Source of the DNA: a virus
DNA length: 64,000 bases
Reading direction: 5' to 3' (one strand)
Virus record (IMG/VR): IMGVR_UViG_3300028581_000011
Location: 1-64,000 of that record
Program-made: the position numbers and the translations under genes
The notes under the pieces: generated by a model
The model's database searches: none
What the model was told of the DNA's origin: nothing
Seen by the model: the letters and a program-made list of their open reading frames with translations, nothing else
Shown here: positions 1 to 64,000 of the stretch, piece by piece
How the letters are laid out: every line of letters starts with the position of its first letter
Numbering within the stretch: position 1 is the first letter of the stretch

Positions 1-268
1 CCAGATTGCTCAGATAGCCTTCGTCACGGTGCAGCAGTATGTCGCCAGGCTCTACAAGCGAGTTCGTGACATGTAGAGCCTCATCCAGCGACACCTTGTT
101 ACGCCACGAATACCATCCAAGCATGAATGGGAACTTGTCCCAGCCCAGCCAACGAAGATCGCCAGGCAGGAAGACAAGATAGCGGAAAACCCTATGCAAC
201 AACGGCAGTTTGCTCTCAGAGTAACCTGTGCAAGCCTCAGCCAGTGTCGTAAGGGTTTTCATCTGCAT
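1..268 (-). CDS. N-terminal part of a probable permuted papain-like (YiiX/NlpC-P60 type) hydrolase, cut by window edge
   Basis: The frame is open from an ATG at 268 to the window edge, so only 89 residues are visible. The start is supported by AGGA about 7 bases upstream; a second ATG follows two codons later. Around residue 75 the sequence GDILLHRDEGYLSNL matches the GDI-L segment that opens permuted NlpC/P60-like cysteine hydrolases, where a Ser-His/Trp-Ser-His motif follows; that part lies outside the window. The family cleaves amide or ester bonds in peptidoglycan or lipids. The call rests on one motif. The gene follows 281-748 by 12 bases and is likely co-transcribed with it. Confidence 0.5.
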   Translation of the reverse strand, partial: MQMKTLTTLAEACTGYSESKLPLLHRVFRYLVFLPGDLRWLGWDKFPFMLGWYSWRNKVSLDEALHVTNSLVEPGDILLHRDEGYLSNL

Positions 269-280
269 GGTGCGTCCTGC

Positions 281-748
281 CTATCGAATGTCTTCCAGGT
301 CGTACACAAACCACTTGTCGATGCATACGCCACACTTAGCCGCAGAGTCAGCTATGTCCTTCTGCCATGTCGAGCAGCATGTGACAAACGTCTTACCGTA
401 CTTGCGAATCAGGGAATAGTCTGAACCGTACTTAACGCGTTCATCGGCCAGCATGCGCTTCATAGACGCTATCGGATCTTCGTCAAGCGCAACAGCCTCA
501 GGCAACTGTGAGTCGGCTGGTGCGTAGCAAGATATAAACACAACCAGATCGCCATCTTCAAGCTCAAAGTCCCTGGCAACGTCTTGAAACGTCTTATCGA
601 CACCACGGCGTACAGTCACATAGAAGTCAGAGAACTTGTCACTCTCTGATCGAAGCATGTCGAACTTGAATCCGACCGTCGAGATGATATCGGACTTATA
701 GGCATGACAGCCCTTGACACCGTACCAAGCAATTCCGATCCCGGTCAT
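281..748 (-). CDS. Hypothetical protein, 155 aa
   Basis: Unrecognised soluble protein. It has a normal start with GAGGGG just upstream of the ATG at 748. The middle is acidic (FELEDGDLVVFISCY), the C-terminal half has four Cys residues, and no membrane segment is visible. It is the first gene downstream, in transcription order, of the 35-bp repeat array, so the array would form its 5' leader if transcription comes from further right. Confidence 0.75.
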   Translation of the reverse strand: MTGIGIAWYGVKGCHAYKSDIISTVGFKFDMLRSESDKFSDFYVTVRRGVDKTFQDVARDFELEDGDLVVFISCYAPADSQLPEAVALDEDPIASMKRMLADERVKYGSDYSLIRKYGKTFVTCCSTWQKDIADSAAKCGVCIDKWFVYDLEDIR

Positions 749-761
749 TAGTACCCCTCAA

Positions 762-2052
762 TTCTGTTGTCCGAGTGTGTGGTTACTAGCAGTGGTTGAT
801 GTTATCGAGACTGATGGTTACTAGCGCGAAGTGATGTTGTCAGTGCCAATGGTTACTCACGGTGCATGCTGTTGTCTTGTGGTTTGGTTACTCGTTCTGC
901 CTGATGTTGTCTTGTTTTTTGATTACTTGCATCCCATGCAGTTGTCAATGGCTGTGGTTACTCACACTTATTGCTGTTGTCGCCATCAATGATTACTTCC
1001 GATGACTGCGGTTGTCTCAGGTGCTGATTACGCGTGGGGATTCAATTGAGTGGATGTTGTCAGCGCTAAGGATTACTCGACGAGGATGCTGTTGTCTGGG
1101 GGCATGGTTACTCGTGGACGATGCTGTTGTCCGGTAGGTTGATTACTCGTTTGACCTGCTGTTATTGGGTCCAATGATTACTCGCACGGGTTGATGTTAT
1201 CTTTCTTCCTTGGTTACTCGCGGTACTTGAGGTTATCGTCGTCGGTGGTTACTCAACGTCGGTGATGTTATCGACTTGATTGGCTGTTCTGCGTTAGTGC
1301 TGTTATCGGTTGATCTGATTACTCGGACATTGTGATGTTGTCTGGGAGCAGTGGCTACTCTCGGAGGGTGCTGTTGTCTGCGAGCATGATTACTAAACAG
1401 TCGTGCTGTCGTCGCTGGGTTTGATTACTCGCTGTCAATGATGTTGTCTGTGGGGCTGATTACTCGGACATTGTGCTGTTGTCTGGGAGCATGATTACTA
1501 AACAGTCGTGCTGTCGTCGCTTGGCTTGATTACTCTCGGAGCATGATGTTATCGATGCGTTTGGTTACACGAGTGTAATGCTGTTGTCACGGTCTTTGGT
1601 TACTCGGACAGCGTGATGTTGTCTGGAGCAGTGGTTATTTGGCCTGCGTGATGTTGTCTGGACCGATGATTACTCGCCACCAATGCTGTTGTCGTAAGGT
1701 GTGATTACTCGTGGACGGTGATGTTATCCGGTAAAGTGGTTACTTCAGGGGTCTGCTGTTGTCACGGCATTTGGTTACTCAAACTATGTGATGTTATCGT
1801 GGCGTGTGATTACTCAAGTCGCATGCTATTGTCTGAGACTTTGATTACTCCGGGTGCGTGCTGTTGTCTGGGACATTGGTTACTCCGGGTGCGTGCTGTT
1901 GTCTGGGACCTTGATTACTCTCTGAAGATGCTGTTGTCGTATCAACTGGTTACTACAGCGTGGTGATGTTGTCTCGGGCCTTGGTTACTCCTGGCGACTG
2001 ATGTTGTCTTAACGCGTGAGTGCTCAAACCTAATGCAGTTATCATAGTGTGT
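762..2052. repeat. Tandem array of ~36 degenerate 35-bp units with two conserved blocks
   Basis: On the plus strand each unit reads GRTTACTC, 8 variable bases, TGMTGTTRTC, 9 variable bases. Block 1 starts at 781, 816, 851, 886, 921, 956, 991, 1026, 1071, 1106, 1141, 1176, 1212, 1247, 1282 (decayed), 1317, 1353, 1388 and then every 35 bases to 1983, with a decayed unit at 2018. The spacing is 35 except for two 36-base steps and one 45-base step, where exactly 10 bases are added between the blocks. Spacers differ from unit to unit, except for a recent internal duplication of about 70 bases (1388-1423 region and 1493-1528 region). The array fills the whole gap between two minus-strand genes. It is not protein coding, since 35 is not a multiple of three. 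It may be an iteron or partition-type protein-binding array, or a repeat-containing RNA. Confidence 0.95.
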
Positions 2053-2070
2053 GAATGCTTAGGGAAAGTA

Positions 2071-5037
2071 TCAGGCGCTCGGGGCAACGGTTGTTGCCTG
2101 TTGCGATTTAGCTCGAATCTGTGCCAGAGCAGGCTTAAGCTGCTTAAGAATATAGTTCTGCATTGTTTCGCTCTTATTAGCCCGCTGCAGTAACGCCAGG
2201 GTCTTCTCAGGCGTGTAGCCATACTTGGCCATGGATGTCATCAACTCCTTGTATTCCTCTGGTGTGACCTTCAGATCATTCATGAGCCAGGGGAATTGCT
2301 GCTGAGCGGCAATGAATTCAGGCGAACCTACAGCCGCCGCAGGTGCAGCGCTGGGCACCGGACTTTCAGCGCCTGGAACTGGCACAGCTGACGGAGTAGG
2401 CGTCTCTTCACCACCCGCGCTAGCAGGCACAGCAGCTGCCTCAGGCGGTACGGCAGGAGCCTCAGGCTGCTTGCCGCCGAGGTACTGTCCGATTGGGCCG
2501 GGTATGTTGTGGCCAAACAAGCCTAATGCACCAAGGCCGAGGCCGGCTGCCATAGGCAATCCGCCACCTTCGCCTGATGCAGCTTGGTATCCGCCGTACA
2601 GCAACGGCAGTATAGCCATCGTCGTCATCCACTTCTGCTGTGGGGACAAATGGCCATATCCAAGCATCTCGAATATCGGATCGAAAGGCGTTGTCTGTGC
2701 GGGTTGCTCAGGTGTTACCGTGCCCGTCACGTTAGCCTTGGGCAGCTTCTCCAACGGTGCGGCAGGCTCTGGCGATGCAGGCTGCGCTGAAGGCGCATTG
2801 CTGCCAGGTACACCCATATCTGGCATAGGCACCGGAGGAACTGCACCCTTGGGCATAGGCATCTGAGGCATTGGTACTGGCGGTACAGCGCCCTTAGGCC
2901 CAGGGTATTGAGGCATAGGCACTGGCGGCACCTTGCCAGGCGTCATGGGATTTGTCTGGGGGTTAGGCTGCGCTGGAGCTGCAGGCTCAACTCGAAGGGC
3001 GTTGTCTGCTGGAGTACCGGCCTGCTCTTCATGATGTTTGATTATCGCCTGTACCAATTCGTTATTGGGATCTGACGCCATGTCATCAACAAGCTTGTTA
3101 GCGCCTACATCATGCGCCCTGTCGATCAATGCATCGGCTGTGGCTAGACCAGCGCCCATGCTCAATGTCTTGTTGGCCATAGGTCCGACAACAGGCGTTT
3201 GCGGATGCAGGCTCAGAGCCTTCAATCCCTTATCCACTATGCCATTTCTGCTTATGAGCTGCCTGCCCTTACCTGCGCGAAGAGAAGCACGAAGTCCACC
3301 GGCACTTCCACCAACCAATCCGCCGGCAAGAGCCATATCGCTGTCTTCACCTGTTATGGCCTTATTGCCAACGTCATAGGCAAAGCCGGCGCCACTACCA
3401 CGAATTGCACCGCCCAGCGTGTTATCGACTATCGTTCGCGGTACACGCGGCAGGGACTTCGTTATGCCCTTCACAGCGCCATGAGCTGCACCAAGACCGC
3501 CGAGCGTATTGGCAAACGTGCCATCTTCTTTGCCAGTAATCTTGTCTAAGCCGGCACCCAAGGCATAACCACCAGCGCCCTGTGCAACAGGCTTAACGAC
3601 AAGGTTCTTCACAAGGCCGGGTGTTTTATCGGCTACAGACTTGGTTGCTTTGACAGTTGCCGACGGTATGGCTTTAATGGTTCCTTTAACGATATCAGTA
3701 AGGCCGCTGAGCTTGATCAATGGCATGAGATCATCGGCAGACTCAGGCGTGACTCGTATGGCCGTTTCAGCGGCCTTGATGATGTCTGCATTCATGTAGC
3801 CCTTGTCAGTCAGCGTGAACAGGAAACTGAGGGCAAAGTCGGACAGTTCAGCCAGCTTCTCTGTGCTGTCATCGTCCTTGCACACACAAGGCGACAGATT
3901 GCACGTTTCACACAGATTGCGATCAACAGGGATCGTCTTATGTTCACTGGCTTTGGCAAGCATGGCAGAGTTCTCCAAGTCTTTAGGTTTAACGAGCGAC
4001 TTGTACAGTTGGCGGCCTATTTCACCGGCACCTACCAGTGAGCCACCTATTCCAAGCCGTCGAAGACCGCTAGGTAATTTACGAATGAACGGCAGCGGAT
4101 TGAGTCCGGTGAACGTATTGATAGCTGATGGCACCATCTGGATTGCTGTGGGCGCTGCAGCTACAGTCTTAGACAAACCCTTGCGTGCCACAGGGCTAGT
4201 CATGACGTCTGCAAATAGACTCATAAGCTGGCGGCGACTGATCGGCTCGTTGTGGCTGACACTGGCCAGCGTGCTGATCATAGTTGGTGATATACCCTTA
4301 AAGGCCTTGCGACCTATCAAATTCTGTACAGCGCCTATAGCTGCCCTTGGTATGGCTGCTGACTTCTCGGCAGCCCTCACAGGCAATTGATTAGACGCAA
4401 GCAATGTACGCAACACAGCTCTACGCGCCTTTGTAGCCGCAGGATTCATGCCACGATTTATTCGGGTGTTCTGTAGGGCTGTGATCAGAGAACGAAAGCG
4501 TATATTCTGCAAGGCTGATCGTGTGTCTGTACCTCGCTCTTCATCCGATACAGGATCACCGACCTCACCAGTGCCGAAGTATGTGCGACTGCCACGATAC
4601 TTAGCTCGACGTGCATCGTTAGCCTGATTAGTCCATTCGAATGTAACCGGATCAATAGGCAGCAAACGAGGATTGTGCAGCTTGTAGCCTGCCTCTTCTA
4701 TGAACTCACGAGCACCCGCCTGCTCCAACGTCTCACCGTCTTCAACGCCGCCACCAAATGCACCATGGTTCTTGTCCTGATCGTAATAACCGCCAAGAAC
4801 TTTGCCCGCCTGATTAAGGCCGAACATCTCTATTCGATCACGGTACGGACGCGAGTCATCAGCCTTTTTCTTAGCTTTCGGAGACTTGATCTTCTTGATC
4901 ACGTTGGTGTCCTTCTTCGACTTGTCGATAGGCTTGCTAGGCTTGTCGATACGCAGCTTGCCAGGCACGCTGTCCTGCAGCTTACCAATAGGCTGCATGC
5001 CCTGCGTCATCAGCGCTATGAGCTGGCTTAGTGTCAT
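2071..5037 (-). CDS. 988-aa protein with N-terminal Nudix domain and long Pro/Gly/Ala-rich region
   Basis: Residues about 60-180 carry a complete Nudix box at about 96-118 (GGVEDGE, seven residues, REFIEEAGY), matching GX5EX7REUXEEXGU. Nudix enzymes hydrolyse nucleoside diphosphates linked to another group. The remaining ~800 residues are different: a CETCNLSPCVC cluster near 390, several glycine-zipper-like hydrophobic stretches, a repeated PVPMP/KGAVPPVPMP segment and a C-terminal helical region. Length and composition resemble virion or ejected proteins. It is followed on the left by the repeat array. The pairing of a Nudix enzyme with a structural-looking tail is unusual, and substrate and location are unknown. 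Confidence 0.75.
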   Translation of the reverse strand: MTLSQLIALMTQGMQPIGKLQDSVPGKLRIDKPSKPIDKSKKDTNVIKKIKSPKAKKKADDSRPYRDRIEMFGLNQAGKVLGGYYDQDKNHGAFGGGVEDGETLEQAGAREFIEEAGYKLHNPRLLPIDPVTFEWTNQANDARRAKYRGSRTYFGTGEVGDPVSDEERGTDTRSALQNIRFRSLITALQNTRINRGMNPAATKARRAVLRTLLASNQLPVRAAEKSAAIPRAAIGAVQNLIGRKAFKGISPTMISTLASVSHNEPISRRQLMSLFADVMTSPVARKGLSKTVAAAPTAIQMVPSAINTFTGLNPLPFIRKLPSGLRRLGIGGSLVGAGEIGRQLYKSLVKPKDLENSAMLAKASEHKTIPVDRNLCETCNLSPCVCKDDDSTEKLAELSDFALSFLFTLTDKGYMNADIIKAAETAIRVTPESADDLMPLIKLSGLTDIVKGTIKAIPSATVKATKSVADKTPGLVKNLVVKPVAQGAGGYALGAGLDKITGKEDGTFANTLGGLGAAHGAVKGITKSLPRVPRTIVDNTLGGAIRGSGAGFAYDVGNKAITGEDSDMALAGGLVGGSAGGLRASLRAGKGRQLISRNGIVDKGLKALSLHPQTPVVGPMANKTLSMGAGLATADALIDRAHDVGANKLVDDMASDPNNELVQAIIKHHEEQAGTPADNALRVEPAAPAQPNPQTNPMTPGKVPPVPMPQYPGPKGAVPPVPMPQMPMPKGAVPPVPMPDMGVPGSNAPSAQPASPEPAAPLEKLPKANVTGTVTPEQPAQTTPFDPIFEMLGYGHLSPQQKWMTTMAILPLLYGGYQAASGEGGGLPMAAGLGLGALGLFGHNIPGPIGQYLGGKQPEAPAVPPEAAAVPASAGGEETPTPSAVPVPGAESPVPSAAPAAAVGSPEFIAAQQQFPWLMNDLKVTPEEYKELMTSMAKYGYTPEKTLALLQRANKSETMQNYILKQLKPALAQIRAKSQQATTVAPSA

Positions 5038-5066
5038 GCTACTTGCCTTCTAGCACCCGTCACGCG

Positions 5067-5102
5067 AATGTGGTTGAGGACCCGCATATGCGGCCTCACA
5101 TT
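5067..5102 (-). other. Intercistronic hairpin
   Basis: AATGTG (5067-5072) pairs with CACATT (5097-5102), with further pairing AGG/CCT and the self-complementary CCGCATATGCGG inside. It overlaps the 3' end of the methyltransferase gene and lies before the start at 5037. There is no T tract, so it is more likely an mRNA processing or stability element than a terminator. Confidence 0.4.
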
Positions 5103-5797
5103 GTCACTACTACTTCCCATTGAGCTACCACATCGGGGTTCAAGTCGCGGATCGGTTTAGGCCCGAGCTTCTCATCGTACTTGACAGTGTCTACTGGGGA
5201 ATCAATGGGTACCACACACGGGTCATCGGTGGACCGTACACAGCGGCCAGCCAGGAGCTTCATCGCAATCGACGAGCGTCCAACGCCACTCTTGTACTCG
5301 TTGATGACTTGCACCACGTCTGAGACGAGCACGTGGCATTTGTGTCCGTGCCATACGGACCAAGAGAATCGCAGGCCCATGGCCCTGAGAACACCCTCGC
5401 CGGTGTCCTTGTCCTGCTCGAAGCTGGGCATTCTGATCCACACGCCCTTCCTGGCCTTGCGAAGCATGACCTGAATCACCGCGCTAACCCATTCCATGTT
5501 GGGCAGGTGCTCCAAGAAGTCCCAGGCCAGATAGTAATCCGCCTCGGGCAGCTCTTCCAAAGCACCGTCTGCCGTGAGATCCAAGCACCGAAAGCGCAAC
5601 CTACGAGACTCAAGATCCGCTCGAAAGCGTTCCTGTATGTCGATTCCCAGGCACTCGGCCGGGTCGATGCTGCGTACAAGCGGTCCGTAGTACATCGACC
5701 CGCGACGGATGAACTCAGTAATGCCGTTGCCCAGTTTGCATCCCAGTTCAACCACCTTCAGCGTCGTTTCCGTCATTGATTGCTGTGCATATGCCAT
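5096..5797 (-). CDS. Class I SAM-dependent methyltransferase
   Basis: A 233-aa Rossmann-fold methyltransferase. Visible motifs are VVELGCKLGNGI (SAM-binding motif I, residues about 15-26), CLGIDI (acidic end of strand 2), LDLTADGAL, and YYLAWDFLEHLPN (motif IV region with an LEHL helix typical of Methyltransf_11/23-like enzymes). The target cannot be told from sequence; small molecules, sugars or proteins are possible. The start at 5797 has GGAGG seven bases upstream, overlapping the stop codon of the preceding gene. It lies between two structural-looking genes, so it may modify a virion component. Confidence 0.8.
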   Translation of the reverse strand: MAYAQQSMTETTLKVVELGCKLGNGITEFIRRGSMYYGPLVRSIDPAECLGIDIQERFRADLESRRLRFRCLDLTADGALEELPEADYYLAWDFLEHLPNMEWVSAVIQVMLRKARKGVWIRMPSFEQDKDTGEGVLRAMGLRFSWSVWHGHKCHVLVSDVVQVINEYKSGVGRSSIAMKLLAGRCVRSTDDPCVVPIDSPVDTVKYDEKLGPKPIRDLNPDVVAQWEVVVTM

Positions 5798-5799
5798 CG

Positions 5800-7674
5800 T
5801 CAGCCTCCGTTGACCAGCCTTGCATATGCGCAGCAGAACTTCATCGAGGCCTGCTTGTCGTCCAGCCCCAGCGTCTTGACCTTCTTCTTAGGCCGCATGG
5901 CTTTGTACGCACCAATGCCGCCAAGACCAACCAAGCTAGCTGCACCAAGCCCTGTAGGCCACGGATACTTCTTAGCGAAGTCCATAGGTGCCTTAGTGAA
6001 CTCACCCCAGCTTGCGCCAGGATTCTCAGCCAGCTCACTGAACTGTGATACAGGGGCCTTACGCCACTCTGCCAACAATTCGTCGTACGCCGTCTGATCC
6101 TTAGCGCCAGCCAGCGTAGATTGCAGTATCGACTGCGGTGTAATAGGCCGCTGACTAACAGCCGTCGTGAACTCGGGGCTATGCTCAAACACAGGCTTAA
6201 CCGGTGCAAGCATATTGCGGATTTCTTCCAAGCTAGGCAATGCACTTTTGACTGCAGCAGTCTTCTTCTTTGCCTTGGGCTTTGCCTTGGACTTGGCTTT
6301 TTCCTTTGCTACCTCGTCCGCTTCGAATTCGTCTGTAAGCCGCCACGACTCAAACTCATCTGCCGGTGTAGCAGGATCGGCAGCATCAGAGTCCGTATAA
6401 CGTGATGGATTCATATCCCGTAGCGCCATGGAGGCAAGCATCGAACGCAGATAAGGGTTGTTCACCTTTGTCGGAGCATAACTACGATCTATCGCCCGTC
6501 CAACAGTGGCATAGTCACGTGCCGGAGATGAGAACAATCGCGTTAGCATTCGCGGCTCTTTTGTACGTGCTGCATCCAGAAAGATCTGCCCCAAACCGCC
6601 GGCAGAGTCATGAATGTTGGATGCAATGGGCACAGGCTTGGCGAGATCCTTCCAGAATATACCGGCCGCTTTCTCTTTAGACTCTTCAGACTCGTCAGGC
6701 GTCATATAGAGGCCACCTAGATAACCACCAAGACCACCCAATGCACCGCCAAGAGCACCGGCATGCGGATTGTCATTGGCAGCCAGACCCAGGTTGCTAC
6801 CGACATTAAATCCAAGGCCAGCCAGCAATCCACGAATGGAACCCTTACGCCCATTCGCCAATGCACCAACGCCTGCACCGATCATAGGCGCAGCCGCCAT
6901 GCTACCGGCAGCACCAGCCGGGCCTGAATGCAACAATGCATCATTAGCACTTACAGCCTCGTTGCCGAGTGTGCCTATCAATGCGCCCAATGCACCACCG
7001 CCAATCGAAGCGCGTTTGCACGATACAGCAGCACGTTTTCCTAGCGATGATACCTTCATAGTATCTTCCTGCGTTTTTTGGGTTTTCGACTTCCTGTTCT
7101 TACCCGGTTTATCTGGCTTAACACCAGCAGGCGGACGCTTGTAACTATCCGTGGCCATACCTGCCAATGAAGCGGGCGTTAAACCAACGGAGACGCATGT
7201 AGAGGCCACCTTAGGCCCTGCAGGCGTAATTGGGCGCTTAAGTCCCTGAGAGCCCTGTGAGGGCCCACCGGGCCAACCTGGAATTCCTGTAGGCTGACTA
7301 TGCACTTCAGGCATCATATTGATATCCGGCACCTGTTCAGTAACCGGACCTTGCCCAGGAGCATACGTAACACTGCCCTGTGAGTTAGGCATGAATCCCT
7401 TCGTCGGTGCCTGCGGAGGCATAGGTGCGGGTGCAGCCTGCGGAGGTGGAGCCTGAGGAGCTTGCTGTGGTTGAGGAGCAGCTGGCTGAGGAGTAATCGT
7501 CCTCTGCTGCTGTATAGCCGCTGCCTCCTGCACACCCTGTGTCGTAGCTGCACCACCAGGACCACCAGGACCAGATGTAGCGGCAGCATTAACACCCATA
7601 GCCGTAGCCGTAGGCGTTGCAGGCCTAAGAGTCATATTCTGCATAGCTGGTTGCGTGCCAGGTGCAAGTGACAT
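5800..7674 (-). CDS. 624-aa Pro/Gln/Ala-rich probable virion protein with glycine-zipper segments
   Basis: The N-terminal 150 residues are rich in Pro, Gln and Ala, followed by a basic linker. Residues about 215-330 hold Gly/Ala-rich hydrophobic stretches (for example GALGGALGGLGGYLGG) of the glycine-zipper type, seen in membrane-inserting ejected proteins. A Lys-rich AKPKAKKK segment follows. A possible membrane helix (TGLGAASLVGLGGIGAY) sits near the C-terminus before a basic tail. No catalytic motif is seen. The start at 7674 is preceded by GGGAG. It is one of three long low-complexity neighbours; a role in the virion or genome delivery is inferred from composition only. Confidence 0.7.
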   Translation of the reverse strand: MSLAPGTQPAMQNMTLRPATPTATAMGVNAAATSGPGGPGGAATTQGVQEAAAIQQQRTITPQPAAPQPQQAPQAPPPQAAPAPMPPQAPTKGFMPNSQGSVTYAPGQGPVTEQVPDINMMPEVHSQPTGIPGWPGGPSQGSQGLKRPITPAGPKVASTCVSVGLTPASLAGMATDSYKRPPAGVKPDKPGKNRKSKTQKTQEDTMKVSSLGKRAAVSCKRASIGGGALGALIGTLGNEAVSANDALLHSGPAGAAGSMAAAPMIGAGVGALANGRKGSIRGLLAGLGFNVGSNLGLAANDNPHAGALGGALGGLGGYLGGLYMTPDESEESKEKAAGIFWKDLAKPVPIASNIHDSAGGLGQIFLDAARTKEPRMLTRLFSSPARDYATVGRAIDRSYAPTKVNNPYLRSMLASMALRDMNPSRYTDSDAADPATPADEFESWRLTDEFEADEVAKEKAKSKAKPKAKKKTAAVKSALPSLEEIRNMLAPVKPVFEHSPEFTTAVSQRPITPQSILQSTLAGAKDQTAYDELLAEWRKAPVSQFSELAENPGASWGEFTKAPMDFAKKYPWPTGLGAASLVGLGGIGAYKAMRPKKKVKTLGLDDKQASMKFCCAYARLVNGG

Positions 7675-7715
7675 AAGACAATGCTCCCTTCCTGGGAAGA
7701 AAAGACGTATAGATG

Positions 7716-10025
7716 TTACTTGCTGCCAGTGCAGTAAGCACGCACACCAACCTTAGCCAAGCGAATGGAAAGCTCAGCCTGTTGAGAAGCTGTCTTCTCT
7801 GGGTACGTTAGACCTACAGCCGTACGTACGTCGTTCAGATCATGTATGCGCTGTGCAAGCTTTACGAGTGTGACAAAAGCCTGCTGCTTCCTGTACGGCC
7901 ATGCACGCTTGATAATAGTCTCTGCCAATGCGTGCAAGATGGCCGTCTTCTCTGCGGACAAGTGCATACCGTACTTACGACGTGACTGTATGAAACGACG
8001 AATCGGGCCATTGCCATTAAATATGCGGCGACGGCCATAGGACGCAGGATAACCACTCGCAGGCGTAGCAGGAGCCTGTACGGGTTCCTCTATCGTGTCC
8101 TTTATGTTGGCCATAGCCGATGCAGGAGCCGCGTCATCCATAGTGAAATTGGCTGCAGGATGCTCAGGTGCAGCTGCAAGCATATTGCCACCGTTAGGCG
8201 CAGGTGCTGATGCAGGAGATGGAGGAGCCATCATAGAAGCTGCACCTATGCCAAGCCTAGAAGCCAGCGATCCGCCATAAAGCGATCCAGCAGGTGCGGC
8301 AGCATTCGCAGCAGCCATACCTTCTATGGGCGCAGATGCACCAATAGAGATAGGCGGCTTGGGAACACTGGCACTCATAGAGGCCATACCAGGTATAGGC
8401 GCAGATGCACCAACAGACAAAGGCTCAGGAGTCGGCGCAGGAGCCTGCGGTGCAGCCATAGGCCTGGGCGCATACATAGGAGCCTGCCTACGGAAACCAA
8501 AACGAGCGCTAGTCTTCATCGATAACGGTTTCGCAGGCTTGGGTAGGCTAGATGCAGTTACAGGAGAAGGCTTAGGCTTGTATCCACCCTGCCACATATT
8601 CGTCGGGAAATCCGGTGCCGCCATGGGCTTCGGTGCCGAAGGTGTTACAGAGATCGAACGCTTAGGCGCTTGCGCAACAGGTGCAGGTGCAGGAGGAGGC
8701 TTAGGTACAGATCCGTACGTATCGACATTAGCACTAGGTAGCGGTGTAGACGCTCCTGGGGCCAGCCTAGCACCAGGAACCGTAGGAGCAGGAGCAGCCG
8801 GTTGAGTCGCTTGAGGTGCCGGTGCTGGAGGTTTCGGTAACGGCGGCGGCGCTGGAGGCGGCACAGTGTCTTTCACATTAGCCATTGCTACAGGAGCAGG
8901 TGCAGCCTGCGGAACAGGCCTTTGTACATAAGTGCTGCCCATCTGATTACGTGCATTGTTGCCCGTGACGTTAATGGCCGCAGCCGTACCAAGACCAGCC
9001 ACATCAGGCATAGGGCCAGCTGTGGGCATAGGATTGGCAGCAGCTATATCCGCAGGTATCGGAATAGCTCCAGGTCCGTTGTACGAAGGCATACCAGGAG
9101 CTGTGCCAGACATGACAGTAGACTGACGAGGACGGTACGCAGGGCCACCAGCATTAGCAATGGCCCGTGTTTCACTCTGTAGCTGCCTGAACGCTGGGTC
9201 AGACTGCAAACGACCTCTCGTAGCTGCGTGCAAACCATTGGCAGACGAGTCCACAGACGGCGGTGGGCCAGAGAATGTCTTCTGAGCAATAGGTGACTCT
9301 TGACCACCCATAGCACCACCAAGATCGGCTGTAGACTTAGCCTGTGCATACTCGCGTGTAGCTGCACGATCAGCCTGCAGCTGCTGTATCTGCTCCGGTG
9401 TGAAGCGATCACTCACATTGCCGCCATAACGCTTCAATGCCTCAGGGCTGGCATTACGAAGCGTACTGCGCATGTAACGACGCTCACGAGCAGCCATCTC
9501 TTCACCACGATTGCCAAGACGACCCCAGTTGGCCGGCAAAGGCTCTGCTTGTCCCTTAGCCTGAACAGGCGCAGGTGCAGGGGCAGGCTCAGGTGTCGGC
9601 TCAGGAACAGGATCTTTGATGTTGGCTACGGCCGGTGCAGGAGTTGGCTCAGGCGCAGGTGCCGGAACCGGAGGAGGCGGCGGTGTAGACACGGGCTGCC
9701 ATGACGGCGTGCCAAAAAAGGCCGAGGCCGCAGATTGGCCAAGCATTGCGTCGGATAAGCCACGATCTGTATTGCCAGAAGAGCTTAGTCCAAATAGCGG
9801 TACGCCGTTGGCAGGACCGACAGTGAACTCAGGCGCAGGATTGGCTCGCCTGGCATCCAGCTGCGGTGTATTGCCGCGTGCAGGTCCTGGCTGAGTCAAA
9901 GGCGTGTACGGCCGATTGGTAGACAGCGAGTTAGCAATGCTGTCCAATGCCGATGAGGTTGCCTTTGAGCTATCGGGCAGCGAGGCAGCGAGCTGACCTA
10001 GATCCGACACGTTGACAATTGGCAT
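7716..10025 (-). CDS. 769-aa Pro/Ala-rich repeat protein, probable virion component
   Basis: The frame extends upstream to 10079, but the ATG at 10025 (MPIVNVSDLGQ) is preferred: it follows the stop of the ribbon-helix-helix gene directly and has GGAG in its leader. The protein is dominated by Pro/Ala repeats. A motif ANIKDP/ANVKDT/ANIKDT followed by a Pro-rich run occurs three times, and S-V/I-GASAPI-x-GMA occurs at least twice. The last ~120 residues are helical and basic, with a Cys near the end. It is unrecognised. Composition and neighbours suggest an elongated virion or host-interaction protein. Confidence 0.75.
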   Translation of the reverse strand: MPIVNVSDLGQLAASLPDSSKATSSALDSIANSLSTNRPYTPLTQPGPARGNTPQLDARRANPAPEFTVGPANGVPLFGLSSSGNTDRGLSDAMLGQSAASAFFGTPSWQPVSTPPPPPVPAPAPEPTPAPAVANIKDPVPEPTPEPAPAPAPVQAKGQAEPLPANWGRLGNRGEEMAARERRYMRSTLRNASPEALKRYGGNVSDRFTPEQIQQLQADRAATREYAQAKSTADLGGAMGGQESPIAQKTFSGPPPSVDSSANGLHAATRGRLQSDPAFRQLQSETRAIANAGGPAYRPRQSTVMSGTAPGMPSYNGPGAIPIPADIAAANPMPTAGPMPDVAGLGTAAAINVTGNNARNQMGSTYVQRPVPQAAPAPVAMANVKDTVPPPAPPPLPKPPAPAPQATQPAAPAPTVPGARLAPGASTPLPSANVDTYGSVPKPPPAPAPVAQAPKRSISVTPSAPKPMAAPDFPTNMWQGGYKPKPSPVTASSLPKPAKPLSMKTSARFGFRRQAPMYAPRPMAAPQAPAPTPEPLSVGASAPIPGMASMSASVPKPPISIGASAPIEGMAAANAAAPAGSLYGGSLASRLGIGAASMMAPPSPASAPAPNGGNMLAAAPEHPAANFTMDDAAPASAMANIKDTIEEPVQAPATPASGYPASYGRRRIFNGNGPIRRFIQSRRKYGMHLSAEKTAILHALAETIIKRAWPYRKQQAFVTLVKLAQRIHDLNDVRTAVGLTYPEKTASQQAELSIRLAKVGVRAYCTGSK

Positions 10026-10027
10026 TA

Positions 10028-10294
10028 CTAAGCTCCTACGGGATCCGTCCCCGAAATGTTGTTCAACAGAGCAACGCACAGCTGATTAAGGCTTGTGCGC
10101 CGTTTGTGCGATTCGTCCTTGAGCGCCTGATGCAATGCGGCAGGTATACGCAATGATACCGGCCGCATGTCCATGGTCTGTAATTGACCAAAGTCGACAA
10201 GCTGCCGAGTGGACTGTAGTTCGTAGAGTTCGTTTATGGCGTTGGCAATCTCTTGCAGACGCCCTTCCGTGTCGTCGGAACGGAATACAAACAT
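10028..10294 (-). CDS. Ribbon-helix-helix DNA-binding protein, 88 aa
   Basis: Residues about 46-80 (MRPVSLRIPAALHQALKDE, then HKRRTSLNQLCVALLNN) match the ribbon-helix-helix fold of HicB C-terminal or Arc-like regulators: a short beta strand with alternating polar residues, then two helices with the SLNQ turn. The N-terminal half is a predicted coiled helix that could add oligomer contacts. It likely acts as a dimeric transcriptional regulator. A TATAAT box and a 15-bp inverted repeat flank its start, suggesting autoregulation. It lies directly before the 769-aa gene. Confidence 0.75.
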   Translation of the reverse strand: MFVFRSDDTEGRLQEIANAINELYELQSTRQLVDFGQLQTMDMRPVSLRIPAALHQALKDESHKRRTSLNQLCVALLNNISGTDPVGA

Positions 10295-10361
10295 TGTTGC
10301 TGTTTCCCTGTGGATTCCGTTACTGCGCTAGCTAGTTTTCATTATACGGAAGGGCGTCTGC
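10255..10361. promoter_or_regulatory. Promoter -10 box with 15-bp inverted repeat around the RHH gene start
   Basis: On the minus strand TATAAT lies at 10346-10341, 47 bases before the ATG at 10294. No good -35 box is seen. A perfect 15-bp inverted repeat has arms GCAGACGCCCTTCCG at 10255-10269 and its complement at 10347-10361. The upstream arm abuts the -10 box and the other lies inside codons 9-13 of the gene. It could be a paired operator for the RHH protein, or a hairpin in read-through mRNA that hides the start. Confidence 0.55.
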
Positions 10362-10385
10362 ATTACCTAGGCGGCTAGATAACGG

Positions 10386-10988
10386 CTACCATGACGACGA
10401 AGGCGTAGAGCCTGGCGGCGGGTCAGCTCGGATGACATCAGGCGAGTCGTTAGCAGGCGTATCAGATACAGCCACCCAATGAAATAGGTCGTCTGATGCG
10501 TTTTCCTCTTCATCCTCTGACTCGTCCTCTGGCTCGTCCTCTGGCTCATACTCTGACTCTTCGTCATTAGACTCGTATTCATCTTCATCTTCATCTTCTT
10601 CTTCGTCGTCATCATCACGGTAGCCATCAAGCTCAGATTCTTCTTCATCGTCCAACCGCAGCTGATCGTAGTAGCCGTAGTTGAACGAGAAATATATGAG
10701 CCTAATGCCTACAGCATAAAAGCCTAACAATATTCGCTGTAGCGCTGGACTGAAGCCGGCAGCAGTAAGCATGGCTACTGACATGCTTCGACCAGAAGCC
10801 ATATCGATCAGTACGACCATGTCAGACGTGAAAGCTACGCTGAAACCAGGTGCGCTATAGCCTAGTGTTGCTCGAGCAGATAAACGCCTACGGTCCTCAG
10901 ACGTTATATGGTCGAAATGCACAAAGGCCAGCTTGCTTGACTCATTAGCTATGAACCGACAAAAGTCTTCAGGAAGATCAAAGGCCAT
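10386..10988 (-). CDS. Hypothetical protein with acidic C-terminal region, 200 aa
   Basis: The start at 10988 (MAFDLPEDF) has AGGAG ten bases upstream and overlaps the previous gene by 11 bases; the frame is open further, to 11015. Residues 1-115 are a globular, partly hydrophobic domain. Residues about 117-170 are almost only Asp, Glu, Ser and Tyr; the last 30 are Pro/Ser-rich. No family is recognised. Long acidic tails recur in several proteins of this window. Confidence 0.7.
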   Translation of the reverse strand: MAFDLPEDFCRFIANESSKLAFVHFDHITSEDRRRLSARATLGYSAPGFSVAFTSDMVVLIDMASGRSMSVAMLTAAGFSPALQRILLGFYAVGIRLIYFSFNYGYYDQLRLDDEEESELDGYRDDDDEEEDEDEDEYESNDEESEYEPEDEPEDESEDEEENASDDLFHWVAVSDTPANDSPDVIRADPPPGSTPSSSW

Positions 10989-11565
10989 CAGTCTCGTGCT
11001 CCTGCTGCAGTTCACGCTGTATAGAGGCTATGGGTCCTTTGCCCATAGCAACAGCCTGCTCGTCCCTGAGCCTGTTGAATCCCATCTGACGAACAAGATC
11101 CATTAGGCCTTCCGTGGCAAACTTGATCTGTGTGCACAAGAAGCCTTCAGTCAGCCGCTCTTCAGGCTTGAACTTCGTGCTCGTTTGCACCTGCCAAGCC
11201 TTCTCACCAGCGTAGCCCGCCGTTACGGCTACGTGTAGAAACATTGGTGTTTCTTTCACAGGCGGCTGCGCAGAACGGCTGATGCTATCCCAAAAGCTGA
11301 GCAGCATTGCAAACGCATCGTAGTTGTCGCTGAATATAGCCTGTAGATATGCGCACTCGTCCGCGCCCAAAGCCAGGCCCTCTGGCGGATCTCTGGAAAG
11401 CAAAGCAAGACTGACACCTGGCTGATCATGCGCCAGGCACCAACGAAGGAAGCGTTTGACCTCGACCGATTTGACCTGCTCGCTGTCCAACGACATTGCA
11501 GCGGTGTACTCGCGAAACAGGTACTTCAAGACTTCGATGATAAGACGTGCGTCAATTTTGGCCAT
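10978..11565 (-). CDS. Hypothetical protein, 195 aa
   Basis: Unrecognised helical protein beginning MAKIDARLIIEVLKYLF. It is the first gene after a terminator and one of the recurring TAATTAGCGCTAATTA palindromes, which lies 18 bases upstream of the start, so it probably begins a transcription unit. No membrane segment or catalytic motif is visible. Confidence 0.75.
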   Translation of the reverse strand: MAKIDARLIIEVLKYLFREYTAAMSLDSEQVKSVEVKRFLRWCLAHDQPGVSLALLSRDPPEGLALGADECAYLQAIFSDNYDAFAMLLSFWDSISRSAQPPVKETPMFLHVAVTAGYAGEKAWQVQTSTKFKPEERLTEGFLCTQIKFATEGLMDLVRQMGFNRLRDEQAVAMGKGPIASIQRELQQEHETDGL

Positions 11566-11582
11566 CCGGCACCTGTGAGATG

Positions 11583-11598
11583 TAATTAGCGCTAATTA
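11583..11598. promoter_or_regulatory. Palindrome copy 1 (TAATTAGCGCTAATTA)
   Basis: Perfect 16-bp palindrome between the terminator at 11611-11634 and the start codon at 11565, 18 bases from the ATG. The same spacing is found at copy 3. On the minus strand it is flanked by GAATT on the left and CATC on the right. Confidence 0.85.
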
Positions 11599-11610
11599 AA
11601 TTCACCAATG

Positions 11611-11634
11611 AAAAAGGGCCACCTGAGTGGCCCT
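11611..11634 (-). terminator. Rho-independent terminator
   Basis: AGGGCCAC and GTGGCCCT form an 8-bp perfect stem with a 4-base loop. On the minus strand it is followed by TTTTT. It ends the transcript of the gene at 11657-11959. Confidence 0.85.
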
Positions 11635-11656
11635 ATCGTCCGCAAACTGTTACTGG

Positions 11657-11959
11657 CTAACCGCTTACGCGAACTTCGCCAGCGGGCGGCAAACCACCGG
11701 TCACAGACGGAATACGCCCAGTGACCGCGCAAACGCCGCTAACAGGCGCACTGACGCCCTGAACAGGTGCCAATGCAAACTGCTGACCGTTTGCCAGCTG
11801 AATCGTGTAGTTGCCAGTGCCTGGCCCGTAGGAAAGACCCACAGGACGAACCCTGGACAGATACGCGTCAGCGCCGCTACAAAAGCTGCGCACATCCGCC
11901 GGGATGTCGCCGTTCGGATATAGCAGATTGCACAAAAACTCTGTAAAGCACTTCTGCAT
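11657..11959 (-). CDS. Hypothetical small protein, 100 aa
   Basis: The ATG at 11959 is chosen because AAGGAG lies seven bases upstream; a GTG two codons earlier overlaps that SD. The sequence has three Cys in the N-terminal third, then a Gly/Pro/Val-rich beta-type region (PGTGNYTIQLANGQQFALAP). No family is recognised. It is the last gene before a terminator. Confidence 0.65.
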   Translation of the reverse strand: MQKCFTEFLCNLLYPNGDIPADVRSFCSGADAYLSRVRPVGLSYGPGTGNYTIQLANGQQFALAPVQGVSAPVSGVCAVTGRIPSVTGGLPPAGEVRVSG

Positions 11960-11982
11960 GATCACTCCTTCAGAATGACTTG

Positions 11983-12552
11983 TTACTGTTTGTAGATCTT
12001 CGGCTCAACGGCAGCACCGGCTAAGCCATTGATGTCGTTCTTCACTGCTGATCGCAAGTCGTTGAGTTCGCGTATACGCATAGACGTACGAATGTACTCT
12101 AACGATTGCTGCATTGTGAACTGATCAGGATCGTACGTGTACTTGCGTATCTTTGTCTCTAAGACCCACAACTCCAAATGGATCTTGTCCAACTTATTTA
12201 TCGGCTCGGCCAGCTTGGCATGAGTGCGCAACAAGAAATTGACGTTACTGCCATTTTCCTTATAGTCTAGCCACGTCTGCATATCAAAGGCCTTGAGTAG
12301 GCTACAACTGCAGTTGTTCGCCAGCTCGGATACGGCTGCGTACTTTGACGACAGCTCGTCATCGCTCAGGCTGAGAAGCTTAAGCCGCAATATGATCCAG
12401 CGATCAATCATCTCAGCAAGAGTCACCGTCATCTTGCCCGAAGCAGGAAGCTTAGGTGGCTCCGTGGACTTAACACGCAGAACTGCTGACCTTTCTCGGA
12501 CAGAAAAGGTCTTCCACGCATCGCGCAAGATAGTGGCAAAACGCCCGCTCAT
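11983..12552 (-). CDS. Hypothetical protein, 189 aa
   Basis: The start at 12552 (MSGRFATILRDAWKTF) overlaps the upstream stop as ATGA, which is why it is preferred over the longer frame to 12585. The protein is mostly helical, with many Leu, Lys and Glu residues in heptad-like spacing near the C-terminus. No motif is recognised. Confidence 0.7.
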   Translation of the reverse strand: MSGRFATILRDAWKTFSVRERSAVLRVKSTEPPKLPASGKMTVTLAEMIDRWIILRLKLLSLSDDELSSKYAAVSELANNCSCSLLKAFDMQTWLDYKENGSNVNFLLRTHAKLAEPINKLDKIHLELWVLETKIRKYTYDPDQFTMQQSLEYIRTSMRIRELNDLRSAVKNDINGLAGAAVEPKIYKQ

Positions 12553-12722
12553 GTCTTCGGCTTCCTTTTCTGACCGTACAGCCATGGCGGCTGCGAATTG
12601 GTTGGTTTGTCCGTCAGCGCTTTATTGACTTCATCGCGGTGCTCCTGTGTAGCTACGGGTAGTAACGAGGTACGTCTGGCCACTCTCTTAGCGGCCTGTT
12701 CGCCTAGATCTTTCGAGTCCAT
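12549..12722 (-). CDS. Hypothetical small basic protein, 57 aa
   Basis: A short ORF of 57 codons starting MDSKDLGEQAAKRVARR and ending in a Lys/Arg-rich tail. It overlaps the glycosyltransferase gene upstream by 19 bases and the next gene by ATGA, so it fits the translationally coupled chain exactly. Function is unknown. Confidence 0.6.
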   Translation of the reverse strand: MDSKDLGEQAAKRVARRTSLLPVATQEHRDEVNKALTDKPTNSQPPWLYGQKRKPKT

Positions 12723-13765
12723 ACGTTGTCTCCTATGGCTTCTTCCAGTCTAGGCGAGATCAGCGACGACAGCAATTCACGCGATTCCGATTGCTTACTA
12801 AGCAGTTTGCTGCGTACTTCTGCTGCCATAGCCCTGAGCCTGGAAAACCTTGCACGAATGTGGAACATGCCGTGAACTATCTCACGTAACACATCCAGGT
12901 TCGGGCTCATGCTGTGTATGTCGGGCCACAGCACAGTAGTTTCGCCTTTCAGCAGCACCTCAGGAATGTCCGCATACAGCTCAGCAGTCTGTACACAGTT
13001 AGGTGCAATCACAGGCGTACCGCTAAGCAGCATCTCTGTTAAGTACAGCTGCAGGGACGATACACCGGCATAATAGATGGCCTGATGTGAAAGATACAAG
13101 TCGTGCCTTACATCTTCAGACGGGCCAGAGACTATAGTCACCCTGTCTCCATACTGATTCAGTTGAGGACAACGCAATCGTTTGGAGCTGTATTCATCCA
13201 GCCACAACGTGACACGAATAGGTTCGTCGTCTAGCAGCATGGAGATGACATTGAAGATGGTTGAAGCCTGTGTGCGCATGGTATACGAATCGGCATACAC
13301 CAGTATGCTAGGCTCCGACGCCATGTTCGCTGTGGCTACATCAGGAATCCACTGTAGCACAATGGGATTGAACATCGGGCTTTCACGCAGAAACTCAGCA
13401 GCAGTTGCCGAGCTGCCGCATAGTATACCCGTGCAGAAGCGTAGGAACTCCCAATGCCTATCTTTCATCCTGTCTGGCGTGAATATGGCGAATTCTCGTT
13501 GCCATGGCTCAGCCTTCAGTTCCTTGTACAGATCAGTAACACCTGTGAAGATCACCTGTTGTTCTTTGTGCCACTTCTTCAGTGTGTCTAGCTGATCGCC
13601 ATAGTTCACGCGTACGTCCCACACCGAGTATGAGTTTCGTCGTGACGGCGTTGGTGACATCCAGCTCACTTCGTGTCCAATAGTCACCAGATAGTCTGCA
13701 ACCGACTGCAGCCAACTTCTTGTCTCTGTACTGCTGTAGTCAGCCAAGATGCCAACCTGACTCAT
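12704..13765 (-). CDS. Probable GT-B-type glycosyltransferase, 353 aa
   Basis: The start at 13765 (MSQVGILADY) overlaps the preceding stop as ATGA. It has two Rossmann-like halves: the first contains VGILADYSSTETRSWLQSVA and the second SILVYADSYTMRTQ. Near residue 265 a late motif (LYLTEMLLSGTPVIAPNC) is typical of GT4-like GT-B enzymes, where E-G-S/T-P-V binds the sugar nucleotide. It would transfer a sugar from an activated donor. It sits in a three-gene glycosyltransferase run next to the portal gene. Confidence 0.65.
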   Translation of the reverse strand: MSQVGILADYSSTETRSWLQSVADYLVTIGHEVSWMSPTPSRRNSYSVWDVRVNYGDQLDTLKKWHKEQQVIFTGVTDLYKELKAEPWQREFAIFTPDRMKDRHWEFLRFCTGILCGSSATAAEFLRESPMFNPIVLQWIPDVATANMASEPSILVYADSYTMRTQASTIFNVISMLLDDEPIRVTLWLDEYSSKRLRCPQLNQYGDRVTIVSGPSEDVRHDLYLSHQAIYYAGVSSLQLYLTEMLLSGTPVIAPNCVQTAELYADIPEVLLKGETTVLWPDIHSMSPNLDVLREIVHGMFHIRARFSRLRAMAAEVRSKLLSKQSESRELLSSLISPRLEEAIGDNVWTRKI

Positions 13766-14418
13766 CTGTGCGCTCTCCCTTGGAAGTAAGGACAATGCAA
13801 ACGATCCTGTGAAAATGTCGTGTAGTGCATTCCTTGCCTCCACACACAGTAATCAAAGCTGAGCTGGTCCCTGACACTGTTGTTAGACAACTCATGCCAC
13901 CACAGCTCATTGAACACACGCACTTGGTCTGAATGTCGTCTAATCAATGCACAAGTCTCAGCCAGACCGTTGTTGGCAGGATAGCCTTCCTGCTTGTATC
14001 CGAAGATCTGACGCTGCATAACAACAGGGTCATCTTTCTTCAGACGCAGACATGCGGATAGTTCTTCGTACACGCAGCTACGTTGACGATGCTTGAACAC
14101 GGCAATATCTGTGCTTGTCAGATAGCGCTGCACAAGCTGTTCTGGATCACACAACGGTGTGAAGTTGCCATCCACCCATAGCGTGTAATCGGCAGATGGA
14201 AACACAACATGAGACAGCAACTTGTGCTGTCTGGCCTTACGCTGGGCATTCACATGGCTGAATACAGAAGGCAGAATCTCCCAGCCAGATAGTCGTTGTG
14301 GCGTCTTCACATCCATGAAGGCAACACAACGAGTACCGGGTGAGACAGTGGGCAGATACAGATGATCTTTAGCCACCATTGGGCCGAAGATTGCTGTGTA
14401 GACTACGGTACCGGACAT
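13762..14418 (-). CDS. TOD1/MUCI70 (DUF616)-like glycosyltransferase, 218 aa
   Basis: VVYTAIFGPMVAKDHLYLP at the start, then TRCVAFMDV and YTLWVDGNF near residue 80 match the DUF616 family: a GT-A-like fold with an aspartate-based donor site (W-DGN). The FGYKQEGYPANNGLAE and SFDYCVWRQG segments fit the later part of the family. It overlaps both neighbours. Acceptor and sugar are unknown. Confidence 0.65.
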   Translation of the reverse strand: MSGTVVYTAIFGPMVAKDHLYLPTVSPGTRCVAFMDVKTPQRLSGWEILPSVFSHVNAQRKARQHKLLSHVVFPSADYTLWVDGNFTPLCDPEQLVQRYLTSTDIAVFKHRQRSCVYEELSACLRLKKDDPVVMQRQIFGYKQEGYPANNGLAETCALIRRHSDQVRVFNELWWHELSNNSVRDQLSFDYCVWRQGMHYTTFSQDRLHCPYFQGRAHR

Positions 14419-15185
14419 TGCCTAGGCTCCTCAGCACTAGACGCTCTGTACCAGCCCGTATGCTTGTGTTTGTCGCCACGCGACACAGCTCTGTAGTGGA
14501 ATACAAAACTAGATGGCACAAAGCCTATCCTGAAACGTCTAGTTAGCCAGCGTGTTTGAAGCTCGTCCTCATTGCCTGTCAGCTTGTACTTAGGGTCAAA
14601 CACGTACTGCTTATTAAACGCTCCAGCCCACCACACGTCTGTTCTAGCTACTGTGCAGTAGCCATTGATCTTGCTGGAGACTATGCCTGTCCTAGCGTGC
14701 CTAGACTGTAACTCTGCGGCTACCGTTGCCAGGTCTGCAGGATCGTCAGATGTGACATAGCCGGGCAGATAACGTGTAACTGATTGACGCTGCCTATTGG
14801 TTCTTCCAGGCGCGTTAGTTATCGGGCCCAACAAATGCCAGCCACCAGCCAGTCCTGCTCGCACAGGTTCCCACCAACCCGGTGTGAATATGATGTCTGA
14901 GTTACCCGCTATGGCGTATGTGAATCCATGCGACCTTGCGTAGGTCAGGCCGTGATTCCACGAGCGAGTAAGGCCGTCTTGTCGACCAAACCTATAGATC
15001 TGAATACGGTCGCGCGGTAGGTCATGAGCCCAGGCAGCCCAGTTCTGCTGATCAAAGCCAGGAGAACAATCATCAACAACCAGCGCAAAAGAGTCTGGTG
15101 GAGAATGTTGCAGAAAACTGGCCACAGCACGACGACTGTATACGAACTTGCCGTAGCTTGGGCAGATAAACAGTAAGCGGCCCAT
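14403..15185 (-). CDS. GT-A (GT2-like) glycosyltransferase, 260 aa
   Basis: LLFICPSYGKFVYSRRAVASF at the N-terminus, VVDDCSPG around residue 37, LTRSWNHGLTYARSHGFTY and then AGNSDIIFTPGWWE give the nucleotide-sugar fold of GT2-like enzymes. The usual DXD appears as NSDI. Later GNEDELQTRW resembles the ED acceptor-base motif. It is directly downstream of the portal gene, with a 9-base gap. Confidence 0.75.
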   Translation of the reverse strand: MGRLLFICPSYGKFVYSRRAVASFLQHSPPDSFALVVDDCSPGFDQQNWAAWAHDLPRDRIQIYRFGRQDGLTRSWNHGLTYARSHGFTYAIAGNSDIIFTPGWWEPVRAGLAGGWHLLGPITNAPGRTNRQRQSVTRYLPGYVTSDDPADLATVAAELQSRHARTGIVSSKINGYCTVARTDVWWAGAFNKQYVFDPKYKLTGNEDELQTRWLTRRFRIGFVPSSFVFHYRAVSRGDKHKHTGWYRASSAEEPRQCPVP

Positions 15186-15194
15186 AACACGCCT

Positions 15195-17090
15195 TTATTG
15201 CTGGGCTGGCTGCTGACCAAGCAGCATTGCGCCGCCGGCTGTTTGTGCACGAGAGCGAATCTCTTCCATCTTCTCCTGCACGACAGCGTGAAGCATGTTG
15301 TTCTTCTGCTTCAGTTGTCGCAGCTCACTGTCCTTCTGGGACTCAGGCAGCGCTAGTAATTGATTGGCCAAGCTTTCAGCCTGAGCCATTATATCCTGCG
15401 GCGACATAGGCACGTTAGCCGATGACAGCATCGCAGACACAGGACCGCCAGGCATACCGGCTGCACCGCCAGGACCAGCAGGTGCGCCGCCTGGGCCGGC
15501 TGGAACGCCGCCAGGAGGCATTCCGCCGGCCGGTGCTGGCATTTGTCCCTTGGCAATCTGCTCACCAAAGGCAGACTGATCCATCTCCTCTTGAACCCTG
15601 GCCTGCGTCTCCTGCTGGAATCGAGACTCTTCGGCAATGCCGCGAACCTCGTCCTTGTATTCGATACCCAGCGCACGCAATGCCGTGGTTTGACTTATGA
15701 CACCGCCCATGGACAACTGCAGTATCATCATCTGCTTCTGTACGTCGTCGGCGTATGTAACGCGGCGCATACGGGCAGATACACGCTCCCAAGACAACAA
15801 CTGGCTGACCTGCTCTACAAACCAGTACAGGAAGCGATTGTTGCTGGCCGGTAGATGGCTCCACGTAGCCTCTAGCAGCCGCAGGGAAATGGGCATGGCA
15901 TCAAGACGCATTGTTCCCTGGTGGAACTCAACAGGCGCACCTGAGCCATTAAGCAGCGTGTTGTTAGCTTGTTCGATCTGATCACGCGGTGCCAGGTTGG
16001 CAGCCTCGCCACCAACGAGATGGTATCGAATAGGATGCGATACCACATGCCAGCTGGCAGGGTCCTGTCGACGTCGGCGCAAGGCATCGAGCATCTGATA
16101 CGTGAAATCACTACCAGACATCCCTATGAGCGGATCAGTTAGAGCGCCCTGACTCATAGGATTTCCGTTACGCACTTCAGGCGTGATGATACGCAAAGGC
16201 ACAATGAAGTCCATGGCAATGGCTTCATTCATCCTGCGCAGAACCTGGCAGTGAAACACGTCACGGAAGTTAATCAACGACCTGGGCAGGCCCCATCCAC
16301 GATTGGGTATGCCTGATAACGTCGGCTCCATCATATGGAACAATACGTTAGGCCCAAACATGAACAGCTGGTTTTTGCTTATGGCGTCGATAACAGGCAG
16401 CGGCGTACGCTCGAGAATGAACATATCGCCATTGGTGACCTGCTGCTTATAGTCCTGCGGAATCTTCCACAGGTAAGCGCGTTCACCGGTATACGGATCT
16501 GTGAGTATCTCTATCTCGTGCGGGGACCAGTGCTTGAGACTGAGCGACTGCTCCAGATTGACAGGCTGGTCATTAACGATCCACTCACCACGATAGCCGC
16601 TGCCTGTCTTGCAGTTCGGGCATGTGGCAATGAACTTGAACCTGTCCCACTTGAACTTGAACTGAGAATGCCCGTCAACCTCTCGCAGCAAGTACTGGTT
16701 GTAGCATTTGGGACATACCAGAAAGCGCTGGAACGGTACGACAAATGACGTAAAGCCGTTGCCGTAGGCGATACAGTCGCGGTCTAGTGACTGTATGTCG
16801 TCCAGTATGTGGATTCGGTCCTCGCAGAAGCTTCTATACTTTTCTTTCTCGTCATCGCCTAGACGCGAGATAGTATCCACAGCGCCTATCTCAACGGCTG
16901 TAAGAAAGTAGGCAATGATCCGCTCCATTGCCATTCGATATGTCGAGTTGTTCTGGAATATGAACTCACCCCAACGCAGCATTTCACGAATGCCGGTAGG
17001 CATCATGCTGCTGGCAATGTCCTGCCACGGATTGGGGAAGGCCCCGCTGCCTGAGCGTGACCCAAACATACCTTGCATATAGTCAGCCAT
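15195..17090 (-). CDS. Probable portal protein with zinc-ribbon insertion, 631 aa
   Basis: The overall plan fits a tailed-phage portal: an N-terminal helical part with conserved Arg/Met helices, a central beta region, a long helical segment (residues about 380-520) and a low-complexity Pro/Gly/Met-rich C-terminus with a final coiled coil (KDSELRQLKQKNNMLHAVV). A zinc ribbon with CPKC at 126-129 and CPNC at 157-160 is inserted in the wing region. The portal forms the dodecameric ring that terminase docks on. Identification is by layout and general resemblance, with no single diagnostic motif. The terminase itself is almost 37 kb away. Confidence 0.65.
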   Translation of the reverse strand: MADYMQGMFGSRSGSGAFPNPWQDIASSMMPTGIREMLRWGEFIFQNNSTYRMAMERIIAYFLTAVEIGAVDTISRLGDDEKEKYRSFCEDRIHILDDIQSLDRDCIAYGNGFTSFVVPFQRFLVCPKCYNQYLLREVDGHSQFKFKWDRFKFIATCPNCKTGSGYRGEWIVNDQPVNLEQSLSLKHWSPHEIEILTDPYTGERAYLWKIPQDYKQQVTNGDMFILERTPLPVIDAISKNQLFMFGPNVLFHMMEPTLSGIPNRGWGLPRSLINFRDVFHCQVLRRMNEAIAMDFIVPLRIITPEVRNGNPMSQGALTDPLIGMSGSDFTYQMLDALRRRRQDPASWHVVSHPIRYHLVGGEAANLAPRDQIEQANNTLLNGSGAPVEFHQGTMRLDAMPISLRLLEATWSHLPASNNRFLYWFVEQVSQLLSWERVSARMRRVTYADDVQKQMMILQLSMGGVISQTTALRALGIEYKDEVRGIAEESRFQQETQARVQEEMDQSAFGEQIAKGQMPAPAGGMPPGGVPAGPGGAPAGPGGAAGMPGGPVSAMLSSANVPMSPQDIMAQAESLANQLLALPESQKDSELRQLKQKNNMLHAVVQEKMEEIRSRAQTAGGAMLLGQQPAQQ

Positions 17091-17116
17091 CTACGACCTC
17101 CGTGTGTTGGGCCAGC

Positions 17117-17269
17117 TTAGCAGCTTTCCTTAGCCACTTTAGATGCCCTAGCAACAACATGCTCTTCCAGCTGTTCCGCAGTCTTATCTGCAGGTCGCTC
17201 TGCCGGTGTGATGCCAGGTTCAATGACTCCGCGCTTTTCCATGCGCTCGGCAGTGTCAGGTCGTTCCAT
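17117..17269 (-). CDS. Hypothetical small protein, 50 aa
   Basis: The start at 17269 (MERPDTAERMEKRG) overlaps the upstream gene by 14 bases, and GAGG lies just ahead. It is a charged, probably helical peptide. The frame is open to 17317, but the inner start fits the SD. Function is unknown. Confidence 0.55.
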   Translation of the reverse strand: MERPDTAERMEKRGVIEPGITPAERPADKTAEQLEEHVVARASKVAKESC

Positions 17270-18392
17270 CGTCCACCTCGGTTTCTGCAGGTACGATGAT
17301 AAGGTTGATGATCTCAAGACAACCTATCGTCTGATGGAACTCTGGCACAATGACACAGAAAGCCTGCCGGGACAGGGTGGGCACTGTTACCATTATACGA
17401 TTCCTACCAGTAGGCGCTGGAGCGAACCTGCTACCTTCTTTGTATCTGTCGTCGTAAATAAGCGATAGACAGATACCTGATTTGACCACTTTGTGGAATC
17501 GATAACGATGCAAGCCGGCAACACCAAGATCGAACACAGCGTCGTATGTTGGGCTTACAGGGTCAGCTGCCAAGAACTCAAGGCCCGTTCTAGAGTTGTC
17601 CACAGGCTCTGGAATCTCTACGGATTCGACAGGCGCTTGTGACGGCCTAGGGGCTTTGACCAAGGCGGTGACAACAGAGGTCAACTGCTGAATGCTGTCT
17701 TCAATGGCCTTGATGCGCTGGCTTTTGACCTTCGGCCGTGAAGCCTGTTTAACAGGCCTTCGCTTGACTGGCCGAGCTCGCACCGGCTCTTGCACCTCTT
17801 CATCAACGTCGTCGGCATACTCTTCAACTTCCTCACGTCGCGCCGGCTTACGTTGTACCTTCTGAGGTTGCCATTTGCTGCCACGATTGGCCGCAGTACT
17901 TCGAGAGCTACTACGCTCAGCTTGTTCAGCCTGTTCTTCCTCGGCACCGTCGTCTTCGTCCCACATAGACTTCATGGGTGTTACCTCTTGCATCTGCTCA
18001 AAGTCAGGTACGACCTGCAGGGTTTTGTGTTTCACACGTCCCTGTGCGTTACTGGCTTCCATGGCCAACAGAAAAGCTTCTTCCGGATCGTCTGTTTTCA
18101 TGGCTGCCTGCTTACAGGCGGCTTTAGTCAACTTACGCAAGTCAATAACGGTGCCGCCTTCGCCCGTTATTGGATTGGTTGGATCGATTATGATCACACC
18201 AGCGCGGCTGTGATCGATGACCTTGGAAGTGCCGCCGCGAGTAGCCCTGGGCAACATGACTCTACCAGAGGCGTGCTTATGATATTTGCTCGGATCAGGT
18301 GTATGTGCCATTACACCTGCCTTATCCGGGGGTTGTGCGATCGGTGACCAGTCTGATCGACTACTAAAATCACGCTTAGCTTTTGCTAACAT
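17256..18392 (-). CDS. Hypothetical 378-aa protein with disordered charged middle
   Basis: A short folded N-terminal part is followed by an acidic segment and a Lys/Arg/Glu-rich disordered region (residues about 140-225) with a possible coiled coil, then a beta-rich C-terminal domain of about 130 residues. GGAGG lies upstream of the ATG at 18392. Placed just before the portal gene in transcription order, it could be a capsid scaffold or decoration protein; this is inference from position only. Confidence 0.7.
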   Translation of the reverse strand: MLAKAKRDFSSRSDWSPIAQPPDKAGVMAHTPDPSKYHKHASGRVMLPRATRGGTSKVIDHSRAGVIIIDPTNPITGEGGTVIDLRKLTKAACKQAAMKTDDPEEAFLLAMEASNAQGRVKHKTLQVVPDFEQMQEVTPMKSMWDEDDGAEEEQAEQAERSSSRSTAANRGSKWQPQKVQRKPARREEVEEYADDVDEEVQEPVRARPVKRRPVKQASRPKVKSQRIKAIEDSIQQLTSVVTALVKAPRPSQAPVESVEIPEPVDNSRTGLEFLAADPVSPTYDAVFDLGVAGLHRYRFHKVVKSGICLSLIYDDRYKEGSRFAPAPTGRNRIMVTVPTLSRQAFCVIVPEFHQTIGCLEIINLIIVPAETEVDDGTT

Positions 18393-18440
18393 AATGACCT
18401 TTTACCTCCGGCCACTAGTCTAGCATTCAGCATAGCTAAA

Positions 18441-18482
18441 GGAAAGGGAACAAGGCAGGCCGTTTCGCTCCTGCCTTGTTCC
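18441..18482 (-). terminator. Terminator after the 497-aa gene
   Basis: GGAACAAGGCAGG (18447-18459) and its complement (18470-18482) form a 13-bp perfect stem. On the minus strand it is followed by CTTTCCTTTAGC, a broken T tract. Confidence 0.8.
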
Positions 18483-18500
18483 TTCCCCGCACAGTTGAGC

Positions 18501-19994
18501 CTACGTCAACTGTGTTGCTTTGTTCTCTCGATAGGAATCGACGTTCACGGCCCCGCCCCCAAGGTGATATCCGACGCCATTGGCTACGAACTCCCAGTCA
18601 GCTTGCTGGTTATTCGCCAATGCGCCGAACACAAACACCTTGAGCTCAGGCACGTAAAAGCGTTCGAGACCACGAAAGTCAAGCAGTACGTCGTATGCGA
18701 GGGAGCAGGCGGATGGCGGTAACCACTTGGCAGGAACCAAGTAATTGTTGCCATTCGAATTGGGTTCGGCGAACGAGTCGCGGATGTAGGCAGCCGCCAT
18801 CACGGGCAGCAACGAACCCAATGCTCTGATCTCGCTACGTGTCCACAGGCGCCTCGGCATCCAGTTGCATACTGGTTCGCCCGCCTGAAATTCCTTATCC
18901 AACATCCCAAGATCAGGCGCATAGGCCCGAGGGATGTACACTACGCTACCGTCGGGCCATTGCGCGACGTACACTGTGGGGTCCGTGTCAATAAATTCGA
19001 CAATCGCCCCGGCGGCCGGCGCACGCACGGTAAACGGTTTTGCACTGAGCGCCCCGGCAGGGCCCAGTACACGACGAAGTTCGTCGACGAGCGAATCCGA
19101 CACTGTCATATCGGAGATAACATGCTCAACCGATTCAGCCGTCATGCGGAGATATGCCGCCGGCAGTTGTCCGTAATCTGCCATCGGACCAGTTTCATGG
19201 TTGATCAGCCGCCTGGTCATAAGATTGCCAGTGCGGAGCAGATCTTCCCTATCAAGCGGTACCCAGTTCTTCGTGGGCTGGCGCACAAACATGGTTCTTC
19301 CATTCTCCACGCGTATGCGCCCATACTTGCAGGCTTCCATTGCCTGCACAACTGGTTGGTCGGCGGTGACTTGCTCACCTTCGGCCACCAGCAGCTTGAA
19401 CTCCTTGTTACGCGGCAGCCGCAAGATAGGCAGCTTTCCCGCGTCGTCCTCCAACCACACTTCCAGCCTGACGGGTGTGTCAACAAACGTGACAAACCCA
19501 GCACCCGGCGAACGAATCATAGCCGGATTCTTTGCGCTGGCGATGGCATCACACAGCGCCGCCCCTACTGTGCCAGGACGATACTCGCACAGTTCGTAGC
19601 GGTAGTCGGATTGGCGTGGACGCTCCAGCGTATCCCACGTCACCGGCCGCCTTGGCAGCACTGTCTCAACGCCTCCGTCAGCCATTCGATGCAACTCGTG
19701 CAGCGTCACGTCGAAACGATAGGGCCGAGCCCAAGTCTTCTTCTTGTGTCCACCTGAGAAACTCACTTCAGGCGGAACGTTCAACATACGCATAGCCAAC
19801 ACGTCCACGTGGTCGTGTGGCAGTAAGCTGGGATGTAGCCCGCCCGACCTAGATCGAGCTTTGTAGGCCAGTATCCCAAAGCCAGCGCGAGCACCGCTGT
19901 GGCCTTCAGTGGCATTCGCCCACTCCTCCTGCACCGGGGTTAGATTGTGCCTGGTTCCCGGCCCATAGACTTCCTTGTGAAGCAAGTTTTCCAT
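18501..19994 (-). CDS. Unrecognised 497-aa protein, possibly structural
   Basis: The start at 19994 (MENLLHKEVYGPG) is chosen because GGAG precedes it; the frame is open to 20123. The protein is beta-rich. A stretch near residue 230 (EGEQVTADQPVVQAMEACKYG) resembles the barrel-sandwich turn of biotinyl/lipoyl-type domains, without a clear modified Lys context, and a second similar turn (EFQAGEPVCNW) follows later. It has its own terminator on each side, so it is a single-gene transcription unit. That would suit a highly expressed structural protein, but no capsid motif is seen. Confidence 0.65.
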   Translation of the reverse strand: MENLLHKEVYGPGTRHNLTPVQEEWANATEGHSGARAGFGILAYKARSRSGGLHPSLLPHDHVDVLAMRMLNVPPEVSFSGGHKKKTWARPYRFDVTLHELHRMADGGVETVLPRRPVTWDTLERPRQSDYRYELCEYRPGTVGAALCDAIASAKNPAMIRSPGAGFVTFVDTPVRLEVWLEDDAGKLPILRLPRNKEFKLLVAEGEQVTADQPVVQAMEACKYGRIRVENGRTMFVRQPTKNWVPLDREDLLRTGNLMTRRLINHETGPMADYGQLPAAYLRMTAESVEHVISDMTVSDSLVDELRRVLGPAGALSAKPFTVRAPAAGAIVEFIDTDPTVYVAQWPDGSVVYIPRAYAPDLGMLDKEFQAGEPVCNWMPRRLWTRSEIRALGSLLPVMAAAYIRDSFAEPNSNGNNYLVPAKWLPPSACSLAYDVLLDFRGLERFYVPELKVFVFGALANNQQADWEFVANGVGYHLGGGAVNVDSYRENKATQLT

Positions 19995-20082
19995 CGATGT
20001 CGCTCCATTTGTCCTACCCACCGGAACGTAAATTCGTTCTACGCGCCTATCGGCTGTCCACTCCAACAGCCAATACGTAAAG

Positions 20083-20115
20083 AAAAAGGTCTTCAGCTGA
20101 TAGCAACTGAAGACC
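20083..20115 (-). terminator. Rho-independent terminator
   Basis: GGTCTTCAG (20088-20096) pairs with CTGAAGACC (20107-20115). On the minus strand it is followed by TTTTTCTTT. It ends the operon finishing at 20156. Confidence 0.85.
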
Positions 20116-20131
20116 CATTGCATAATATTAT

Positions 20132-20153
20132 GACACCGTGTGGTGTCTTTTTT
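20132..20153 (+). terminator. Plus-strand terminator-like hairpin
   Basis: GACACC-GTGT-GGTGTC is followed by TTTTTT on the plus strand. No plus-strand gene ends nearby, so it would stop antisense transcription. Together with the minus-strand hairpin at 20083-20115 it forms a two-way block. Confidence 0.6.
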
Positions 20154-20155
20154 AG

Positions 20156-20662
20156 CTATCCGTCATCATCGTCAAAGTCGTCCTCAGGTTCCTCGTCGGG
20201 AGTGTCTATTTCACCGTCGTCAGTCATCACTGACGCTGACGCATCTGCGGCCACTACAGAAGAATTGCCTGAGGCGTCGGCTATGTTGATATCCTCTTCA
20301 CCAAAATAGCCCTCCTCATTAACTGTTGGCATCAACGAGTCAAACAACGGCAGCATCTCGCCTGTGGCTAGCACAAGATGATGTGGCCATGTTGTCAACT
20401 TAGATTGAACGCCATAGAACACAAACAGCCAGCCCTTGCGCGATAGCGCCTGCTTCAAGAATGTTCGCAGTGCGCCTATATCGGCAAATCGGCTGAGAGA
20501 AGGCTTGGCGTAATCCAGCACCTCCACAACCCACCACGCTGGAGTTGCCGATATATCAAACGGCTCTTCAGGCATACGAACAGGCGCTGGCAGGCCCAAC
20601 GAGGCCCACAGATCTTCAATCTGCTGTTTAAGCTGATCTGTTGATTTGATTATCTCTGACAT
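20156..20662 (-). CDS. Hypothetical protein with acidic tail, 168 aa
   Basis: A globular domain of about 110 residues, with the Trp-rich segment SATPAWWVVEVLDYA and a hydrophobic strand GWLFVFYGV, is followed by an acidic C-terminus ending in a run of Asp. No family is recognised. It is the last gene of an operon, directly before paired terminators. Confidence 0.7.
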   Translation of the reverse strand: MSEIIKSTDQLKQQIEDLWASLGLPAPVRMPEEPFDISATPAWWVVEVLDYAKPSLSRFADIGALRTFLKQALSRKGWLFVFYGVQSKLTTWPHHLVLATGEMLPLFDSLMPTVNEEGYFGEEDINIADASGNSSVVAADASASVMTDDGEIDTPDEEPEDDFDDDDG

Positions 20663-20691
20663 GACTCAGACAACCTATCAGTGACGTAGGC

Positions 20692-20976
20692 TCAGGACAA
20701 CATAGTACGAGTACTGACAGCCGGTGCCGGCTCATCCTTAGCCACAGGATAGTCAATCGCCACACGACCATTGCTGCCACGCACGCTAAGCAAAGCCGTC
20801 GTATTGGCCTTATCATCGTCGATACGAATATAGGCCAGTGTTGCCGAGTCACGGCTGCGGAAGAACGTGGGCTCAAAGACAAGCTTCGAAACTTCCACCT
20901 CGTTACCGGCCTTATCGTACGCTTTGATCTTGGCCGAAAAGCCATCAGCAACGGGAACCAGTGTAACAGTCTTCAT
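20692..20976 (-). CDS. Hypothetical small beta-rich protein, 94 aa
   Basis: The ATG at 20976 follows the stop of the upstream gene with no gap (TAGATG). The sequence alternates hydrophobic and polar residues, as in a small beta sandwich, and ends in a Pro/Ala tail. It could be a small virion decoration protein, but nothing specific supports this. Confidence 0.65.
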   Translation of the reverse strand: MKTVTLVPVADGFSAKIKAYDKAGNEVEVSKLVFEPTFFRSRDSATLAYIRIDDDKANTTALLSVRGSNGRVAIDYPVAKDEPAPAVSTRTMLS

Positions 20977-21822
20977 CTAGCTCTCCTTCTTTGAGTTGCG
21001 CCAGTCTTGTTGATAGTACTGCTGGAACAACTGTTTTTGATCCAGTGACATTTCCTGTTCCGTTACATCATGATACGTGGATGGATCGCTAATTTGAACT
21101 CTACCCTCTTTCTTAGCTGTAGAGTAGCGATCACCAAGTTCAATCATTCGTATGTCGCCTGGGTAGCATTTGGCAACTGCCACATACGGATCTTCGCCAG
21201 CAAACAATGCTCGTGCGAAGATCTGAGTATGATGAAAAGCCTTGCCCTTAACTAACTGCGGCAGATGAATTATAGGGTTACGACCGGTCTGGAAGAACAG
21301 GTTACCCTTGTTAGTCTCCAGGTCGAACATGGTTATTGGCACAACAGGTGCCCGTACAGGTATGACTGACGACCTCTCAAGGAATAGTGGGTCGGCGATC
21401 ATAATGGGCTGCCATCGAACCCGAGTGATCAGACGCAGGTCCCAATCTTGAAAGGCCAGCGTGCCCATCCATTCTCTATAGGCAGCCCAAGGCGCTCTCT
21501 CCATGCCATACAAGACGTAGTTCCACGTTGGGTCTGTATCTACGTTTATGCCACGGAAGATAGGCTTAGTGAACTTCAGTGTTATGGGCGTTACCTGCCT
21601 ACCATACACCTCCAGAAAGTCCATAAAGGGCTCTCGGCCCATCAGACGGACAAATGCGTATATCAGCGCCGGACTGTAGAAGTGGTATTCATCGTTTAGC
21701 GACGCAAGCGTCGTGGCACGGCTGATACGTAACTGCACCGTCTCCGCGCGCTCGCGCGGAAAAGCCTGTCCACCCTCTGTAAAACCAGATCGAAAGAGCT
21801 TAGGTAGCGGGGGAAGACTCAT
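20977..21822 (-). CDS. Hypothetical protein, 281 aa
   Basis: A Trp/Arg-rich globular protein with a Pro-rich N-terminus and a charged, Gln-rich helical C-terminus (MSLDQKQLFQQYYQQDWRN). No known motif is visible. It forms an operon with the two genes to its left. Confidence 0.7.
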   Translation of the reverse strand: MSLPPLPKLFRSGFTEGGQAFPRERAETVQLRISRATTLASLNDEYHFYSPALIYAFVRLMGREPFMDFLEVYGRQVTPITLKFTKPIFRGINVDTDPTWNYVLYGMERAPWAAYREWMGTLAFQDWDLRLITRVRWQPIMIADPLFLERSSVIPVRAPVVPITMFDLETNKGNLFFQTGRNPIIHLPQLVKGKAFHHTQIFARALFAGEDPYVAVAKCYPGDIRMIELGDRYSTAKKEGRVQISDPSTYHDVTEQEMSLDQKQLFQQYYQQDWRNSKKES

Positions 21823-21848
21823 GTGGCGCTACTTGTAGTTAAGGTGCT

Positions 21849-21890
21849 TATACTCTCAGGGCGGCAAACTAAGTCCGCCCTGAGAGTATA
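21849..21890 (-). terminator. Strong 16-bp stem hairpin, probable terminator
   Basis: TATACTCTCAGGGCGG (21849-21864) and its exact complement (21875-21890) enclose a 10-base loop, in the gap between the genes ending at 21925 and starting at 21822. There is no clear T tract on either strand, so it may instead be a processing or stability element. Confidence 0.55.
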
Positions 21891-21924
21891 GCTTGGTGAC
21901 CATTTCCCGTACAGTGGTCAAGTA

Positions 21925-22680
21925 CTAGCTTGGCAGCAACGCCGCCATGATGTCATCAGCCTGCGGAACAGGAAACAACTGGAACCTATTGGCCAGTTCA
22001 AGTGTTAGCCTGAGATCTTCTTTGAGATTGATGTGCGCTGAATAGCCGCCACCATCAAACAACAGCTCTGGCAGTGTTGTCAGACCGGCCCGAGTCAGTA
22101 ACTTCTGCATAGACACAGGTCCGTATGAGCCGTTCTCCTTAGGCCTGCGCACCTCAGCTTCAACAAGCATTTCAAACGGATCGTATGCGTCTGTGTTGGC
22201 GTACCAGTAGCCTATCGGCACACGCAGACCCGTCTTCCGTTGTACATTGGCTTCTATAGCCTCGATGCCACTCACACGGGCGAACGACTTTGTATCAAAG
22301 CCATACAGCCACACGCCACGACTGCCCTCACCAGTGACTGAGAAGGCACGAGGAAACATGCTCAACAACCAGGTGACAAACGCATGCGACGGATTGACAT
22401 AGCCAGCAGGCCCGTAGTCAAGCGTCGATGAATCAAACAGCATAGAGGCGTTGGCATCAACGGCCAATATGCTGGTGATAGTGCCGGTCAGCTTCATGAA
22501 GGCAAGTTCACTAGCCAGCTTAGCCTTCTTGGTCTGAATATCTATAGCCTTCTTGAGTTCGTCCTTGAGCCGGCCATCAGGAGCCGGATCCTCGATACCG
22601 ATTACTGCGTCAGTTCGAGGCGATGCCGTATAGGCGACAACCACGGAGCTAGGTAGGGTCACAAAATTCCCCGATGTCAA
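21925..22680 (-). CDS. Hypothetical protein, 251 aa
   Basis: It starts as ATGA overlapping the stop of the ATPase-like gene. An N-terminal helical basic segment (residues about 36-60) precedes a mixed alpha/beta region. No diagnostic motif is seen. It is coupled to the degenerate ATPase upstream, so the two probably work together. Confidence 0.65.
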   Translation of the reverse strand: MTSGNFVTLPSSVVVAYTASPRTDAVIGIEDPAPDGRLKDELKKAIDIQTKKAKLASELAFMKLTGTITSILAVDANASMLFDSSTLDYGPAGYVNPSHAFVTWLLSMFPRAFSVTGEGSRGVWLYGFDTKSFARVSGIEAIEANVQRKTGLRVPIGYWYANTDAYDPFEMLVEAEVRRPKENGSYGPVSMQKLLTRAGLTTLPELLFDGGGYSAHINLKEDLRLTLELANRFQLFPVPQADDIMAALLPS

Positions 22681-23732
22681 ATAGGAGTAACAATGTCCGT
22701 CAACAACTCATGCACGCTACCATCCTTCATACGTCGTGCGCTAGCTGACCAGCACGGACGATCCTCTGTGGTCTTGAGAAACCACACTTCATGATGCGCA
22801 AGCAATTCGGTCCACTCCGCATCAGGCGTTTCGTATATCTCATCAGACAACTCAAACGGCAGCATACCAAGCACGGCACAACCGGCGGCATCTGCCCATT
22901 TGCACAGCTGGCGGGTAAGCGCCGAAACAAGTCGCACAGGCCCGAGTATCTCCATGCCATCAGCCAGTGCCACCATGTCCTCTATAACCAACAGATCAAC
23001 ACGATTCTGGTGTGTCTGCTTGAGCCATGGGTTTATGCAATCGGTCAGCGTTTTGACCGATCGACCCTGCTTAATCCATCGATTAGCCGGTATAGCTAAT
23101 CGTCGTTTGTCCTTGCCGGCAGACACATTAGCCACCAGCTGCATTCGATTACTCAGCGTGACAACGACTGGATTGAACTCACCTGTAGGTGCGTTGTATG
23201 CGTTGACAGCGCTGACCACATGCGACAGTACGGCAGCAGGCCCAACAACAACATTGCATGTGCCACGGGTCAAGCCAGTCAGTAGCTCTGGCCGTAGACC
23301 TGTAGGCACAATAAGCTGCCGCCTCTCAGAATCAGCTGCCTTCTCTGTCTCTGCAACTGTGTCCTGCTGTCTCTGACCCTCACAAGCCAATTCGTTAGCC
23401 ATGAATGGTACAACCTGCTTACTGATTGCTTGCGCAACTTCCTCTCTAGTAAACTCTCGCTTAGCCCAGAATAGCATAGAGTCGTGCAGAAACTTTATGA
23501 CCGCAGGGTCATTGGCGCGAAGCTCTGTGAGCCTACGCTCTAAAGACTGTGCAGCTAGAACAAACAGCTGTCTAGCTGTTTTCATCACCAGGCAGGCCAC
23601 AGCAGTGCCTGCATCCGTGCTAAGCAGTTTCTGTGCATCGGCTGCCACTAACTTAAGATGATCCTCATTGAGCTTGCTCAACGCAGCCGGATCAATGTCA
23701 ACCACTTCACGAGTGGTGTCTGGCGTGTCCAT
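22677..23732 (-). CDS. RecA-fold ATPase-like protein with degenerate Walker A, 351 aa
   Basis: The ATG at 23732 has AGGAG six bases upstream. After a helical N-terminal 130 residues comes NVVVGPAAVLSHVVSAVNAY, in the place of a P-loop but without the GK[ST]. A good Walker B strand, VDLLVIEDMVAL, lies near residue 245, then AAGCAVLGMLPFEL and a C-terminal strand region. This layout follows RecA/DnaB-like ATPases, so it may be an inactive or adaptor paralogue. A palindrome lies 29 bases upstream of the start. Confidence 0.5.
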   Translation of the reverse strand: MDTPDTTREVVDIDPAALSKLNEDHLKLVAADAQKLLSTDAGTAVACLVMKTARQLFVLAAQSLERRLTELRANDPAVIKFLHDSMLFWAKREFTREEVAQAISKQVVPFMANELACEGQRQQDTVAETEKAADSERRQLIVPTGLRPELLTGLTRGTCNVVVGPAAVLSHVVSAVNAYNAPTGEFNPVVVTLSNRMQLVANVSAGKDKRRLAIPANRWIKQGRSVKTLTDCINPWLKQTHQNRVDLLVIEDMVALADGMEILGPVRLVSALTRQLCKWADAAGCAVLGMLPFELSDEIYETPDAEWTELLAHHEVWFLKTTEDRPCWSASARRMKDGSVHELLTDIVTPI

Positions 23733-23760
23733 CAACTACTCCTGTTGATCGAGGTAGATG

Positions 23761-23776
23761 TAATTAGCGCTAATTA
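23761..23776. promoter_or_regulatory. Palindrome copy 2
   Basis: TAATTAGCGCTAATTA, here extended by GATG/CATC into a perfect 24-bp palindrome (23757-23780). The stop codon of the RuvC-like gene lies inside it. The next gene starts at 23732. Confidence 0.85.
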
Positions 23777-24298
23777 CATCTTTTGATAACTTTGACGGCC
23801 CCACTCTGCGATCAACAGTGCTTCGGCACGGTTGTGGTCCTTAACCCGCGTAAACGACACGGTGGGAAATAGCTGCGTAGCTCTACGCCTAGAGGCTTCC
23901 TTGCCCTCGCCTCGACCCACCATCGCAGGCCTCCAGCGTGCTGGTGACACTTTTGTGTAAGCCAGCCCGACAGCGGCCATAACACCCTCAATCATGCCGC
24001 AGGCCCGTCCAAAGGCCTCGACAGCAACCTTACCATCCTTGGGCATCGAGTGCGTATCTTCAAGCCAAGCCACGACGCGCGTGTCGAAGGATTCGCCACC
24101 TAGAGCTGCAATGTCGTGTAACAGCGTTACAAGCGCGCCGGCATCCAGAACAGTTTTCTTGCGCTTGTTACCGGCTTTGGTCTTACCGCCAGTTTGAAAC
24201 GTGATTGTCGGTAAGTCTACAACCCAAGCCTGCTTGCCGTTTATCACGGCAACTGCGCCGTGAACACCTGGATCAATGCCTACGTGTATTACAGCCAT
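23774..24298 (-). CDS. RuvC-like Holliday junction resolvase, 174 aa
   Basis: RNase H-fold nuclease. IHVGIDPGVHGAVAVI at residues 4-19 supplies the first catalytic Asp, VAWLEDTHSMP near 78 a Glu/Asp, and KDHNRAEALLIAEWG near the C-terminus the final Asp/His cluster, as in RuvC and Poxvirus A22-type resolvases. It would cut four-way junctions before packaging. The start at 24298 overlaps the preceding stop as TAATG; an upstream TTG at 24304 is less likely. Confidence 0.75.
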   Translation of the reverse strand: MAVIHVGIDPGVHGAVAVINGKQAWVVDLPTITFQTGGKTKAGNKRKKTVLDAGALVTLLHDIAALGGESFDTRVVAWLEDTHSMPKDGKVAVEAFGRACGMIEGVMAAVGLAYTKVSPARWRPAMVGRGEGKEASRRRATQLFPTVSFTRVKDHNRAEALLIAEWGRQSYQKM

Positions 24299-24813
24299 TA
24301 CCAAATGTCCTTCTTGTTCAATCCAAGTCGACGGCTAAACCATCTGGTTAGATAGTGCCACCGTCGACGCCACTTGCCGGCTGTAATGATCAGCTCGGCG
24401 CGCTTCCCTGCGCGAACTAGTTGCTTGACTGTTATCGTAGTTTCGTCTTGGAACATGGCATACTCGCGTAACGCTGCGAATATGGTGCCTGTCATAACAG
24501 CGCCCAAATAGAACGAAAAGGCTACGCGGGCCTGTGGCTTGGCATTGAACCAGCCTGACTTCTTCAATGCGCCTTCCAGCTCAACGTCTGGATCACTCGA
24601 CATGTTCAGAAAGTCTATAAAGGCCTTGGTCGCATCGGCCAAATCAGACATCGTCACATTGCTTGACTTAAGCCAAGCATCGAGCTCTGGAAAGGCCTGC
24701 ACCTTTTCAAGCCTCTTGGCTATGTCCTTGACCAAGGCCGGGCAGACATAGACTATATCGCGCTGTGGGCTGTACCCAGGACCACCAGTCTTAGGCCTGA
24801 CTTGTACCGCCAT
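24298..24813 (-). CDS. Hypothetical protein, 171 aa
   Basis: A helical protein with a hydrophobic stretch near residues 100-116 (FSFYLGAVMTGTIFAAL), possibly a membrane or core helix, and a strongly basic C-terminus (KWRRRWHYLTRWFSRRLG). It is translationally coupled to the resolvase. No family is recognised. Confidence 0.65.
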   Translation of the reverse strand: MAVQVRPKTGGPGYSPQRDIVYVCPALVKDIAKRLEKVQAFPELDAWLKSSNVTMSDLADATKAFIDFLNMSSDPDVELEGALKKSGWFNAKPQARVAFSFYLGAVMTGTIFAALREYAMFQDETTITVKQLVRAGKRAELIITAGKWRRRWHYLTRWFSRRLGLNKKDIW

Positions 24814-25273
24814 CGGTCCATCCTTGTCTGATTAGTGCTAACCGTAGATCTGGTGCAACCCAGTCTAGAGGCTTAATAAGCTTGCCGTCTTCACGAATCG
24901 TGTGACCTGGGCCAAACTTAGCCAAGTTCGATAGATCAACAAGCGTCTGTACTTCATCGTCAGCCACACCGCAAGCACTCAATGTGCCTGTAGTGACAAC
25001 GCGAATATCGCAGCAGCCGTCGACAACCTCAACGAGGTCAACCGGCCCGTCTGGCACAACCTCGAACTTAGAGATGTGTGAATCAATACGCGAACCATTC
25101 ACTTGAAGCGTACATCCTAGTGCAGCAATGGTCTCAAGTGCTTCCTCAAGAATAAGGCGAGCACGCAACGACCTTACACTGGCATCAGGAATACAGGGCG
25201 CCTCAGGAACAGCCTGACACGCCCGGTACATGAATAATTCAACCAGCTTCTGGTGTGGTGTTTTACTGCACAC
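24791..25273 (-). CDS. MazG/HisE-like all-alpha NTP pyrophosphohydrolase, 160 aa
   Basis: Residues about 37-47 (RARLILEEALE) and about 82-92 (VEVVDGCCDIRVV) give the EExxE and later acidic-D motif of the all-alpha NTP pyrophosphatase superfamily, which binds Mg and releases pyrophosphate from (d)NTPs. In phages this may sanitise or adjust nucleotide pools or lower alarmones. It overlaps the following gene by 23 bases. Confidence 0.7.
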   Translation of the reverse strand: MCSKTPHQKLVELFMYRACQAVPEAPCIPDASVRSLRARLILEEALETIAALGCTLQVNGSRIDSHISKFEVVPDGPVDLVEVVDGCCDIRVVTTGTLSACGVADDEVQTLVDLSNLAKFGPGHTIREDGKLIKPLDWVAPDLRLALIRQGWTDGGTSQA

Positions 25274-25763
25274 TAGCAGACTCCTTTACGGCAGACAGCA
25301 GTTCTTCCTGCGTTGCCTCGTACTGGATTTCAGGCGGGAATTGCAGGTCTGGGTGGTGATAATGTGCCAAAGCTGTAAGCAAGCTCTCAGCATAAGCTAC
25401 AAGCGCTGACGCATCCTCCAGCTGTACCTTGAACAGCGGCCAGTCCACACCACGGTCGCCCAGGTCAACAAGGGCCTGTGCTATCACCATGCGACAATTT
25501 GCTACCTGTACAGCCATGCTTCTGTACCTGGCAGGCAGTATATTCAAGCATGGCGGCACTGTGGCGTCTGTTTCCTCGACAACGTTGTCCAGCAGCTCGC
25601 ATGTCTGCGGGTACTCTTCCTCGAAGGGCAAGTTCATCTGGCCGTCTAACGGCCCATCGTCAGACGAGTCCTTGGCTGGCGCGAGTGTGAGATCGATGGT
25701 ATCTCCCTGCGGGTTCAATTCATCGTTATCGTATTCTGCGTTGTCCACGACATAGTTCTCCAT
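25263..25763 (-). CDS. Hypothetical protein, 166 aa
   Basis: The N-terminal 60 residues are acidic and probably disordered (VDNAEYDNDELNPQGDTIDL), followed by a helical domain. It overlaps the MazG-like gene by 11 bases. No recognised domain. Confidence 0.65.
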   Translation of the reverse strand: MENYVVDNAEYDNDELNPQGDTIDLTLAPAKDSSDDGPLDGQMNLPFEEEYPQTCELLDNVVEETDATVPPCLNILPARYRSMAVQVANCRMVIAQALVDLGDRGVDWPLFKVQLEDASALVAYAESLLTALAHYHHPDLQFPPEIQYEATQEELLSAVKESASVQ

Positions 25764-25776
25764 TGGTCAGATCTGT

Positions 25777-26025
25777 TCAGTCATCGTAGCCCACGTCTTC
25801 GTCCCAGTCGTCATCGTCCTCATCCCAGTCATCATCGTCCCAATCGTCGTCATCTTCGTCTTCGTCGTCTTCGTCATCGTCCTCATACCATTCGTCATCG
25901 TCGGCGTCGTCCCACCCATCGTCTTCATCGACTCCGTCTTGGCAATCTATGTGCAGGCGCTGTTCGCTTAAGCATCGACGCCCTGTTGTAGGAAATATAG
26001 AAATAGGTGCAGTGTGATAAGTCAT
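25777..26025 (-). CDS. Ultra-acidic Asp/Glu/Trp-rich protein, 82 aa
   Basis: The start at 26025 (MTYHTAPISIF) is favoured because AGGGGAC lies upstream. After about 30 ordinary residues, the last 50 are almost only Asp and Glu with regularly placed Trp and Tyr (repeats of DDDDWDEDDDDW type). The composition recalls DNA-mimic proteins or acidic tails that bind polymerase-associated proteins. It has no enzyme motif. Confidence 0.65.
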   Translation of the reverse strand: MTYHTAPISIFPTTGRRCLSEQRLHIDCQDGVDEDDGWDDADDDEWYEDDDEDDEDEDDDDWDDDDWDEDDDDWDEDVGYDD

Positions 26026-26048
26026 AACAAGTCCCCTGTAGAGCAAGA

Positions 26049-26954
26049 TTAACCGCCGCTACGCAATTTAGCGTGATAACATTCCACACACATACCTTGA
26101 TGCTTAGCGGCTGGATCAAACCAACCTACCTCGTCACACTCCGTACAGTGCCTAGGAAAATACGTACAATCGTGAACAGCCCTGTCACACTGATCCATTC
26201 CTACATGACAAGAGTAACACGGATGATCTGGTTCGTATCCTTTGGGACACGGATTTATAGCATGCGAACGTAATCGTAGCCAATGTCGGTTCCAGGTCAA
26301 CTCAGTACCGTTGGAACTTACCTGCTCAAAATCTGGCTTGCTGCCGCTCAACGTAACGTCAATCAAGGCAGAGCAACGCAGATTAACAAACTCCATGCAG
26401 TCCTTGAAGGGCTTATCTCTGAATGGCGCGGAAAATCCTAGCCGACGCGCCAATACGCTGCAGAATTTACGGGTCCATGTTTTCTCTATACGCTGCCCGC
26501 AAGGTGTGCCTGCCAATACAAGGCAGTCAAATATGGCGGCCTGCTCACCACGCCGGGTAAACCAACGATGTGCGCCCATAAACTGAACAGGCACCCACTC
26601 GTTAACCCTCTGGCCTGTCCACGGGGATACAGGTCGACCTGCCTTGAGCTCGGCAATATTGCCAAGTAAGCGCCACACAATGCTGTTCAGAACTTTGGAT
26701 GTCAGCTCTTGCCCGTAATAGAAAGACAACGACTCTTTCAATGCGTCTTCGTCTATACCTCTGGGTAACAGCTGCATCAACATAGCCAATACAACGTCCC
26801 TGGTGTCATGCGAATAACGCAAATGCGCTATCTGCACTAAGCCAGGGTGCTGCATTATCTTCTGCTTTTCACTCAGTATTTTGGCAACAGAGTGCCTGTG
26901 AGTTTTTGTAGCAGCTGTCATAACTGTCAATGTATGCTGGCCAAGTCCATCCAT
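26049..26954 (-). CDS. Hypothetical protein with C-terminal Cys/His cluster, 301 aa
   Basis: The start is either the ATG at 26954, which overlaps the previous gene by 28 bases, or the ATG at 26921 just after its stop; neither has a strong SD. The C-terminal third contains many Cys/His pairs (CYSCH, QCDRAVHDC, RHCTEC, MCVECYH), enough for two zinc sites. The N-terminal 200 residues are helical and unrecognised. It may bind nucleic acid. Confidence 0.65.
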   Translation of the reverse strand: MDGLGQHTLTVMTAATKTHRHSVAKILSEKQKIMQHPGLVQIAHLRYSHDTRDVVLAMLMQLLPRGIDEDALKESLSFYYGQELTSKVLNSIVWRLLGNIAELKAGRPVSPWTGQRVNEWVPVQFMGAHRWFTRRGEQAAIFDCLVLAGTPCGQRIEKTWTRKFCSVLARRLGFSAPFRDKPFKDCMEFVNLRCSALIDVTLSGSKPDFEQVSSNGTELTWNRHWLRLRSHAINPCPKGYEPDHPCYSCHVGMDQCDRAVHDCTYFPRHCTECDEVGWFDPAAKHQGMCVECYHAKLRSGG

Positions 26955-27352
26955 TCTGCTTCAACATCAGGCGTAAACGCCAAGACACGCTGCGTTGCTT
27001 CATCCAAGAACATGTAATGCACCCCGTCGCGTGTCCGCCTTACAGATAGCAACGGTAGATCTGTGAAAGTCAGTGGCTTGAGGATTTCCAGGCTGCGTCC
27101 CATTGTGGCAGAGACTTGTTTCAAGTCTCCACCTGTGTTGAGATAGTCGCAGACAGCTGCCCACAGAATTACTTCTCGTTGCTGCGAGGCGACAGCTTTC
27201 CAATCCTTGGTGCTGTCTGTCCATACAGACAACGTGTGCACCGGTCCTTCATTATCTAGACTGTTCTCGTAACGAAGCGCCACATACAGCTCGCCTGTGG
27301 CCATTTCGCCATAGATTACACGCCAGCCGTCGGTACAACTAGGCGTCTGCAT
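26927..27352 (-). CDS. Hypothetical protein, 141 aa
   Basis: Mixed alpha/beta, rich in Trp; no known motif. It overlaps both neighbours by 14-28 bases, as is typical of this coupled gene run. Confidence 0.65.
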   Translation of the reverse strand: MQTPSCTDGWRVIYGEMATGELYVALRYENSLDNEGPVHTLSVWTDSTKDWKAVASQQREVILWAAVCDYLNTGGDLKQVSATMGRSLEILKPLTFTDLPLLSVRRTRDGVHYMFLDEATQRVLAFTPDVEAEWMDLASIH

Positions 27353-27731
27353 TCGTCGGCCCTTTTGATAGAGCTATGGCTGCACGAGCCTCGCCAGCCG
27401 ACTTGATAAGACGTTCCAGCATCTCATCCATCTTCTGTTCGATCTGGTTAACCAGTGGCCCAAGGATGCCTTGGATAATCACCTTTCGCTTATCAGCCGG
27501 ATAGTGATTGATGATCGACTGGAAATCGATATTGATGTTAGCCGTGTCGGGAGCTGCCGTGCCTGATGGGGGCAGTATCGTCAGCACCAGACGGTCAGCC
27601 TTACCCTCGTTGGCTGATTCCTTGGCTGCCGTTATGACCTGCACACAACGCTGCAGTTCTCGGCTAGCGCCAAATACACCCTGCATAGACCTTGGCAAGC
27701 TTGGTCGACTTGTAACCTCTGACTCACTCAT
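27339..27731 (-). CDS. Hypothetical protein, 130 aa
   Basis: It begins with a Ser/Pro-rich N-terminus; the middle is beta-like and the last 50 residues form a probable amphipathic helix (VNQIEQKMDEMLERLIKSAGEARAA). No family is recognised. Confidence 0.65.
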   Translation of the reverse strand: MSESEVTSRPSLPRSMQGVFGASRELQRCVQVITAAKESANEGKADRLVLTILPPSGTAAPDTANINIDFQSIINHYPADKRKVIIQGILGPLVNQIEQKMDEMLERLIKSAGEARAAIALSKGPTNADA

Positions 27732-27733
27732 AC

Positions 27734-28159
27734 CTAGCCTCCTTCACATTCAACGGCAAATCCAATCCAACACTGAAACTTATCGTGCACCTTGTCACGC
27801 AAGATAGTGCCATAGACCAGCAGTAGACGCTCTGCCGGTTTGTCTAGTTGCGTTTGCGCCAGCTGTGTTGCAATAGCGCCGATCTGTAGACCCAGGTGCA
27901 ATATTATGCCTGGCCTGTTCTGCAGCTCGTAGGCAAACAATGGAACACGAACATATTCGCTGCCTTTGTCCCGACTCCAGTTCACTTCGTCTGCGTCTAC
28001 ACGGTTCTGCGCTATCAACCATAACTTGTTATTGCTGCGCTTCGTGTGAACAGAGAACGGTGACTTAGGTGTTTCGCTAGCTGATCGCCTTTCAATCAGA
28101 ACACTGCTGCGTCCGTCCTTAACTTCTCCTAGCTTCACCTGTTGCACGTCGATTATCAT
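27734..28159 (-). CDS. Hypothetical protein, 141 aa
   Basis: The start at 28159 (MIIDVQQVKLGEV) is supported by GGAGG seven bases upstream and overlaps nothing except the upstream leader; the frame is open to 28180. Beta-rich, with a long amphipathic middle; unrecognised. Confidence 0.65.
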   Translation of the reverse strand: MIIDVQQVKLGEVKDGRSSVLIERRSASETPKSPFSVHTKRSNNKLWLIAQNRVDADEVNWSRDKGSEYVRVPLFAYELQNRPGIILHLGLQIGAIATQLAQTQLDKPAERLLLVYGTILRDKVHDKFQCWIGFAVECEGG

Positions 28160-28161
28160 GG

Positions 28162-28965
28162 TCACCCTCCGACACAACACTTTGTTAATTCAAAATCCTG
28201 ATGTGTTAAGTCAGGTGTAAGCCCAGGCTCCCACTTGGCCCCTAGCGCAGATACGCTAAGACCACGGCGCTTAGCTGAAGAGTGTGCACCAAATACGTCT
28301 GCATTAAGCCGCACACAGCTTACTTCGTTAACAACACGAAGCTTCTGCTGCCGACATAACTCGCCTAGTAGTGAGTCACCGCCATTATGGTGCAGCTCAG
28401 GCCATGGCCAGTTGTATTTCTGTAATACACTGCTACGCGCCATCCAGAAAGAACCTTGGCAGAACTTGAAGCACGGCCTTGAGCCTCTCTTTGGCGGTAG
28501 CCCTACAGCCGGGTCATACCAAGGCTGCTGCTGAAGCCATTCCAGCTGTCTGCCTTGGGCAGGCATAAACCAGCGATACTGGCCTACGATGTCTGCGTGC
28601 TCACCTGCGGTAAGCATTGTAGTCCAGAAGGCGTCGTTGTATCCGGCCAGATAACTGTCGTCATCAAACCACATAAACCAACGCCCAGGTGGATCATCAT
28701 GATCGTAGAGCATACGACGCATCAGCGGGTACTTGCCTACATTACGCGACGGAATGTATAGCGTGGTTCTTAGGCCTGTACGACTGGCCACGGAATCAGC
28801 AAATCTATCCACCTCTTCCTTCACTACTGTGCTGAGCTGATTGCAGCCTATCTTTATCTCCTGTACTACTGACTTACCGGCAGGCAGTACGGACAAGATA
28901 GAGCCCAGACATCGGCGAGCCAGCTGAGGATAGTCGCCATATAGCAGTATTCCTACGGTGAGCAT
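28162..28965 (-). CDS. GT-A glycosyltransferase, 267 aa
   Basis: MLTVGILLYGDYPQLARRCL opens a GT-A fold. FMWFDDDSYL near residue 97 carries the metal-binding DXD. FCQGSFWMARSSVL and HHNGGDSLLGELCRQ are the acceptor loop and catalytic-acid region typical of GT2-like enzymes. The ATG at 28965 has GGAG nine bases before it, and that SD is part of the hairpin at 28973-29005. It is the fourth glycosyltransferase of the window, 13 kb from the other three. Confidence 0.7.
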   Translation of the reverse strand: MLTVGILLYGDYPQLARRCLGSILSVLPAGKSVVQEIKIGCNQLSTVVKEEVDRFADSVASRTGLRTTLYIPSRNVGKYPLMRRMLYDHDDPPGRWFMWFDDDSYLAGYNDAFWTTMLTAGEHADIVGQYRWFMPAQGRQLEWLQQQPWYDPAVGLPPKRGSRPCFKFCQGSFWMARSSVLQKYNWPWPELHHNGGDSLLGELCRQQKLRVVNEVSCVRLNADVFGAHSSAKRRGLSVSALGAKWEPGLTPDLTHQDFELTKCCVGG

Positions 28966-28972
28966 AAACAAC

Positions 28973-29005
28973 ACTCCAGGGACGGTTATTGGCCGTCCCT
29001 GGAGT
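28973..29005 (-). terminator. 13-bp hairpin overlapping the glycosyltransferase SD
   Basis: ACTCCAGGGACGG (28973-28985) pairs exactly with 28993-29005 around a 7-base loop. On the minus strand it follows the gene ending at 29023 and is followed by GTTGTTT. It may terminate, and it also buries the GGAG of the next gene. Confidence 0.65.
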
Positions 29006-29022
29006 TATGGCGACTTGGTTGA

Positions 29023-30333
29023 CTACTGACGACGAGACGGAGCAGGTCTTGCTGTTTTGCCTGTGCCTATGCGGGCGCGGGCGGCAGCAATACGGGACTG
29101 AGTTTCCGGTTGTGTTGCCGGGCTTACAGTCTTAGCCCTTGCCGGCGGCTCTACCGGCTCTTCAGCCTCATCCTCGTCTTCTTCGTCTTCCTCTGCGTCA
29201 TCCTCCTCGTCTTCTTCGTCTTCGGATTCCGCAGGGTCTTCATCTTCGTCTTCGTCGTCAACGTCTTGCTCGTCGGCGTCATCTTCCTCGGCGTCATCTT
29301 CCTCGACTTCGGCCACATCGTCTGCAACCTCGTCAGCGACATCGACGTCGTCTTCAGCCGTCTCTTCAACGACTTCCACGATATCTTCGACTTCTTCCTC
29401 TTCGTCAACAGCCGGCTCGTCTTCGGTAACCCGATCAGACTTGGGCACACGAGTGGAAGACTTCTTCTTCAATACCTTCTTGATACGCTTCACAGCGTCC
29501 TGGGTCTGCCCAAGAAGCTTGTCCACAGCCTTCGACGCTTCCTGCAACTCATCACAGGTAAGCATCAGCTTCTCAAGCAGAGAGTCGTCGTAGCTATCCG
29601 GCGGGGTCGATTCGATCTTGCCGAAGATATGCTCAGCCCACACAGCCTGCTGATCAGCAAGCTGCTGTCGCCAGAAACAAATCTGGGCCAAGCCGGCAAT
29701 TGGTGATCGTGGTGCTGCTCGCTTACGACCGCGACGAGCACCGCCTGGAGCCGCTGTAGTGGGCGTTGTAGCGCCGCCCTGCACCTCAGCGATCTTTCGC
29801 TGCAGTTCGTCGGTTGTCAGCTTAGCCGAGATCATCTCCTTCTCGATCTGGCCGCGAACCGACGGCTTCTCTTCCTCCAACGCCGCAAGACGGAAGAAAT
29901 GCGTCAACGTTAGACGCATCTGCGCCTTCTCAGCACGGTCACAAATGAGTTCGATGCGCTCACGCGAATAGCATCGAACAAGCTTACGCAGCTTGCGAAG
30001 GTCAGCAGCAGCAATGTTCATGGCAGCTGCCAGCTTTTCAGTGGCGTGCTCGCCATACTTGCTTTCGTTCTGGCTGACCGAGGCAATCTTGTCCCCTACA
30101 TCCCAGTGCGCCATGATCAGCTCACGGTCGCTACGAATAACACGCTTGCGAAGAATGTCATAGACCTTTCGCAAGGCCGGGTTCATCTGAGCAACAGCTT
30201 CCTCTGCCGTGATGTTGATGACGGGAACTTCATCCTCGTCAGCAGCGGCCTTGGAAACCAGCTCAACGCTAACAGGCTTAGCGGTCTTGGCGAGTTTACG
30301 CCGCGCAGTCTTGCGCCTAACTACTTTTGCCAC
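29023..30333 (-). CDS. 436-aa protein with DUF1016-like N-terminal domain and long acidic region
   Basis: Residues about 50-135 (YDILRKRVIRSDRELIMAHW, then VGDKIASVSQ and YGEHATEKLAAAM) resemble the DUF1016/YhcG N-terminal helical domain associated with nucleases or DNA binding. A helical middle is followed from about 300 to 400 by an almost uninterrupted Asp/Glu/Val tract, then a basic Arg/Ala/Pro C-terminus. It lies at the start of the replication block. Family assignment is tentative. Confidence 0.55.
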   Translation of the reverse strand: MAKVVRRKTARRKLAKTAKPVSVELVSKAAADEDEVPVINITAEEAVAQMNPALRKVYDILRKRVIRSDRELIMAHWDVGDKIASVSQNESKYGEHATEKLAAAMNIAAADLRKLRKLVRCYSRERIELICDRAEKAQMRLTLTHFFRLAALEEEKPSVRGQIEKEMISAKLTTDELQRKIAEVQGGATTPTTAAPGGARRGRKRAAPRSPIAGLAQICFWRQQLADQQAVWAEHIFGKIESTPPDSYDDSLLEKLMLTCDELQEASKAVDKLLGQTQDAVKRIKKVLKKKSSTRVPKSDRVTEDEPAVDEEEEVEDIVEVVEETAEDDVDVADEVADDVAEVEEDDAEEDDADEQDVDDEDEDEDPAESEDEEDEEDDAEEDEEDEDEAEEPVEPPARAKTVSPATQPETQSRIAAARARIGTGKTARPAPSRRQ

Positions 30334-31483
30334 TTGTGGCTCCTTTCAGCAATCCCAGGATGTTGTCACACACTAATCTGTGGGCCAGCTGTTCCATGGC
30401 CAATCTATCCTCTAGTGGCTCATCCTTGGCCACCGTGGTCAACGCAGTATACAGGTCATATACAACACGAGTAGAACAGCTTTCGTTTGTTGCATCGGCC
30501 TTGTAGCTACCTTGAACAACTGCCATACGAATCACTCGCTCGGCAGCTTGTGCAAATACTCTGTGACGGTACATGTCACGCAGTAACGTACCGCATAGTC
30601 GGGTTCTATTGCCGCAAGCATCATAGATGCCAAGTGGGGATCTCTTAGACTGCAACAACGCCCCGTACAACGGTGTAAGTTTCGTATCCAGCCCGGCCAC
30701 GCCTTCGAACAGCTTGACTAGACGTTTGTCGAATTCGACTCTGCTTAGATGGTGTACCTGATTGGCTGTATCACGTGTCGATAAGCTACAGGAGTTACCC
30801 CATCTGCGCTGTGCATACGCTGACATGTTTACAGCAGCGTCACCAGACTCAGAGTTGTAGAAATGCCTGCCGTAGTAGAACGGTTCATACACGGCACCGG
30901 GCGTAGGCAAGGCAAAAGCCCTGTCCATAGCGCGAAACCTCAGCATGAACCTTCGACCAGTAAGCATGGCCTCCGAGAACATATACTCAGAGCCTTGGTA
31001 CATATGCTCGCAGCACATCTGGTAGAAGTCCAGATTGGGCAGAAAGCAGTATCGAGTGCCTACTATGCCCTCTATGCTTTTGGCGACTGGGTCAAGCACC
31101 ATGCGCCAGCCACGGAAGGCACTGAATCTCAGTCGAACCATGTCATTGAAGATACGTATGGCCTGCTGCATATCCGGCGTAAGCTGCGGACGCCTTGTAG
31201 AGCGCGTAGTAGCTGAGCCTGACAGGTCGTACAAAAACGATGATAGGTTCGAAGCAAGACGTGAACACACCTCGCCAAAAGCAAAGGGCGTATAACTGAA
31301 GCCAGCTAACGTCTTCGCCTCTGGCGTAAGCATCAAGGCATCGGCAGACCGTATGACCACCAACGTATCCGAGCCGGTTTTGCGTAGGCAGTCTTCAAGT
31401 TCAACCTGCCCAGCACCCGGAGCGTCTACGGTAAACCTATGAGAATGACTTGGCGTCACCAGCCCAGATGTCACTCTCTCCAT
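30317..31483 (-). CDS. Hypothetical protein, 388 aa, possibly DUF932-like
   Basis: The segment MVLDPVAKSIEGIVGTRYCF followed by LPNLDFYQMCCEHM faintly resembles the G-V-S-RY-x-x-PN stretch of DUF932 (phage/plasmid-like) proteins. The C-terminus is helical. It overlaps both neighbours by 13-17 bases. Function is unknown. Confidence 0.6.
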   Translation of the reverse strand: MERVTSGLVTPSHSHRFTVDAPGAGQVELEDCLRKTGSDTLVVIRSADALMLTPEAKTLAGFSYTPFAFGEVCSRLASNLSSFLYDLSGSATTRSTRRPQLTPDMQQAIRIFNDMVRLRFSAFRGWRMVLDPVAKSIEGIVGTRYCFLPNLDFYQMCCEHMYQGSEYMFSEAMLTGRRFMLRFRAMDRAFALPTPGAVYEPFYYGRHFYNSESGDAAVNMSAYAQRRWGNSCSLSTRDTANQVHHLSRVEFDKRLVKLFEGVAGLDTKLTPLYGALLQSKRSPLGIYDACGNRTRLCGTLLRDMYRHRVFAQAAERVIRMAVVQGSYKADATNESCSTRVVYDLYTALTTVAKDEPLEDRLAMEQLAHRLVCDNILGLLKGATSGKSS

Positions 31484-32043
31484 AACGTCCTCTTTCCGTC
31501 AGGATTAGCGTCGTCGATACATCGTAGAAGCGATGATACTGTCTCCACAACGTGCGTAGAGCCGTTATCAGCAATGTGTACGAGTCGTACACCTGGCGAC
31601 GACGTGTTAGGACTTAGACCGTGTATAACCATTCCGCACGAACCGGGCAAGTTCGGCCAGTAAAATACTAGTCCAGCCAGCCCGGTCCCAACCGTATCCT
31701 CGGGCGCTGATTCGCACAACGCCTCGTACTCGTCCACAAATGACCGAGTTGCAAATGAGCAGAAAAGGCTGGATAGCTTACACGTCTTAGCTATGTTGTG
31801 TAGCTTAGCTATCCCAAAATACATAGGAAACATCGGGCAGACGTGATAGAAGCTCGATAATGTGCAGAACGTTGCGCCTGTCTCGGCGGTAGAGAACTGC
31901 AGAGCTTCCCTGCGAAGTATTGTCGGCACACGGTACCAATTGAACAGAAACGACGTCAGCTTTTCTTCAAAGGAAATACCACGACGCCTGTTCAGGTCCC
32001 TGAAGTTAGGCCCGCCGGGTGCGCCAGGAATCTGAAAATCCAT
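31471..32043 (-). CDS. Hypothetical protein, 190 aa
   Basis: Aromatic- and Cys-rich globular protein with no clear motif. It sits immediately downstream of the RecA-like gene (3-base gap) and overlaps the next gene, so it is co-expressed with recombination functions. Confidence 0.65.
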   Translation of the reverse strand: MDFQIPGAPGGPNFRDLNRRRGISFEEKLTSFLFNWYRVPTILRREALQFSTAETGATFCTLSSFYHVCPMFPMYFGIAKLHNIAKTCKLSSLFCSFATRSFVDEYEALCESAPEDTVGTGLAGLVFYWPNLPGSCGMVIHGLSPNTSSPGVRLVHIADNGSTHVVETVSSLLRCIDDANPDGKRTLWRE

Positions 32044-32046
32044 ACA

Positions 32047-33354
32047 TCACCTCGTGCCGTTGGCCTTGCCGTACGTTCGCAACGCCTCAACAATCCGAAC
32101 CTTTGCGTCCCTGCGCTGCAATATAAAGTCTTCTCCACTCTGGAACACACGTCGAACCTTGATGCCAAACAACTGCCTGAGACCAGACAGTACCTCAGGA
32201 TGTTCCATAATAGATGCGCCGGCCTCGTAGTATTCGGCTGGCTTCTTCTTACTTATGCCCAACGCCTTCGACCAGATCTTAGTTGCTGTGCCTTCCTTGA
32301 CTTTGTTCAGGTCTAAGATCTCACGAAGTGCCTTGGCCTTGGTTCCCTCAAACGATAGCAACAAGTTGATAGTGGAACCATGCCAGTCCCACACTGTGCG
32401 CTGTTTCCAGCCTTGTTGCTGCGTTTCTGGATCCATCATCTCTTCTTCCCACCAGATGATGTCGACAGGTATCTGCCTGTGACCCTCACCGTAGGCATTC
32501 TTATAGCACTTCATCATCAGATGCATGCCGCCACGATCAACTAGATCAATCTGCCAGCGTTGAGCGCGTGTTAGTTCAAGTTCAAAGCTTTCCTGAAACT
32601 CCACATGCTTGCCGCCCGGTCGACCACGTACAGGCTTTCCCTGATTGTCTGTGCCGCGCTTCAGATGATTGATGGCCAACACAGAGAAAGGCCAGTCCAC
32701 AATGTCTTGCGGCAGCTTCTTCAGGAAGCTTGTGATGGACATAGCCTCAATGGGATGTCCGCGACCGGCATGGCCTTCTTTAGTGATCTTGTCTTGAGTC
32801 TCTCGCGTAGACTTACCTGTCAGACTATCGATGAGGGCCAGGTACGGGAATATTCGACCTGGGCCTTTGTTCTTCTTGTCGCCAAGCATCTGTTCCTTCA
32901 TGAAGTTCAGCGACCACTGCAGCAGCTCCTGCCACGTATCAATGGAATCGCATGGAACATGGCCCATAGCGTCAGGCTGGTCCCATCCGAGTATGGACAG
33001 TGCCCAGTCTGGTGAGTACTTGGACTCATGTTCAAATAACGTGCCGGATCCACTGGCCTCACGAAACCATCGAACTACTTCAAATCCGAATGCAGACTTA
33101 CAGCAGCCTGGAGGCCCGACAAGTTGCACCACTAGCCCCAAGGGCCACACAGTGTTTTGTGTCAGATACTCCATCGAGAATGACGGTAGCGGCAAGCCAC
33201 ATACAAGACTCAGTGCTTCGCCTGCCGTGCATATCTTATCGTCGTGTCTGACTATCGACAGGTTTCCAATCAGATTTCGAGTCAGCCCGGCTGACAATTT
33301 GGACACTTGCTGCTTGTCCATCAGCTTAGGTGCTGCACTTCTACGTCTGGCCAT
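32047..33354 (-). CDS. RecA-like recombinase ATPase, 435 aa
   Basis: The start at 33354 (MARRRSAAPKLM) is preferred over 33366: GGAG lies six bases upstream and the distance to the palindrome equals that of copy 1. Walker A at residues 80-87 reads GPPGCCKS, with Cys where the P-loop Gly before Lys is expected. Walker B is YLALIDS near 171-177. VLAINHLKRGTDNQG, then GGKHVEFQESFELEL, matches the L1/L2 loop region of RecA/UvsX proteins. It would promote strand exchange. It is next to the putative ssDNA-binding protein and the polymerase. Confidence 0.7.
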   Translation of the reverse strand: MARRRSAAPKLMDKQQVSKLSAGLTRNLIGNLSIVRHDDKICTAGEALSLVCGLPLPSFSMEYLTQNTVWPLGLVVQLVGPPGCCKSAFGFEVVRWFREASGSGTLFEHESKYSPDWALSILGWDQPDAMGHVPCDSIDTWQELLQWSLNFMKEQMLGDKKNKGPGRIFPYLALIDSLTGKSTRETQDKITKEGHAGRGHPIEAMSITSFLKKLPQDIVDWPFSVLAINHLKRGTDNQGKPVRGRPGGKHVEFQESFELELTRAQRWQIDLVDRGGMHLMMKCYKNAYGEGHRQIPVDIIWWEEEMMDPETQQQGWKQRTVWDWHGSTINLLLSFEGTKAKALREILDLNKVKEGTATKIWSKALGISKKKPAEYYEAGASIMEHPEVLSGLRQLFGIKVRRVFQSGEDFILQRRDAKVRIVEALRTYGKANGTR

Positions 33355-33371
33355 ATGCCGCTCCATGGATG

Positions 33372-33387
33372 TAATTAGCGCTAATTA
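33372..33387. promoter_or_regulatory. Palindrome copy 3
   Basis: TAATTAGCGCTAATTA between the terminator of the 590-aa gene and the start codon at 33354, 18 bases from the ATG, the same position as copy 1. Confidence 0.85.
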
Positions 33388-33390
33388 AAT

Positions 33391-33432
33391 TCAAAGAAAA
33401 CAGCGGCCGGGATTTGTTGGTCCCGGCCGCTG
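33391..33432 (-). terminator. Strong terminator after the 590-aa gene
   Basis: CAGCGGCCGGGA (33401-33412) pairs perfectly with TCCCGGCCGCTG (33421-33432). On the minus strand the stem is followed by TTTTCTTTG. Confidence 0.85.
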
Positions 33433-33446
33433 TCTGTGTGGCCGTG

Positions 33447-35219
33447 TTAGGCCCTCTTACCGAGTTTCTTCTTCTTACCCGGTATTGGCGCAGGCGTACT
33501 GGGTCGGCCCACCTTGGCCGGCTCAGAGGCCTTCTCACGCCCGCTGGCACGCTGCTGCGCTTCCAGCAAGGCCTTGCTGACCTTAGCCTCCTCGTCAGCA
33601 AGCTGCTTGTCTCGCTTGCTACGTTTTCGAGGCTGCTCTTCCTCTACTTCAGCCCGTTCGTCTCCATCGGAATCGTCTTCTTCGTCGTCGACGGCTTCTT
33701 CGTCGTCTTCGTCTTCGGGCTCTTCTTCGTCATCTTCGTCTTCGACGGCTTCGTCGTCTTCGTCGTCGTCTTCGGACTCTTCTTCGTCTGCTTCTTCATC
33801 ATCATCCTCGATGTCGTCGGCCAGAGTGTCATCATCAACGACGTCGTCGGCCGGCACGACATCTTGATCATCCGTATCCTCTTCTACCTCTTCTGTGTCT
33901 TCGTCTTCCAGCTCTTCGTCAGCCTCTTTGATTGCCTTTTCGGCATCGTCGTAACGAGGGCGACGCTTTTCGCTGGTAGTACCAGACACACCCTTGGAGC
34001 GGGCACGAGCAGGCTTGTCGTCAGCTTCGTCCGTGTCTTCCACGTCTTCAGCCGTCGGCTTGCCAGAAGTTTTGCGCGACGCATTTTTCAGCACCGCCTC
34101 GACTTCCGGAGTGAAGTACTCTTCGTGCTCTGCCCAAGCCATGTCCAACAGTTTACGTACGTCACGGAAACCACGCAATGCCATTGCGGTGTACAGGGCG
34201 ATCTTGGAATTGTCGGGAATATCCAAGATGTCGTCCCACCACTGGATCTTCTTGGCCAGATGCTTGAACTGCTCGGGGCCGATAGCCGGCGAGTACTTCA
34301 GCTTCTTACCGTTGGAGATCATCACAGGGCTGACAATCGATTCGTAGCCCTTGTTTTCATTGTCGTCTTCACCTTCGGCCTTACGACGACTCTGCCAATC
34401 GGCTGCACCGTCGTCATCGGTCTCCAGTTCAACATCGTCCTTAGCAGGATTCCAGATGATGAAGAACCGACCTTTGTCCAAGGCCACAGGATCACCATGC
34501 TTCATCCGGCGCTCCCAATCATTTGGGTCGCCGTGATAGTTCTCGGCCTCTTCAGACAGCATCTTGTTGATGCCCTTCATGCCGGAACCAGGCAACTCGA
34601 TAACCGGGATCGGATCCTTAGCGTCCAACCCTCGCGGAATACCGTTCTTCCGAATGTACAGATCTTTGTCCTGCTTGAAGACCAATGCTTGCAGGAAGGT
34701 CATCTTACGTACGTTGGGCAACATGGCCTGTCGTACGCGGGTCAGCTTGTCCCAGTAGCGCGGAGCTTCACCATCCTCAGATGTTTCAGAGTGGGCAATC
34801 CTTCGAACCAACAGGTACGGGTTGCCACTCGTATCGTACTCCACGTTATACGGGTCGTAGCAGATAAAAGTGAACAGACTCTTCTCTTCACCAGCGAACC
34901 GGACACACGGGTATGACCGAAGCCAGTCACCGTATTCGCCCGGCTCGACACCGATCCGATAAGGATCCAACGTCGTAGGATCTTCGGCACAGAACATCGG
35001 AAGCGGTCGAATGATAAGCGACCGGCCCTCGTACACGGGTCGGATCACCTGAATCTGAGCACCAGGCTTGAAGCATCGATCATCGGGCGGAATGCCGTAA
35101 CGATCAACGCCATGGTCCTTGTACCGGTACTTGCGCTCTCGGGGGGCCTGCCCAGGCAGACTGAAATCACCCTTGGTGTTACCGGCCGAACCCTGAAGCG
35201 TACGTTGAGATTTTGCCAC
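33447..35219 (-). CDS. 590-aa protein with long acidic region, putative ssDNA-binding protein
   Basis: The N-terminal ~330 residues form a folded, aromatic- and basic-rich domain (KYRYKDHGVDRYGIPPDDRC, SLIIRPLPMFCAED). They are followed by charged linkers and about 130 residues of nearly pure Asp/Glu, then a Lys/Arg-rich tail. Acidic C-termini and location between RecA-like and polymerase genes suit a T4 gp32-like role, in which the acidic tail recruits replication partners. No OB-fold signature could be verified. It has its own terminator. Confidence 0.5.
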   Translation of the reverse strand: MAKSQRTLQGSAGNTKGDFSLPGQAPRERKYRYKDHGVDRYGIPPDDRCFKPGAQIQVIRPVYEGRSLIIRPLPMFCAEDPTTLDPYRIGVEPGEYGDWLRSYPCVRFAGEEKSLFTFICYDPYNVEYDTSGNPYLLVRRIAHSETSEDGEAPRYWDKLTRVRQAMLPNVRKMTFLQALVFKQDKDLYIRKNGIPRGLDAKDPIPVIELPGSGMKGINKMLSEEAENYHGDPNDWERRMKHGDPVALDKGRFFIIWNPAKDDVELETDDDGAADWQSRRKAEGEDDNENKGYESIVSPVMISNGKKLKYSPAIGPEQFKHLAKKIQWWDDILDIPDNSKIALYTAMALRGFRDVRKLLDMAWAEHEEYFTPEVEAVLKNASRKTSGKPTAEDVEDTDEADDKPARARSKGVSGTTSEKRRPRYDDAEKAIKEADEELEDEDTEEVEEDTDDQDVVPADDVVDDDTLADDIEDDDEEADEEESEDDDEDDEAVEDEDDEEEPEDEDDEEAVDDEEDDSDGDERAEVEEEQPRKRSKRDKQLADEEAKVSKALLEAQQRASGREKASEPAKVGRPSTPAPIPGKKKKLGKRA

Positions 35220-35260
35220 AGAATACTCCCTCGTCTAGGAAACAGTTTGGATAGCCAATT

Positions 35261-35953
35261 CTAGGATGCAACAAGCTTCCCGTCGATCCACAATTTGTTG
35301 GGTATCTGCGGGTGCGTATACCCTCTATCTTGTTGAATCCAGCCGGCAAATTTGCAGTCGAATCCGAGTGTGTTACATTCGTCCGGCATCAGCCTGTCAC
35401 CCCAGTGTGTGAATACGTCGATATCTACCCCTAAGTGGTAAGGACCATCGCCATTCGGCATACCGTCCAAGCTACACGGATAGATAGGCACACGCTCGCA
35501 CATGCAGGTTGGAATGATGTCGGTTATCAGTTTTCCAACAAACTGGATAGGCACCAAGTACAACAAGGCGTCGTGTATGCCTAGCACTATTTTGAAGTCC
35601 AGTTCGTCAGGCGAATACCGCTCACGCTCAAGCACTAGATGATCGACAGCTCGATTCAGCGCGTCGGCAATCATGCCCTGGATAGGGCAGTTCATGAACT
35701 CACGTTCGAAGTCCTTAATCAGTCGGTCGTCTTCCGTATAAGGCGTTCGTCTGAATCTGCCAAAGCAGCCGCAGATCCAACGGTCTTCTCGGGCCCTACG
35801 CCGGCACTCTTCGAAGAAAGGTATCAAACCAGGGTACATCTCGAATATGGCGTCAATCACGCGCTGAGCCTCATCAACCGAGATGTTTACCTTCTCCTCC
35901 TTGGCCGCTAGGGCTATAGCCTTAGCCCCCCGACCGTATGCTACTCCAAAAAT
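35261..35953 (-). CDS. polA: DNA polymerase I family, exon 2 (C-terminal fingers/palm)
   Basis: Exon 2 starts at 35953 with codons for IFGVAYGRGAKAIA, the second half of polymerase motif B, and continues through DEAQRVIDAIFEMYPGLIPF to motif C, VLGIHDALLY, which carries a catalytic Asp (usually HDE; here HDA). It has 230 codons plus stop. Joined to exon 1 it gives a 1107-aa polymerase. Without splicing the protein would lose the second palm aspartate, so splicing is needed for activity. Confidence 0.85.
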   Translation of the reverse strand: MFGVAYGRGAKAIALAAKEEKVNISVDEAQRVIDAIFEMYPGLIPFFEECRRRAREDRWICGCFGRFRRTPYTEDDRLIKDFEREFMNCPIQGMIADALNRAVDHLVLERERYSPDELDFKIVLGIHDALLYLVPIQFVGKLITDIIPTCMCERVPIYPCSLDGMPNGDGPYHLGVDIDVFTHWGDRLMPDECNTLGFDCKFAGWIQQDRGYTHPQIPNKLWIDGKLVAS

Positions 35954-36890
35954 CCGAATTGTTATCCTGCCGGCTCTTTATCCAGCAGTTCTGCACGTCT
36001 TATATGTAGCTTCGTGCAGTCCAGACTATCTTTTCTCATTGCTGAGTCGCGGCCTCGTGCTGGGGTTATATTCTGCAAAGCAGTTTCACCCAGTAGTCGT
36101 TGCCCCTGGTAAAGCCGTTACGCCTTACCTTCAGGTCGGATTGTCCGGCTATTACGGAGGTTCCCGATTTTTTCCGCGATTTTAAGGCGGCCATTAGGCC
36201 AAATATTAAACAATGCAGCTTCGTATGCTTTCTTACTTCTGTGGCGCTTAGTGTGTATCGTTGCATGATGCTCACAGCATAGTGGCACAAGATTCTCGAT
36301 GGAGTCGTTGTATACGTCTCCATCAATATGATGTACCTCCACCTCATCGAGCCCTTCGCAGATTGCACACTCACGAGGCCATAGTTTATAGCAAGTACGG
36401 CGATAGTCTCCTCGGTAACGACGGCTTAATCCACCCTTCCACTGGTGATTGTCCTCGCCATACTGATTGCCACCGCTTCCGGTGCCGGGATTTTTGATTT
36501 TCCCGATCTTAACTTGCCGTTCGTACAGGTACACAGCCCTATGCCTTTCCCCACAGAATTTACAGTACCTTACACGGCCACGACCTCGATACACGAAAGA
36601 CATATCGCAAAGCTGACAAACAGCAGTTCGTGTTGGTTTACTTGCAGTCAAGCCGCAAGAGATTGAACAGTACTTCTGACTAAACGTCGTAGGTTTGTAA
36701 TCTACGCCGCAAGCCGGGCACTGTCGTATAGTCCAGGTTGAACGCTGATGTCGACTTTTGCATATAGCGCTACAAAACTTCGCCCAAGGTCTATTGGGCG
36801 AGAATAACGTGCCGCACACAATGCATTGTTTTTGCATACACTAGTCCTCTGAGTATTAGTCCTAGTGTGGCTATATTTGGTGTGAATCAC
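35954..36890 (-). other. Group I intron in the DNA polymerase gene
   Basis: The polymerase frame is interrupted between codons for AKAV and IFGVAYGRG. Placing the boundaries at 36890 and 35954 restores the frame (phase 0), leaves a U at the end of exon 1 and a G at the end of the intron, as group I introns require. The 3' part contains CAACGACTA and AAAAGATAGTC, matching the conserved R and S (P7) elements, whose GACTA and TAGTC pair. Length is 937 bases, with an HNH gene inside. SPO1-related phages carry introns in the same kind of gene. Confidence 0.85.
36118..36837 (-). CDS. HNH homing endonuclease encoded in the intron, 239 aa
   Basis: Several N-terminal Cys pairs (CIVCG, CPACG, CQLCD, CKFCG) form zinc-ribbon-like modules up to residue 95. 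The HNH core at about 157-195 contains CAIC, VEVHHIDGD, then NDSIENLVPLC and CEHHATIH. It would cut intronless polymerase alleles and spread the intron. GAGG lies upstream of its start, 53 bases inside the intron; it overlaps the unspliced read-through of exon 1 in another frame. Confidence 0.85.
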   Translation of the reverse strand: MQKQCIVCGTLFSPNRPWAKFCSAICKSRHQRSTWTIRQCPACGVDYKPTTFSQKYCSISCGLTASKPTRTAVCQLCDMSFVYRGRGRVRYCKFCGERHRAVYLYERQVKIGKIKNPGTGSGGNQYGEDNHQWKGGLSRRYRGDYRRTCYKLWPRECAICEGLDEVEVHHIDGDVYNDSIENLVPLCCEHHATIHTKRHRSKKAYEAALFNIWPNGRLKIAEKIGNLRNSRTIRPEGKA

Positions 36891-39521
36891 AACCGCCTTC
36901 GCCAAAATTCGCATGTGAGACATGTTGATGGACTTGAGTCCACCCTTGGTAGGCTCACATGTGTAGCCGAAGGCGAGACAGGCGATATTGCTATGTATGT
37001 CGTAGTAGTTCTCATGCCACTCAGGCAGCTGATTACGCTTAGCATGTTCGATCATCTTGGCATCGCCGCTCATAACAGCCATGCCAAACAACTCTGCACC
37101 AACGTAGTCAGCCTCTACCAGCACATAGCCTGGGGGTGCCATGATCATTGATCGCAATGACCATCGATACAGCTCCGCAAGGATTCGCTTGTAATCTACC
37201 TCACGCCGCTTCGTCCAGTTCTGACACGGCGGTCTGGCAGAAGACCAACGACCTGTTTCCTTAGTCGGATAGATGTGCGTACGTATTCTTCCGTCGTCAC
37301 AGATAAAGGACGGCAAGCCAGCTGTGTATATCAGCTCGCCATAGTCGTCACGCAGGTATTCACCAGACGGATCATCTTCGTCAACACAAGGTGGCTTGAG
37401 CATCATGCGAAGCACCTGCGAGATGAAACGGTAGTCTCGCAGCAGCATCACAGGGTTACTAAGGTCTCGTATTACTGTAGTTCCGTCTGGATTCTTGCAC
37501 TCTACTATCTGGGCTTCCTGTGCCAGTAGCGACAGGGCCATCTTGTCAGTGCTTGGTGCCTTCTGATCGGCTATACCCTTTCTGACAACCTCCTCCCAGC
37601 GCATTGGAGGCTTGTCTGTGCTGAGCAAAGGCTGAAGCTGTAGTGATACGGCCCCTTCAGGACGTAGTCTGATGTGTGGCTCGAAAATAGACTTTCTCTT
37701 GCCGTTGTACTGTTCGCCAAACAGAAACTCACGTACCTGGAACACAGAGTTGAGATTGAAGTCTGGCCACTTAGCCAACGATCTTAACTCTTTGACCAGC
37801 TTTTCCTGGGCTGTGAGATAGTTCTCTGTGAGTGACTCCAGACGATCCCTGTCTAGCAGCAGTCCAGTTGTGTTGATTTCAAATATGGCAGGAACGGCCC
37901 GCATCGTCATCCAGAAAGCTTCCCAACAATTGTTGCCAAACTCATCACATGACAACAATGGCTGTAGCTTCAGCGTGATACGGCGAACCACATCGGCGTC
38001 GTAGTTTGCATAAGGGTACAGAATCTCGCCAGGGCAAGGGCCATAGCCTTCTAGATCCTGAGCCTTCATCTTGTTGATACGACAGTAGTCCCTTCGCCAC
38101 TGGTCAAGAATCAGGTCATACCTGGGTGCCGTAGTGAATCGCAACGTCAATGCAATCAGGTCTAGGTCTGCTGTCTCCTGAATGGCATGCATGGCGTAGC
38201 CCATGTCAAAGCCGCCGGTAGGACAGCTAGACATGGCATTAGTCATAGTCTCCTGCCAAGTGTCAGCCACACGGAAGTTAGGCCTTATGTCTATGCCCTC
38301 GGGCACAAGCCACTCAAGATCTGCTACCAGAAACTGACCGCATATTCGACGGCCCTTCATGATACGCATCAACAGCGCAACAACTTCGTCGTGCTCAGCG
38401 CCCTTGAAACACCAAGCACCTTGCATATCTCTGAATACAATGCACGCCGCTGACTTGTGTCGCCACGATATCTGGAATGTTCGTAGATACGCGCCCTTGT
38501 TCTGTGGGTGCGTACCATGCCATTCAGCGTCCACGCCCAGCAAGTTGTCATCGCATTCGACGGCAATTTCTTCAGCAAGCTCTCGAAGCGTATCAATGTC
38601 GTCTACAACCCTGTGGTCAACATCGGACTCGCTACGATCCCAACGAACGCCCTGCACAAGCTGGCCAAAACGCGCGACTGCAAAATCCAGCTTGTCTCGC
38701 TGTGCTGGTTCAGCCAGTACCGCTGCTGGATGTGTGCATGTCATGACAAGTGCCGAATGCTCGGTTAGACTTCCGTCCTCCTCTCGCACGGAGTACTTGT
38801 AATCGACTACGCGGCCTTCCATGTAGGAAACAGTAGCCTGCTTGCCTAGCAGAGCCTTGCTAGCATCAGCGCCCATACACATGATGTACTTGGGCTGGAC
38901 TATTCTGATCTCCTGCTGCAACACAGGTAACCAAGCATCCATCCAACACTTCTTCAGCTGCGACTTGTTGCCTATTGGATGTTCTGTCTTTATCAGATTA
39001 GTCACATACCATCGGCCACACTTTATGCCGAGCTTACGACAGGTATCACGCAGCAAGATGCCAGATGGTCCTACCAGGTTCTGACCGTCTGTACGCTCCT
39101 CTATGCCTAGATGCTTGCCTATAACCATCACGTCTGAACGCTTGGGCCCAATCTCTTCGTCTACCCATATGTGACCTCCAACAATGGGTAATACAGTTTT
39201 GACACCGCCGGCCCCTGTGAATGGCAAGCTATACGAAGCGGAGCTGGTGAGGATTCGACAATAGACCTGTTGCAGCTTGTTAAGTACGTGGTCTTTGTAC
39301 TCACCTATCTCGTCTGCCTCAGTGTTGAAGTCTAGCATCTTCTGCTTTGACTTCTTCTTAGGCTTCTTCTTGCCTGTGACCGGTGAGATTACAGGCGTAG
39401 GTTCACCAACCTCAGCAATCACGTACTCCAGCAAGTCACCGCCAGGCGGCGGTATACCTGGTGTATCGAAAGGCTGAAGCTTGAACTTGATACGTAGCGC
39501 CTCTGATGCAATATCAGCCAT
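36891..39521 (-). CDS. polA: DNA polymerase I family, exon 1: UDG-like domain, 3'-5' exonuclease, palm motif A
   Basis: 877 codons. Residues about 125-300 match a family 4/5-like uracil-DNA glycosylase fold (NLVGPSGILLRDTC, YVTNLIKTEHP, IMCMGADASKALLG, CTHPAAVL). The 3'-5' exonuclease follows: NLLGVDAEWHG (Exo I, DxE), FLVADLEWLV (Exo II) and YANYDADVV (Exo III). Palm motif A is VEADYVGAELFGMAV. The exon ends in SHMRILAKAV, the first half of motif B. The start directly follows the primase stop (TAGATG). The polymerase is the phage replicase. Confidence 0.9.
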
Positions 39522-40649
39522 CTATTTGTGCCTTCTAAAGTCCACGGCTATGCCATGCTTCTTGGCCTCCGCTCGTATGTACGCAAACGTGAATTCGCTA
39601 GCCAACGAACCTGGGTCTGTACCTGCCGGCAAATACACAGGCAATACAGGCAGGCCGCAGTTTTTGAGATCCCTGTAAGCCTTAGAGATGTGATGCAGGT
39701 CACCACGCTCACGCGCCTTGGCGTCCTGATCTGGATCAAGCAACAAGACTATGGTGGCATTGTCGCCATAGCGCTTACGAATACTGGATACCAGTAAACG
39801 TCGCTGGTAGGGGCTTATGGTCTTTCCAATGACGCCCACGCCGCGACCTAGTATGCCCCAGGTATCGGCCATGCCCTCGACAACACAGACAGTTCGGCAC
39901 TGCAATGCGCGATCAAGGTTGTACAGCAGATAACGCCGCTTCATTGTTGGGCAGGACCAATACTTCAGTATGCCAAGCTCTTTGAGACTCTTGCCCGCAA
40001 CCTGATCCGCCGGATAACGAGCCTGCCATCCAACCAGAGCACCATCCATGTAGATTGGAATAATGATCCTGTTGCGTGCAAGCCTCCAGCGGCTGTCGCA
40101 GCACCAGCTAACGTCATAGACACGAGACAGCTTTGCTGGGTCATAGCCGCGACTCTGCAGGTATGTGACAGCCTCATGCCCAGGCTGCCTAGCGGCCAAT
40201 TCCTCCAGGCTTACCAGAAGCCCTGGCGGTTCAACCACAACAGGCCCGTCCTGGCTGTCGTCAGCGACAACAGATCTTAGACGACTCCTAGGCCGACCAA
40301 ACGAATAGGCAGCATTACAAAGCTGCTCTCGTCGATCAGGATCACTGAGACAGCGTTCGTTGTAACACTGGGCCAGGAATAGATTGCGACTATTAGTCTC
40401 AGGATCCCATACACCCCAGCGGTGATTGATCGTGAGACGCATACGCGTGTCGCCACAGAACGGGCAGTTGATGTGATACTCTTCGCCAGATTCAACGATC
40501 TTTCGTTTCCACTGGTACTTCGAGTTTCGACTCAGCAGGTCTCTGACCAGCTTCCAACGTATTGGCTGGCCTTCAGCGCTAACATCAACACGGCCGTATA
40601 CGCGCTTCAAGCCTGCGTATAGTTCGGCATTGATGGCTTTACTTTTCAT
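39522..40649 (-). CDS. DNA primase (zinc finger plus Toprim), 375 aa
   Basis: The N-terminal zinc finger has CPFCGDTRMRL at 62-72 and CYNERC at 95-100, resembling the CHC2-type finger of phage primases. The Toprim domain shows VCVVEGMADTWGIL near residue 255 (catalytic Glu) and ATIVLLLDPDQDAKA near 300 (DxD). It makes RNA primers and partners with the helicase directly upstream (3-base gap). Confidence 0.85.
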   Translation of the reverse strand: MKSKAINAELYAGLKRVYGRVDVSAEGQPIRWKLVRDLLSRNSKYQWKRKIVESGEEYHINCPFCGDTRMRLTINHRWGVWDPETNSRNLFLAQCYNERCLSDPDRREQLCNAAYSFGRPRSRLRSVVADDSQDGPVVVEPPGLLVSLEELAARQPGHEAVTYLQSRGYDPAKLSRVYDVSWCCDSRWRLARNRIIIPIYMDGALVGWQARYPADQVAGKSLKELGILKYWSCPTMKRRYLLYNLDRALQCRTVCVVEGMADTWGILGRGVGVIGKTISPYQRRLLVSSIRKRYGDNATIVLLLDPDQDAKARERGDLHHISKAYRDLKNCGLPVLPVYLPAGTDPGSLASEFTFAYIRAEAKKHGIAVDFRRHK

Positions 40650-40652
40650 TGG

Positions 40653-42302
40653 CTACTCTGCCTTTCTTAGCTCCCGACCCTGCCTACGAATGCTAGCAGC
40701 CTGCGTAGGATAACTGTTAGTGGCGTACGCATCTTCGGCTGTGGGTCGTAATCTGCGTTGATCTTTCTGCAGTATGATTTTCTTGGTTACCTCATCTACG
40801 GCATACTGACCGCCAGTGCCAACGACACGACCAACGTGACCTTCAACACGTAGTATCACATTTGACATAGGTGGCGCTCGTCGCGCCTTATCGCAATGTA
40901 ATATGCATAGGCCCTCCAAAGTCGGCTTGCCGACTGTGAATACAAACGTGGCATTCTCGGCAAACGACTTGTTCTCGGAGGCGTCAGTCATCTTGGCAGG
41001 GTTGATGGGTGAGTTAGCATTCGCTGCACCACTCAACTGCTGATTGATCCATATCGGCGCCCTAAAAGCCACGGCTAGTTCATCCTTGGCTGCCAACACA
41101 AATGCACCAAGCTGATGTCGTAGATGCTTTTCCATGTCCATATTTCTACGGCCCATGTATCTACGAACCATTGCCTTTGCATAGTCCAGGCCAATCATAG
41201 CCACATAAGGGTTATAGCCCTTCGCGGCTAAGGCTTCCTGATCCGCCTTTATGATCTCGTACACCTCGGGTATGCCGCCGCTGCCCCGTGAGGGATGCAA
41301 CGGATCTTGACCCGACATGTCGATGAGTCTGCAGTTTATGTTCATCCTCTTCTTTGCGGATTTGTAGCGCTCATACTCGCCGGGTGCATTCTCCATGTTG
41401 GCGAATATTCGACGCTCGTAGTCCTTCAGATGACCACGCCTAGACAGCTTGGCCTCATCAAAGTGCTCCAGCTCTTGCCTGTGGATAAGAGCGCCACAAG
41501 ATAGTGCACGAACACGCAGCTGCTCGACGCCGTCTTCGTAGTTGAACATATAGGCGACACCGAGCTTGTCTGTGTCCTTGTGCCTGTAGGCTGACAGTGT
41601 AGCAGAAGCCACCGACTGAACTAGCTGCAGCATCAGCGTGGTCTTACAACTTCCAAACGGACCCATCAACACATAGGACTCACCTACGCAATGGCCGCCA
41701 TTCATGAACACATCTAGAAACGACAACGTCGTCGACACGATATGCATGTTTGTTTCCTTAAGCGTCCATTCCGCTGGAAACAAATCTTCGACTTCGTTGC
41801 AGCCTAAAGCGTCGAGTGTCCCTGCCGTGTCACGCAGGTTCGACAACAAACGAAACAGGTCTTTAGGTACGTGCTCACCGGCACTAAAGGCATCACGAGC
41901 TTCAGCAGCTAGACGATCCTCTAGAAAAATCTTCAAGTAGTGCAATGCTACTCGGTCGGACAGATCTTCTTTATTGATCGTGTATGACACACGAACCATA
42001 GAGTCAAGCTGCTCCATCTCCTCATCGCTCAAGTCATCAGATTCGCCTACGCGCTTAATAAGCTCGGCTAGCAAGGTCTTTTCACTTGGCAGATCCTCTA
42101 TAGCCTCGAAGATATCCAGCACAGTAGCCCAGAAGATGGCATAGACCTTATCATCTTCTTCAAAGTGCTGTGGCTGTAGTTTGTCCCTGGCGGACATGAA
42201 TGCTGATCTACTGCGTACCAGCGTGGCAAGCATCAACAGCTTCTGCTGTTGCCCAAGTTGTGATCTTCGCTCTACGACGCTGGGCATTTGTTCTCGTGGC
42301 AT
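40653..42302 (-). CDS. DnaB-type replicative helicase, 549 aa
   Basis: An N-terminal helical domain (about 1-170) is followed by a RecA-like core. Walker A at 214-221 reads GPFGSCKT, with Cys replacing the Gly before Lys. VAMIGLDYAKAM is the Walker B strand. LAVAFRAPIWINQQLSGAA is motif H3 with the sensor Gln. The C-terminus has a basic Arg-rich motif. It unwinds DNA at the fork. The same Cys substitution occurs in the RecA-like protein 7 kb away. Confidence 0.8.
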   Translation of the reverse strand: MPREQMPSVVERRSQLGQQQKLLMLATLVRSRSAFMSARDKLQPQHFEEDDKVYAIFWATVLDIFEAIEDLPSEKTLLAELIKRVGESDDLSDEEMEQLDSMVRVSYTINKEDLSDRVALHYLKIFLEDRLAAEARDAFSAGEHVPKDLFRLLSNLRDTAGTLDALGCNEVEDLFPAEWTLKETNMHIVSTTLSFLDVFMNGGHCVGESYVLMGPFGSCKTTLMLQLVQSVASATLSAYRHKDTDKLGVAYMFNYEDGVEQLRVRALSCGALIHRQELEHFDEAKLSRRGHLKDYERRIFANMENAPGEYERYKSAKKRMNINCRLIDMSGQDPLHPSRGSGGIPEVYEIIKADQEALAAKGYNPYVAMIGLDYAKAMVRRYMGRRNMDMEKHLRHQLGAFVLAAKDELAVAFRAPIWINQQLSGAANANSPINPAKMTDASENKSFAENATFVFTVGKPTLEGLCILHCDKARRAPPMSNVILRVEGHVGRVVGTGGQYAVDEVTKKIILQKDQRRLRPTAEDAYATNSYPTQAASIRRQGRELRKAE

Positions 42303-42979
42303 CAGTCGTACTCCTCTTGCCCAGACAGTATTTTATCGGCTAGCTTGTGCAACCTGACCGGTATCCAATCGGCCCATATCTCGTCGTATAGCGATCTGTC
42401 CATCACGTACTGTTGCAAGGCGTCTACGACAAGGGCAGCCTCTATATCGGCTATCTTCTCACTGACGGCAACACAGTAACGAAACAGATAAGACAGGCAC
42501 AGACCTTTGTCGACAAGAATGAGCTTCTGTGCCTCGCTGACGCTATAGTCCCCGCAATCCATTATCTTGTCTGACTCTGCACGCAAAAGCAGCTTTTGCG
42601 CTCTGAACTCGTCCCTTATCCACATCTTGTAGCCGTCATGATCGGCAGCCGAATGATAGTGCAACAGCTTCTTGCCCTTGAACATATTCGGCTCGGGCGC
42701 ACGATCGGCTGTCCAATTCATAAACACCGCATTTATCCACACCTCAGGAACAATGCGGTTGTCTAAACAGACTGCTGCCAGGGAAGGCCAGATTGGTTTG
42801 TAGTAATATTCGCGCTTGTTGTAGCCGCCGTCCCACTGCGGGCCAGGACGATACGAATATCCAACTCTGTTCTGCCTGCTTTGTTCGAACGCATTTCTAG
42901 AGCGAATGTACGCTGCTCTAAATCTACGGGCCAGCCCTTCCAACAGGCTGTGCCGAGTACACCTTATTTTTTTAGCCAT
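42302..42979 (-). CDS. Hypothetical protein between two helicases, 225 aa
   Basis: The start at 42979 (MAKKIRCTRHSLLEGL) has AGGAG upstream and overlaps the SF2 helicase gene slightly; the frame is open to 43051. Its stop overlaps the DnaB-like start by one base. Basic N-terminus, aromatic middle and helical C-terminus. Position suggests a helicase loader or replication accessory protein, but there is no motif. Confidence 0.65.
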   Translation of the reverse strand: MAKKIRCTRHSLLEGLARRFRAAYIRSRNAFEQSRQNRVGYSYRPGPQWDGGYNKREYYYKPIWPSLAAVCLDNRIVPEVWINAVFMNWTADRAPEPNMFKGKKLLHYHSAADHDGYKMWIRDEFRAQKLLLRAESDKIMDCGDYSVSEAQKLILVDKGLCLSYLFRYCVAVSEKIADIEAALVVDALQQYVMDRSLYDEIWADWIPVRLHKLADKILSGQEEYD

Positions 42980-42993
42980 CGGCACTCCTGTGA

Positions 42994-44487
42994 CTAGAAC
43001 ATCATTGACTGATGATATCTGGACTTGCTGTTTGGTAAGATCTGCGTCCAACCAAAAGACTTGTAGTGTCTCCTTCGCATTTCTGCCTTACGCTTGAACG
43101 TTTCGTCAAACTGATCCATAAGGTCTACAACGCAGCCAAATGGCTTGTCAGCGCAGTCGCCAATACGAGCCACACGACCAGGTATCTGTGTGTCGGCTGT
43201 TTTCGTACTCTTGGCATCTGCACGCACCAGTATCGGAAGATTGCGAAAGTCTACGCCACGATTCCATACGCTCGTAGCTATGACCTTCAACAATTTTCCA
43301 TCAGAGAACTGTTGCTTGAGCAAAGCTCTACGCTGCCGTGTCATCTCAGGTTCACTGGTTGTGATGCAGCCCTTACGTATCCATTTACGACGAGTCACAT
43401 AGTCTTTCTCGGCATAGCACAGTGTGTACTCTGGCATCAGCTTCTTGAGATGCATTGCATGATCCAGCGTAGCTACTGTCACAAGCACTTGCTCAGAAGG
43501 TGGCAACGCCTGCAGGTAATTGGCGATGATTTCATTTCTAGTGTTGTTACGCCATATACCGTGCCGCTCACGCACAACAGAAGCTGAATAGCCGCCACAC
43601 GGATTCTCGTCCATGATGACTGGAAGCCACGTGACTCTTATCGGCACAACACAGCCGTGCTCGACAGCCTCCTGATAGCTGATGTCAACCAGCGTAGGGC
43701 CGAATAGACCCTCTAACTCAAAGTCAGCCTTGTCTTGTCTGTCGTCCAGGTTGGCACTAAGGCCAAAGCGCCTAGCTCGACGATATTCGGCAATTCGTTC
43801 AATGTAGTCGTCAGTACCGGCCTCATGCACTTCGTCGAATATCAATACGTCACAAGTCTTGGCCCTGCCCTTGTGCATTGACTTACCAGACAGCACCAGA
43901 ACACGTGAATCTACATCACGCTTCTTAGCGCCTGTGACAAGACCTACGCTAGGTAGCTTGGCACGAAGATGCTGATAGATTTGCTCTGTGACTTCGACGG
44001 ACGGTGTCACTATGTCGATAGTGGCCTTGCGCCACATCTCACAGGAAGACTCTATAAGCGCTGTCTTGCCGTAGCCTGTAGGGCATCGGAAACGACCACA
44101 AGTGGCCGCAGACATTGCCTCAAGGATTTCCTTCTGGCGGTATCTGAACTCTTTGATAGATACCTTATTCCACTGAGGCACAAACAGCTTGTCAGATGGT
44201 AGGCCTTCGCTATGTAGCTGAAAGCCAATGCTGTTGTGTTTTAACGCTTCAGCTAGGCGGGATAGATGCCCAGCCATGATCGCTACACGAGGCGGCAATA
44301 TGCCATCAGAATCCTCTATGTAGTCAAAGCAGTCGACAAGGCGCGACTTAAACTTGCCGCCTCTACGCCCCTTGGCATATACGAATTCAATGCGCTTGTA
44401 AGAAAGGACATCCTCTAGAATTCGCAGCAATGCTGGCGAGGGGTCTTCTATTTCGACAGTATTACCTACACGATAGATATCAAGCAT
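42994..44487 (-). CDS. SF2 helicase, UvsW-like, 497 aa
   Basis: Motif I FRCPTGYGKTALI at about 133-145, motif Ia DIVTPSVEVTEQI, motif II LIFDEVHEAG at about 215 (DEVH), motif III FGLSANL, motif V ATSVWNRGVDF and motif VI QIPGRVARIG are all visible. The N-terminal ~100 residues form a small extra domain like that of UvsW. Such helicases remodel R-loops and forks. Confidence 0.85.
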   Translation of the reverse strand: MLDIYRVGNTVEIEDPSPALLRILEDVLSYKRIEFVYAKGRRGGKFKSRLVDCFDYIEDSDGILPPRVAIMAGHLSRLAEALKHNSIGFQLHSEGLPSDKLFVPQWNKVSIKEFRYRQKEILEAMSAATCGRFRCPTGYGKTALIESSCEMWRKATIDIVTPSVEVTEQIYQHLRAKLPSVGLVTGAKKRDVDSRVLVLSGKSMHKGRAKTCDVLIFDEVHEAGTDDYIERIAEYRRARRFGLSANLDDRQDKADFELEGLFGPTLVDISYQEAVEHGCVVPIRVTWLPVIMDENPCGGYSASVVRERHGIWRNNTRNEIIANYLQALPPSEQVLVTVATLDHAMHLKKLMPEYTLCYAEKDYVTRRKWIRKGCITTSEPEMTRQRRALLKQQFSDGKLLKVIATSVWNRGVDFRNLPILVRADAKSTKTADTQIPGRVARIGDCADKPFGCVVDLMDQFDETFKRKAEMRRRHYKSFGWTQILPNSKSRYHQSMMF

Positions 44488-44512
44488 TTGCCACTCCTGC
44501 TATTGCAAAAGC

Positions 44513-44592
44513 GGCAAGGCCACATAAAATAACAAGCGTTAACAACTTGTGGCCTTGCCACTGAGCCGGCAGATCATGACCTCTGCCGGCTC
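44513..44592 (-). terminator. Two consecutive hairpins, probable terminator
   Basis: GAGCCGGCAGA (44563-44573) pairs with 44582-44592, and GGCAAGGCCACA (44513-44524) pairs with 44548-44559. On the minus strand the second stem is followed by GCTTTTGC. Confidence 0.65.
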
Positions 44593-44599
44593 ATCTTAT

Positions 44600-45070
44600 T
44601 TACACACCGTGCAACGACTGCACAGAGTCTACGTCAAAGAAGCCAAACTCGTTAGGTCTGTGCGGAGATATGCCAAAATACCGTCCTGCAATGACCAGTA
44701 TTTTGCTGAAATCCTCGACAGATAGTCCATCAGGTATAACGAACTGCACCACTACTGCATCACCTGGCAGAAAGGCTTCGTGTCGACTGAACCTGTCTCG
44801 CTTGTAATACCTGTGATACGGCTCAGCCCTTGGCTGACCCTCGACCTCCAGCCGCACACGCACAGATCTGATGAGACTCTGGTGGTGACAGAAGATGCTA
44901 GCCGCCTTAGTCAAGATAGCCTGCCACCACGTGGGCAGAAACACTACACGGCCTGTGCCATTCTTGGGCAGCTCAAATACAACCTGTCGGTTGCCTTTGT
45001 AGATGCGATGGCGCTTGATAGCGCCTAGGCACGGTGACGTGAAACGTAAGTTGGCGCACACCTCTCGCAT
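44600..45070 (-). CDS. Hypothetical protein, 156 aa
   Basis: GAGAGG lies just upstream of the ATG at 45070. Basic, beta-rich protein with HEAFLPGDAVVVQFVIP in the middle. No family recognised. It is the last gene of the SbcCD-containing operon before a double hairpin. Confidence 0.65.
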   Translation of the reverse strand: MREVCANLRFTSPCLGAIKRHRIYKGNRQVVFELPKNGTGRVVFLPTWWQAILTKAASIFCHHQSLIRSVRVRLEVEGQPRAEPYHRYYKRDRFSRHEAFLPGDAVVVQFVIPDGLSVEDFSKILVIAGRYFGISPHRPNEFGFFDVDSVQSLHGV

Positions 45071-45097
45071 GACAGCCTCTCTAACGGGTACGCTATA

Positions 45098-46081
45098 CTA
45101 GCTCGACACCGAAGACTTGTCTAGGTCGACAATAAGTCGTCGCCACGTGTCGCTAAGACCTGGGTCATTGAAGAAATACTCAGGAACAAACAACGTCGGT
45201 GAATAGGTCGAACAAGGCTGCAGTTGCCGGTACACAGTCATAGCCGAATTAGCCGCGCCTAGCTTACGAGAAGTGGCCAAATACTGTCGTTTAGGTGTCA
45301 GCCTATCAAGCCATACCGACGATATGAAACCCAGTAGGCTGTGAGCAGTCAGCTCAGGACTATACGTGTCGTTCCACAACACTTTGAAGAACTCGCCCAC
45401 CGGGTTGTCTTGTCTTACACAAGCCTCGGTCATGCTGACGATTGCGTCACGTCGGCAGTCACTGGCCACGCTAGGCGTATCGCCTTCATTGCTATAAAGA
45501 CCAAAGTGCCAGAACAACCGTATCAAGCTGTCAGGCTGCTTACGGATTTTATGCCAACGCGGATCTAGCATGCCGGCCAGAACACGTAAGCTACACATAG
45601 GCAGCTGAGGGCAGGCAAACAGTATGGCCGGATAAGCTGGATGACTGCGAAGCAGGTCCATGTTTACATCGTCGGTTGTCTCTCCCATGTTTACTTGCGC
45701 CGCAAGCTCATAGGCCGCATAGTCATGTTCGTTGGCTGTATGCCAGCCACCTAGACTAGCCGGCGCACACAGGTTGTGCATAAAGCTAAAGATCTTCTCT
45801 GCGTCCAATCTCCTATTACTGCAGTTACCTGCCTTAGCCAACGACAGTCGAACGTAGCCAGGTCGTACTAGAGTCTCAAAAAGCTCAACGACCAGGTAAG
45901 GATTGTTGATATACCCTAGCACCCTTAGCTCGGGCTGCACCGGCCTATGCTGCGCCAGTAATCGGATGCAACTGGCCAACGGCTCTACCGTTGTATGCCC
46001 GTTATCGTCACGCAGCCAGCACATGCCTTCGTCGTCTTCAAACATGTACAGCGTGCCGCAGCTCGTTGGAGAAATATTCAT
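45098..46081 (-). CDS. Hypothetical protein, 327 aa
   Basis: It starts as ATGA overlapping the SbcC-like stop. Mixed-composition protein with many Cys and aromatic residues and no recognisable catalytic motif. Coupling to the nuclease pair suggests a role in recombination or DNA processing. Confidence 0.65.
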   Translation of the reverse strand: MNISPTSCGTLYMFEDDEGMCWLRDDNGHTTVEPLASCIRLLAQHRPVQPELRVLGYINNPYLVVELFETLVRPGYVRLSLAKAGNCSNRRLDAEKIFSFMHNLCAPASLGGWHTANEHDYAAYELAAQVNMGETTDDVNMDLLRSHPAYPAILFACPQLPMCSLRVLAGMLDPRWHKIRKQPDSLIRLFWHFGLYSNEGDTPSVASDCRRDAIVSMTEACVRQDNPVGEFFKVLWNDTYSPELTAHSLLGFISSVWLDRLTPKRQYLATSRKLGAANSAMTVYRQLQPCSTYSPTLFVPEYFFNDPGLSDTWRRLIVDLDKSSVSS

Positions 46082-48198
46082 TGTCGTTCCAGCACCAGTC
46101 TTTGGTTAAAAATGCGCTCTAGAACCGAGTCGTGTGTAACCACTAGTATCTGGTAGCCGCGCGCTCTAGCTATTTCTCCGAGGCGAGAGAATACCTCTGC
46201 GGTGCGCTCTCTGTTTTCCTCGTCTAGACCATCAGTAGGCTCGTCCAGCACCATCAAACCGATATCAAACTGAGCATTGAAAGCAAGTCTGTAGCATAAC
46301 GCTAACTGCATCTTCTCGCCGCCCGACAATATTGTGGCTGGCGAGATTGTGCCATTGTCAAAATAGGCGGTCAGCGTTAGGTCCGGAGTAGCCTTCACAT
46401 GAAATGGCGCACAGAAGTCATCCAGATTGGCGTTGATGAGATCTTCGACCTCTTCAAGCCTAGTCTGATGCACGTAACGAGGCAGATTGTTTCGATGGAA
46501 CTTATCACGCAAAGCAGTGAAATGCTCCAGTAGCCGACCGGCCTTTAGACTTCTAACTCTGCGCCTGCTGATGTTTTCAAGAAGCTGCTCGCACCTAGTT
46601 ACGTGCTGTGCGCACAACTCTATGACAGTCTCCTGGCCGGCAATTGCCAACTCAGCCTGCCTGTGTCTATCAAGTAACAATGTGGCACCGGCAACGGTGT
46701 CGTCGTCATCTGTGGCAAGTTTGGCCAAGCCTGCCATAGCACTGGCTAGGGCAGACTCGCTGTTCTTTAGATAAGCCGTATACTGTGCTAGCAACGTTTT
46801 ACAGTTGTTGTACTCAGCCTCCAACGTTTGCAAGTCCTCCTGCAACTCAGCAGGCTTGGCTATGCACGCAGCTAGTTCTGCCTCTGTTGCTGCTGTGGGC
46901 GGCTCTTCGGCAACAGCTATATCGGATAGCTGTTTCTGAGTACCGGCAACACGAGCGTCAAAGACGGCCTTCTGTCGTTCGTACTTCTGATATAGCGCTA
47001 CGCCGGCAGTCAACGAAGCTAGCCGGCATGTAACCTCGTCCAACAGCTTCCTGGCTTCAGGAAGTTTACGGCGAGCCAGTTGTTGCTGTTTAACGACAGC
47101 CTCGCCAGTTGACTCACATGTCGGACAAGTGGGCGTGTCTGCACTAGCCAACAACGTCGAATAGCGTTCGACATTATTTAGCAGATTTCGTTGTTCTTCA
47201 CGGCAAGCCTCCACAGTCTCGTCAGTCACAGCCGCAACAACATCGGGGGCAGCAGCTATAGTCACTCGAAGCCTAAACTCTAGTGCTAGCTTTTGCTCAG
47301 TAAGCTCACGCCATCGAGCCAGTTGAGTCTGCTCCTGTCTGGCCTTTTCGGCAAGTGTAGTGGCGGCGGTGAGCTGCAACTTAGCCTTGTCTATAGCTGC
47401 CAGATTGGCCGCTAGCTTTGCCGACGTCTTAGCTACCAGCTGCTGAAACTTCGCTTTTTCTTTTTCAGCTGCGGCGCTGCTATTGAGAAGCTCGTTGCGT
47501 CGAGCGCCAAGGCGCTGCATAGCAACCAACTCAGCTATGACTTTCGGAGTAAGAATGTTTTCTTGCGCCGTCTTCTTGAGCTGCTTAGCTGTCCTGATCT
47601 TTGACTTCTGATCGCCTATCTGCTCGTGCAGAATATCGGCGTCGTCCACAGCGCACTGAGCTAGCGGCTGTAGCTGCTCTATCTGCTTGCCAAGCAAACT
47701 CCAGCAATGCTCGGCACGCATAGTCCCGCACAACTGGGCAAACGACTTGGCACGCTCTGCCTCAGTCTCGGAGATAAAGGCAAACATTGCCCACTGACTT
47801 ACGAAAATGTAGTTGTCTATGAGCTGACGGCCAGTGCCCAACAACTCTGACAAACGCTGTTCAACTCTCTTTGCCCCTTTGATAGGCTCTTCACCGGCCA
47901 TTGTTAATATGTGACCGTCAGGGCGCAGCCCACGACGAACACAGAATGATGACTTGTGGTTGGCATACAGCTCCACATACGACTCTTCATCAGGCTCGGC
48001 CTGCTGACGTATGCAGCCGTCTCGGCCCAGCTTGTGTCGAGAGAAGTCACCAGTCAAACCGGCATAGCCGCCAACGTTCAAGGCATTAGACTTACCAACG
48101 CCATTAGGCCCGTAGATACCTACTAAGCCGGGCTGGAATTGTAAGTCCAGATACTCGTGCTGACAAAAGTTCTTCAGAACTAATCTTTCAAGCTGCAT
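46078..48198 (-). CDS. SbcC/Rad50/gp46-like ATPase, 706 aa
   Basis: Walker A GPNGVGKSNAL at 30-40. Long coiled coils flank a zinc hook, TCPTC, near residue 350. ABC signature ILSGGEKMQLALCYRLAF and Walker B GLMVLDEPTDGLDE lie near the C-terminus. With the SbcD-like protein it forms the Mre11-Rad50-type complex that resects DNA ends in recombination-dependent replication. It is shorter than cellular SbcC, as in phages. Confidence 0.9.
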   Translation of the reverse strand: MQLERLVLKNFCQHEYLDLQFQPGLVGIYGPNGVGKSNALNVGGYAGLTGDFSRHKLGRDGCIRQQAEPDEESYVELYANHKSSFCVRRGLRPDGHILTMAGEEPIKGAKRVEQRLSELLGTGRQLIDNYIFVSQWAMFAFISETEAERAKSFAQLCGTMRAEHCWSLLGKQIEQLQPLAQCAVDDADILHEQIGDQKSKIRTAKQLKKTAQENILTPKVIAELVAMQRLGARRNELLNSSAAAEKEKAKFQQLVAKTSAKLAANLAAIDKAKLQLTAATTLAEKARQEQTQLARWRELTEQKLALEFRLRVTIAAAPDVVAAVTDETVEACREEQRNLLNNVERYSTLLASADTPTCPTCESTGEAVVKQQQLARRKLPEARKLLDEVTCRLASLTAGVALYQKYERQKAVFDARVAGTQKQLSDIAVAEEPPTAATEAELAACIAKPAELQEDLQTLEAEYNNCKTLLAQYTAYLKNSESALASAMAGLAKLATDDDDTVAGATLLLDRHRQAELAIAGQETVIELCAQHVTRCEQLLENISRRRVRSLKAGRLLEHFTALRDKFHRNNLPRYVHQTRLEEVEDLINANLDDFCAPFHVKATPDLTLTAYFDNGTISPATILSGGEKMQLALCYRLAFNAQFDIGLMVLDEPTDGLDEENRERTAEVFSRLGEIARARGYQILVVTHDSVLERIFNQRLVLERQ

Positions 48199-49330
48199 CT
48201 TCAGCGCCCATGTGTTCTTCGTATATTTCGGCTAACACTGACTCCGGGTTCTCTGCCTCCAACAAACGACCACCCATGCTGAACAACACAGACTCGTTGA
48301 CCGGATCACATACAAGCGGCCAACAACCAATCAAGCCTGCGCTGACTGCCTTATGACGCACAGTTGCCTCTACAGGAGCCGATACAGCCTTGTGAGGATA
48401 ACTCTGCTTGAACAGATGGATAGGCTTACAGTCCCTTAGCGCACGGCGTATACGCCTGTAAGGCTCTGTGATGGCGTCAGAGTACTGCACACGCAACACA
48501 GGCCTGCGCAAGTGATCAGGCAGATCGAGCTTAGCTGCCTCGTCATATGCGGCATCAATTTGCTCGGAGGCGTGTTGAATGAAATCAGCCATGTCCTCTT
48601 CCGTCAGCATCAACGGAGGTGACAGATAGACACGCCCTCGCAAAGGCGCTGACTCCAACGACAGATCGTCGTACAGGATGTACACTGACTTGTGCTTCTC
48701 TTCATTGATAGCACAAACAGATGTGCTGCCTGGCGATATGAGCTGCACAGGCTGCCCGTGAGCACCAATGCCATCGACAAGCAGATGCTGGTGATAGTCG
48801 CCAACAAGTGCCCAGCTGGCGTGAGGCAGCATAGGAATCGACAGCTCAGGAAATCTGGCAATAGGCAACAGCTCTTGTGTCACCTGATGCATGACCAACA
48901 CAGCTGCGCTGTCGGGAACTAGTTCCAACTGGCGTGGCAGTTCTTCAGCTGACTGCCAATCCAATCCGTAGATCGGAATATCGGCTATGTCGTGTAGCTG
49001 TCCGTGTAGATGTCGAGCGGCGTCATGCGCTGTGGCGAACCAAGGATAGCGCTGACGGTCGTGATTGCCCTGCACAAAACACAATTCAATCTTGTGGTTT
49101 GTCAGATGCTGAATACATTTTCGGGCAATGTAAGAAGGTGTGGATTCATTGCGCTGACGGTCGTAAGCGTCACCTGCGACAACAACAGAGTTGACCCCAA
49201 GACGACAAGCTAGTTCACACACTTCTTGAAAAGCAAAATAAGAATCGCCAAACAATTCTCGCCGATCAGCCCATGTGTAGTCACATAAATGCAAATCGGC
49301 TGTGAGTATCGCTATAGCCGTCGCAGGCAT
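48188..49330 (-). CDS. SbcD/Mre11/gp47-like nuclease, 380 aa
   Basis: Calcineurin-like phosphoesterase motifs: ILTADLHL at 8-15, VVVAGDAYDRQ near 50, FVQGNHDRQRY near 90, VLVMHQ near 145 and LVGDYHQHLL near 175, giving the two-metal site. It overlaps the ATPase gene by 11 bases. It acts as endo/exonuclease with its ATPase partner. Confidence 0.9.
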   Translation of the reverse strand: MPATAIAILTADLHLCDYTWADRRELFGDSYFAFQEVCELACRLGVNSVVVAGDAYDRQRNESTPSYIARKCIQHLTNHKIELCFVQGNHDRQRYPWFATAHDAARHLHGQLHDIADIPIYGLDWQSAEELPRQLELVPDSAAVLVMHQVTQELLPIARFPELSIPMLPHASWALVGDYHQHLLVDGIGAHGQPVQLISPGSTSVCAINEEKHKSVYILYDDLSLESAPLRGRVYLSPPLMLTEEDMADFIQHASEQIDAAYDEAAKLDLPDHLRRPVLRVQYSDAITEPYRRIRRALRDCKPIHLFKQSYPHKAVSAPVEATVRHKAVSAGLIGCWPLVCDPVNESVLFSMGGRLLEAENPESVLAEIYEEHMGAEDAA

Positions 49331-49340
49331 ATGTCTCCTT

Positions 49341-49553
49341 TTATACTTCTAGGTCGGACTCAAGTCCGGCACCGCCCTCCAGTGAGTTAACAGCAATGAC
49401 ACGCGGGATACGAACCTCGTCATTCTTACGAGTGCAAGCTCCGCATATTCGATTACGACAGCGATCAACAGAGTCAAACATCTTTAGACATTTGAGGCAC
49501 GGCACGCGGCCAGGCTTAGGACTCTGGACATCCGTTTCCGGCATAATAGTCAT
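49341..49553 (-). CDS. Small zinc-ribbon protein, 70 aa
   Basis: CLKC near residue 19 and CGAC near 38 form a probable treble-clef or ribbon zinc site, with a third pair partly present. The start could be the ATG at 49553 or the ATG three codons on. It may be a small nucleic-acid-binding factor. Confidence 0.6.
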   Translation of the reverse strand: MTIMPETDVQSPKPGRVPCLKCLKMFDSVDRCRNRICGACTRKNDEVRIPRVIAVNSLEGGAGLESDLEV

Positions 49554-49560
49554 CCAAGTA

Positions 49561-49764
49561 CTATGTTGCCTTGGGTGAAGGCGACGAGGCTATGTAGTCA
49601 GCACAATGCAGTAGTCGAACACTCATCACGTAAGTGGCCTCCAGCTGCCGTAATGACTGTAACCGATGGCAGTCCTCGCCGTCTATGGCTAACCTCTGAC
49701 AACTACAGCACAGATCTCCTCCGTTGTGAGGGAAACGATTAAGCACCTCGGGAGTGTCCAGCAT
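49561..49764 (-). CDS. Small Cys-rich protein, 67 aa
   Basis: The start at 49764 (MLDTPEVLNRF) is chosen because AAGGAGG lies six bases upstream; the frame is open to 49881 but overlaps the next gene. GGDLCCSCQRLAIDGEDC suggests a metal site. Unrecognised. Confidence 0.55.
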   Translation of the reverse strand: MLDTPEVLNRFPHNGGDLCCSCQRLAIDGEDCHRLQSLRQLEATYVMSVRLLHCADYIASSPSPKAT

Positions 49765-49813
49765 GTCGCGCCTCCTTAAACAACTGTCAGCGTCCGTGTA
49801 GACAGTAAGGTCA

Positions 49814-49999
49814 CTAACGCAGTCTGTCCCTGCTTGGATTGTGATTGATGACCAGCCCAATCCTACGGGCCTTGGCAACAATCAGTTTTCCAACAGCTTC
49901 GACAAGCGAATGTCCCTCGCAACGAGATGCCGGCACACCAACGATCTCGGCGAACCAGCGTTTATTTACATCGTCTTTGTATGTCTCGATTGTAACCAT
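49814..49999 (-). CDS. HicB-like small protein, 61 aa
   Basis: VTIETYKDDVNKRWFAEIVG, then SLVEAVGKLIVAKAR resembles the RNase-H-like N-terminal fold of HicB-type proteins (strand, strand, helix with EA). There is no adjacent HicA toxin. GGAGG lies six bases before the ATG. It may be a solitary regulator or antitoxin-like protein. Confidence 0.5.
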   Translation of the reverse strand: MVTIETYKDDVNKRWFAEIVGVPASRCEGHSLVEAVGKLIVAKARRIGLVINHNPSRDRLR

Positions 50000-50014
50000 T
50001 ACGACCTCCGTGCC

Positions 50015-50419
50015 CTAAACCGAACAATGTTCCAACAACATCAGCACACGCCGCAGCTTAGCAGACAATATCTCATGCTGTCTGCCCAACGTTATAGCCT
50101 CGTGCAATAACGGCAGAGCTGCAGCTATGGCTTCGGAGGCGCTCATCTTCGAGGCAGCATCGTCCTCGATCTGTCTACGAATGCCTTTTCGCTGTAACGC
50201 GTGCAAGATCTGAGACAACGCACGATCACCGAAACCGTAGATGCCTCGCAAGTCTTCTCGCTTGCGTTCTAGCAGCTGTCGCACAGTTGTGATGCCGTGC
50301 TTCTCCAAACAATTGACGTAGCGCAGATCTATCTCAAGGCTGGCTACGCCGGCCTCTAACAACGCTTCGACGTTGTCCGTCTGATCGCTGTAGTAGTAGG
50401 GGCTGTCAGTATTCGACAC
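50015..50419 (-). CDS. RNA polymerase alpha-CTD-like protein, 134 aa
   Basis: A GTG at 50419 preceded by AGGAG is taken as start; an ATG frame to 50485 would run through the palindrome. Residues about 27-80 (SLEIDLRYVNCLEKHGITTV, RQLLERKREDLRGIYGFGDR, ALSQILHALQRKGI) match the C-terminal domain of bacterial RpoA, including the helix-hairpin-helix FG-(K/R) turn that contacts UP-element DNA and activators. The C-terminal 50 residues are helical. It could redirect host transcription. The palindrome 32 bases upstream may be its own control site. Confidence 0.7.
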   Translation of the reverse strand: MSNTDSPYYYSDQTDNVEALLEAGVASLEIDLRYVNCLEKHGITTVRQLLERKREDLRGIYGFGDRALSQILHALQRKGIRRQIEDDAASKMSASEAIAAALPLLHEAITLGRQHEILSAKLRRVLMLLEHCSV

Positions 50420-50450
50420 GCTTTTCTCCTGTTCAATAACTAGTCGAATG

Positions 50451-50466
50451 TAATTAGCGCTAATTA
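50451..50466. promoter_or_regulatory. Palindrome copy 4
   Basis: TAATTAGCGCTAATTA between the zinc-protein gene (its TAG stop is inside the palindrome) and the alpha-CTD-like gene starting at 50419. Confidence 0.85.
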
Positions 50467-51356
50467 CGTCCGCCACGTAACACACCGTACAACGATAACA
50501 GACGCACAGGTTTCGATCTACCGGATGATCCTTTCACATGCAACGAGTTCAGCCAAGTGACAATAGGGCCTGGTGGACCGAACATAAGCTGCCGTGGATA
50601 CCGAAGTGTTCTGCCTACAGCGGCAACCAGTGCACGACGACCAACACCAAACTCACGAGAAACAACACGCTCCAGGTCAAAGTCCGATGGGAGTGTGAAT
50701 CGATCGTTACCAGGGATGAGCTTCAGCATACGCGCCTTGACCACCCAATGTTCGGAAAGGCTTTTGCGTACATCTGATGGCTCAACACTCCACAACAATG
50801 AACCACCGAGTCCTGCACGCAGCGATGCCGCATAACTTTCACGCAACACAGAGATTTTGATAGCGATATCTGCTGGAGACAGCTCGATAGGCCAACGATA
50901 CGTGTCGACCAACGTGATTATGTCGGCTATGTTCACCGGCTCACTTGTTCCCGGCGGGGCAGCATAGAACAGATAGCGCTCTATGCGGTCGTATATGTAT
51001 CCGACGTAGTCACGAGCCCAACAGAAAGGACAAATACGGGCCTGTCGACACGTGTAAGTACGACACGGCCAGGTAAGAACACCTGCCGGCGGACAGTTCA
51101 GTGTAAACAGCCAGTTCGATCCCTCTGTGTTGTTCCAGCCTCTGTTACGAAGAAGCCACAAACGAGTACGCCATAGCTCTAGCAAAGCAGGAACACCTGC
51201 AACAAATCGACGGTTGTAACCACCAGAAGCGCCGTCAGTGTCGGTGGTAGTAATCAACGACGATAAGGCGTATCTCTGAGCACGATATCGAGCCCCATTC
51301 AGAAGCCCAGTGACATGAAAACGTAGTCGTTTTTCACTATCGTCAGACACATGCAA
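50460..51356 (-). CDS. 298-aa protein with zinc motif resembling rolling-circle Rep proteins
   Basis: CRTYTCRQARICPFCWARDY around residue 105 resembles the C-x-R-x-CP-C-R segment of Rep_1-type plasmid initiators, but no HUH motif is seen, so the call is weak. WLFTLNCPPAGVL precedes it, and a helical C-terminal half with a possible HTH follows. The ATG at 51356 has no SD. A structured region lies directly upstream. Confidence 0.45.
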   Translation of the reverse strand: MHVSDDSEKRLRFHVTGLLNGARYRAQRYALSSLITTTDTDGASGGYNRRFVAGVPALLELWRTRLWLLRNRGWNNTEGSNWLFTLNCPPAGVLTWPCRTYTCRQARICPFCWARDYVGYIYDRIERYLFYAAPPGTSEPVNIADIITLVDTYRWPIELSPADIAIKISVLRESYAASLRAGLGGSLLWSVEPSDVRKSLSEHWVVKARMLKLIPGNDRFTLPSDFDLERVVSREFGVGRRALVAAVGRTLRYPRQLMFGPPGPIVTWLNSLHVKGSSGRSKPVRLLSLYGVLRGGRN

Positions 51357-51376
51357 AATCCAGTCAAAAACGGTGT

Positions 51377-51560
51377 CAAAAAACCCCTGTCAGAAAGAAC
51401 TCAGGAATCTCAAAATAACTTTAGTATATGTGCCAACGCGGAGGCAACTTTAGTATGAATCCCCTAAAGGGATAACCCTCTCACTGGTTTACAACCAGTA
51501 AATTCACTCGCACTTCGTGCTCGTTCATTCAGGGGTTGCTAACGCAACCAAAAACACCTC
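51377..51560 (-). ncRNA. Candidate structured non-coding RNA with its own terminator
   Basis: On the minus strand AACCCCTG (51537-51530) pairs with CAGGGGTT (51389-51382), and the latter runs into TTTTTT, closing a domain of about 155 bases like a terminator. Inside are GCACTTCGTGC (51510-51520), ACTGGTT-TAC-AACCAGT (51483-51499), CCCTAAAGGG, and a direct repeat AACTTTAGTAT at 51417 and 51446 (plus strand). A further hairpin GGTTGC-TAAC-GCAACC (51534-51549) could start the RNA. No ORF of note lies here. Palindrome copy 5 sits just upstream. It could instead be a long 5' leader of the 298-aa gene. Confidence 0.5.
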
Positions 51561-51565
51561 ATTTT

Positions 51566-52087
51566 TCAATCAGTTGGGATGTAATTAGCGCTAATCAAAT
51601 CCATATGCAGAATGTCTTCAAGATTGTTGATGGAGACTGCTGCCGTACTGAGTTCAACATCACTGTTTTTGTAGTTGGCTCTCCAACATACATGAGGTCG
51701 ACTGCTGCTTGATCTTCCTGTGTGCACTGTCAGGTACGTTGTATGACAGACCGTTGGATGATCTAGCCCTACCAGAGTTGTCAGACCGTCAGGTAGAACA
51801 ACACCTTGACCCTCTGACAACTTGTCGATGTCGATTCTTGGATCATCATCAAGCTGAAGCACTGCACGCGACAGACAGAACGAGGCTGACTCGTCAGCAC
51901 CACACCAGAACTCCATTGCGTATAGCTCCGAGTCTGTCAGTTGCAGCAGCTTCAGTTGGGCTGCTCGTACTTTGAATCGTCTGACCGTGTCTCGTGTTAC
52001 ACGAATCAGTGCATAGTTACAGTTGCCTGTCGTATCCGTGACTGGCAGCACTAGCCGTCTTGGGGCACCTGTTATCAGCGCCGGCAT
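51566..52087 (-). CDS. Hypothetical protein, 173 aa
   Basis: Beta-rich protein with no recognised motif. Its last 12 codons run through palindrome copy 5, so the C-terminus (LISANYIPTD) is partly dictated by that DNA site. It follows the RNase H gene by 3 bases. Confidence 0.65.
   Translation of the reverse strand: MPALITGAPRRLVLPVTDTTGNCNYALIRVTRDTVRRFKVRAAQLKLLQLTDSELYAMEFWCGADESASFCLSRAVLQLDDDPRIDIDKLSEGQGVVLPDGLTTLVGLDHPTVCHTTYLTVHTGRSSSSRPHVCWRANYKNSDVELSTAAVSINNLEDILHMDLISANYIPTD
51582..51597. promoter_or_regulatory. Palindrome copy 5 (one mismatch)
   Basis: TAATTAGCGCTAATCA; the only copy lying inside coding sequence (3' end of 51566-52087) and the only one with a mismatch. It is directly upstream of the candidate ncRNA. 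Confidence 0.75.
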
Positions 52088-52090
52088 AGC

Positions 52091-52708
52091 TCACTCCTCT
52101 GGGGTTATGTCTAATATTGAGGGGACATCAAACCCCTCAAGAGCCGTAGCTCCTAGCCCGTGGGCCTTCAGACGGGCGATATTGGCCAAGACATGGGCAT
52201 AGTGATTTAGGCCGACCCTCTCCCTATGAAGCCAGTAGAAGCGAAGCTGGAGGCCTATACGGGCAAATGAATCGACCATTGCCCATAGGCTTGCATGCTT
52301 ACTACGCCTGACCTGCCTATTTCCACATTGGGCTACGTACTGGCAGTCCGTTACCAGTGCTATCTTCGCTGTCCTACCTAGTTTGACACGAGGCTCTATG
52401 AACACCAGCGCGTATGCCAGCGCCATGATTTCAGCCACGATGTTTGTGCCGTGCGAAGCTGATCCGTACACGCTGTGAATACGGCCTGTGTTGTGTACGA
52501 CCGCTGCACCCCAGCCAATAGGCTTCTTCAGACTTGTACCGGAACCATCTCCGATAACGATGTAGTCCCAGTCTCGATCAATACCTAGCTCTTCAACCAG
52601 CGCTGCTATCGTCGGCAGTACCGTCGTGTTCTGCTCGCTTGGAGGCGAACTCGGCTTTGAGGGCTTCAGCAGCTTCTTCCCCGGCTTGAATGGTGGCGTC
52701 TGCGCCAT
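52091..52708 (-). CDS. RNase H type I-like protein, 205 aa
   Basis: The start at 52708 (MAQTPPFKPGKKLL) has AAGGAG upstream and lies 116 bases inside the preceding gene, in another frame. Catalytic-type residues: DGSGT near 53, AEIMALAYAL with Glu near 93, and VTDCQYV with Asp near 121. The last motif reads NHYAH where RNases H have N-x-x-A-D, so the fourth carboxylate is replaced by His. It would remove RNA primers or R-loops. Confidence 0.75.
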   Translation of the reverse strand: MAQTPPFKPGKKLLKPSKPSSPPSEQNTTVLPTIAALVEELGIDRDWDYIVIGDGSGTSLKKPIGWGAAVVHNTGRIHSVYGSASHGTNIVAEIMALAYALVFIEPRVKLGRTAKIALVTDCQYVAQCGNRQVRRSKHASLWAMVDSFARIGLQLRFYWLHRERVGLNHYAHVLANIARLKAHGLGATALEGFDVPSILDITPEE

Positions 52709-53015
52709 ACAACTCTCCTTGCTTCGGCTGCGCAACGGCTGCCGCTGTCCACGAACACATAGCAATCAACAGACGATCTTGAAGCTCCTTGCATTGCGAC
52801 AGCATCGATATCAGTGCCATAGGCTCCACGCTCTGCCCGAGCATGTTGCCGTTACGATTGGCACAGATGGATCCGATGCAGTTGTCGTTCAAGGTGTCCT
52901 TCCAGTCGAAGATGATGGCAACACCATTGAGCTCGGCAATATTGGCCAGCAATTCCTTTGCGGCTGCCACTGCCTGCCAGACGCCACGCTCTTGGAATGT
53001 TTGTTGTTCACCCAT
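52593..53015 (-). CDS. Hypothetical protein, 140 aa
   Basis: GAGG lies upstream of the ATG at 53015. Helical protein with a DWKDTLNDNCIG segment and an Ala/Glu-rich C-terminal helix. Its last 116 bases overlap the RNase H gene in a different frame. Unrecognised. Confidence 0.6.
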   Translation of the reverse strand: MGEQQTFQERGVWQAVAAAKELLANIAELNGVAIIFDWKDTLNDNCIGSICANRNGNMLGQSVEPMALISMLSQCKELQDRLLIAMCSWTAAAVAQPKQGELYGADATIQAGEEAAEALKAEFASKRAEHDGTADDSSAG

Positions 53016-53418
53016 TGTTGGTCACCTCGTCTGTAATGGCTACCTCCTGTGGCTGTACTTCTACATCCTCTACGACGACATCGTCCTTAGGGCCACGGCA
53101 TACACTGTGCGTGTAGTCGTTGACCAGCGTAGCTACCTTTGTTGAGGCAAACCACATGACAGGCAGAGCCAGCAAGCATTGCCACAACGACAGAGGTAAC
53201 AGCAATACAGCAAACAACGACATAAGCAAACACGCATGGTGGGCCATGCAGAACGGGCATGTAAACAGCTCACCGAGCAGTGCGTCCGTCTTGTTTGAAG
53301 AGCTACGCTTAGCCGCAGCGAACTTTCGAAGCGGCAAAAATACGGAACCATGGTGTAACACCTCGACCAGCTGATTGCCGGCCAAGCCAACGACAAGTAC
53401 CAGCAGAAGCAGTGTCAT
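53008..53418 (-). CDS. Membrane protein, DUF1360-like, 136 aa
   Basis: The start at 53418 (MTLLLLVLVVGLAGNQLVEV) overlaps the preceding stop as ATGA. An N-terminal membrane helix, a loop, then FTCPFCMAHHACLLMSLFAV, LLLPLSLWQCLLALPVMWFA and an acidic tail. The C-x2-C motif at the membrane boundary resembles DUF1360 membrane proteins. A lysis or exclusion role is possible but not shown. Confidence 0.65.
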   Translation of the reverse strand: MTLLLLVLVVGLAGNQLVEVLHHGSVFLPLRKFAAAKRSSSNKTDALLGELFTCPFCMAHHACLLMSLFAVLLLPLSLWQCLLALPVMWFASTKVATLVNDYTHSVCRGPKDDVVVEDVEVQPQEVAITDEVTNNG

Positions 53419-53567
53419 TTCAGTTTGTCTCCGAGATGTGCTATAGACATCAGCAACAACAACGATAGGGTAACGCTGATCACGGGAATTAGGCCAAGTA
53501 CGGGTATCGTCAGCAATCCGCCAACGACACTGGCCACAAATAACTCTGTAGTAGTTTTGTTCTTCAT
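53415..53567 (-). CDS. Small membrane protein, 50 aa
   Basis: A short ORF, MKNKTTTELFVASVVGGLLT onward, with two hydrophobic segments separated by a Pro/Gly turn and a charged C-terminus ending GDKLK. GAGG lies upstream and the stop overlaps the next start (ATGA). Size and topology would fit a holin-like or membrane-accessory protein. It is the first minus-strand gene at the divergent junction with terminase. Confidence 0.65.
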   Translation of the reverse strand: MKNKTTTELFVASVVGGLLTIPVLGLIPVISVTLSLLLLMSIAHLGDKLK

Positions 53568-53608
53568 CAATCACCTCAGGTCAGTTGAGCGCATCGCTGC
53601 GCTGCCTT

Positions 53609-53635
53609 TTAACAGCATCCATTAAGGGCTATACT
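53609..53635 (+). promoter_or_regulatory. Candidate promoter of the terminase gene
   Basis: TTAACA at 53609-53614 and TATACT at 53630-53635 are separated by 15 bases, upstream of AGGAGG and the ATG at 53657. The spacing is slightly short. Confidence 0.4.
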
Positions 53636-53656
53636 GTTGCAGGAGGTACTGACCCA

Positions 53657-56600
53657 ATGAGTCTCGCACTAACTACTGACACCAACATCAAGCCGGCTGA
53701 TTTTGACATGTTGATGGATACGTGGAGCCGGCACATGGCCGGGCGTAATCTATACAACCTATCGCCGTTGCTGCCAATGATGTTGAATCTCAGCGGCGAA
53801 CCCTTGACCCTCCAAGATCACTATCCGTTTGAACCTCTCTTCGCTACGCATCTGCCCAAGAAGACCACCGTCATAGCCGGTCGTCAGGTGGGCAAGACAC
53901 AGTCGTTGTCCGCACAGGGTGTCGTGCAGACCTGTAGTCTTCCGTATTTCAAAACGTTGTTCATATCGCCGCTGTACGAACACATACGGCGATTCTCTTC
54001 CAACTACGTTCGTCCTCTGATCGACACGTCGCCGATCCGTCACATGTTTATTGACGCCAGGACAACGTCCAATGTTTTGCAGCGGTCGTTCCTTAATCAG
54101 TCGCTTATGTTCTTCTCGTATGCCTTCCTTTCTGTTGATCGTATACGTGGAATACCGGCCGATAAGAACACCTACGATGAATCGGCACGCGGCGATAATA
54201 CATATGTCAGTACACCGTCCGGCCAGGTACTCATTCGCGACGTAGCTGTAGGCACTCCGATAAAAGCTTTCTCGGAAGATGGTCATTTGATATGGACCCA
54301 TGTCATAAAGAAGTGGTATGCTGGTCGTCGTCGCTGCTACCGACTTCTACTGACAAATGGGAGATTCGTCGATGCCACAGCAGAAAGCTGGGTGGGCACA
54401 GCCACCGGATGTTTTAGAGTTTCCTCGATCATCAAAGCTGTCGCCGACTCAGGCAGCCAAACAAGCAAAAATTGTCAGGCAGGCTGTACAGCGGAATCAG
54501 CTGAGTCAACTACAATGGCAGACAGTGCTCGGAACACTGCTAGGGGACGGACACATAGCGCTGAGAGGAAGCTACCACGCAGTACACGGGCCCAGCCAAC
54601 AGGCATATCTCTGGCACAAGTACACAATATTGTCCGAGTTCGTTTACGGCGCACCTTCCAGATCGAAGAAGAGCAAACAAGGCTACTGGTCGGGAAGATT
54701 TTGGACTGCCGAGGTTCCGGTTTTCAAGTGCTTGCGGAGCCTCTGGTATCCAAACGGAATCAAGACAGTGACACCAAGAGCTCTGGAGATGATCGACAAG
54801 GTAGGCTTTTTGCCGACCATTGCTTGGTGGCTGGCAGACGATGGGAGCCGCTCAGGTCGAGCGGATTCACCGACGCTGATTTTTTGTACCAACGGGTTCC
54901 AACACGACGAGGTCAGTCTTTTGAGCGAATGGATGACGGATCATGGGTATCCATCGCATGTACTGACTCGGAACGTACCGGGTTACAGACAGTACCCGAT
55001 GCTGTATGTCGAGGCTTGGGCGGCTGTGAGACTCATGGAGGATCTACAGGCACTGACGCCGCCATGCATGCGATACAAGCTCCGCTGTACTGGGCGGAAC
55101 GACATGGCGACCTGTATGTTTTGCGGGAAACGGTTCCGGTTACGGATGTTGCGCCGTCGGAACGACTTACCATGGTTCCCGAACTGCCCGGACTGTGTCA
55201 TGGAAAAGAAACGATTCGAAAGGAAGCGTTTTGCTACAAGAAATCGAGAGAAAATACGGCAGCGTCGTCGCAGCTATTTCGAGCGAGTTCCGGAAGCTGC
55301 GGAACGCAATCGAATGTTGATTCGACAATGGATGAGGGCACATCCAGAGAAGCTAAGGCAATACAAAGAGACTTATCGAAAGAAGCAACGAACAATACAG
55401 ACTACTGTGATGCCGCCGTGCACGGTATGCGGTTGTCGGACGACAATACTCAGCAAACATGCGCGCGTCGATCGAGTGGTCTGTCCCGGCAAGTGCTGGC
55501 AGGAACATGCAAGACGGAAAGCAAAGAAGCGCTATTATATTCGCATGGCGCAGAAACGACCGGAGCTTCAATCAAAATATCTAACGTTGGCGCAGCGGAT
55601 AGACAGCTTGTACCTGTCGAACTGCTAGCAATTGTAGATGTAGGTCTACACGACGTATACGACGTCGAGACAACAACACCACACTCTGTGCTGTTAAATA
55701 GTTGTGCATGGGCAAACTGCCAGGACATTGATCCAGCCTTCATTCCGATTATTCGTGAGACCATCTCAGGCTCGAAGAAATATGGTCTTGAGCAATTTAG
55801 CGGAACGCCCAAAACGCTGGATGGGCCGCTAGAAAATCTGTGGATAGACGGCTCCATGGCGGAATGGTGCATCAAATGTCGCGAGTGCGGCAAATGGAAT
55901 ATTCCGTCACTGGACCACGACCTGGACAAGATGATAGGCCCGCGAATCATCGAACGAGAGATAAGCGAACGAGCCCCGGCTGTGGTGTGCGCTAAGTGCA
56001 GCAAGCCGATATACCCTCGAACTGGTCGATGGATACATCGTGTAGAAGAGAAGAGACTAGAGCACGCCAGCTACCACATGCCACAAATCATTTTTCCGCT
56101 TCACTTCGCTAAGCCAAAGAAGTGGAACGAACTGCTGATGAAGCGTGAAGGACTCGGCAATACACCTCCACACGTCTTCTACAACGAAGTATGCGGCACA
56201 AGCTATGACTACGGGGCCAAGCTTGTATCTGTAACTGATCTGAAGTCTGCCGCCACATTACACGCAAACACGATTGAAGAGGCTAAGCGTGTAATGAATC
56301 AATACACAGTGCGCATGCTGGCTATAGACTGGGGTGGCGGTGGTCAGGACCAGATCAGTTACACGGTGTTTGCCGTGCTAGGTATGCGCCCTGGTGGAAA
56401 GATCGACGTCATATACGGGCATCGTTCGCTGACGCCACATGCGCCATTCGTAGAAGCCGACATGGCGTTGAAGATAATGAGCGAGCTCAAGTGCTCATAT
56501 GCTTGCCACGATTACACCGGCGCTGGTGACATGCGCGAAGAGATCATGGTGAAGGCAGGTCTGCCTGTCGACCGCAGCTTCCCTATCGCCTACATCAGAG

Positions 56601-57025
56601 CCACTGCCGGCCCAATGATGCGGCACATACCGTTCAACGAAAGCACAGAACAACGAGATCACTACAGGCTGTGCAAAGCACGATCATTCGAGCTTACGTG
56701 CGCATTGATCAAGTTGTGCTACATAAGATTCTTCAAGTACGACTTCCTCAATCCGTCACAGACAGGGCTGCTGCACGACTTCCTGTCCTTGGTGGTGGAC
56801 GACGTGTCTAGCCGAACGGGTTCAGATATTCACACCATCATACGCAACGAGAAGGCCGGACCTGACGACTTTGCAAACGCCGTCAACATAGGCGTATGCT
56901 CGCTGTGCTATCGACGCAAGCAGTGGCCAAATGTTGCCGAGATGGCAAACATCAAGATCAGTGGCCACGCCCTGTCAGTCATGCATCCGACAAGCGTCAA
57001 TTGGGACGAGATGCCTCCGCTATGA
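53657..57025 (+). CDS. terL: Terminase large subunit (TerL) precursor containing an intein
   Basis: The start at 53657 (MSLALTTDTNIK) has AGGAGG upstream. The precursor is 1122 aa; removal of the 512-aa intein gives 610 aa. Walker A is VIAGRQVGKTQS near residue 75. The intein interrupts Walker B: NTYDE before it and CQDIDPAFIP after it, so the catalytic Glu is the last residue of the N-extein. The C-extein has zinc pairs (CIKCREC, CAKC) and an RNase-H-like nuclease with LAIDWGGGGQDQ, ACHDYTGAGD and DDFANAVNIG supplying the acidic residues. It packages DNA through the portal. Splicing should be essential. Confidence 0.9.
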   Translation: MSLALTTDTNIKPADFDMLMDTWSRHMAGRNLYNLSPLLPMMLNLSGEPLTLQDHYPFEPLFATHLPKKTTVIAGRQVGKTQSLSAQGVVQTCSLPYFKTLFISPLYEHIRRFSSNYVRPLIDTSPIRHMFIDARTTSNVLQRSFLNQSLMFFSYAFLSVDRIRGIPADKNTYDESARGDNTYVSTPSGQVLIRDVAVGTPIKAFSEDGHLIWTHVIKKWYAGRRRCYRLLLTNGRFVDATAESWVGTATGCFRVSSIIKAVADSGSQTSKNCQAGCTAESAESTTMADSARNTARGRTHSAERKLPRSTRAQPTGISLAQVHNIVRVRLRRTFQIEEEQTRLLVGKILDCRGSGFQVLAEPLVSKRNQDSDTKSSGDDRQGRLFADHCLVAGRRWEPLRSSGFTDADFLYQRVPTRRGQSFERMDDGSWVSIACTDSERTGLQTVPDAVCRGLGGCETHGGSTGTDAAMHAIQAPLYWAERHGDLYVLRETVPVTDVAPSERLTMVPELPGLCHGKETIRKEAFCYKKSRENTAASSQLFRASSGSCGTQSNVDSTMDEGTSREAKAIQRDLSKEATNNTDYCDAAVHGMRLSDDNTQQTCARRSSGLSRQVLAGTCKTESKEALLYSHGAETTGASIKISNVGAADRQLVPVELLAIVDVGLHDVYDVETTTPHSVLLNSCAWANCQDIDPAFIPIIRETISGSKKYGLEQFSGTPKTLDGPLENLWIDGSMAEWCIKCRECGKWNIPSLDHDLDKMIGPRIIEREISERAPAVVCAKCSKPIYPRTGRWIHRVEEKRLEHASYHMPQIIFPLHFAKPKKWNELLMKREGLGNTPPHVFYNEVCGTSYDYGAKLVSVTDLKSAATLHANTIEEAKRVMNQYTVRMLAIDWGGGGQDQISYTVFAVLGMRPGGKIDVIYGHRSLTPHAPFVEADMALKIMSELKCSYACHDYTGAGDMREEIMVKAGLPVDRSFPIAYIRATAGPMMRHIPFNESTEQRDHYRLCKARSFELTCALIKLCYIRFFKYDFLNPSQTGLLHDFLSLVVDDVSSRTGSDIHTIIRNEKAGPDDFANAVNIGVCSLCYRRKQWPNVAEMANIKISGHALSVMHPTSVNWDEMPPL
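54182..55717 (+). other. Intein coding segment in TerL (512 codons)
   Basis: The first residue is Ser of SARGDNTYVSTPSGQVLIRD (block A: GD-x-V-T-G). Block B is LLLTNGRFVDATAESWVGT; the usual TxxH His is Ser here. Blocks F and G are HDVYDVETTTPHSVLLN and SCAWAN, followed by Cys+1. The penultimate His is Ala. The block B His and the penultimate His are therefore both absent, yet the insertion is exactly in frame at the terminase active site. The ~390 residues between the splicing halves have no endonuclease signature in this frame. Confidence 0.85.
54372..55628 (+). CDS. LAGLIDADG homing endonuclease nested out of frame inside the intein, 418 aa
   Basis: It is in the +1 frame relative to TerL. 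GGGAG at 54359-54363 lies eight bases before the ATG at 54372; a TGA at 54351 closes the frame upstream. TVLGTLLGDGHIAL (residues 51-64) and PTIAWWLADDGS (148-159) are the two LAGLIDADG helices with their catalytic Asp. A basic C-terminal half holds CMFC/CPDC and CTVC/CPGKC zinc pairs. The stop at 55626-55628 falls where the C-terminal splicing domain begins. It would cut inteinless terL alleles. Confidence 0.85.
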   Translation: MPQQKAGWAQPPDVLEFPRSSKLSPTQAAKQAKIVRQAVQRNQLSQLQWQTVLGTLLGDGHIALRGSYHAVHGPSQQAYLWHKYTILSEFVYGAPSRSKKSKQGYWSGRFWTAEVPVFKCLRSLWYPNGIKTVTPRALEMIDKVGFLPTIAWWLADDGSRSGRADSPTLIFCTNGFQHDEVSLLSEWMTDHGYPSHVLTRNVPGYRQYPMLYVEAWAAVRLMEDLQALTPPCMRYKLRCTGRNDMATCMFCGKRFRLRMLRRRNDLPWFPNCPDCVMEKKRFERKRFATRNREKIRQRRRSYFERVPEAAERNRMLIRQWMRAHPEKLRQYKETYRKKQRTIQTTVMPPCTVCGCRTTILSKHARVDRVVCPGKCWQEHARRKAKKRYYIRMAQKRPELQSKYLTLAQRIDSLYLSNC

Positions 57026-59663
57026 GATTGCTCAGCCATCGTGAGCTGAAGCAGACATAGTTGTGACCTGCGTCGTGCAACCTACCCGCTCGGTCTAGCA
57101 TGGTCGGTATCTGGTCGAACATGCGTGGGTCGATTGGTTCCTTACCTATGCAACGATTCCACGCGGCACGGGTAAGCTTTATAGATGGTGGCTTGCCTAT
57201 TACGGCACCGGACGGCTGCTTCAACAATGCGAGTTTGCTTGAGCGACTATAGCCCTCGGTAATCAAAGGCAGTTGTTTGTTGATGACAGCCTGAGCCACA
57301 ATAGAGCCTATGACTGTTGCTTTGTCGGCAACAGACTCAGTGAGCACCCTATTCAAGCCTGCAGATAATGCAGTCGTATCCACGCCAGTGTTCACAAGGT
57401 AGCTGCGCAGGTCTTTAGCCAGCTCCTGATAACGACCAAGATAGCGGTCGTCCTCTCGTCTAAAGCTACGTCTGGCCAGATCTGCCAGGTAGTTCACCAA
57501 CAGCGCCCGTGCGGCAGCTATGGCCGAAGCAGGCAGATCTATGCTGTTGTATTCAGTTATGGCGATCCATCTGTCTGTGAAGACACTGGCCAGCGCAGTC
57601 AACGGCCTACCAATCGTAATGCAGTTGTTCACTGTCCGACCAGTGTTGTGAATGAGCTTGCGAAGAACTGACGTGTTGTCAGCACTGCGCAAGTCCCGTA
57701 TAGCCGGCCAGTTGTGAGGCCAGCTGGAAAGCTGCTTACCTGACACAGCCGGGCAGCCAAGCCCTGCTGCCAGCTCTATAGCTGCCCAGGATGATGGGCC
57801 GCATATACAGATGTTGCTTGGCGCATAGTTGTAGATCGGTGCCAGTATGTTGCGCAGCACGGCTAGCAACATTGCGTACACAAGCGGTCCACATGGCCGA
57901 GTCAAAGCATAAGCATCAGATGCTGTTAGTCCAGCAGGCTGACTAAAGTCCATACAGGGTGTGTTCTCATCGGGCAGGAAGTTTACAGCCTGTGTGGTGC
58001 CGGCCCTAGAGAGACAAAAAGTAGGGAACACAATGCCAGCCAGCTCGGAGTTCCAGCCGACTGTGTCATTGCCCCGCACGCAGACAGGATTACGAAGGCC
58101 AACAGCCATATGGAACAACTGATGGCTTAGTTGCGGGTGACATTGCGGTACACCCAGTCGCGCCTGAACAAGGCATTGTTGCATCCAGTCTAGTGTGTTG
58201 CCTGCGAGCAGTCTCTTGGGTGCGCAAAATGGTACTCGTTTTCCGTAATAGCCAATGTGTCCTGTGTAATACAGCTCCCCGGTGCTGGGCTTAGTTATCG
58301 CTTTGTCCAGCACCAGATCAGCATCGATCAACATCTCCTGAGCATGACCTGAGTGCAAACACCAGTAATCACCTGTTGCAGATATCAGCTGTCCTTTTCT
58401 GGTTCGGCCACTGCTGGTCACCCAGTAAGTTGTAGGTAGAGATCTAGCCGTACGTACAAGCCTGCTCTGAGCTATGACGATGTTCGGATCGACGCCAAAC
58501 TTTGGCAGGTCGACCAGTAGTTCCTCTTGTTCGTCCACACCGACCTCACGGCAGTAAGTAGCTACTGCTTGTGCCCACGGGACAGCATTTCTCCGGCACG
58601 ACAACAGAAAGTTATTGGGTTCCTGGTGTCGAAGAAACGTAGCCCTATCGTCAACCTGCTGGCTGATTATGATCTTCCCGTTACTCCTGGCAGCATGGGC
58701 TACGATGTCGGCTGTCAGCCTGTTGCACCAGAATATGAGTGTTCTATTTGTGAACATCTGCCAGCTGTAGATAGGGTGCACAGCATGACCGCGCTGAGTA
58801 TAGCCGGTGTCACATAGGATCAGTGGCAGTCCTCGCGCTGACTGCTCAAGCTGTCTGATGTGCAGAGGCATTCCGTCTACGATACTGTTGATAACGACAG
58901 CACTTTTGTCCCAGTCCAATGAGCTACGACGTATGTCGGGGCAGAAGTGCAGGCCTGACTCCGTAGATGACGCCACAGACGATAGCGTGCTATGCCACAC
59001 GTAATCCTTGCTGCTGGCGTCACGACCAATGAACAGAAATCGGCATATCCTGCCGGGCAAGTCGTACATAGGCAGAACAAGTACTGAGGACCAGTTGGTA
59101 CCGGGCAGTACGTTGCTTTGTCGTTTATTCGTGGCTGCGCCGTCGGATCTCTCCAGCATGTTGCGCAGGTAATCTGCGTCCACATGACCCACAAGCTGGC
59201 TCAAGCCCTGATCGGCCCATGACGCCGGCAGTTCACTGCGCCAGGACAGCTTATGTATCAAGTCAGAAAGGCCTGTGTTATGATGAATGAGGCCTAATTT
59301 GGCGTGCTGCCATAGCTCGGCAGTCATTGTCTGGTTGGCTACAACATGTTGCTTGTGCGCAGCTAGAAACGATCGATGTGTAGGCAGCGCATGGCCTTGT
59401 TCGTTCAAACGCGTGATAACAGACTCGACGTCAAGCTGCCAGGCCGCACTTGCCAGTTGCAACATATCGCCAGCAAATGCACAATGACGGCAATAAGCCC
59501 ACTGCCAATTGAATGGCCTGCTGTCAAAGATTTCCAGGCGACCTTGCCTACACACAGGACATTCTGCGGTAGTCGGAAGCGATGCTGCAGTGGGCCTAAC
59601 GCCCAGCCCAGCCAGTACCTTAACCCAGGACACCGCTTCTAAAAACGAGCGGAGGGATACCAT
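56997..59663 (-). CDS. Primase-like protein with CHC2-type zinc finger and degenerate P-loop region, 888 aa
   Basis: A finger with CPVC near residue 35 and CRHC near 58 followed by FAGDMLQLASAAW is typical of CHC2 primase fingers. SAVVINSIVDGMPLHIRQLE, then LPLILCDTGY may be a decayed Toprim. CICGPSSWAAIELAAGLG near 620 sits where a helicase P-loop would be but lacks GK[ST]. It may be a second, altered primase-helicase. The 3' end overlaps terL by 29 bases; the ATG shares CATG with the divergent gene. Confidence 0.6.
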   Translation of the reverse strand: MVSLRSFLEAVSWVKVLAGLGVRPTAASLPTTAECPVCRQGRLEIFDSRPFNWQWAYCRHCAFAGDMLQLASAAWQLDVESVITRLNEQGHALPTHRSFLAAHKQHVVANQTMTAELWQHAKLGLIHHNTGLSDLIHKLSWRSELPASWADQGLSQLVGHVDADYLRNMLERSDGAATNKRQSNVLPGTNWSSVLVLPMYDLPGRICRFLFIGRDASSKDYVWHSTLSSVASSTESGLHFCPDIRRSSLDWDKSAVVINSIVDGMPLHIRQLEQSARGLPLILCDTGYTQRGHAVHPIYSWQMFTNRTLIFWCNRLTADIVAHAARSNGKIIISQQVDDRATFLRHQEPNNFLLSCRRNAVPWAQAVATYCREVGVDEQEELLVDLPKFGVDPNIVIAQSRLVRTARSLPTTYWVTSSGRTRKGQLISATGDYWCLHSGHAQEMLIDADLVLDKAITKPSTGELYYTGHIGYYGKRVPFCAPKRLLAGNTLDWMQQCLVQARLGVPQCHPQLSHQLFHMAVGLRNPVCVRGNDTVGWNSELAGIVFPTFCLSRAGTTQAVNFLPDENTPCMDFSQPAGLTASDAYALTRPCGPLVYAMLLAVLRNILAPIYNYAPSNICICGPSSWAAIELAAGLGCPAVSGKQLSSWPHNWPAIRDLRSADNTSVLRKLIHNTGRTVNNCITIGRPLTALASVFTDRWIAITEYNSIDLPASAIAAARALLVNYLADLARRSFRREDDRYLGRYQELAKDLRSYLVNTGVDTTALSAGLNRVLTESVADKATVIGSIVAQAVINKQLPLITEGYSRSSKLALLKQPSGAVIGKPPSIKLTRAAWNRCIGKEPIDPRMFDQIPTMLDRAGRLHDAGHNYVCFSSRWLSNLIAEASRPN

Positions 59664-60861
59664 GACTCAAATCCTCGATTCAGCGATGGACACAGGTCTT
59701 CACGAGCTCCACAAGATCGCCAAGCTATACGATCTTCCGGACTATGTGAAGGAAGCTAGTGCCGAAGAAACCATGTTCGGAGACGATTTGCCTCCCGCAG
59801 CCTATGCCGATCCAGCCAACAAGCGCTTTCGTTGCCACAACAAAGCGGCCACGATGCTGAACTACCTGTACTTTATCGAACAGCGTATCGACATGCCTAC
59901 AAAGACAGCTAACTGGATTCAGCAGCGCTTTGAGGGGGCTGGTCGTTACTTCGGCATTCTAGGCGACATGAATGACGCGGCGATTCGTTATTCGTCTCGT
60001 GTCAAAACGGCAGAAGACGAGCTTTCCGATTCTTCCTTCGCCATTGTATGGGTCGGTGACGATCACCGTAAATACCGTCGGTATCGTATGACCAATACGT
60101 TGGAAGTGAAGAAGGCTGCCGACTGGTTGATCTCCAATCGAGCCAGCTTTGTCTTTGAGCATCGTCACAAGATCGCGTCCAAGATCCTTGAGAAGATGGC
60201 CGAATACGGCGCTGGTCTCAGTGATGATACGCTGGAAGTGCTTGATCGGATGGCCGGACACGGCATGTACGATCCAAAAGAAGCTGCTGCAGCTATTAGG
60301 CAGCGCCTGCTACTGACCTCAAAAGTTGCCGAGGACACACGCCAAGGCATGCTCAAGCTTGCTGACACTATCGAGTCACAAGCATCGCTGGCTTTGGATG
60401 CCTCCACGGTTAAGGCCGCTGCCGAGACTGTTGATCAGTTCGACCAGACCTACAAGATCGCCGGCAGATACTCCGACACAGTGCCTATGCCGGAAGACAT
60501 CTTCTGCAAGATAACCTTCCGAGCTGCCAAGCAGCTGTCGAAGGACGCCTGTCAGTTGGTTACTGGTACGATCTACAATCGTGACCAGCTGGCCAAGTTG
60601 GCTCTCAGCGATGTGCAGGATCTGCTCGGAGATGCTGCGAAAGAAGTTATCGATGGTTTGGTTGTCTGCGGCGACAAGATGGCGGAAGTAGCTGCCACCT
60701 TGCCCAGACCTGAAGCTCGCAAGCTTGAGATGTTGCTTGAAGAGGCAGGGCAGCAGCCCATATTCAAGACTGCCGATGCCAGGCAGCTGACCGACGAAGC
60801 CCGACGTGAACTATCGCTTGTGTACCACTGCTTGGCCAATATGCCCAAAGGACACAGCTAG
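59662..60861 (+). CDS. Hypothetical 399-aa protein
   Basis: The ATG at 59662 has GGAGGG six bases upstream. Largely helical with many Asp/Ala/Lys residues; the segment VGDDHRKYRRYRMTNTLEVK precedes a repeated helical region. No family recognised. It is the only plus-strand gene besides terL and its nested gene, and has a terminator after it. It could be a virion or maturation protein, which is not proven. Confidence 0.7.
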   Translation: MTQILDSAMDTGLHELHKIAKLYDLPDYVKEASAEETMFGDDLPPAAYADPANKRFRCHNKAATMLNYLYFIEQRIDMPTKTANWIQQRFEGAGRYFGILGDMNDAAIRYSSRVKTAEDELSDSSFAIVWVGDDHRKYRRYRMTNTLEVKKAADWLISNRASFVFEHRHKIASKILEKMAEYGAGLSDDTLEVLDRMAGHGMYDPKEAAAAIRQRLLLTSKVAEDTRQGMLKLADTIESQASLALDASTVKAAAETVDQFDQTYKIAGRYSDTVPMPEDIFCKITFRAAKQLSKDACQLVTGTIYNRDQLAKLALSDVQDLLGDAAKEVIDGLVVCGDKMAEVAATLPRPEARKLEMLLEEAGQQPIFKTADARQLTDEARRELSLVYHCLANMPKGHS

Positions 60862-60885
60862 TACTCACAGTCGGTTACTTGTTAG

Positions 60886-60913
60886 AGGGCCGTAGGCTAA
60901 AACCTGCGGCCCT
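60886..60913. terminator. Bidirectional terminator between convergent genes
   Basis: AGGGCCGTAGG (60886-60896) pairs with CCTGCGGCCCT (60903-60913), one G-T pair, loop CTAAAA. It lies between the convergent gene ends at 60861 and 60917. Confidence 0.75.
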
Positions 60914-60916
60914 TAT

Positions 60917-61336
60917 CTATTCACTGTCATCACAATCCAATCTAACAAGCGGCCTGGGCAATGACTTGAGCACATTGTTGATGGGTCCACCCAGCGCAGC
61001 TGTAGCCTCGGCTGTGTCTATGCCAAGTGCAGTTAGGGTTTGTATGATGCGTCGCATGTACATAACAGCCTGCTGCAAATAGCTGGCCTGGAAGGCAAGC
61101 TTTGTATCGTCGGGCAAAGTGCCCCATAGCTTGGAAATGTTCGCCCTGGCGGCGTTCAATTTCTTATGCGGGATGCTCACATACAGCCATGAGCCCCTAG
61201 GTACACAGGTGAATATTGTCTTATCCAGCTTATCGACAAAGCCTGGATCTCTGTGGGCCGCTTCATTGATCAGGGTTTCAATCTGATCAACACCGACCCA
61301 GAATGTGAAGGGTAGTACGCCGAACTGTATAGTCAT
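60917..61336 (-). CDS. Hypothetical protein, 139 aa
   Basis: Starts MTIQFGVLPFTFWVGVDQIE; helical C-terminal half. No SD is obvious because a terminator hairpin lies directly ahead. No known family. Confidence 0.6.
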   Translation of the reverse strand: MTIQFGVLPFTFWVGVDQIETLINEAAHRDPGFVDKLDKTIFTCVPRGSWLYVSIPHKKLNAARANISKLWGTLPDDTKLAFQASYLQQAVMYMRRIIQTLTALGIDTAEATAALGGPINNVLKSLPRPLVRLDCDDSE

Positions 61337-61340
61337 GAAA

Positions 61341-61365
61341 CGAAAACAGCCCTGTTCGGGCTGTT
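61341..61365 (-). terminator. Rho-independent terminator
   Basis: AACAGCCC (61345-61352) pairs with GGGCTGTT (61358-61365); on the minus strand it is followed by TTTTCGTTTC. It lies between palindrome copy 6 and the start at 61336. Confidence 0.7.
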
Positions 61366-61380
61366 CCTTGAGGTTGAATT

Positions 61381-61396
61381 TAATTAGCGCTAATTA
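61381..61396. promoter_or_regulatory. Palindrome copy 6 (reversed flanks)
   Basis: TAATTAGCGCTAATTA. The flanking GAATT and CATC are on the opposite sides compared with copies 1 and 3. It follows the stop of 61401-62045 and precedes a terminator, so it is not simply upstream of a start codon. Confidence 0.85.
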
Positions 61397-61400
61397 CATC

Positions 61401-62045
61401 TCAGATCGAACCAGCCACTCTGGCCAGTAGATCCTTAGTCGAGCCGTGCTCCAGCTTGAGGCTAGATAGCTGGCCTAGCAGAGCCTGCAGCTGTTCCTGT
61501 AGCGCGTCGACTATGTCTTGCGACGCTTCCTGCTGTCGCTGGTAAGTGGCTGCGAACTGCTCCGGATCGTCAGTGGCCATTGAACCAAAGTTAGCAGGCG
61601 GCAGCCCGGCTATACGAAGCACGTCAGGTGGGGTCAGAATACCCTCCTGCTTGAGGACTTCGCCTATGTAGGCGCAGATCTCTTCTGAGAATGGCGAGTC
61701 TTCTTCAGGCGGTTCAAGTAGATAGGCTTCGGTAATGCCCCAGGCACACTCCGCTGCGTCGGCAGGATCGAACTCACCAGGCATCGCGTCACTGCCGCTC
61801 AATATGTTGCAGTAAGTGATAAAGAAGCTAATTCGCTTGTAGAAGTCGTCAGTGGTCAGCAGGGCGATTCCAGTCATGATGCGATCAAGCATCCTAGATG
61901 AGATCTTTATGCCTAGGTCGTCCTGCAGCTCGGCGACTATTGTCTCCGGGGTCCAACTCAGAGCATCTGGCTGTGACCAGTCCTCAATGTACATGTCTGT
62001 GAACACCAGCAGCGCTGTGGTGACGAATGTGGCATCATCCGTCAT
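61401..62045 (-). CDS. Hypothetical protein, 214 aa
   Basis: The start at 62045 (MTDDATFVTTALLVF) follows AGGAAAATT and overlaps the preceding gene by 11 bases. Helical; Gln-rich coiled C-terminus (QDIVDALQEQLQALLGQLSS). Could be a structural or chaperone protein; unrecognised. Confidence 0.65.
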   Translation of the reverse strand: MTDDATFVTTALLVFTDMYIEDWSQPDALSWTPETIVAELQDDLGIKISSRMLDRIMTGIALLTTDDFYKRISFFITYCNILSGSDAMPGEFDPADAAECAWGITEAYLLEPPEEDSPFSEEICAYIGEVLKQEGILTPPDVLRIAGLPPANFGSMATDDPEQFAATYQRQQEASQDIVDALQEQLQALLGQLSSLKLEHGSTKDLLARVAGSI

Positions 62046-62550
62046 AATTTTCCTGCGCACTGCCGTCAATGAGGCTGGGTTCATTTTTAGCTCCAGTTGG
62101 ATACTTGTTCTTCACTAGCTCTCGAACACGCCAAACCAGAGCAGTAATATTGACAGTTAGCTTCGTCACGAAGTCAATATTCTGCGCATGGATGTGCCTG
62201 CCGGTACTAAGATCAATCATGACGTCATGTTTGCCGCAGCGCAACTCAACAAATCGTCGATCATAGACATCGACGAACATGTGCGGCAAGGTACTACCAG
62301 TGGCGTCGGGGCAGCTGTACAGCGCCTGTATGTCCGGCAGCAGCAAGTACTGTTCAGCCGCAGGTAGCGACAGTTGTCGGGCCAGATTAGCCACAGTAGC
62401 CACCGCTGCCAACACACTGAGCGTCACTTCAGTTGTGCCGGTGTAGACACCGACGATATTCACTAGCCTACCGTAAGACAGCATCCTGATGTACTCAAAC
62501 TCAGGAATGCCGAGTACAGAAACAAGTTGTTGGTTTGTGATTGCTGACAT
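62035..62550 (-). CDS. Hypothetical protein, 171 aa
   Basis: Alpha/beta protein with an Ala/Val-rich helix (TLSVLAAVATVANLARQL). It shares one base with the next gene and has no known motif. Confidence 0.6.
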   Translation of the reverse strand: MSAITNQQLVSVLGIPEFEYIRMLSYGRLVNIVGVYTGTTEVTLSVLAAVATVANLARQLSLPAAEQYLLLPDIQALYSCPDATGSTLPHMFVDVYDRRFVELRCGKHDVMIDLSTGRHIHAQNIDFVTKLTVNITALVWRVRELVKNKYPTGAKNEPSLIDGSAQENYDG

Positions 62551-62837
62551 CAGAGCAACGGTCCCGTGACAGGAATATCAATGCGGAAACGACTGACGAC
62601 TTGAGGACTGCCAAGCTTGACGAGTTCGCCTTCCTTGTCGATGGCATACGGATGGGGCACAGTATTGGACAGCCGAGGGTCCGGCAGCCCGCGAAGCTGT
62701 GCGGTCTTCATGGCAAATCGTATCGTCTCTGAGTTCTGCAGTTCCGCAATGCCCTTCTGGCCGGGCAGGTCACTTTCCAGAACAACAATACCACGGCCCA
62801 ACTCAATAATCGTCTGGTCTTCAACTACGCTAATCAT
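62550..62837 (-). CDS. Hypothetical protein, 95 aa
   Basis: Small beta-rich protein starting MISVVEDQTIIELG; overlaps its neighbour by one base. Function unknown. Confidence 0.6.
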   Translation of the reverse strand: MISVVEDQTIIELGRGIVVLESDLPGQKGIAELQNSETIRFAMKTAQLRGLPDPRLSNTVPHPYAIDKEGELVKLGSPQVVSRFRIDIPVTGPLL

Positions 62838-62895
62838 GATTTTCTCCGGTTAAAGAAATGAACACGCTCATTGTAGTGCTGCATTGAACATGCAG

Positions 62896-63174
62896 CTAGT
62901 CGATTTGTTCTACGCGTCGAATGGACGGCAGTATCTCTTCAGAGCCCCGTATGACACCACGTTCAAGCAGCTGTTCAATGGTGCCTTCTGGTAGCTCACA
63001 ATCAGCTACAGAAAAACCATAGCTGTCTGCAACCTCTACATAGTCCAAGGTAGGATCGTCGTTTGAGTCATAGTCTCCATTGAGAATCTTTTCTATGGCC
63101 TCGGCAGCATCGATAGCTGTCACATGGTGCCTAGCCACATACAACTCATACTGCTCTATCGCGTAAACCGGCAT
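62896..63174 (-). CDS. Hypothetical protein, 92 aa
   Basis: YELYVARHHVTAIDAAEAIEKILNGDY resembles small alpha/beta proteins that begin with a strand and an EA-helix. Acidic. It overlaps the upstream gene by 29 bases. Confidence 0.6.
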   Translation of the reverse strand: MPVYAIEQYELYVARHHVTAIDAAEAIEKILNGDYDSNDDPTLDYVEVADSYGFSVADCELPEGTIEQLLERGVIRGSEEILPSIRRVEQID

Positions 63175-63706
63175 AGTATTTCTCGTTGCTCTTTTTCAGG
63201 TTTTCGTCAGCCACCATAGCCCCCACATGACAGACCAGCCAGTCTGCCAGATTTTCTGTCAGCTCATCAAACTTATGCATCATGGCCGGCAGATACTGTT
63301 CCTCAAACACACGCGCTAGCTCCTTTTTCAACGGCTTGAGTACGACCTCTTTGGAATTCTTACGCAATGCCTTATTTAACAGAGCGCACACAGCCTCGTC
63401 CTTCTGCGCCATGTGCATGAACCACACAGGATCCATCCAGCTGGGCGGATGTTCACTCCAGTGCCAGTTGTACTCAGGGCTATGCAGCTCACATAGAAAG
63501 GCAGCAACGAACTGCCCGACGGTATTCTCTGTGAGCATGTTCATGATTGGCCACGGACAGTCCTTGTGCGCCAGCAATGGTGTCCTGTGGTTGGGCACAT
63601 ACATGACCGCGCACTCTTCGCCTGCAACTAGTGGTCGCTCTTGCACGGTCTTGGGCTTAGTCTTGTGTTGCCCGTACGGTGGCAGCACTTTTGCTTTTCT
63701 TGCCAT
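63146..63706 (-). CDS. Hypothetical protein, 186 aa
   Basis: The ATG at 63706 has AGGAG nine bases upstream. Basic N-terminus, Trp/His-rich middle (YNWHWSEHPPSWMDPVWFMHM) and a helical C-terminal half. No family recognised. It is the first gene after the hairpin-rich region. Confidence 0.65.
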   Translation of the reverse strand: MARKAKVLPPYGQHKTKPKTVQERPLVAGEECAVMYVPNHRTPLLAHKDCPWPIMNMLTENTVGQFVAAFLCELHSPEYNWHWSEHPPSWMDPVWFMHMAQKDEAVCALLNKALRKNSKEVVLKPLKKELARVFEEQYLPAMMHKFDELTENLADWLVCHVGAMVADENLKKSNEKYYAGLRDRAV

Positions 63707-63734
63707 CCAGTTCTCCTAGATTTGTGATACCTAA

Positions 63735-63769
63735 AGAAACGGGAATCGATCGTCAAAATTCCCGTTTCT
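63735..63769. terminator. 12-bp stem terminator
   Basis: AGAAACGGGAAT (63735-63746) pairs with ATTCCCGTTTCT (63758-63769). Followed by CTTTT on the plus strand and TTTAG on the minus strand. Confidence 0.65.
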
Positions 63770-63780
63770 CTTTTGGTGTT

Positions 63781-63969
63781 CTGCGATCTTAGAGTGTCTA
63801 CATGTTTTCGGAGTGGTAGGGACTCCTGTAACACGCAACTCTAAGATCGCAGCCCCGGCTGACACCTTTCAGTGTCATCGGCTGAAAGATGTCAGCGAGG
63901 CAAGATCACGGTGTCGGCGGATACCGTGCGCTAGTTATAGAGGCGCCCAATAGTTATAGAGGCGCCCAA
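63781..63969. other. Hairpin cluster and 19-bp tandem repeat, non-coding
   Basis: A 15-bp perfect inverted repeat (63781-63795 and 63838-63852) encloses GGAGT-GGTAGGG-ACTCC. A second near-perfect 15-bp stem is at 63858-63872 and 63882-63896, and a 6-bp stem at 63907-63912 and 63923-63928. The unit TAGTTATAGAGGCGCCCAA occurs twice in tandem at 63932-63950 and 63951-63969. No ORF is seen up to the window edge. Confidence 0.75.
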
Positions 63970-64000
63970 AGGCGGTCGCAGATGCTAGCGTACACCTGCA

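Follow-up and report, generated by a model that had tools for sequence, protein, structure and literature searches.

The window analysed here (bases 1–64,000 of the 185,248-bp virus record IMGVR_UViG_3300028581_000011) contains, at positions 762–2043, a tandem array of two short alternating sequence blocks, which we tentatively read, with a probability of about 0.4, as an iteron-like series of sites in double-stranded DNA, all in one orientation, serving as a sink or platform for an accessory phage or host protein. Binding of a protein to the array DNA is suggested by the conservation of the blocks. The sink or assembly-platform role is the most likely single reading, reached mainly by elimination, and is put forward less firmly than binding itself.

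The repeat unit consists of block A (TGRTTACTC, 9 bp), 8 free bases, block B (TGMTGTTRTC, 10 bp), and a further 8 free bases, i.e. 35 bp. In total, 36 A blocks (starting from 780 to 2017) and 37 B blocks (starting from 762 to 2034) alternate in one orientation, each followed by 8 free bases. Thirty-two of the A-to-A steps are 35 bp, two are 36 bp (before 1211 and 1352), and one is 45 bp (unit 1025); the distance between A and B starts is 17 in all units except unit 1025, where it is 27, exactly 10 more. Perfect A-N8-B matches number 22, compared with none in 50 whole-genome shuffles, and identity at lag 35 reaches 0.565, whereas the best of 500 shuffles, taken over all lags, gave 0.329. These counts bear out the description, in an earlier note on this DNA, of about 36 two-block units of 35 bp with fixed internal distances. 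The note had given the A block as GRTTACTC, a word that is indeed present but lacks the leading T of the full block.

The main array, in which 36 A blocks alternate with 36 B blocks, occupies 780–2043 on the plus strand, and both of its edges are decayed. On the left, a first, partly decayed B half-site (TTCTGTTGTC; 762–771, plus strand) directly precedes, when read on the minus strand, the ribosome-binding site and start codon of the gene at 281–748. On the right (2017–2060, plus strand), the A block at 2017 (TGAGTGCTC) and TGCAGTTATC are followed by an A-like TGAATGCTT at 2052. Within the array, the unit at 1281–1315 (plus strand) has a degenerate A block (TGGCTGTTC) with its B block and spacing intact, and the unit at 1025–1061 (plus strand) has an A–B spacer of 18 rather than 8 bp. 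This last insertion had been offered as a sign of helical phasing; it is exactly 10 bp, and the other steps are 35 or 36 bp as claimed, but it is weak evidence for phasing because each block of the unit carries one mismatch (TGATTACGC and GGATGTTGTC), and the unit may, given these mismatches, be decaying.

When up to two mismatches are allowed, A-N8-B occurs at 33 sites in the 185,248-bp record, all of them inside the array and on the plus strand. The array is the sole copy in the record, a compact cluster without dispersed sites, and it fills the only gap of at least 450 bp in the genome that is free of ORFs of at least 85 aa. The plus strand of 780–2043 is strongly G+T rich (GC skew, +0.22; AT skew, −0.37), the reverse of what the neighbouring genes show, and the spacers carry the G bias too.

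Several other classes of repeat were considered and rejected. A coding reading fails on the 16–31 stop codons present in each of the six frames across the array, which is thus non-coding. The predicted folding of array RNA is no better than that of shuffled sequences for either strand (z = +1.95 for the minus and +1.21 for the plus strand), and about 1,500 pairing tests between variable columns (of a unit with itself, the next unit, and the next but one) gave nothing beyond chance, i.e. no covariation. Structured RNA is therefore dismissed, including a ToxI-like antitoxin RNA, which had been raised by the 35-nt period and by the 155-aa ORF that follows. A direct search for the ToxN family, in which even the control genomes gave no match, does not bear on this. 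Blocks kept by selection at fixed distances between free spacers (see below), along with the stops, folding, and covariation results, favour protein–DNA recognition over coding or RNA pairing, as the earlier note had argued. A CRISPR was rejected on its 8-bp spacers, which drift by point mutation, with no Cas match among the neighbouring ORFs, and a promoter array on the lack of such sites elsewhere in the genome.

Mean identity between units is 0.94 at block positions and 0.287 in the spacers, where 0.268 is expected from composition, so that the spacers do vary freely between fixed blocks, as had been proposed. Because this contrast across all units could reflect age alone, recent duplicates were compared. 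In six recently duplicated unit pairs, 3 of 90 strictly conserved block positions differ, compared with 18 of 96 spacer positions (Fisher's test, p = 0.0009); the pairs were picked for spacer similarity, which makes the test conservative. The two-letter block positions (3, 9, 20, and 25), counted apart, changed in 7 of 24 cases, a rate like that of the spacers. Since the blocks are conserved and the spacers are saturated and drifting even between recent duplicates, these data show that the blocks are under purifying selection. Only three length changes are found in the 36 units, despite spacers saturated with substitutions, so that the spacing is selected as well. Homogenization by unequal exchange adds to the kept spacing and partly confounds this observation, and is not a full explanation once the spacers have diverged.

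Turnover by duplication is visible at two scales. About two units were recently copied at an offset of 105 bp (1369–1421 and 1474–1526, plus strand), and spacers are shared between units 1316 and 1457 and between units 1387 and 1492. The youngest event is a single-unit duplication at 1842–1911 (plus strand), in which units 1842 and 1877 differ by one spacer base and a G/A change in the A block. The claim of ongoing array growth thus holds; the internal duplication of about 70 bp on which it was based did copy about two units, but its offset is 105 bp, and the younger single-unit copy has to be added to it.

The centres of the A and B blocks are evenly spaced, 17.5 bp apart in both directions, giving about 73 half-sites over about 1.28 kb. 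A and B align as direct, not inverted, half-sites if B is allowed one extra base (permutation p = 0.04). The recognized element is most likely A-N8-B, i.e. a pair of similar half-sites in direct orientation whose centres are 17.5 bp apart. Reckoned at 10.5 bp per turn of B-form DNA, the 35-bp unit corresponds to 3.33 turns and the half-site step to 1.67 turns, and the same face recurs every 105 bp. The earlier proposal of a protein bound along one DNA face therefore misfits B-form DNA: successive sites wind round the helix, in register only at 105-bp intervals, a geometry that suits a spiral coat or a wrapped complex better.

RNA polymerase beta-type subunits are encoded by the phage itself, whose terminase, portal, and polymerase subunits show 25–35% identity to their counterparts in Salmonella phage Arash and Vibrio phages D69, D148, and D181. 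Also present are a 156-aa protein (50015–50485, minus strand) with a domain like the C-terminal domain of RNA polymerase alpha and, distinct from it, a sigma-like protein (regions 3 and 4). Outside the window, at 138306–144899 of the record (minus strand; L017/L018), a 2,197-aa fused polymerase subunit contains two insertions with intein-like borders (CYSPDTECLT... and CYDDDTEILT...). The alignment of the 1,146-aa large terminase (53585–57025, plus strand) to its relatives is split into two parts by about 500 residues, which suggests an intein or a similar insertion. ORFs for adenylosuccinate synthetase, nucleotide-sugar enzymes, and ThiF, PAS, and kinase domains were observed at about 121–185 kb of the record (L016–L019), and a perfect 19-bp tandem duplication (TAGTTATAGAGGCGCCCAA) at 63932–63969.

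Relatives were gathered with the polymerase alignment as probe, and several are about 50% identical in the polymerase; viral contigs probed with the terminase gave no match. A collinear core is shared with six long relatives; it begins with the portal gene, continues with the replication, terminase, and structural genes, and ends with the polymerase. The ten ORFs at 281–13843 are all without a counterpart in these six syntenic relatives, as are almost all of those at 158–185 kb. By this comparison, the array is located in a strain-specific region outside the core.

A search for the blocks in related phages, which had been suggested as a check, was run on 57 related records with up to three mismatches, and the motif was absent from them beyond the level of a reversed-pattern control. 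In the 16 phages read at length, the only non-coding block-periodic array to be found was a genuine CRISPR, carried by one relative. The array had no blastn match in phage and plasmid records, and pattern scans of viral contigs and bacterial genomes returned isolated single matches only and no second array. Three Intrasporangium genomes (L210, L212, and L213) each contain one exact A-N8-B match, as single sites without an array. Two candidate arrays in the relatives were rejected: 66-bp repeats in G001 and G002 were read as coding repeats from their 22-codon period and position, and a 73-bp non-coding array in G024 (IMGVR_UViG_3300026538_000054, L281) is a CRISPR and not a homologue. This CRISPR, at 27.0–28.3 kb, has a repeat of about 37 bp (GTGACAAAGCCCTGTGCAGCGGGCTCAAAGCTGCGAC) and spacers of about 36–38 bp, and adjoins, near the portal gene, the gene for a 628-aa protein that matches Cas12u1/Cas12f profiles (L281:4949–6835, plus strand; E = 5e-75).

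The array lies directly 5′ of the gene at 281–748 in its direction of transcription. This minus-strand gene, whose start is 14 bp from the array, encodes a 155-aa protein without a detectable homologue: no match was found in Pfam, NCBIfam, or PADLOC, and an AlphaFold model (pLDDT 36) was uninformative. On the other side, the stop codon of a 988-aa ORF (2071–5037, minus strand) adjoins the right edge of the array; its product is a NUDIX domain fused to a long Gly/Ala/Pro-rich protein without relatives. No relatives were found with the proteins of 281–748, 2071–5037, and 7716–10079 as probes, and P0001 and P0003 had no match in phage and plasmid records. The ribbon-helix-helix (RHH)-like protein at 10028–10294, which had been named as a possible binder, has only a sub-threshold match to HicB, and nothing ties it to the array. 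No candidate binder is encoded beside the array.

Among the alternatives, a replication origin, at which an initiator, either the phage's own or a hijacked one, would bind the units as iterons and open the DNA nearby, is unlikely. The array has the anatomy generally known for iterons (direct repeats, conserved blocks, and fixed spacing), and it is the only large ORF-free gap in the genome. However, the replication genes lie at 36.7–48 kb, at least 34 kb away, no Rep or DnaA-type initiator was recognized by family among the scanned ORFs, and no AT-rich unwinding region was seen alongside (GC content of 0.48 in the array and of 0.50 and 0.54 in its flanks). An origin is also a core function, whereas the region is strain-specific, and both the motif and any comparable non-coding array are missing from relatives that share the order of the core genes.

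A centromere-like or nucleoid-anchoring site for plasmid-like maintenance of a prophage, comparable with F sopC, pSM19035 parS, or the R388 stbDRs, is likewise improbable. The compactness and strain specificity of the array suit such a site, as does its likeness to sopC (PMC6238139) and to the stbDRs, which work without a motor (PMC3098194). Against it, ParA (PF13614), ParB_N (PF02195), and tubulin (PF00091) were not found in the record by searches that matched in control genomes, and lysogeny genes were not seen among the families found. The search for a ParM/StbA_N partner, in which even the control genomes gave no match, has no bearing on this.

Improbable to much the same degree is an RNA sponge, i.e. 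an unstructured minus-strand transcript (GAYAACAKCA N8 GAGTAAYCA N8) that would soak up a host RNA-binding protein or nuclease. Its purpose would be comparable to that of the pseudo-ToxI repeats of phage PhiTE, and the 35-nt period is near the 36-nt ToxI unit (PMC3475682). The neighbouring genes are all on the minus strand, so that the array may be transcribed; if it is co-transcribed with them, it would form an unstructured, CA-rich RNA 5′ of a gene, and the minus-strand RNA folds slightly less than its shuffles. However, single-stranded RNA would not need strict spacing, the array has neither a pseudoknot nor covariation and its spacers drift freely, whereas ToxI units must fold, and the downstream 155-aa ORF matches none of the families in the three databases searched.

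The position of the array, upstream of the gene at 281–748 and 14 bp short of its start codon, would also suit an operator or enhancer array for this gene and those after it. We consider this very unlikely, since 36 sites over 1.3 kb are far above known phage operators and no minus-strand sigma-70-like promoter was found in the array with a simple consensus. That the array marks a packaging start or a terminus for the large terminase is still more doubtful. The array lies 0.8–2.0 kb from one contig end, but both ends cut ORFs, a search for end repeats found none, and the relatives are circularly permuted, with contigs that break elsewhere in the core, so this end is probably an assembly break; moreover, the terminase gene is 52 kb away and the relatives have no such array. 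Functionless neutral satellite DNA generated by unequal exchange is hardly credible: the turnover in copy number (105-bp and 35-bp duplications) is clear, but neutral drift is expected to act alike on blocks and spacers, and this reading is contradicted by blocks that are kept against saturated spacers even in recent duplicates.

Origin, partition, and packaging had all been listed as candidates in the earlier note, and each is weakened. A core origin or packaging site is disfavoured because the array is strain-specific, absent from syntenic relatives, and distant from the corresponding genes, and active partition because ParA, ParB, and tubulin were not found; a sink or platform is thus left as the likeliest single role, with an origin, an anchoring site, and an unstructured RNA sponge as its serious competitors. 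In the mechanism proposed, a sequence-specific protein would coat or wrap the lattice of about 1.28 kb as a spiral nucleoprotein structure and not along one face. The array would then serve to concentrate or titrate an accessory phage protein or a host DNA-binding protein, as a sink of high capacity or an assembly platform, and its role would not be that of a core origin, centromere, or packaging site. A more specific version, in which a spiral filament on the approximately 73 half-sites (17.5-bp lattice, 1.3 kb) sequesters or redirects a host chromatin, replication, or defence protein, and in which the array was acquired by one lineage within a group of large phages with RNA polymerase subunits of their own, is speculative and, as a whole, rather unlikely.

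Phages have yielded few documented examples of long DNA-binding arrays that selection maintains and that are neither origins nor centromeres. Should a host protein be titrated here, the array would represent a counter-measure made of DNA and not of protein, and would itself be a ready bait for identifying the titrated protein. If it is instead an origin or a centromere, it would provide the first such handle for this group of large phages, which are only distantly related to Arash and D69.

Among known systems, the iterons found at plasmid and phage origins (lambda ori, RK2, and P1 oriR/incA, for instance) form arrays of about 4–20 units. The array shares with them oriented direct repeats, conserved blocks, and a fixed spacing that is near but not equal to whole helical turns, and differs in its 36 units, its two alternating half-site words, and its 17.5-bp lattice, as well as in having no adjacent initiator gene or AT-rich region and no conservation in relatives. 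CRISPR arrays contain acquired spacers of about 25–45 bp and are accompanied by Cas genes. The CRISPR of G024 resembles the array in that repeats alternate with unlike spacers in a strain-specific region, whereas the array has 8-bp spacers, point-mutation drift between duplicates, and no Cas genes seen alongside. The sopC site (parS-F) of the F plasmid consists of twelve 43-bp tandem repeats (PMC6238139) and is similarly a compact cluster on a large replicon; its units hold inverted repeats for dimeric ParB, unlike the direct blocks of the array, for which ParA and ParB were not found. In R388, the stbDRs are 9-bp direct repeats with 2-bp gaps, arranged in two sets of five upstream of stbABC and bound by StbA without the need for a motor (PMC3098194). 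Both they and the array are short direct repeats upstream of a gene, but the stbDRs have another word and spacing and far fewer units. The parS of pSM19035 is also an array of many short sites, in this case heptads for a small RHH ParB (PMC9499535), which are contiguous and of mixed orientation, whereas the array has 8-bp free spacers and a single orientation. ToxI and the pseudo-ToxI of PhiTE are 35–36-nt tandem repeats upstream of an ORF of 150–170 aa, and the number of phage repeats changes (PMC3475682, PMC8860590); the 35-nt period and the 155-aa ORF directly downstream of the array are alike, whereas the array has no pseudoknot or covariation, its spacers drift freely, and its ORF matches no family. 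Iteron-like arrays as such are known; a 36-unit, two-word lattice of 17.5 bp that lies in a large phage's variable region, with no partner gene recognized next to it, is at the least a new form of them.

Follow-up and report, generated by a model that had tools for sequence, protein, structure and literature searches.

A probable mobile intein of a phage large terminase with its homing endonuclease encoded in an overlapping reading frame

Conventional homing inteins consist of two Hint lobes, with an endonuclease located in frame between splicing blocks B and F. In the fractured genes, split inteins are reportedly accompanied by a free-standing homing endonuclease, the host gene being divided between two ORFs whose products are joined by splicing in trans; gp41-1 is presumably one of these split inteins. 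The LAGLIDADG enzymes I-SceI and I-WcaI are encoded by introns. The closest precedent found is an out-of-frame HNH element without a splicing domain, described in a non-essential methylase gene of phage ShiLan, where it starts with GTG, has no Shine-Dalgarno (SD) sequence and is contained in an insert expected by the authors to remain in the methylase (PMC11855218); an out-of-frame HNH element was noted in phage Applejack too (PMC12613952). No publication describing an out-of-frame endonuclease nested in an intein was found; the 2025 preprint of the ShiLan group on non-canonical actinobacteriophage inteins (10.1101/2025.01.02.630785) may overlap with the present subject.

The locus considered here belongs to the window, a stretch of 64,000 nucleotides (positions 1 to 64,000 of the 185-kb IMG/VR virus record IMGVR_UViG_3300028581_000011), and very probably represents a mobile intein that interrupts a phage large terminase at its Walker B motif and whose homing endonuclease is an overlapping gene in another frame and not a fused domain. 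It shares with conventional homing inteins the Hint lobes and the location of an enzyme between blocks B and F, but this enzyme is encoded in the +1 frame with its own start and its own stop. As in the fractured genes, the endonuclease is separate from the intein polypeptide, whereas the terL frame is continuous. In the ShiLan insert, too, the host frame is free of stops and an endonuclease, with presumed homing, is encoded in another frame; however, this is an HNH element without Hint lobes, unlike the LAGLIDADG enzyme of the window, which is accompanied by Hint lobes and exact extein joints in terL. The window endonuclease has the LAGLIDADG_2 fold and both motifs of I-SceI and I-WcaI, but it is nested in an intein and carries a C-terminal CxxC motif and long helical extensions.

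The terL frame is open over positions 53657-57025 without internal stops (TGA at 57023-57025). When the 512 codons for residues 176-687 are taken out of terL, ...ADKNTYDE is followed directly by CQDIDPAF, and the resulting 610-aa TerL aligns without gaps with uninterrupted TerLs around the Walker B motif (DEVQD/DEIQD), and the NTYDE/CQDID junction is unbroken in 101 related TerLs from IMG/VR. Since these relatives are continuous at Walker B and the joined TerL is gap-free, the insert can be placed at 54182-55717, which reproduces exactly the limits given in an earlier note made from the letters of this DNA. The parts of the locus are listed in Table 1. Downstream, an 888-aa ORF (56997-59663, minus strand) is convergent with terL and overlaps its 3' end by 29 nt; it contains an N-terminal CPVC...YCRHC motif and is primase-like in appearance.

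Table 1. Positions of the parts of the interrupted terL locus in the window.
Feature	Position	Strand	Basis
TerL N-extein, 175 aa, ending in Walker B ...NTYDE	53657..54181	+	Alignment with uninterrupted TerLs; Pfam GpA_ATPase match
Intein N-lobe, host frame (S1; block A; block B T66-A-E-S69)	54182..54460	+	Lobe alignment/HMM from relatives; pLDDT 86-96 for residues 1-90
SD-like GGGAG, 8 nt before ATG 54372	54360..54364	+	Sequence
LAGLIDADG_2 homing endonuclease ORF, +1 frame, 418 aa, TAG 55626-55628, alternative ATG 54357	54372..55628	+	ORF, Pfam, fold
terL-frame linker, intein residues 94-472, without stops, predicted disordered	54461..55597	+	Stop statistics; structure prediction
Intein C-lobe (block F VYDVETTTPHSVLLN, block G ...AWAN512)	55598..55717	+	Lobe alignment; structure prediction
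TerL C-extein, beginning with C+1 QDID, stop included	55718..57025	+	Alignment; PHROG 675 terminase large subunit

The lobes of the window intein are weak by sequence alone, with no Pfam matches and an E-value of 0.012 for the joined lobes aligned end to end with the gp41-1 intein. AlphaFold2 modelling, which included 14 host-frame relatives, predicted intein residues 1-90 and 475-512 with a pLDDT of about 90, and a Foldseek search with the predicted structure found the gp41-1 and DnaB inteins as the best PDB matches (E ~5e-5); the model thus clearly indicates that both ends of the insert together adopt a Hint fold. Residues 94-472, the 379 that separate these ends, have a pLDDT below 50 and are predicted to be disordered.

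The +1-frame ORF begins at codon 59 (54357-55628) or 64 of the intein, just ahead of block B, encodes 418-423 aa and stops 89 nt upstream of the intein end. Its assignment to the LAGLIDADG enzymes, already made in the earlier note together with its GGGAG and ATG, is borne out by a Pfam LAGLIDADG_2 match (E=2.6e-21), by sequence matches to I-WcaI (1.8e-6) and I-SceI (3.9e-5) and by a predicted fold (pLDDT 82) that resembles both enzymes (E 2e-10); the acidic residues are kept in both LAGLIDADG motifs (LLGDGH and LADDG).

Scans with the window endonuclease or the TerL C-half alone and a megablast search in phages revealed no close relatives of the window, and scans of genome contigs revealed no relative. 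A TerL scan led to locus L036 (IMG/VR 3300022723_000184), in which an intein is inserted four residues upstream (N/CYDE), the terL frame is fully open and the endonuclease is in the +1 frame. The second LAGLIDADG motif of L036 is interrupted by a lone TAG (L036:5513-5515; IAY*LMDDG) where the terL frame is open, and a recent knock-out or amber readthrough is possible. A primase-like ORF (PHROG 510) is present in L036 where the window has its 888-aa ORF, and it is oriented likewise. The L036 endonuclease in turn led to the cultured Xanthomonas phage FoX3 (MT161383), with an intein in the helicase gp40 (Pfam Intein_splicing, 5e-11) and a +2-frame LAGLIDADG ORF; phage FoX2, with flanks 96-99% identical to those of FoX3, has the precise empty site WDE/CHHLGA. 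Two further scans yielded 121 endonuclease loci, including 18 rows in which a second frame is free of stops across the enzyme, or 17 once the IMG/VR copy of FoX3 was set aside. Classification with lobe profiles, covering this set and the earlier examples, gave 15 loci nested in the +1 frame, four nested in the +2 frame and 24 conventional in-frame ones; the remainder comprised seven loci in which the N-lobe alone was present, in frame, four split loci and 72 in which no lobes were detected. Enzymes of this family are encoded in frame in the KLEP7 RNA ligase and about 24 loci. LR745208 (L007) and LR756511 (L120) were matched as well, but are not nested.

An out-of-frame endonuclease within a continuous intein is a recurrent layout of phage inserts. 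With the window included and near-identical contigs counted once, about 16 distinct nested inteins are present in TerLs and DEAD/ResIII helicases, mostly at or beside the Walker B 'DE', and identical copies come from independent metagenomes (L125/L126 and L127/L128). The search among relatives for the same two-frame arrangement, proposed in the earlier note, has found it repeatedly, in terminases and helicases, in the +1 and +2 frames and also in a split version. In several distinct nested inteins (L178-L184, L129) the endonuclease stops are nearly co-located, about 50 nt ahead of the end of the intein. In the nested helicase intein L155 (4557-4946), the host frame departs early from the C-lobe motif (VYDISVGRTHWFI...), and a frameshift or decay is possible.

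The probability of a stop-free host frame was estimated with the endonuclease protein fixed and its synonymous codons resampled or permuted, each scheme comprising 20,000 replicates. In the window, the terL frame contains no stops against 15-22 expected (15 by permutation, 17 with terL codon usage), and zero was reached in 0/20,000 replicates of each scheme, in agreement with the earlier view that such openness is very unlikely by chance. The same test applied to the split helicase of Pectobacterium phage Ymer, in which openness of the frame is not required, gave 13 host-frame stops against 14 expected. In the 17 nested loci taken together, not one host-frame stop is present where 128 would be expected. 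Expectation is matched by the third frame, with 231 stops (224 expected), and by the two other frames of the 92 non-nested loci, with 1124 (1112 expected) and 1659 (1743 expected). The nested set was selected for zero host-frame stops; nevertheless, many of its AT-rich members expect 9-11 stops each and none of the 92 non-nested loci comes near zero, so the selection of the set cannot explain the absence of stops. Both the host and the endonuclease frames appear to be translated, one as the enzyme and the other as filler.

The window copy being isolated, frame-specific constraint was assessed with other members of the class. The endonucleases of homologous nested pairs are 54-70% identical, whereas the host-frame linkers share 31-37% of residues against 24-30% in the permutation null, a small excess that may reflect shared ancestry. 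The differences pile up at the third codon position of the endonuclease, and about half of the synonymous columns differ. With the endonuclease conserved and the linker near the null but stop-free, stops must have been excluded over considerable divergence while the linker residues drifted. When examined for selection on hydropathy, the linker gave a mean z of -1.7, a measure confounded by stop avoidance. For the class as a whole, the statistics show that selection on amino acids acts on the inter-lobe DNA in the endonuclease frame only, whereas in the terL frame this DNA is selected mainly for the lack of stops. Together with the poorly structured linker and the folded enzyme, these results support the earlier proposal of a dual-coding intein with a separately made endonuclease and an unstructured linker.

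As stop avoidance suggests, the terL frame would be translated through all 1122 codons, the two Hint lobes would meet around a long disordered loop, and the 512-aa insert would be spliced out to leave the 610-aa TerL. Internal entry into the same mRNA at 54372, behind GGGAG, or at 54357 would give a free I-SceI-like endonuclease, which could cut intein-less terL alleles and so bring about homing. Promoter and RNA-structure scans revealed no evident promoter-like site or RNA structure at the endonuclease start.

Programmed ribosomal frameshifting, by which the endonuclease would be fused to the N-extein and the intein N-lobe and not be initiated at its own start, is an unlikely alternative. The frames overlap extensively and several nested members lack a clear SD at the endonuclease start, as this mode of expression would allow; however, in-frame ATGs are found at the border, accompanied by SD-like sequence in the window, L130, L141, L178 and FoX3, and the +1 and +2 offsets would demand shifts in opposite directions.

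The splice residues bear on a second alternative, a dying element that no longer splices, with a leftover endonuclease and with TerL supplied otherwise or the phage defective. The nucleophile S1, the terminal N512 and C+1 are present in the window intein, but the block B histidine of the TxxH motif is replaced by serine and the penultimate histidine by A511; both histidines are common in inteins but were judged not to be universal, and hence were not taken as defining. A TerL intein at the same site (L128) starts with Ser, has TSDS as block B and keeps the His before the Asn; with serine also in the block B of L128, that of the window copy is not a private defect. The block B His is missing in L036 (Ser) and L126 (Glu) too. 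These TerL inteins, including the window copy with S69 (54386-54388), form a group without the block B histidine, in which a non-canonical splicing chemistry is possible. Judging from the lost histidines, splicing of the window copy may be slow, need compensation or fail. A dying element would account for these losses and for the nonsense codon of the L036 endonuclease, but it is quite improbable in view of the retained aspartates of both LAGLIDADG motifs, the retained first, last and +1 splice residues, the complete openness of both frames and the lack of a second TerL match in the 185-kb record.

Removal of the insert at the RNA level, by a group I-type or other intron, with the openness of the terL frame being incidental, is very improbable. 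Enzymes of the LAGLIDADG_2/I-SceI type are typical of group I introns; however, no group I or other intron RNA was matched in the insert in Rfam at E<=1, the Hint lobes are encoded in the terL frame, and incidental openness is rejected by the stop statistics. Two compensating sequencing or assembly indels in a normal intein with an in-frame endonuclease can practically be dismissed even though the window copy is known from one metagenomic record, as such an artefact would leave about 15 terL-frame stops between the indels where none is present, the endonuclease has its own stop ahead of the C-lobe, and the same layout recurs in the isolate genome of FoX3 and in pairs of independent contigs.

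The reading of the locus as an intein with an overlapping endonuclease gene also bears on split inteins. In the Pectobacterium phages Ymer (L118), Amona (L122) and Sabo (L123), the halves of a helicase intein are located in two ORFs, both overlapped by a LAGLIDADG ORF in the +2 frame. The endonuclease is annotated in these cultured phages, and the natural split intein is not annotated as such in their records. In L131, L142 and L199 the N- and C-lobes lie in separate ORFs around the endonuclease, and these are likely fractured genes. If a nested intein lost the no-stop constraint, it would become split, with the break spanned by the endonuclease gene, as in the Pectobacterium phages; the transition between the two states could have gone either way. 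On the endonuclease tree, the window groups with L130, a TerL intein nested in the +1 frame at the same site, and the nested +2 members group with split ones. The nested +1 state needs at least four changes and the +2 state two, of which strongly supported branches force at least two and one, respectively; several origins of nesting are likely but not proven, because the deep part of the tree is weakly supported. On balance, the observations lean slightly towards a broader view: nested out-of-frame endonucleases in stop-free inteins would be widespread and repeatedly evolved in phage terminases and helicases, with the host frame serving only as a stop-free disordered loop, and would provide a route to split inteins with free-standing endonucleases.

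Even a continuous intein can thus do without an endonuclease in its own polypeptide: with the enzyme overprinted on the loop, no fused enzyme has to fold within the intein. The result is a long same-strand overlap of coding regions (about 420 codons here), with the second frame constrained mainly to lack stops. Annotation pipelines are likely to miss such enzymes or to mislabel the host gene. FoX3 and FoX2 constitute a cultured intein-plus/intein-minus pair that makes the layout testable, and the layout itself provides a concrete stage halfway between one-piece inteins and split ones.
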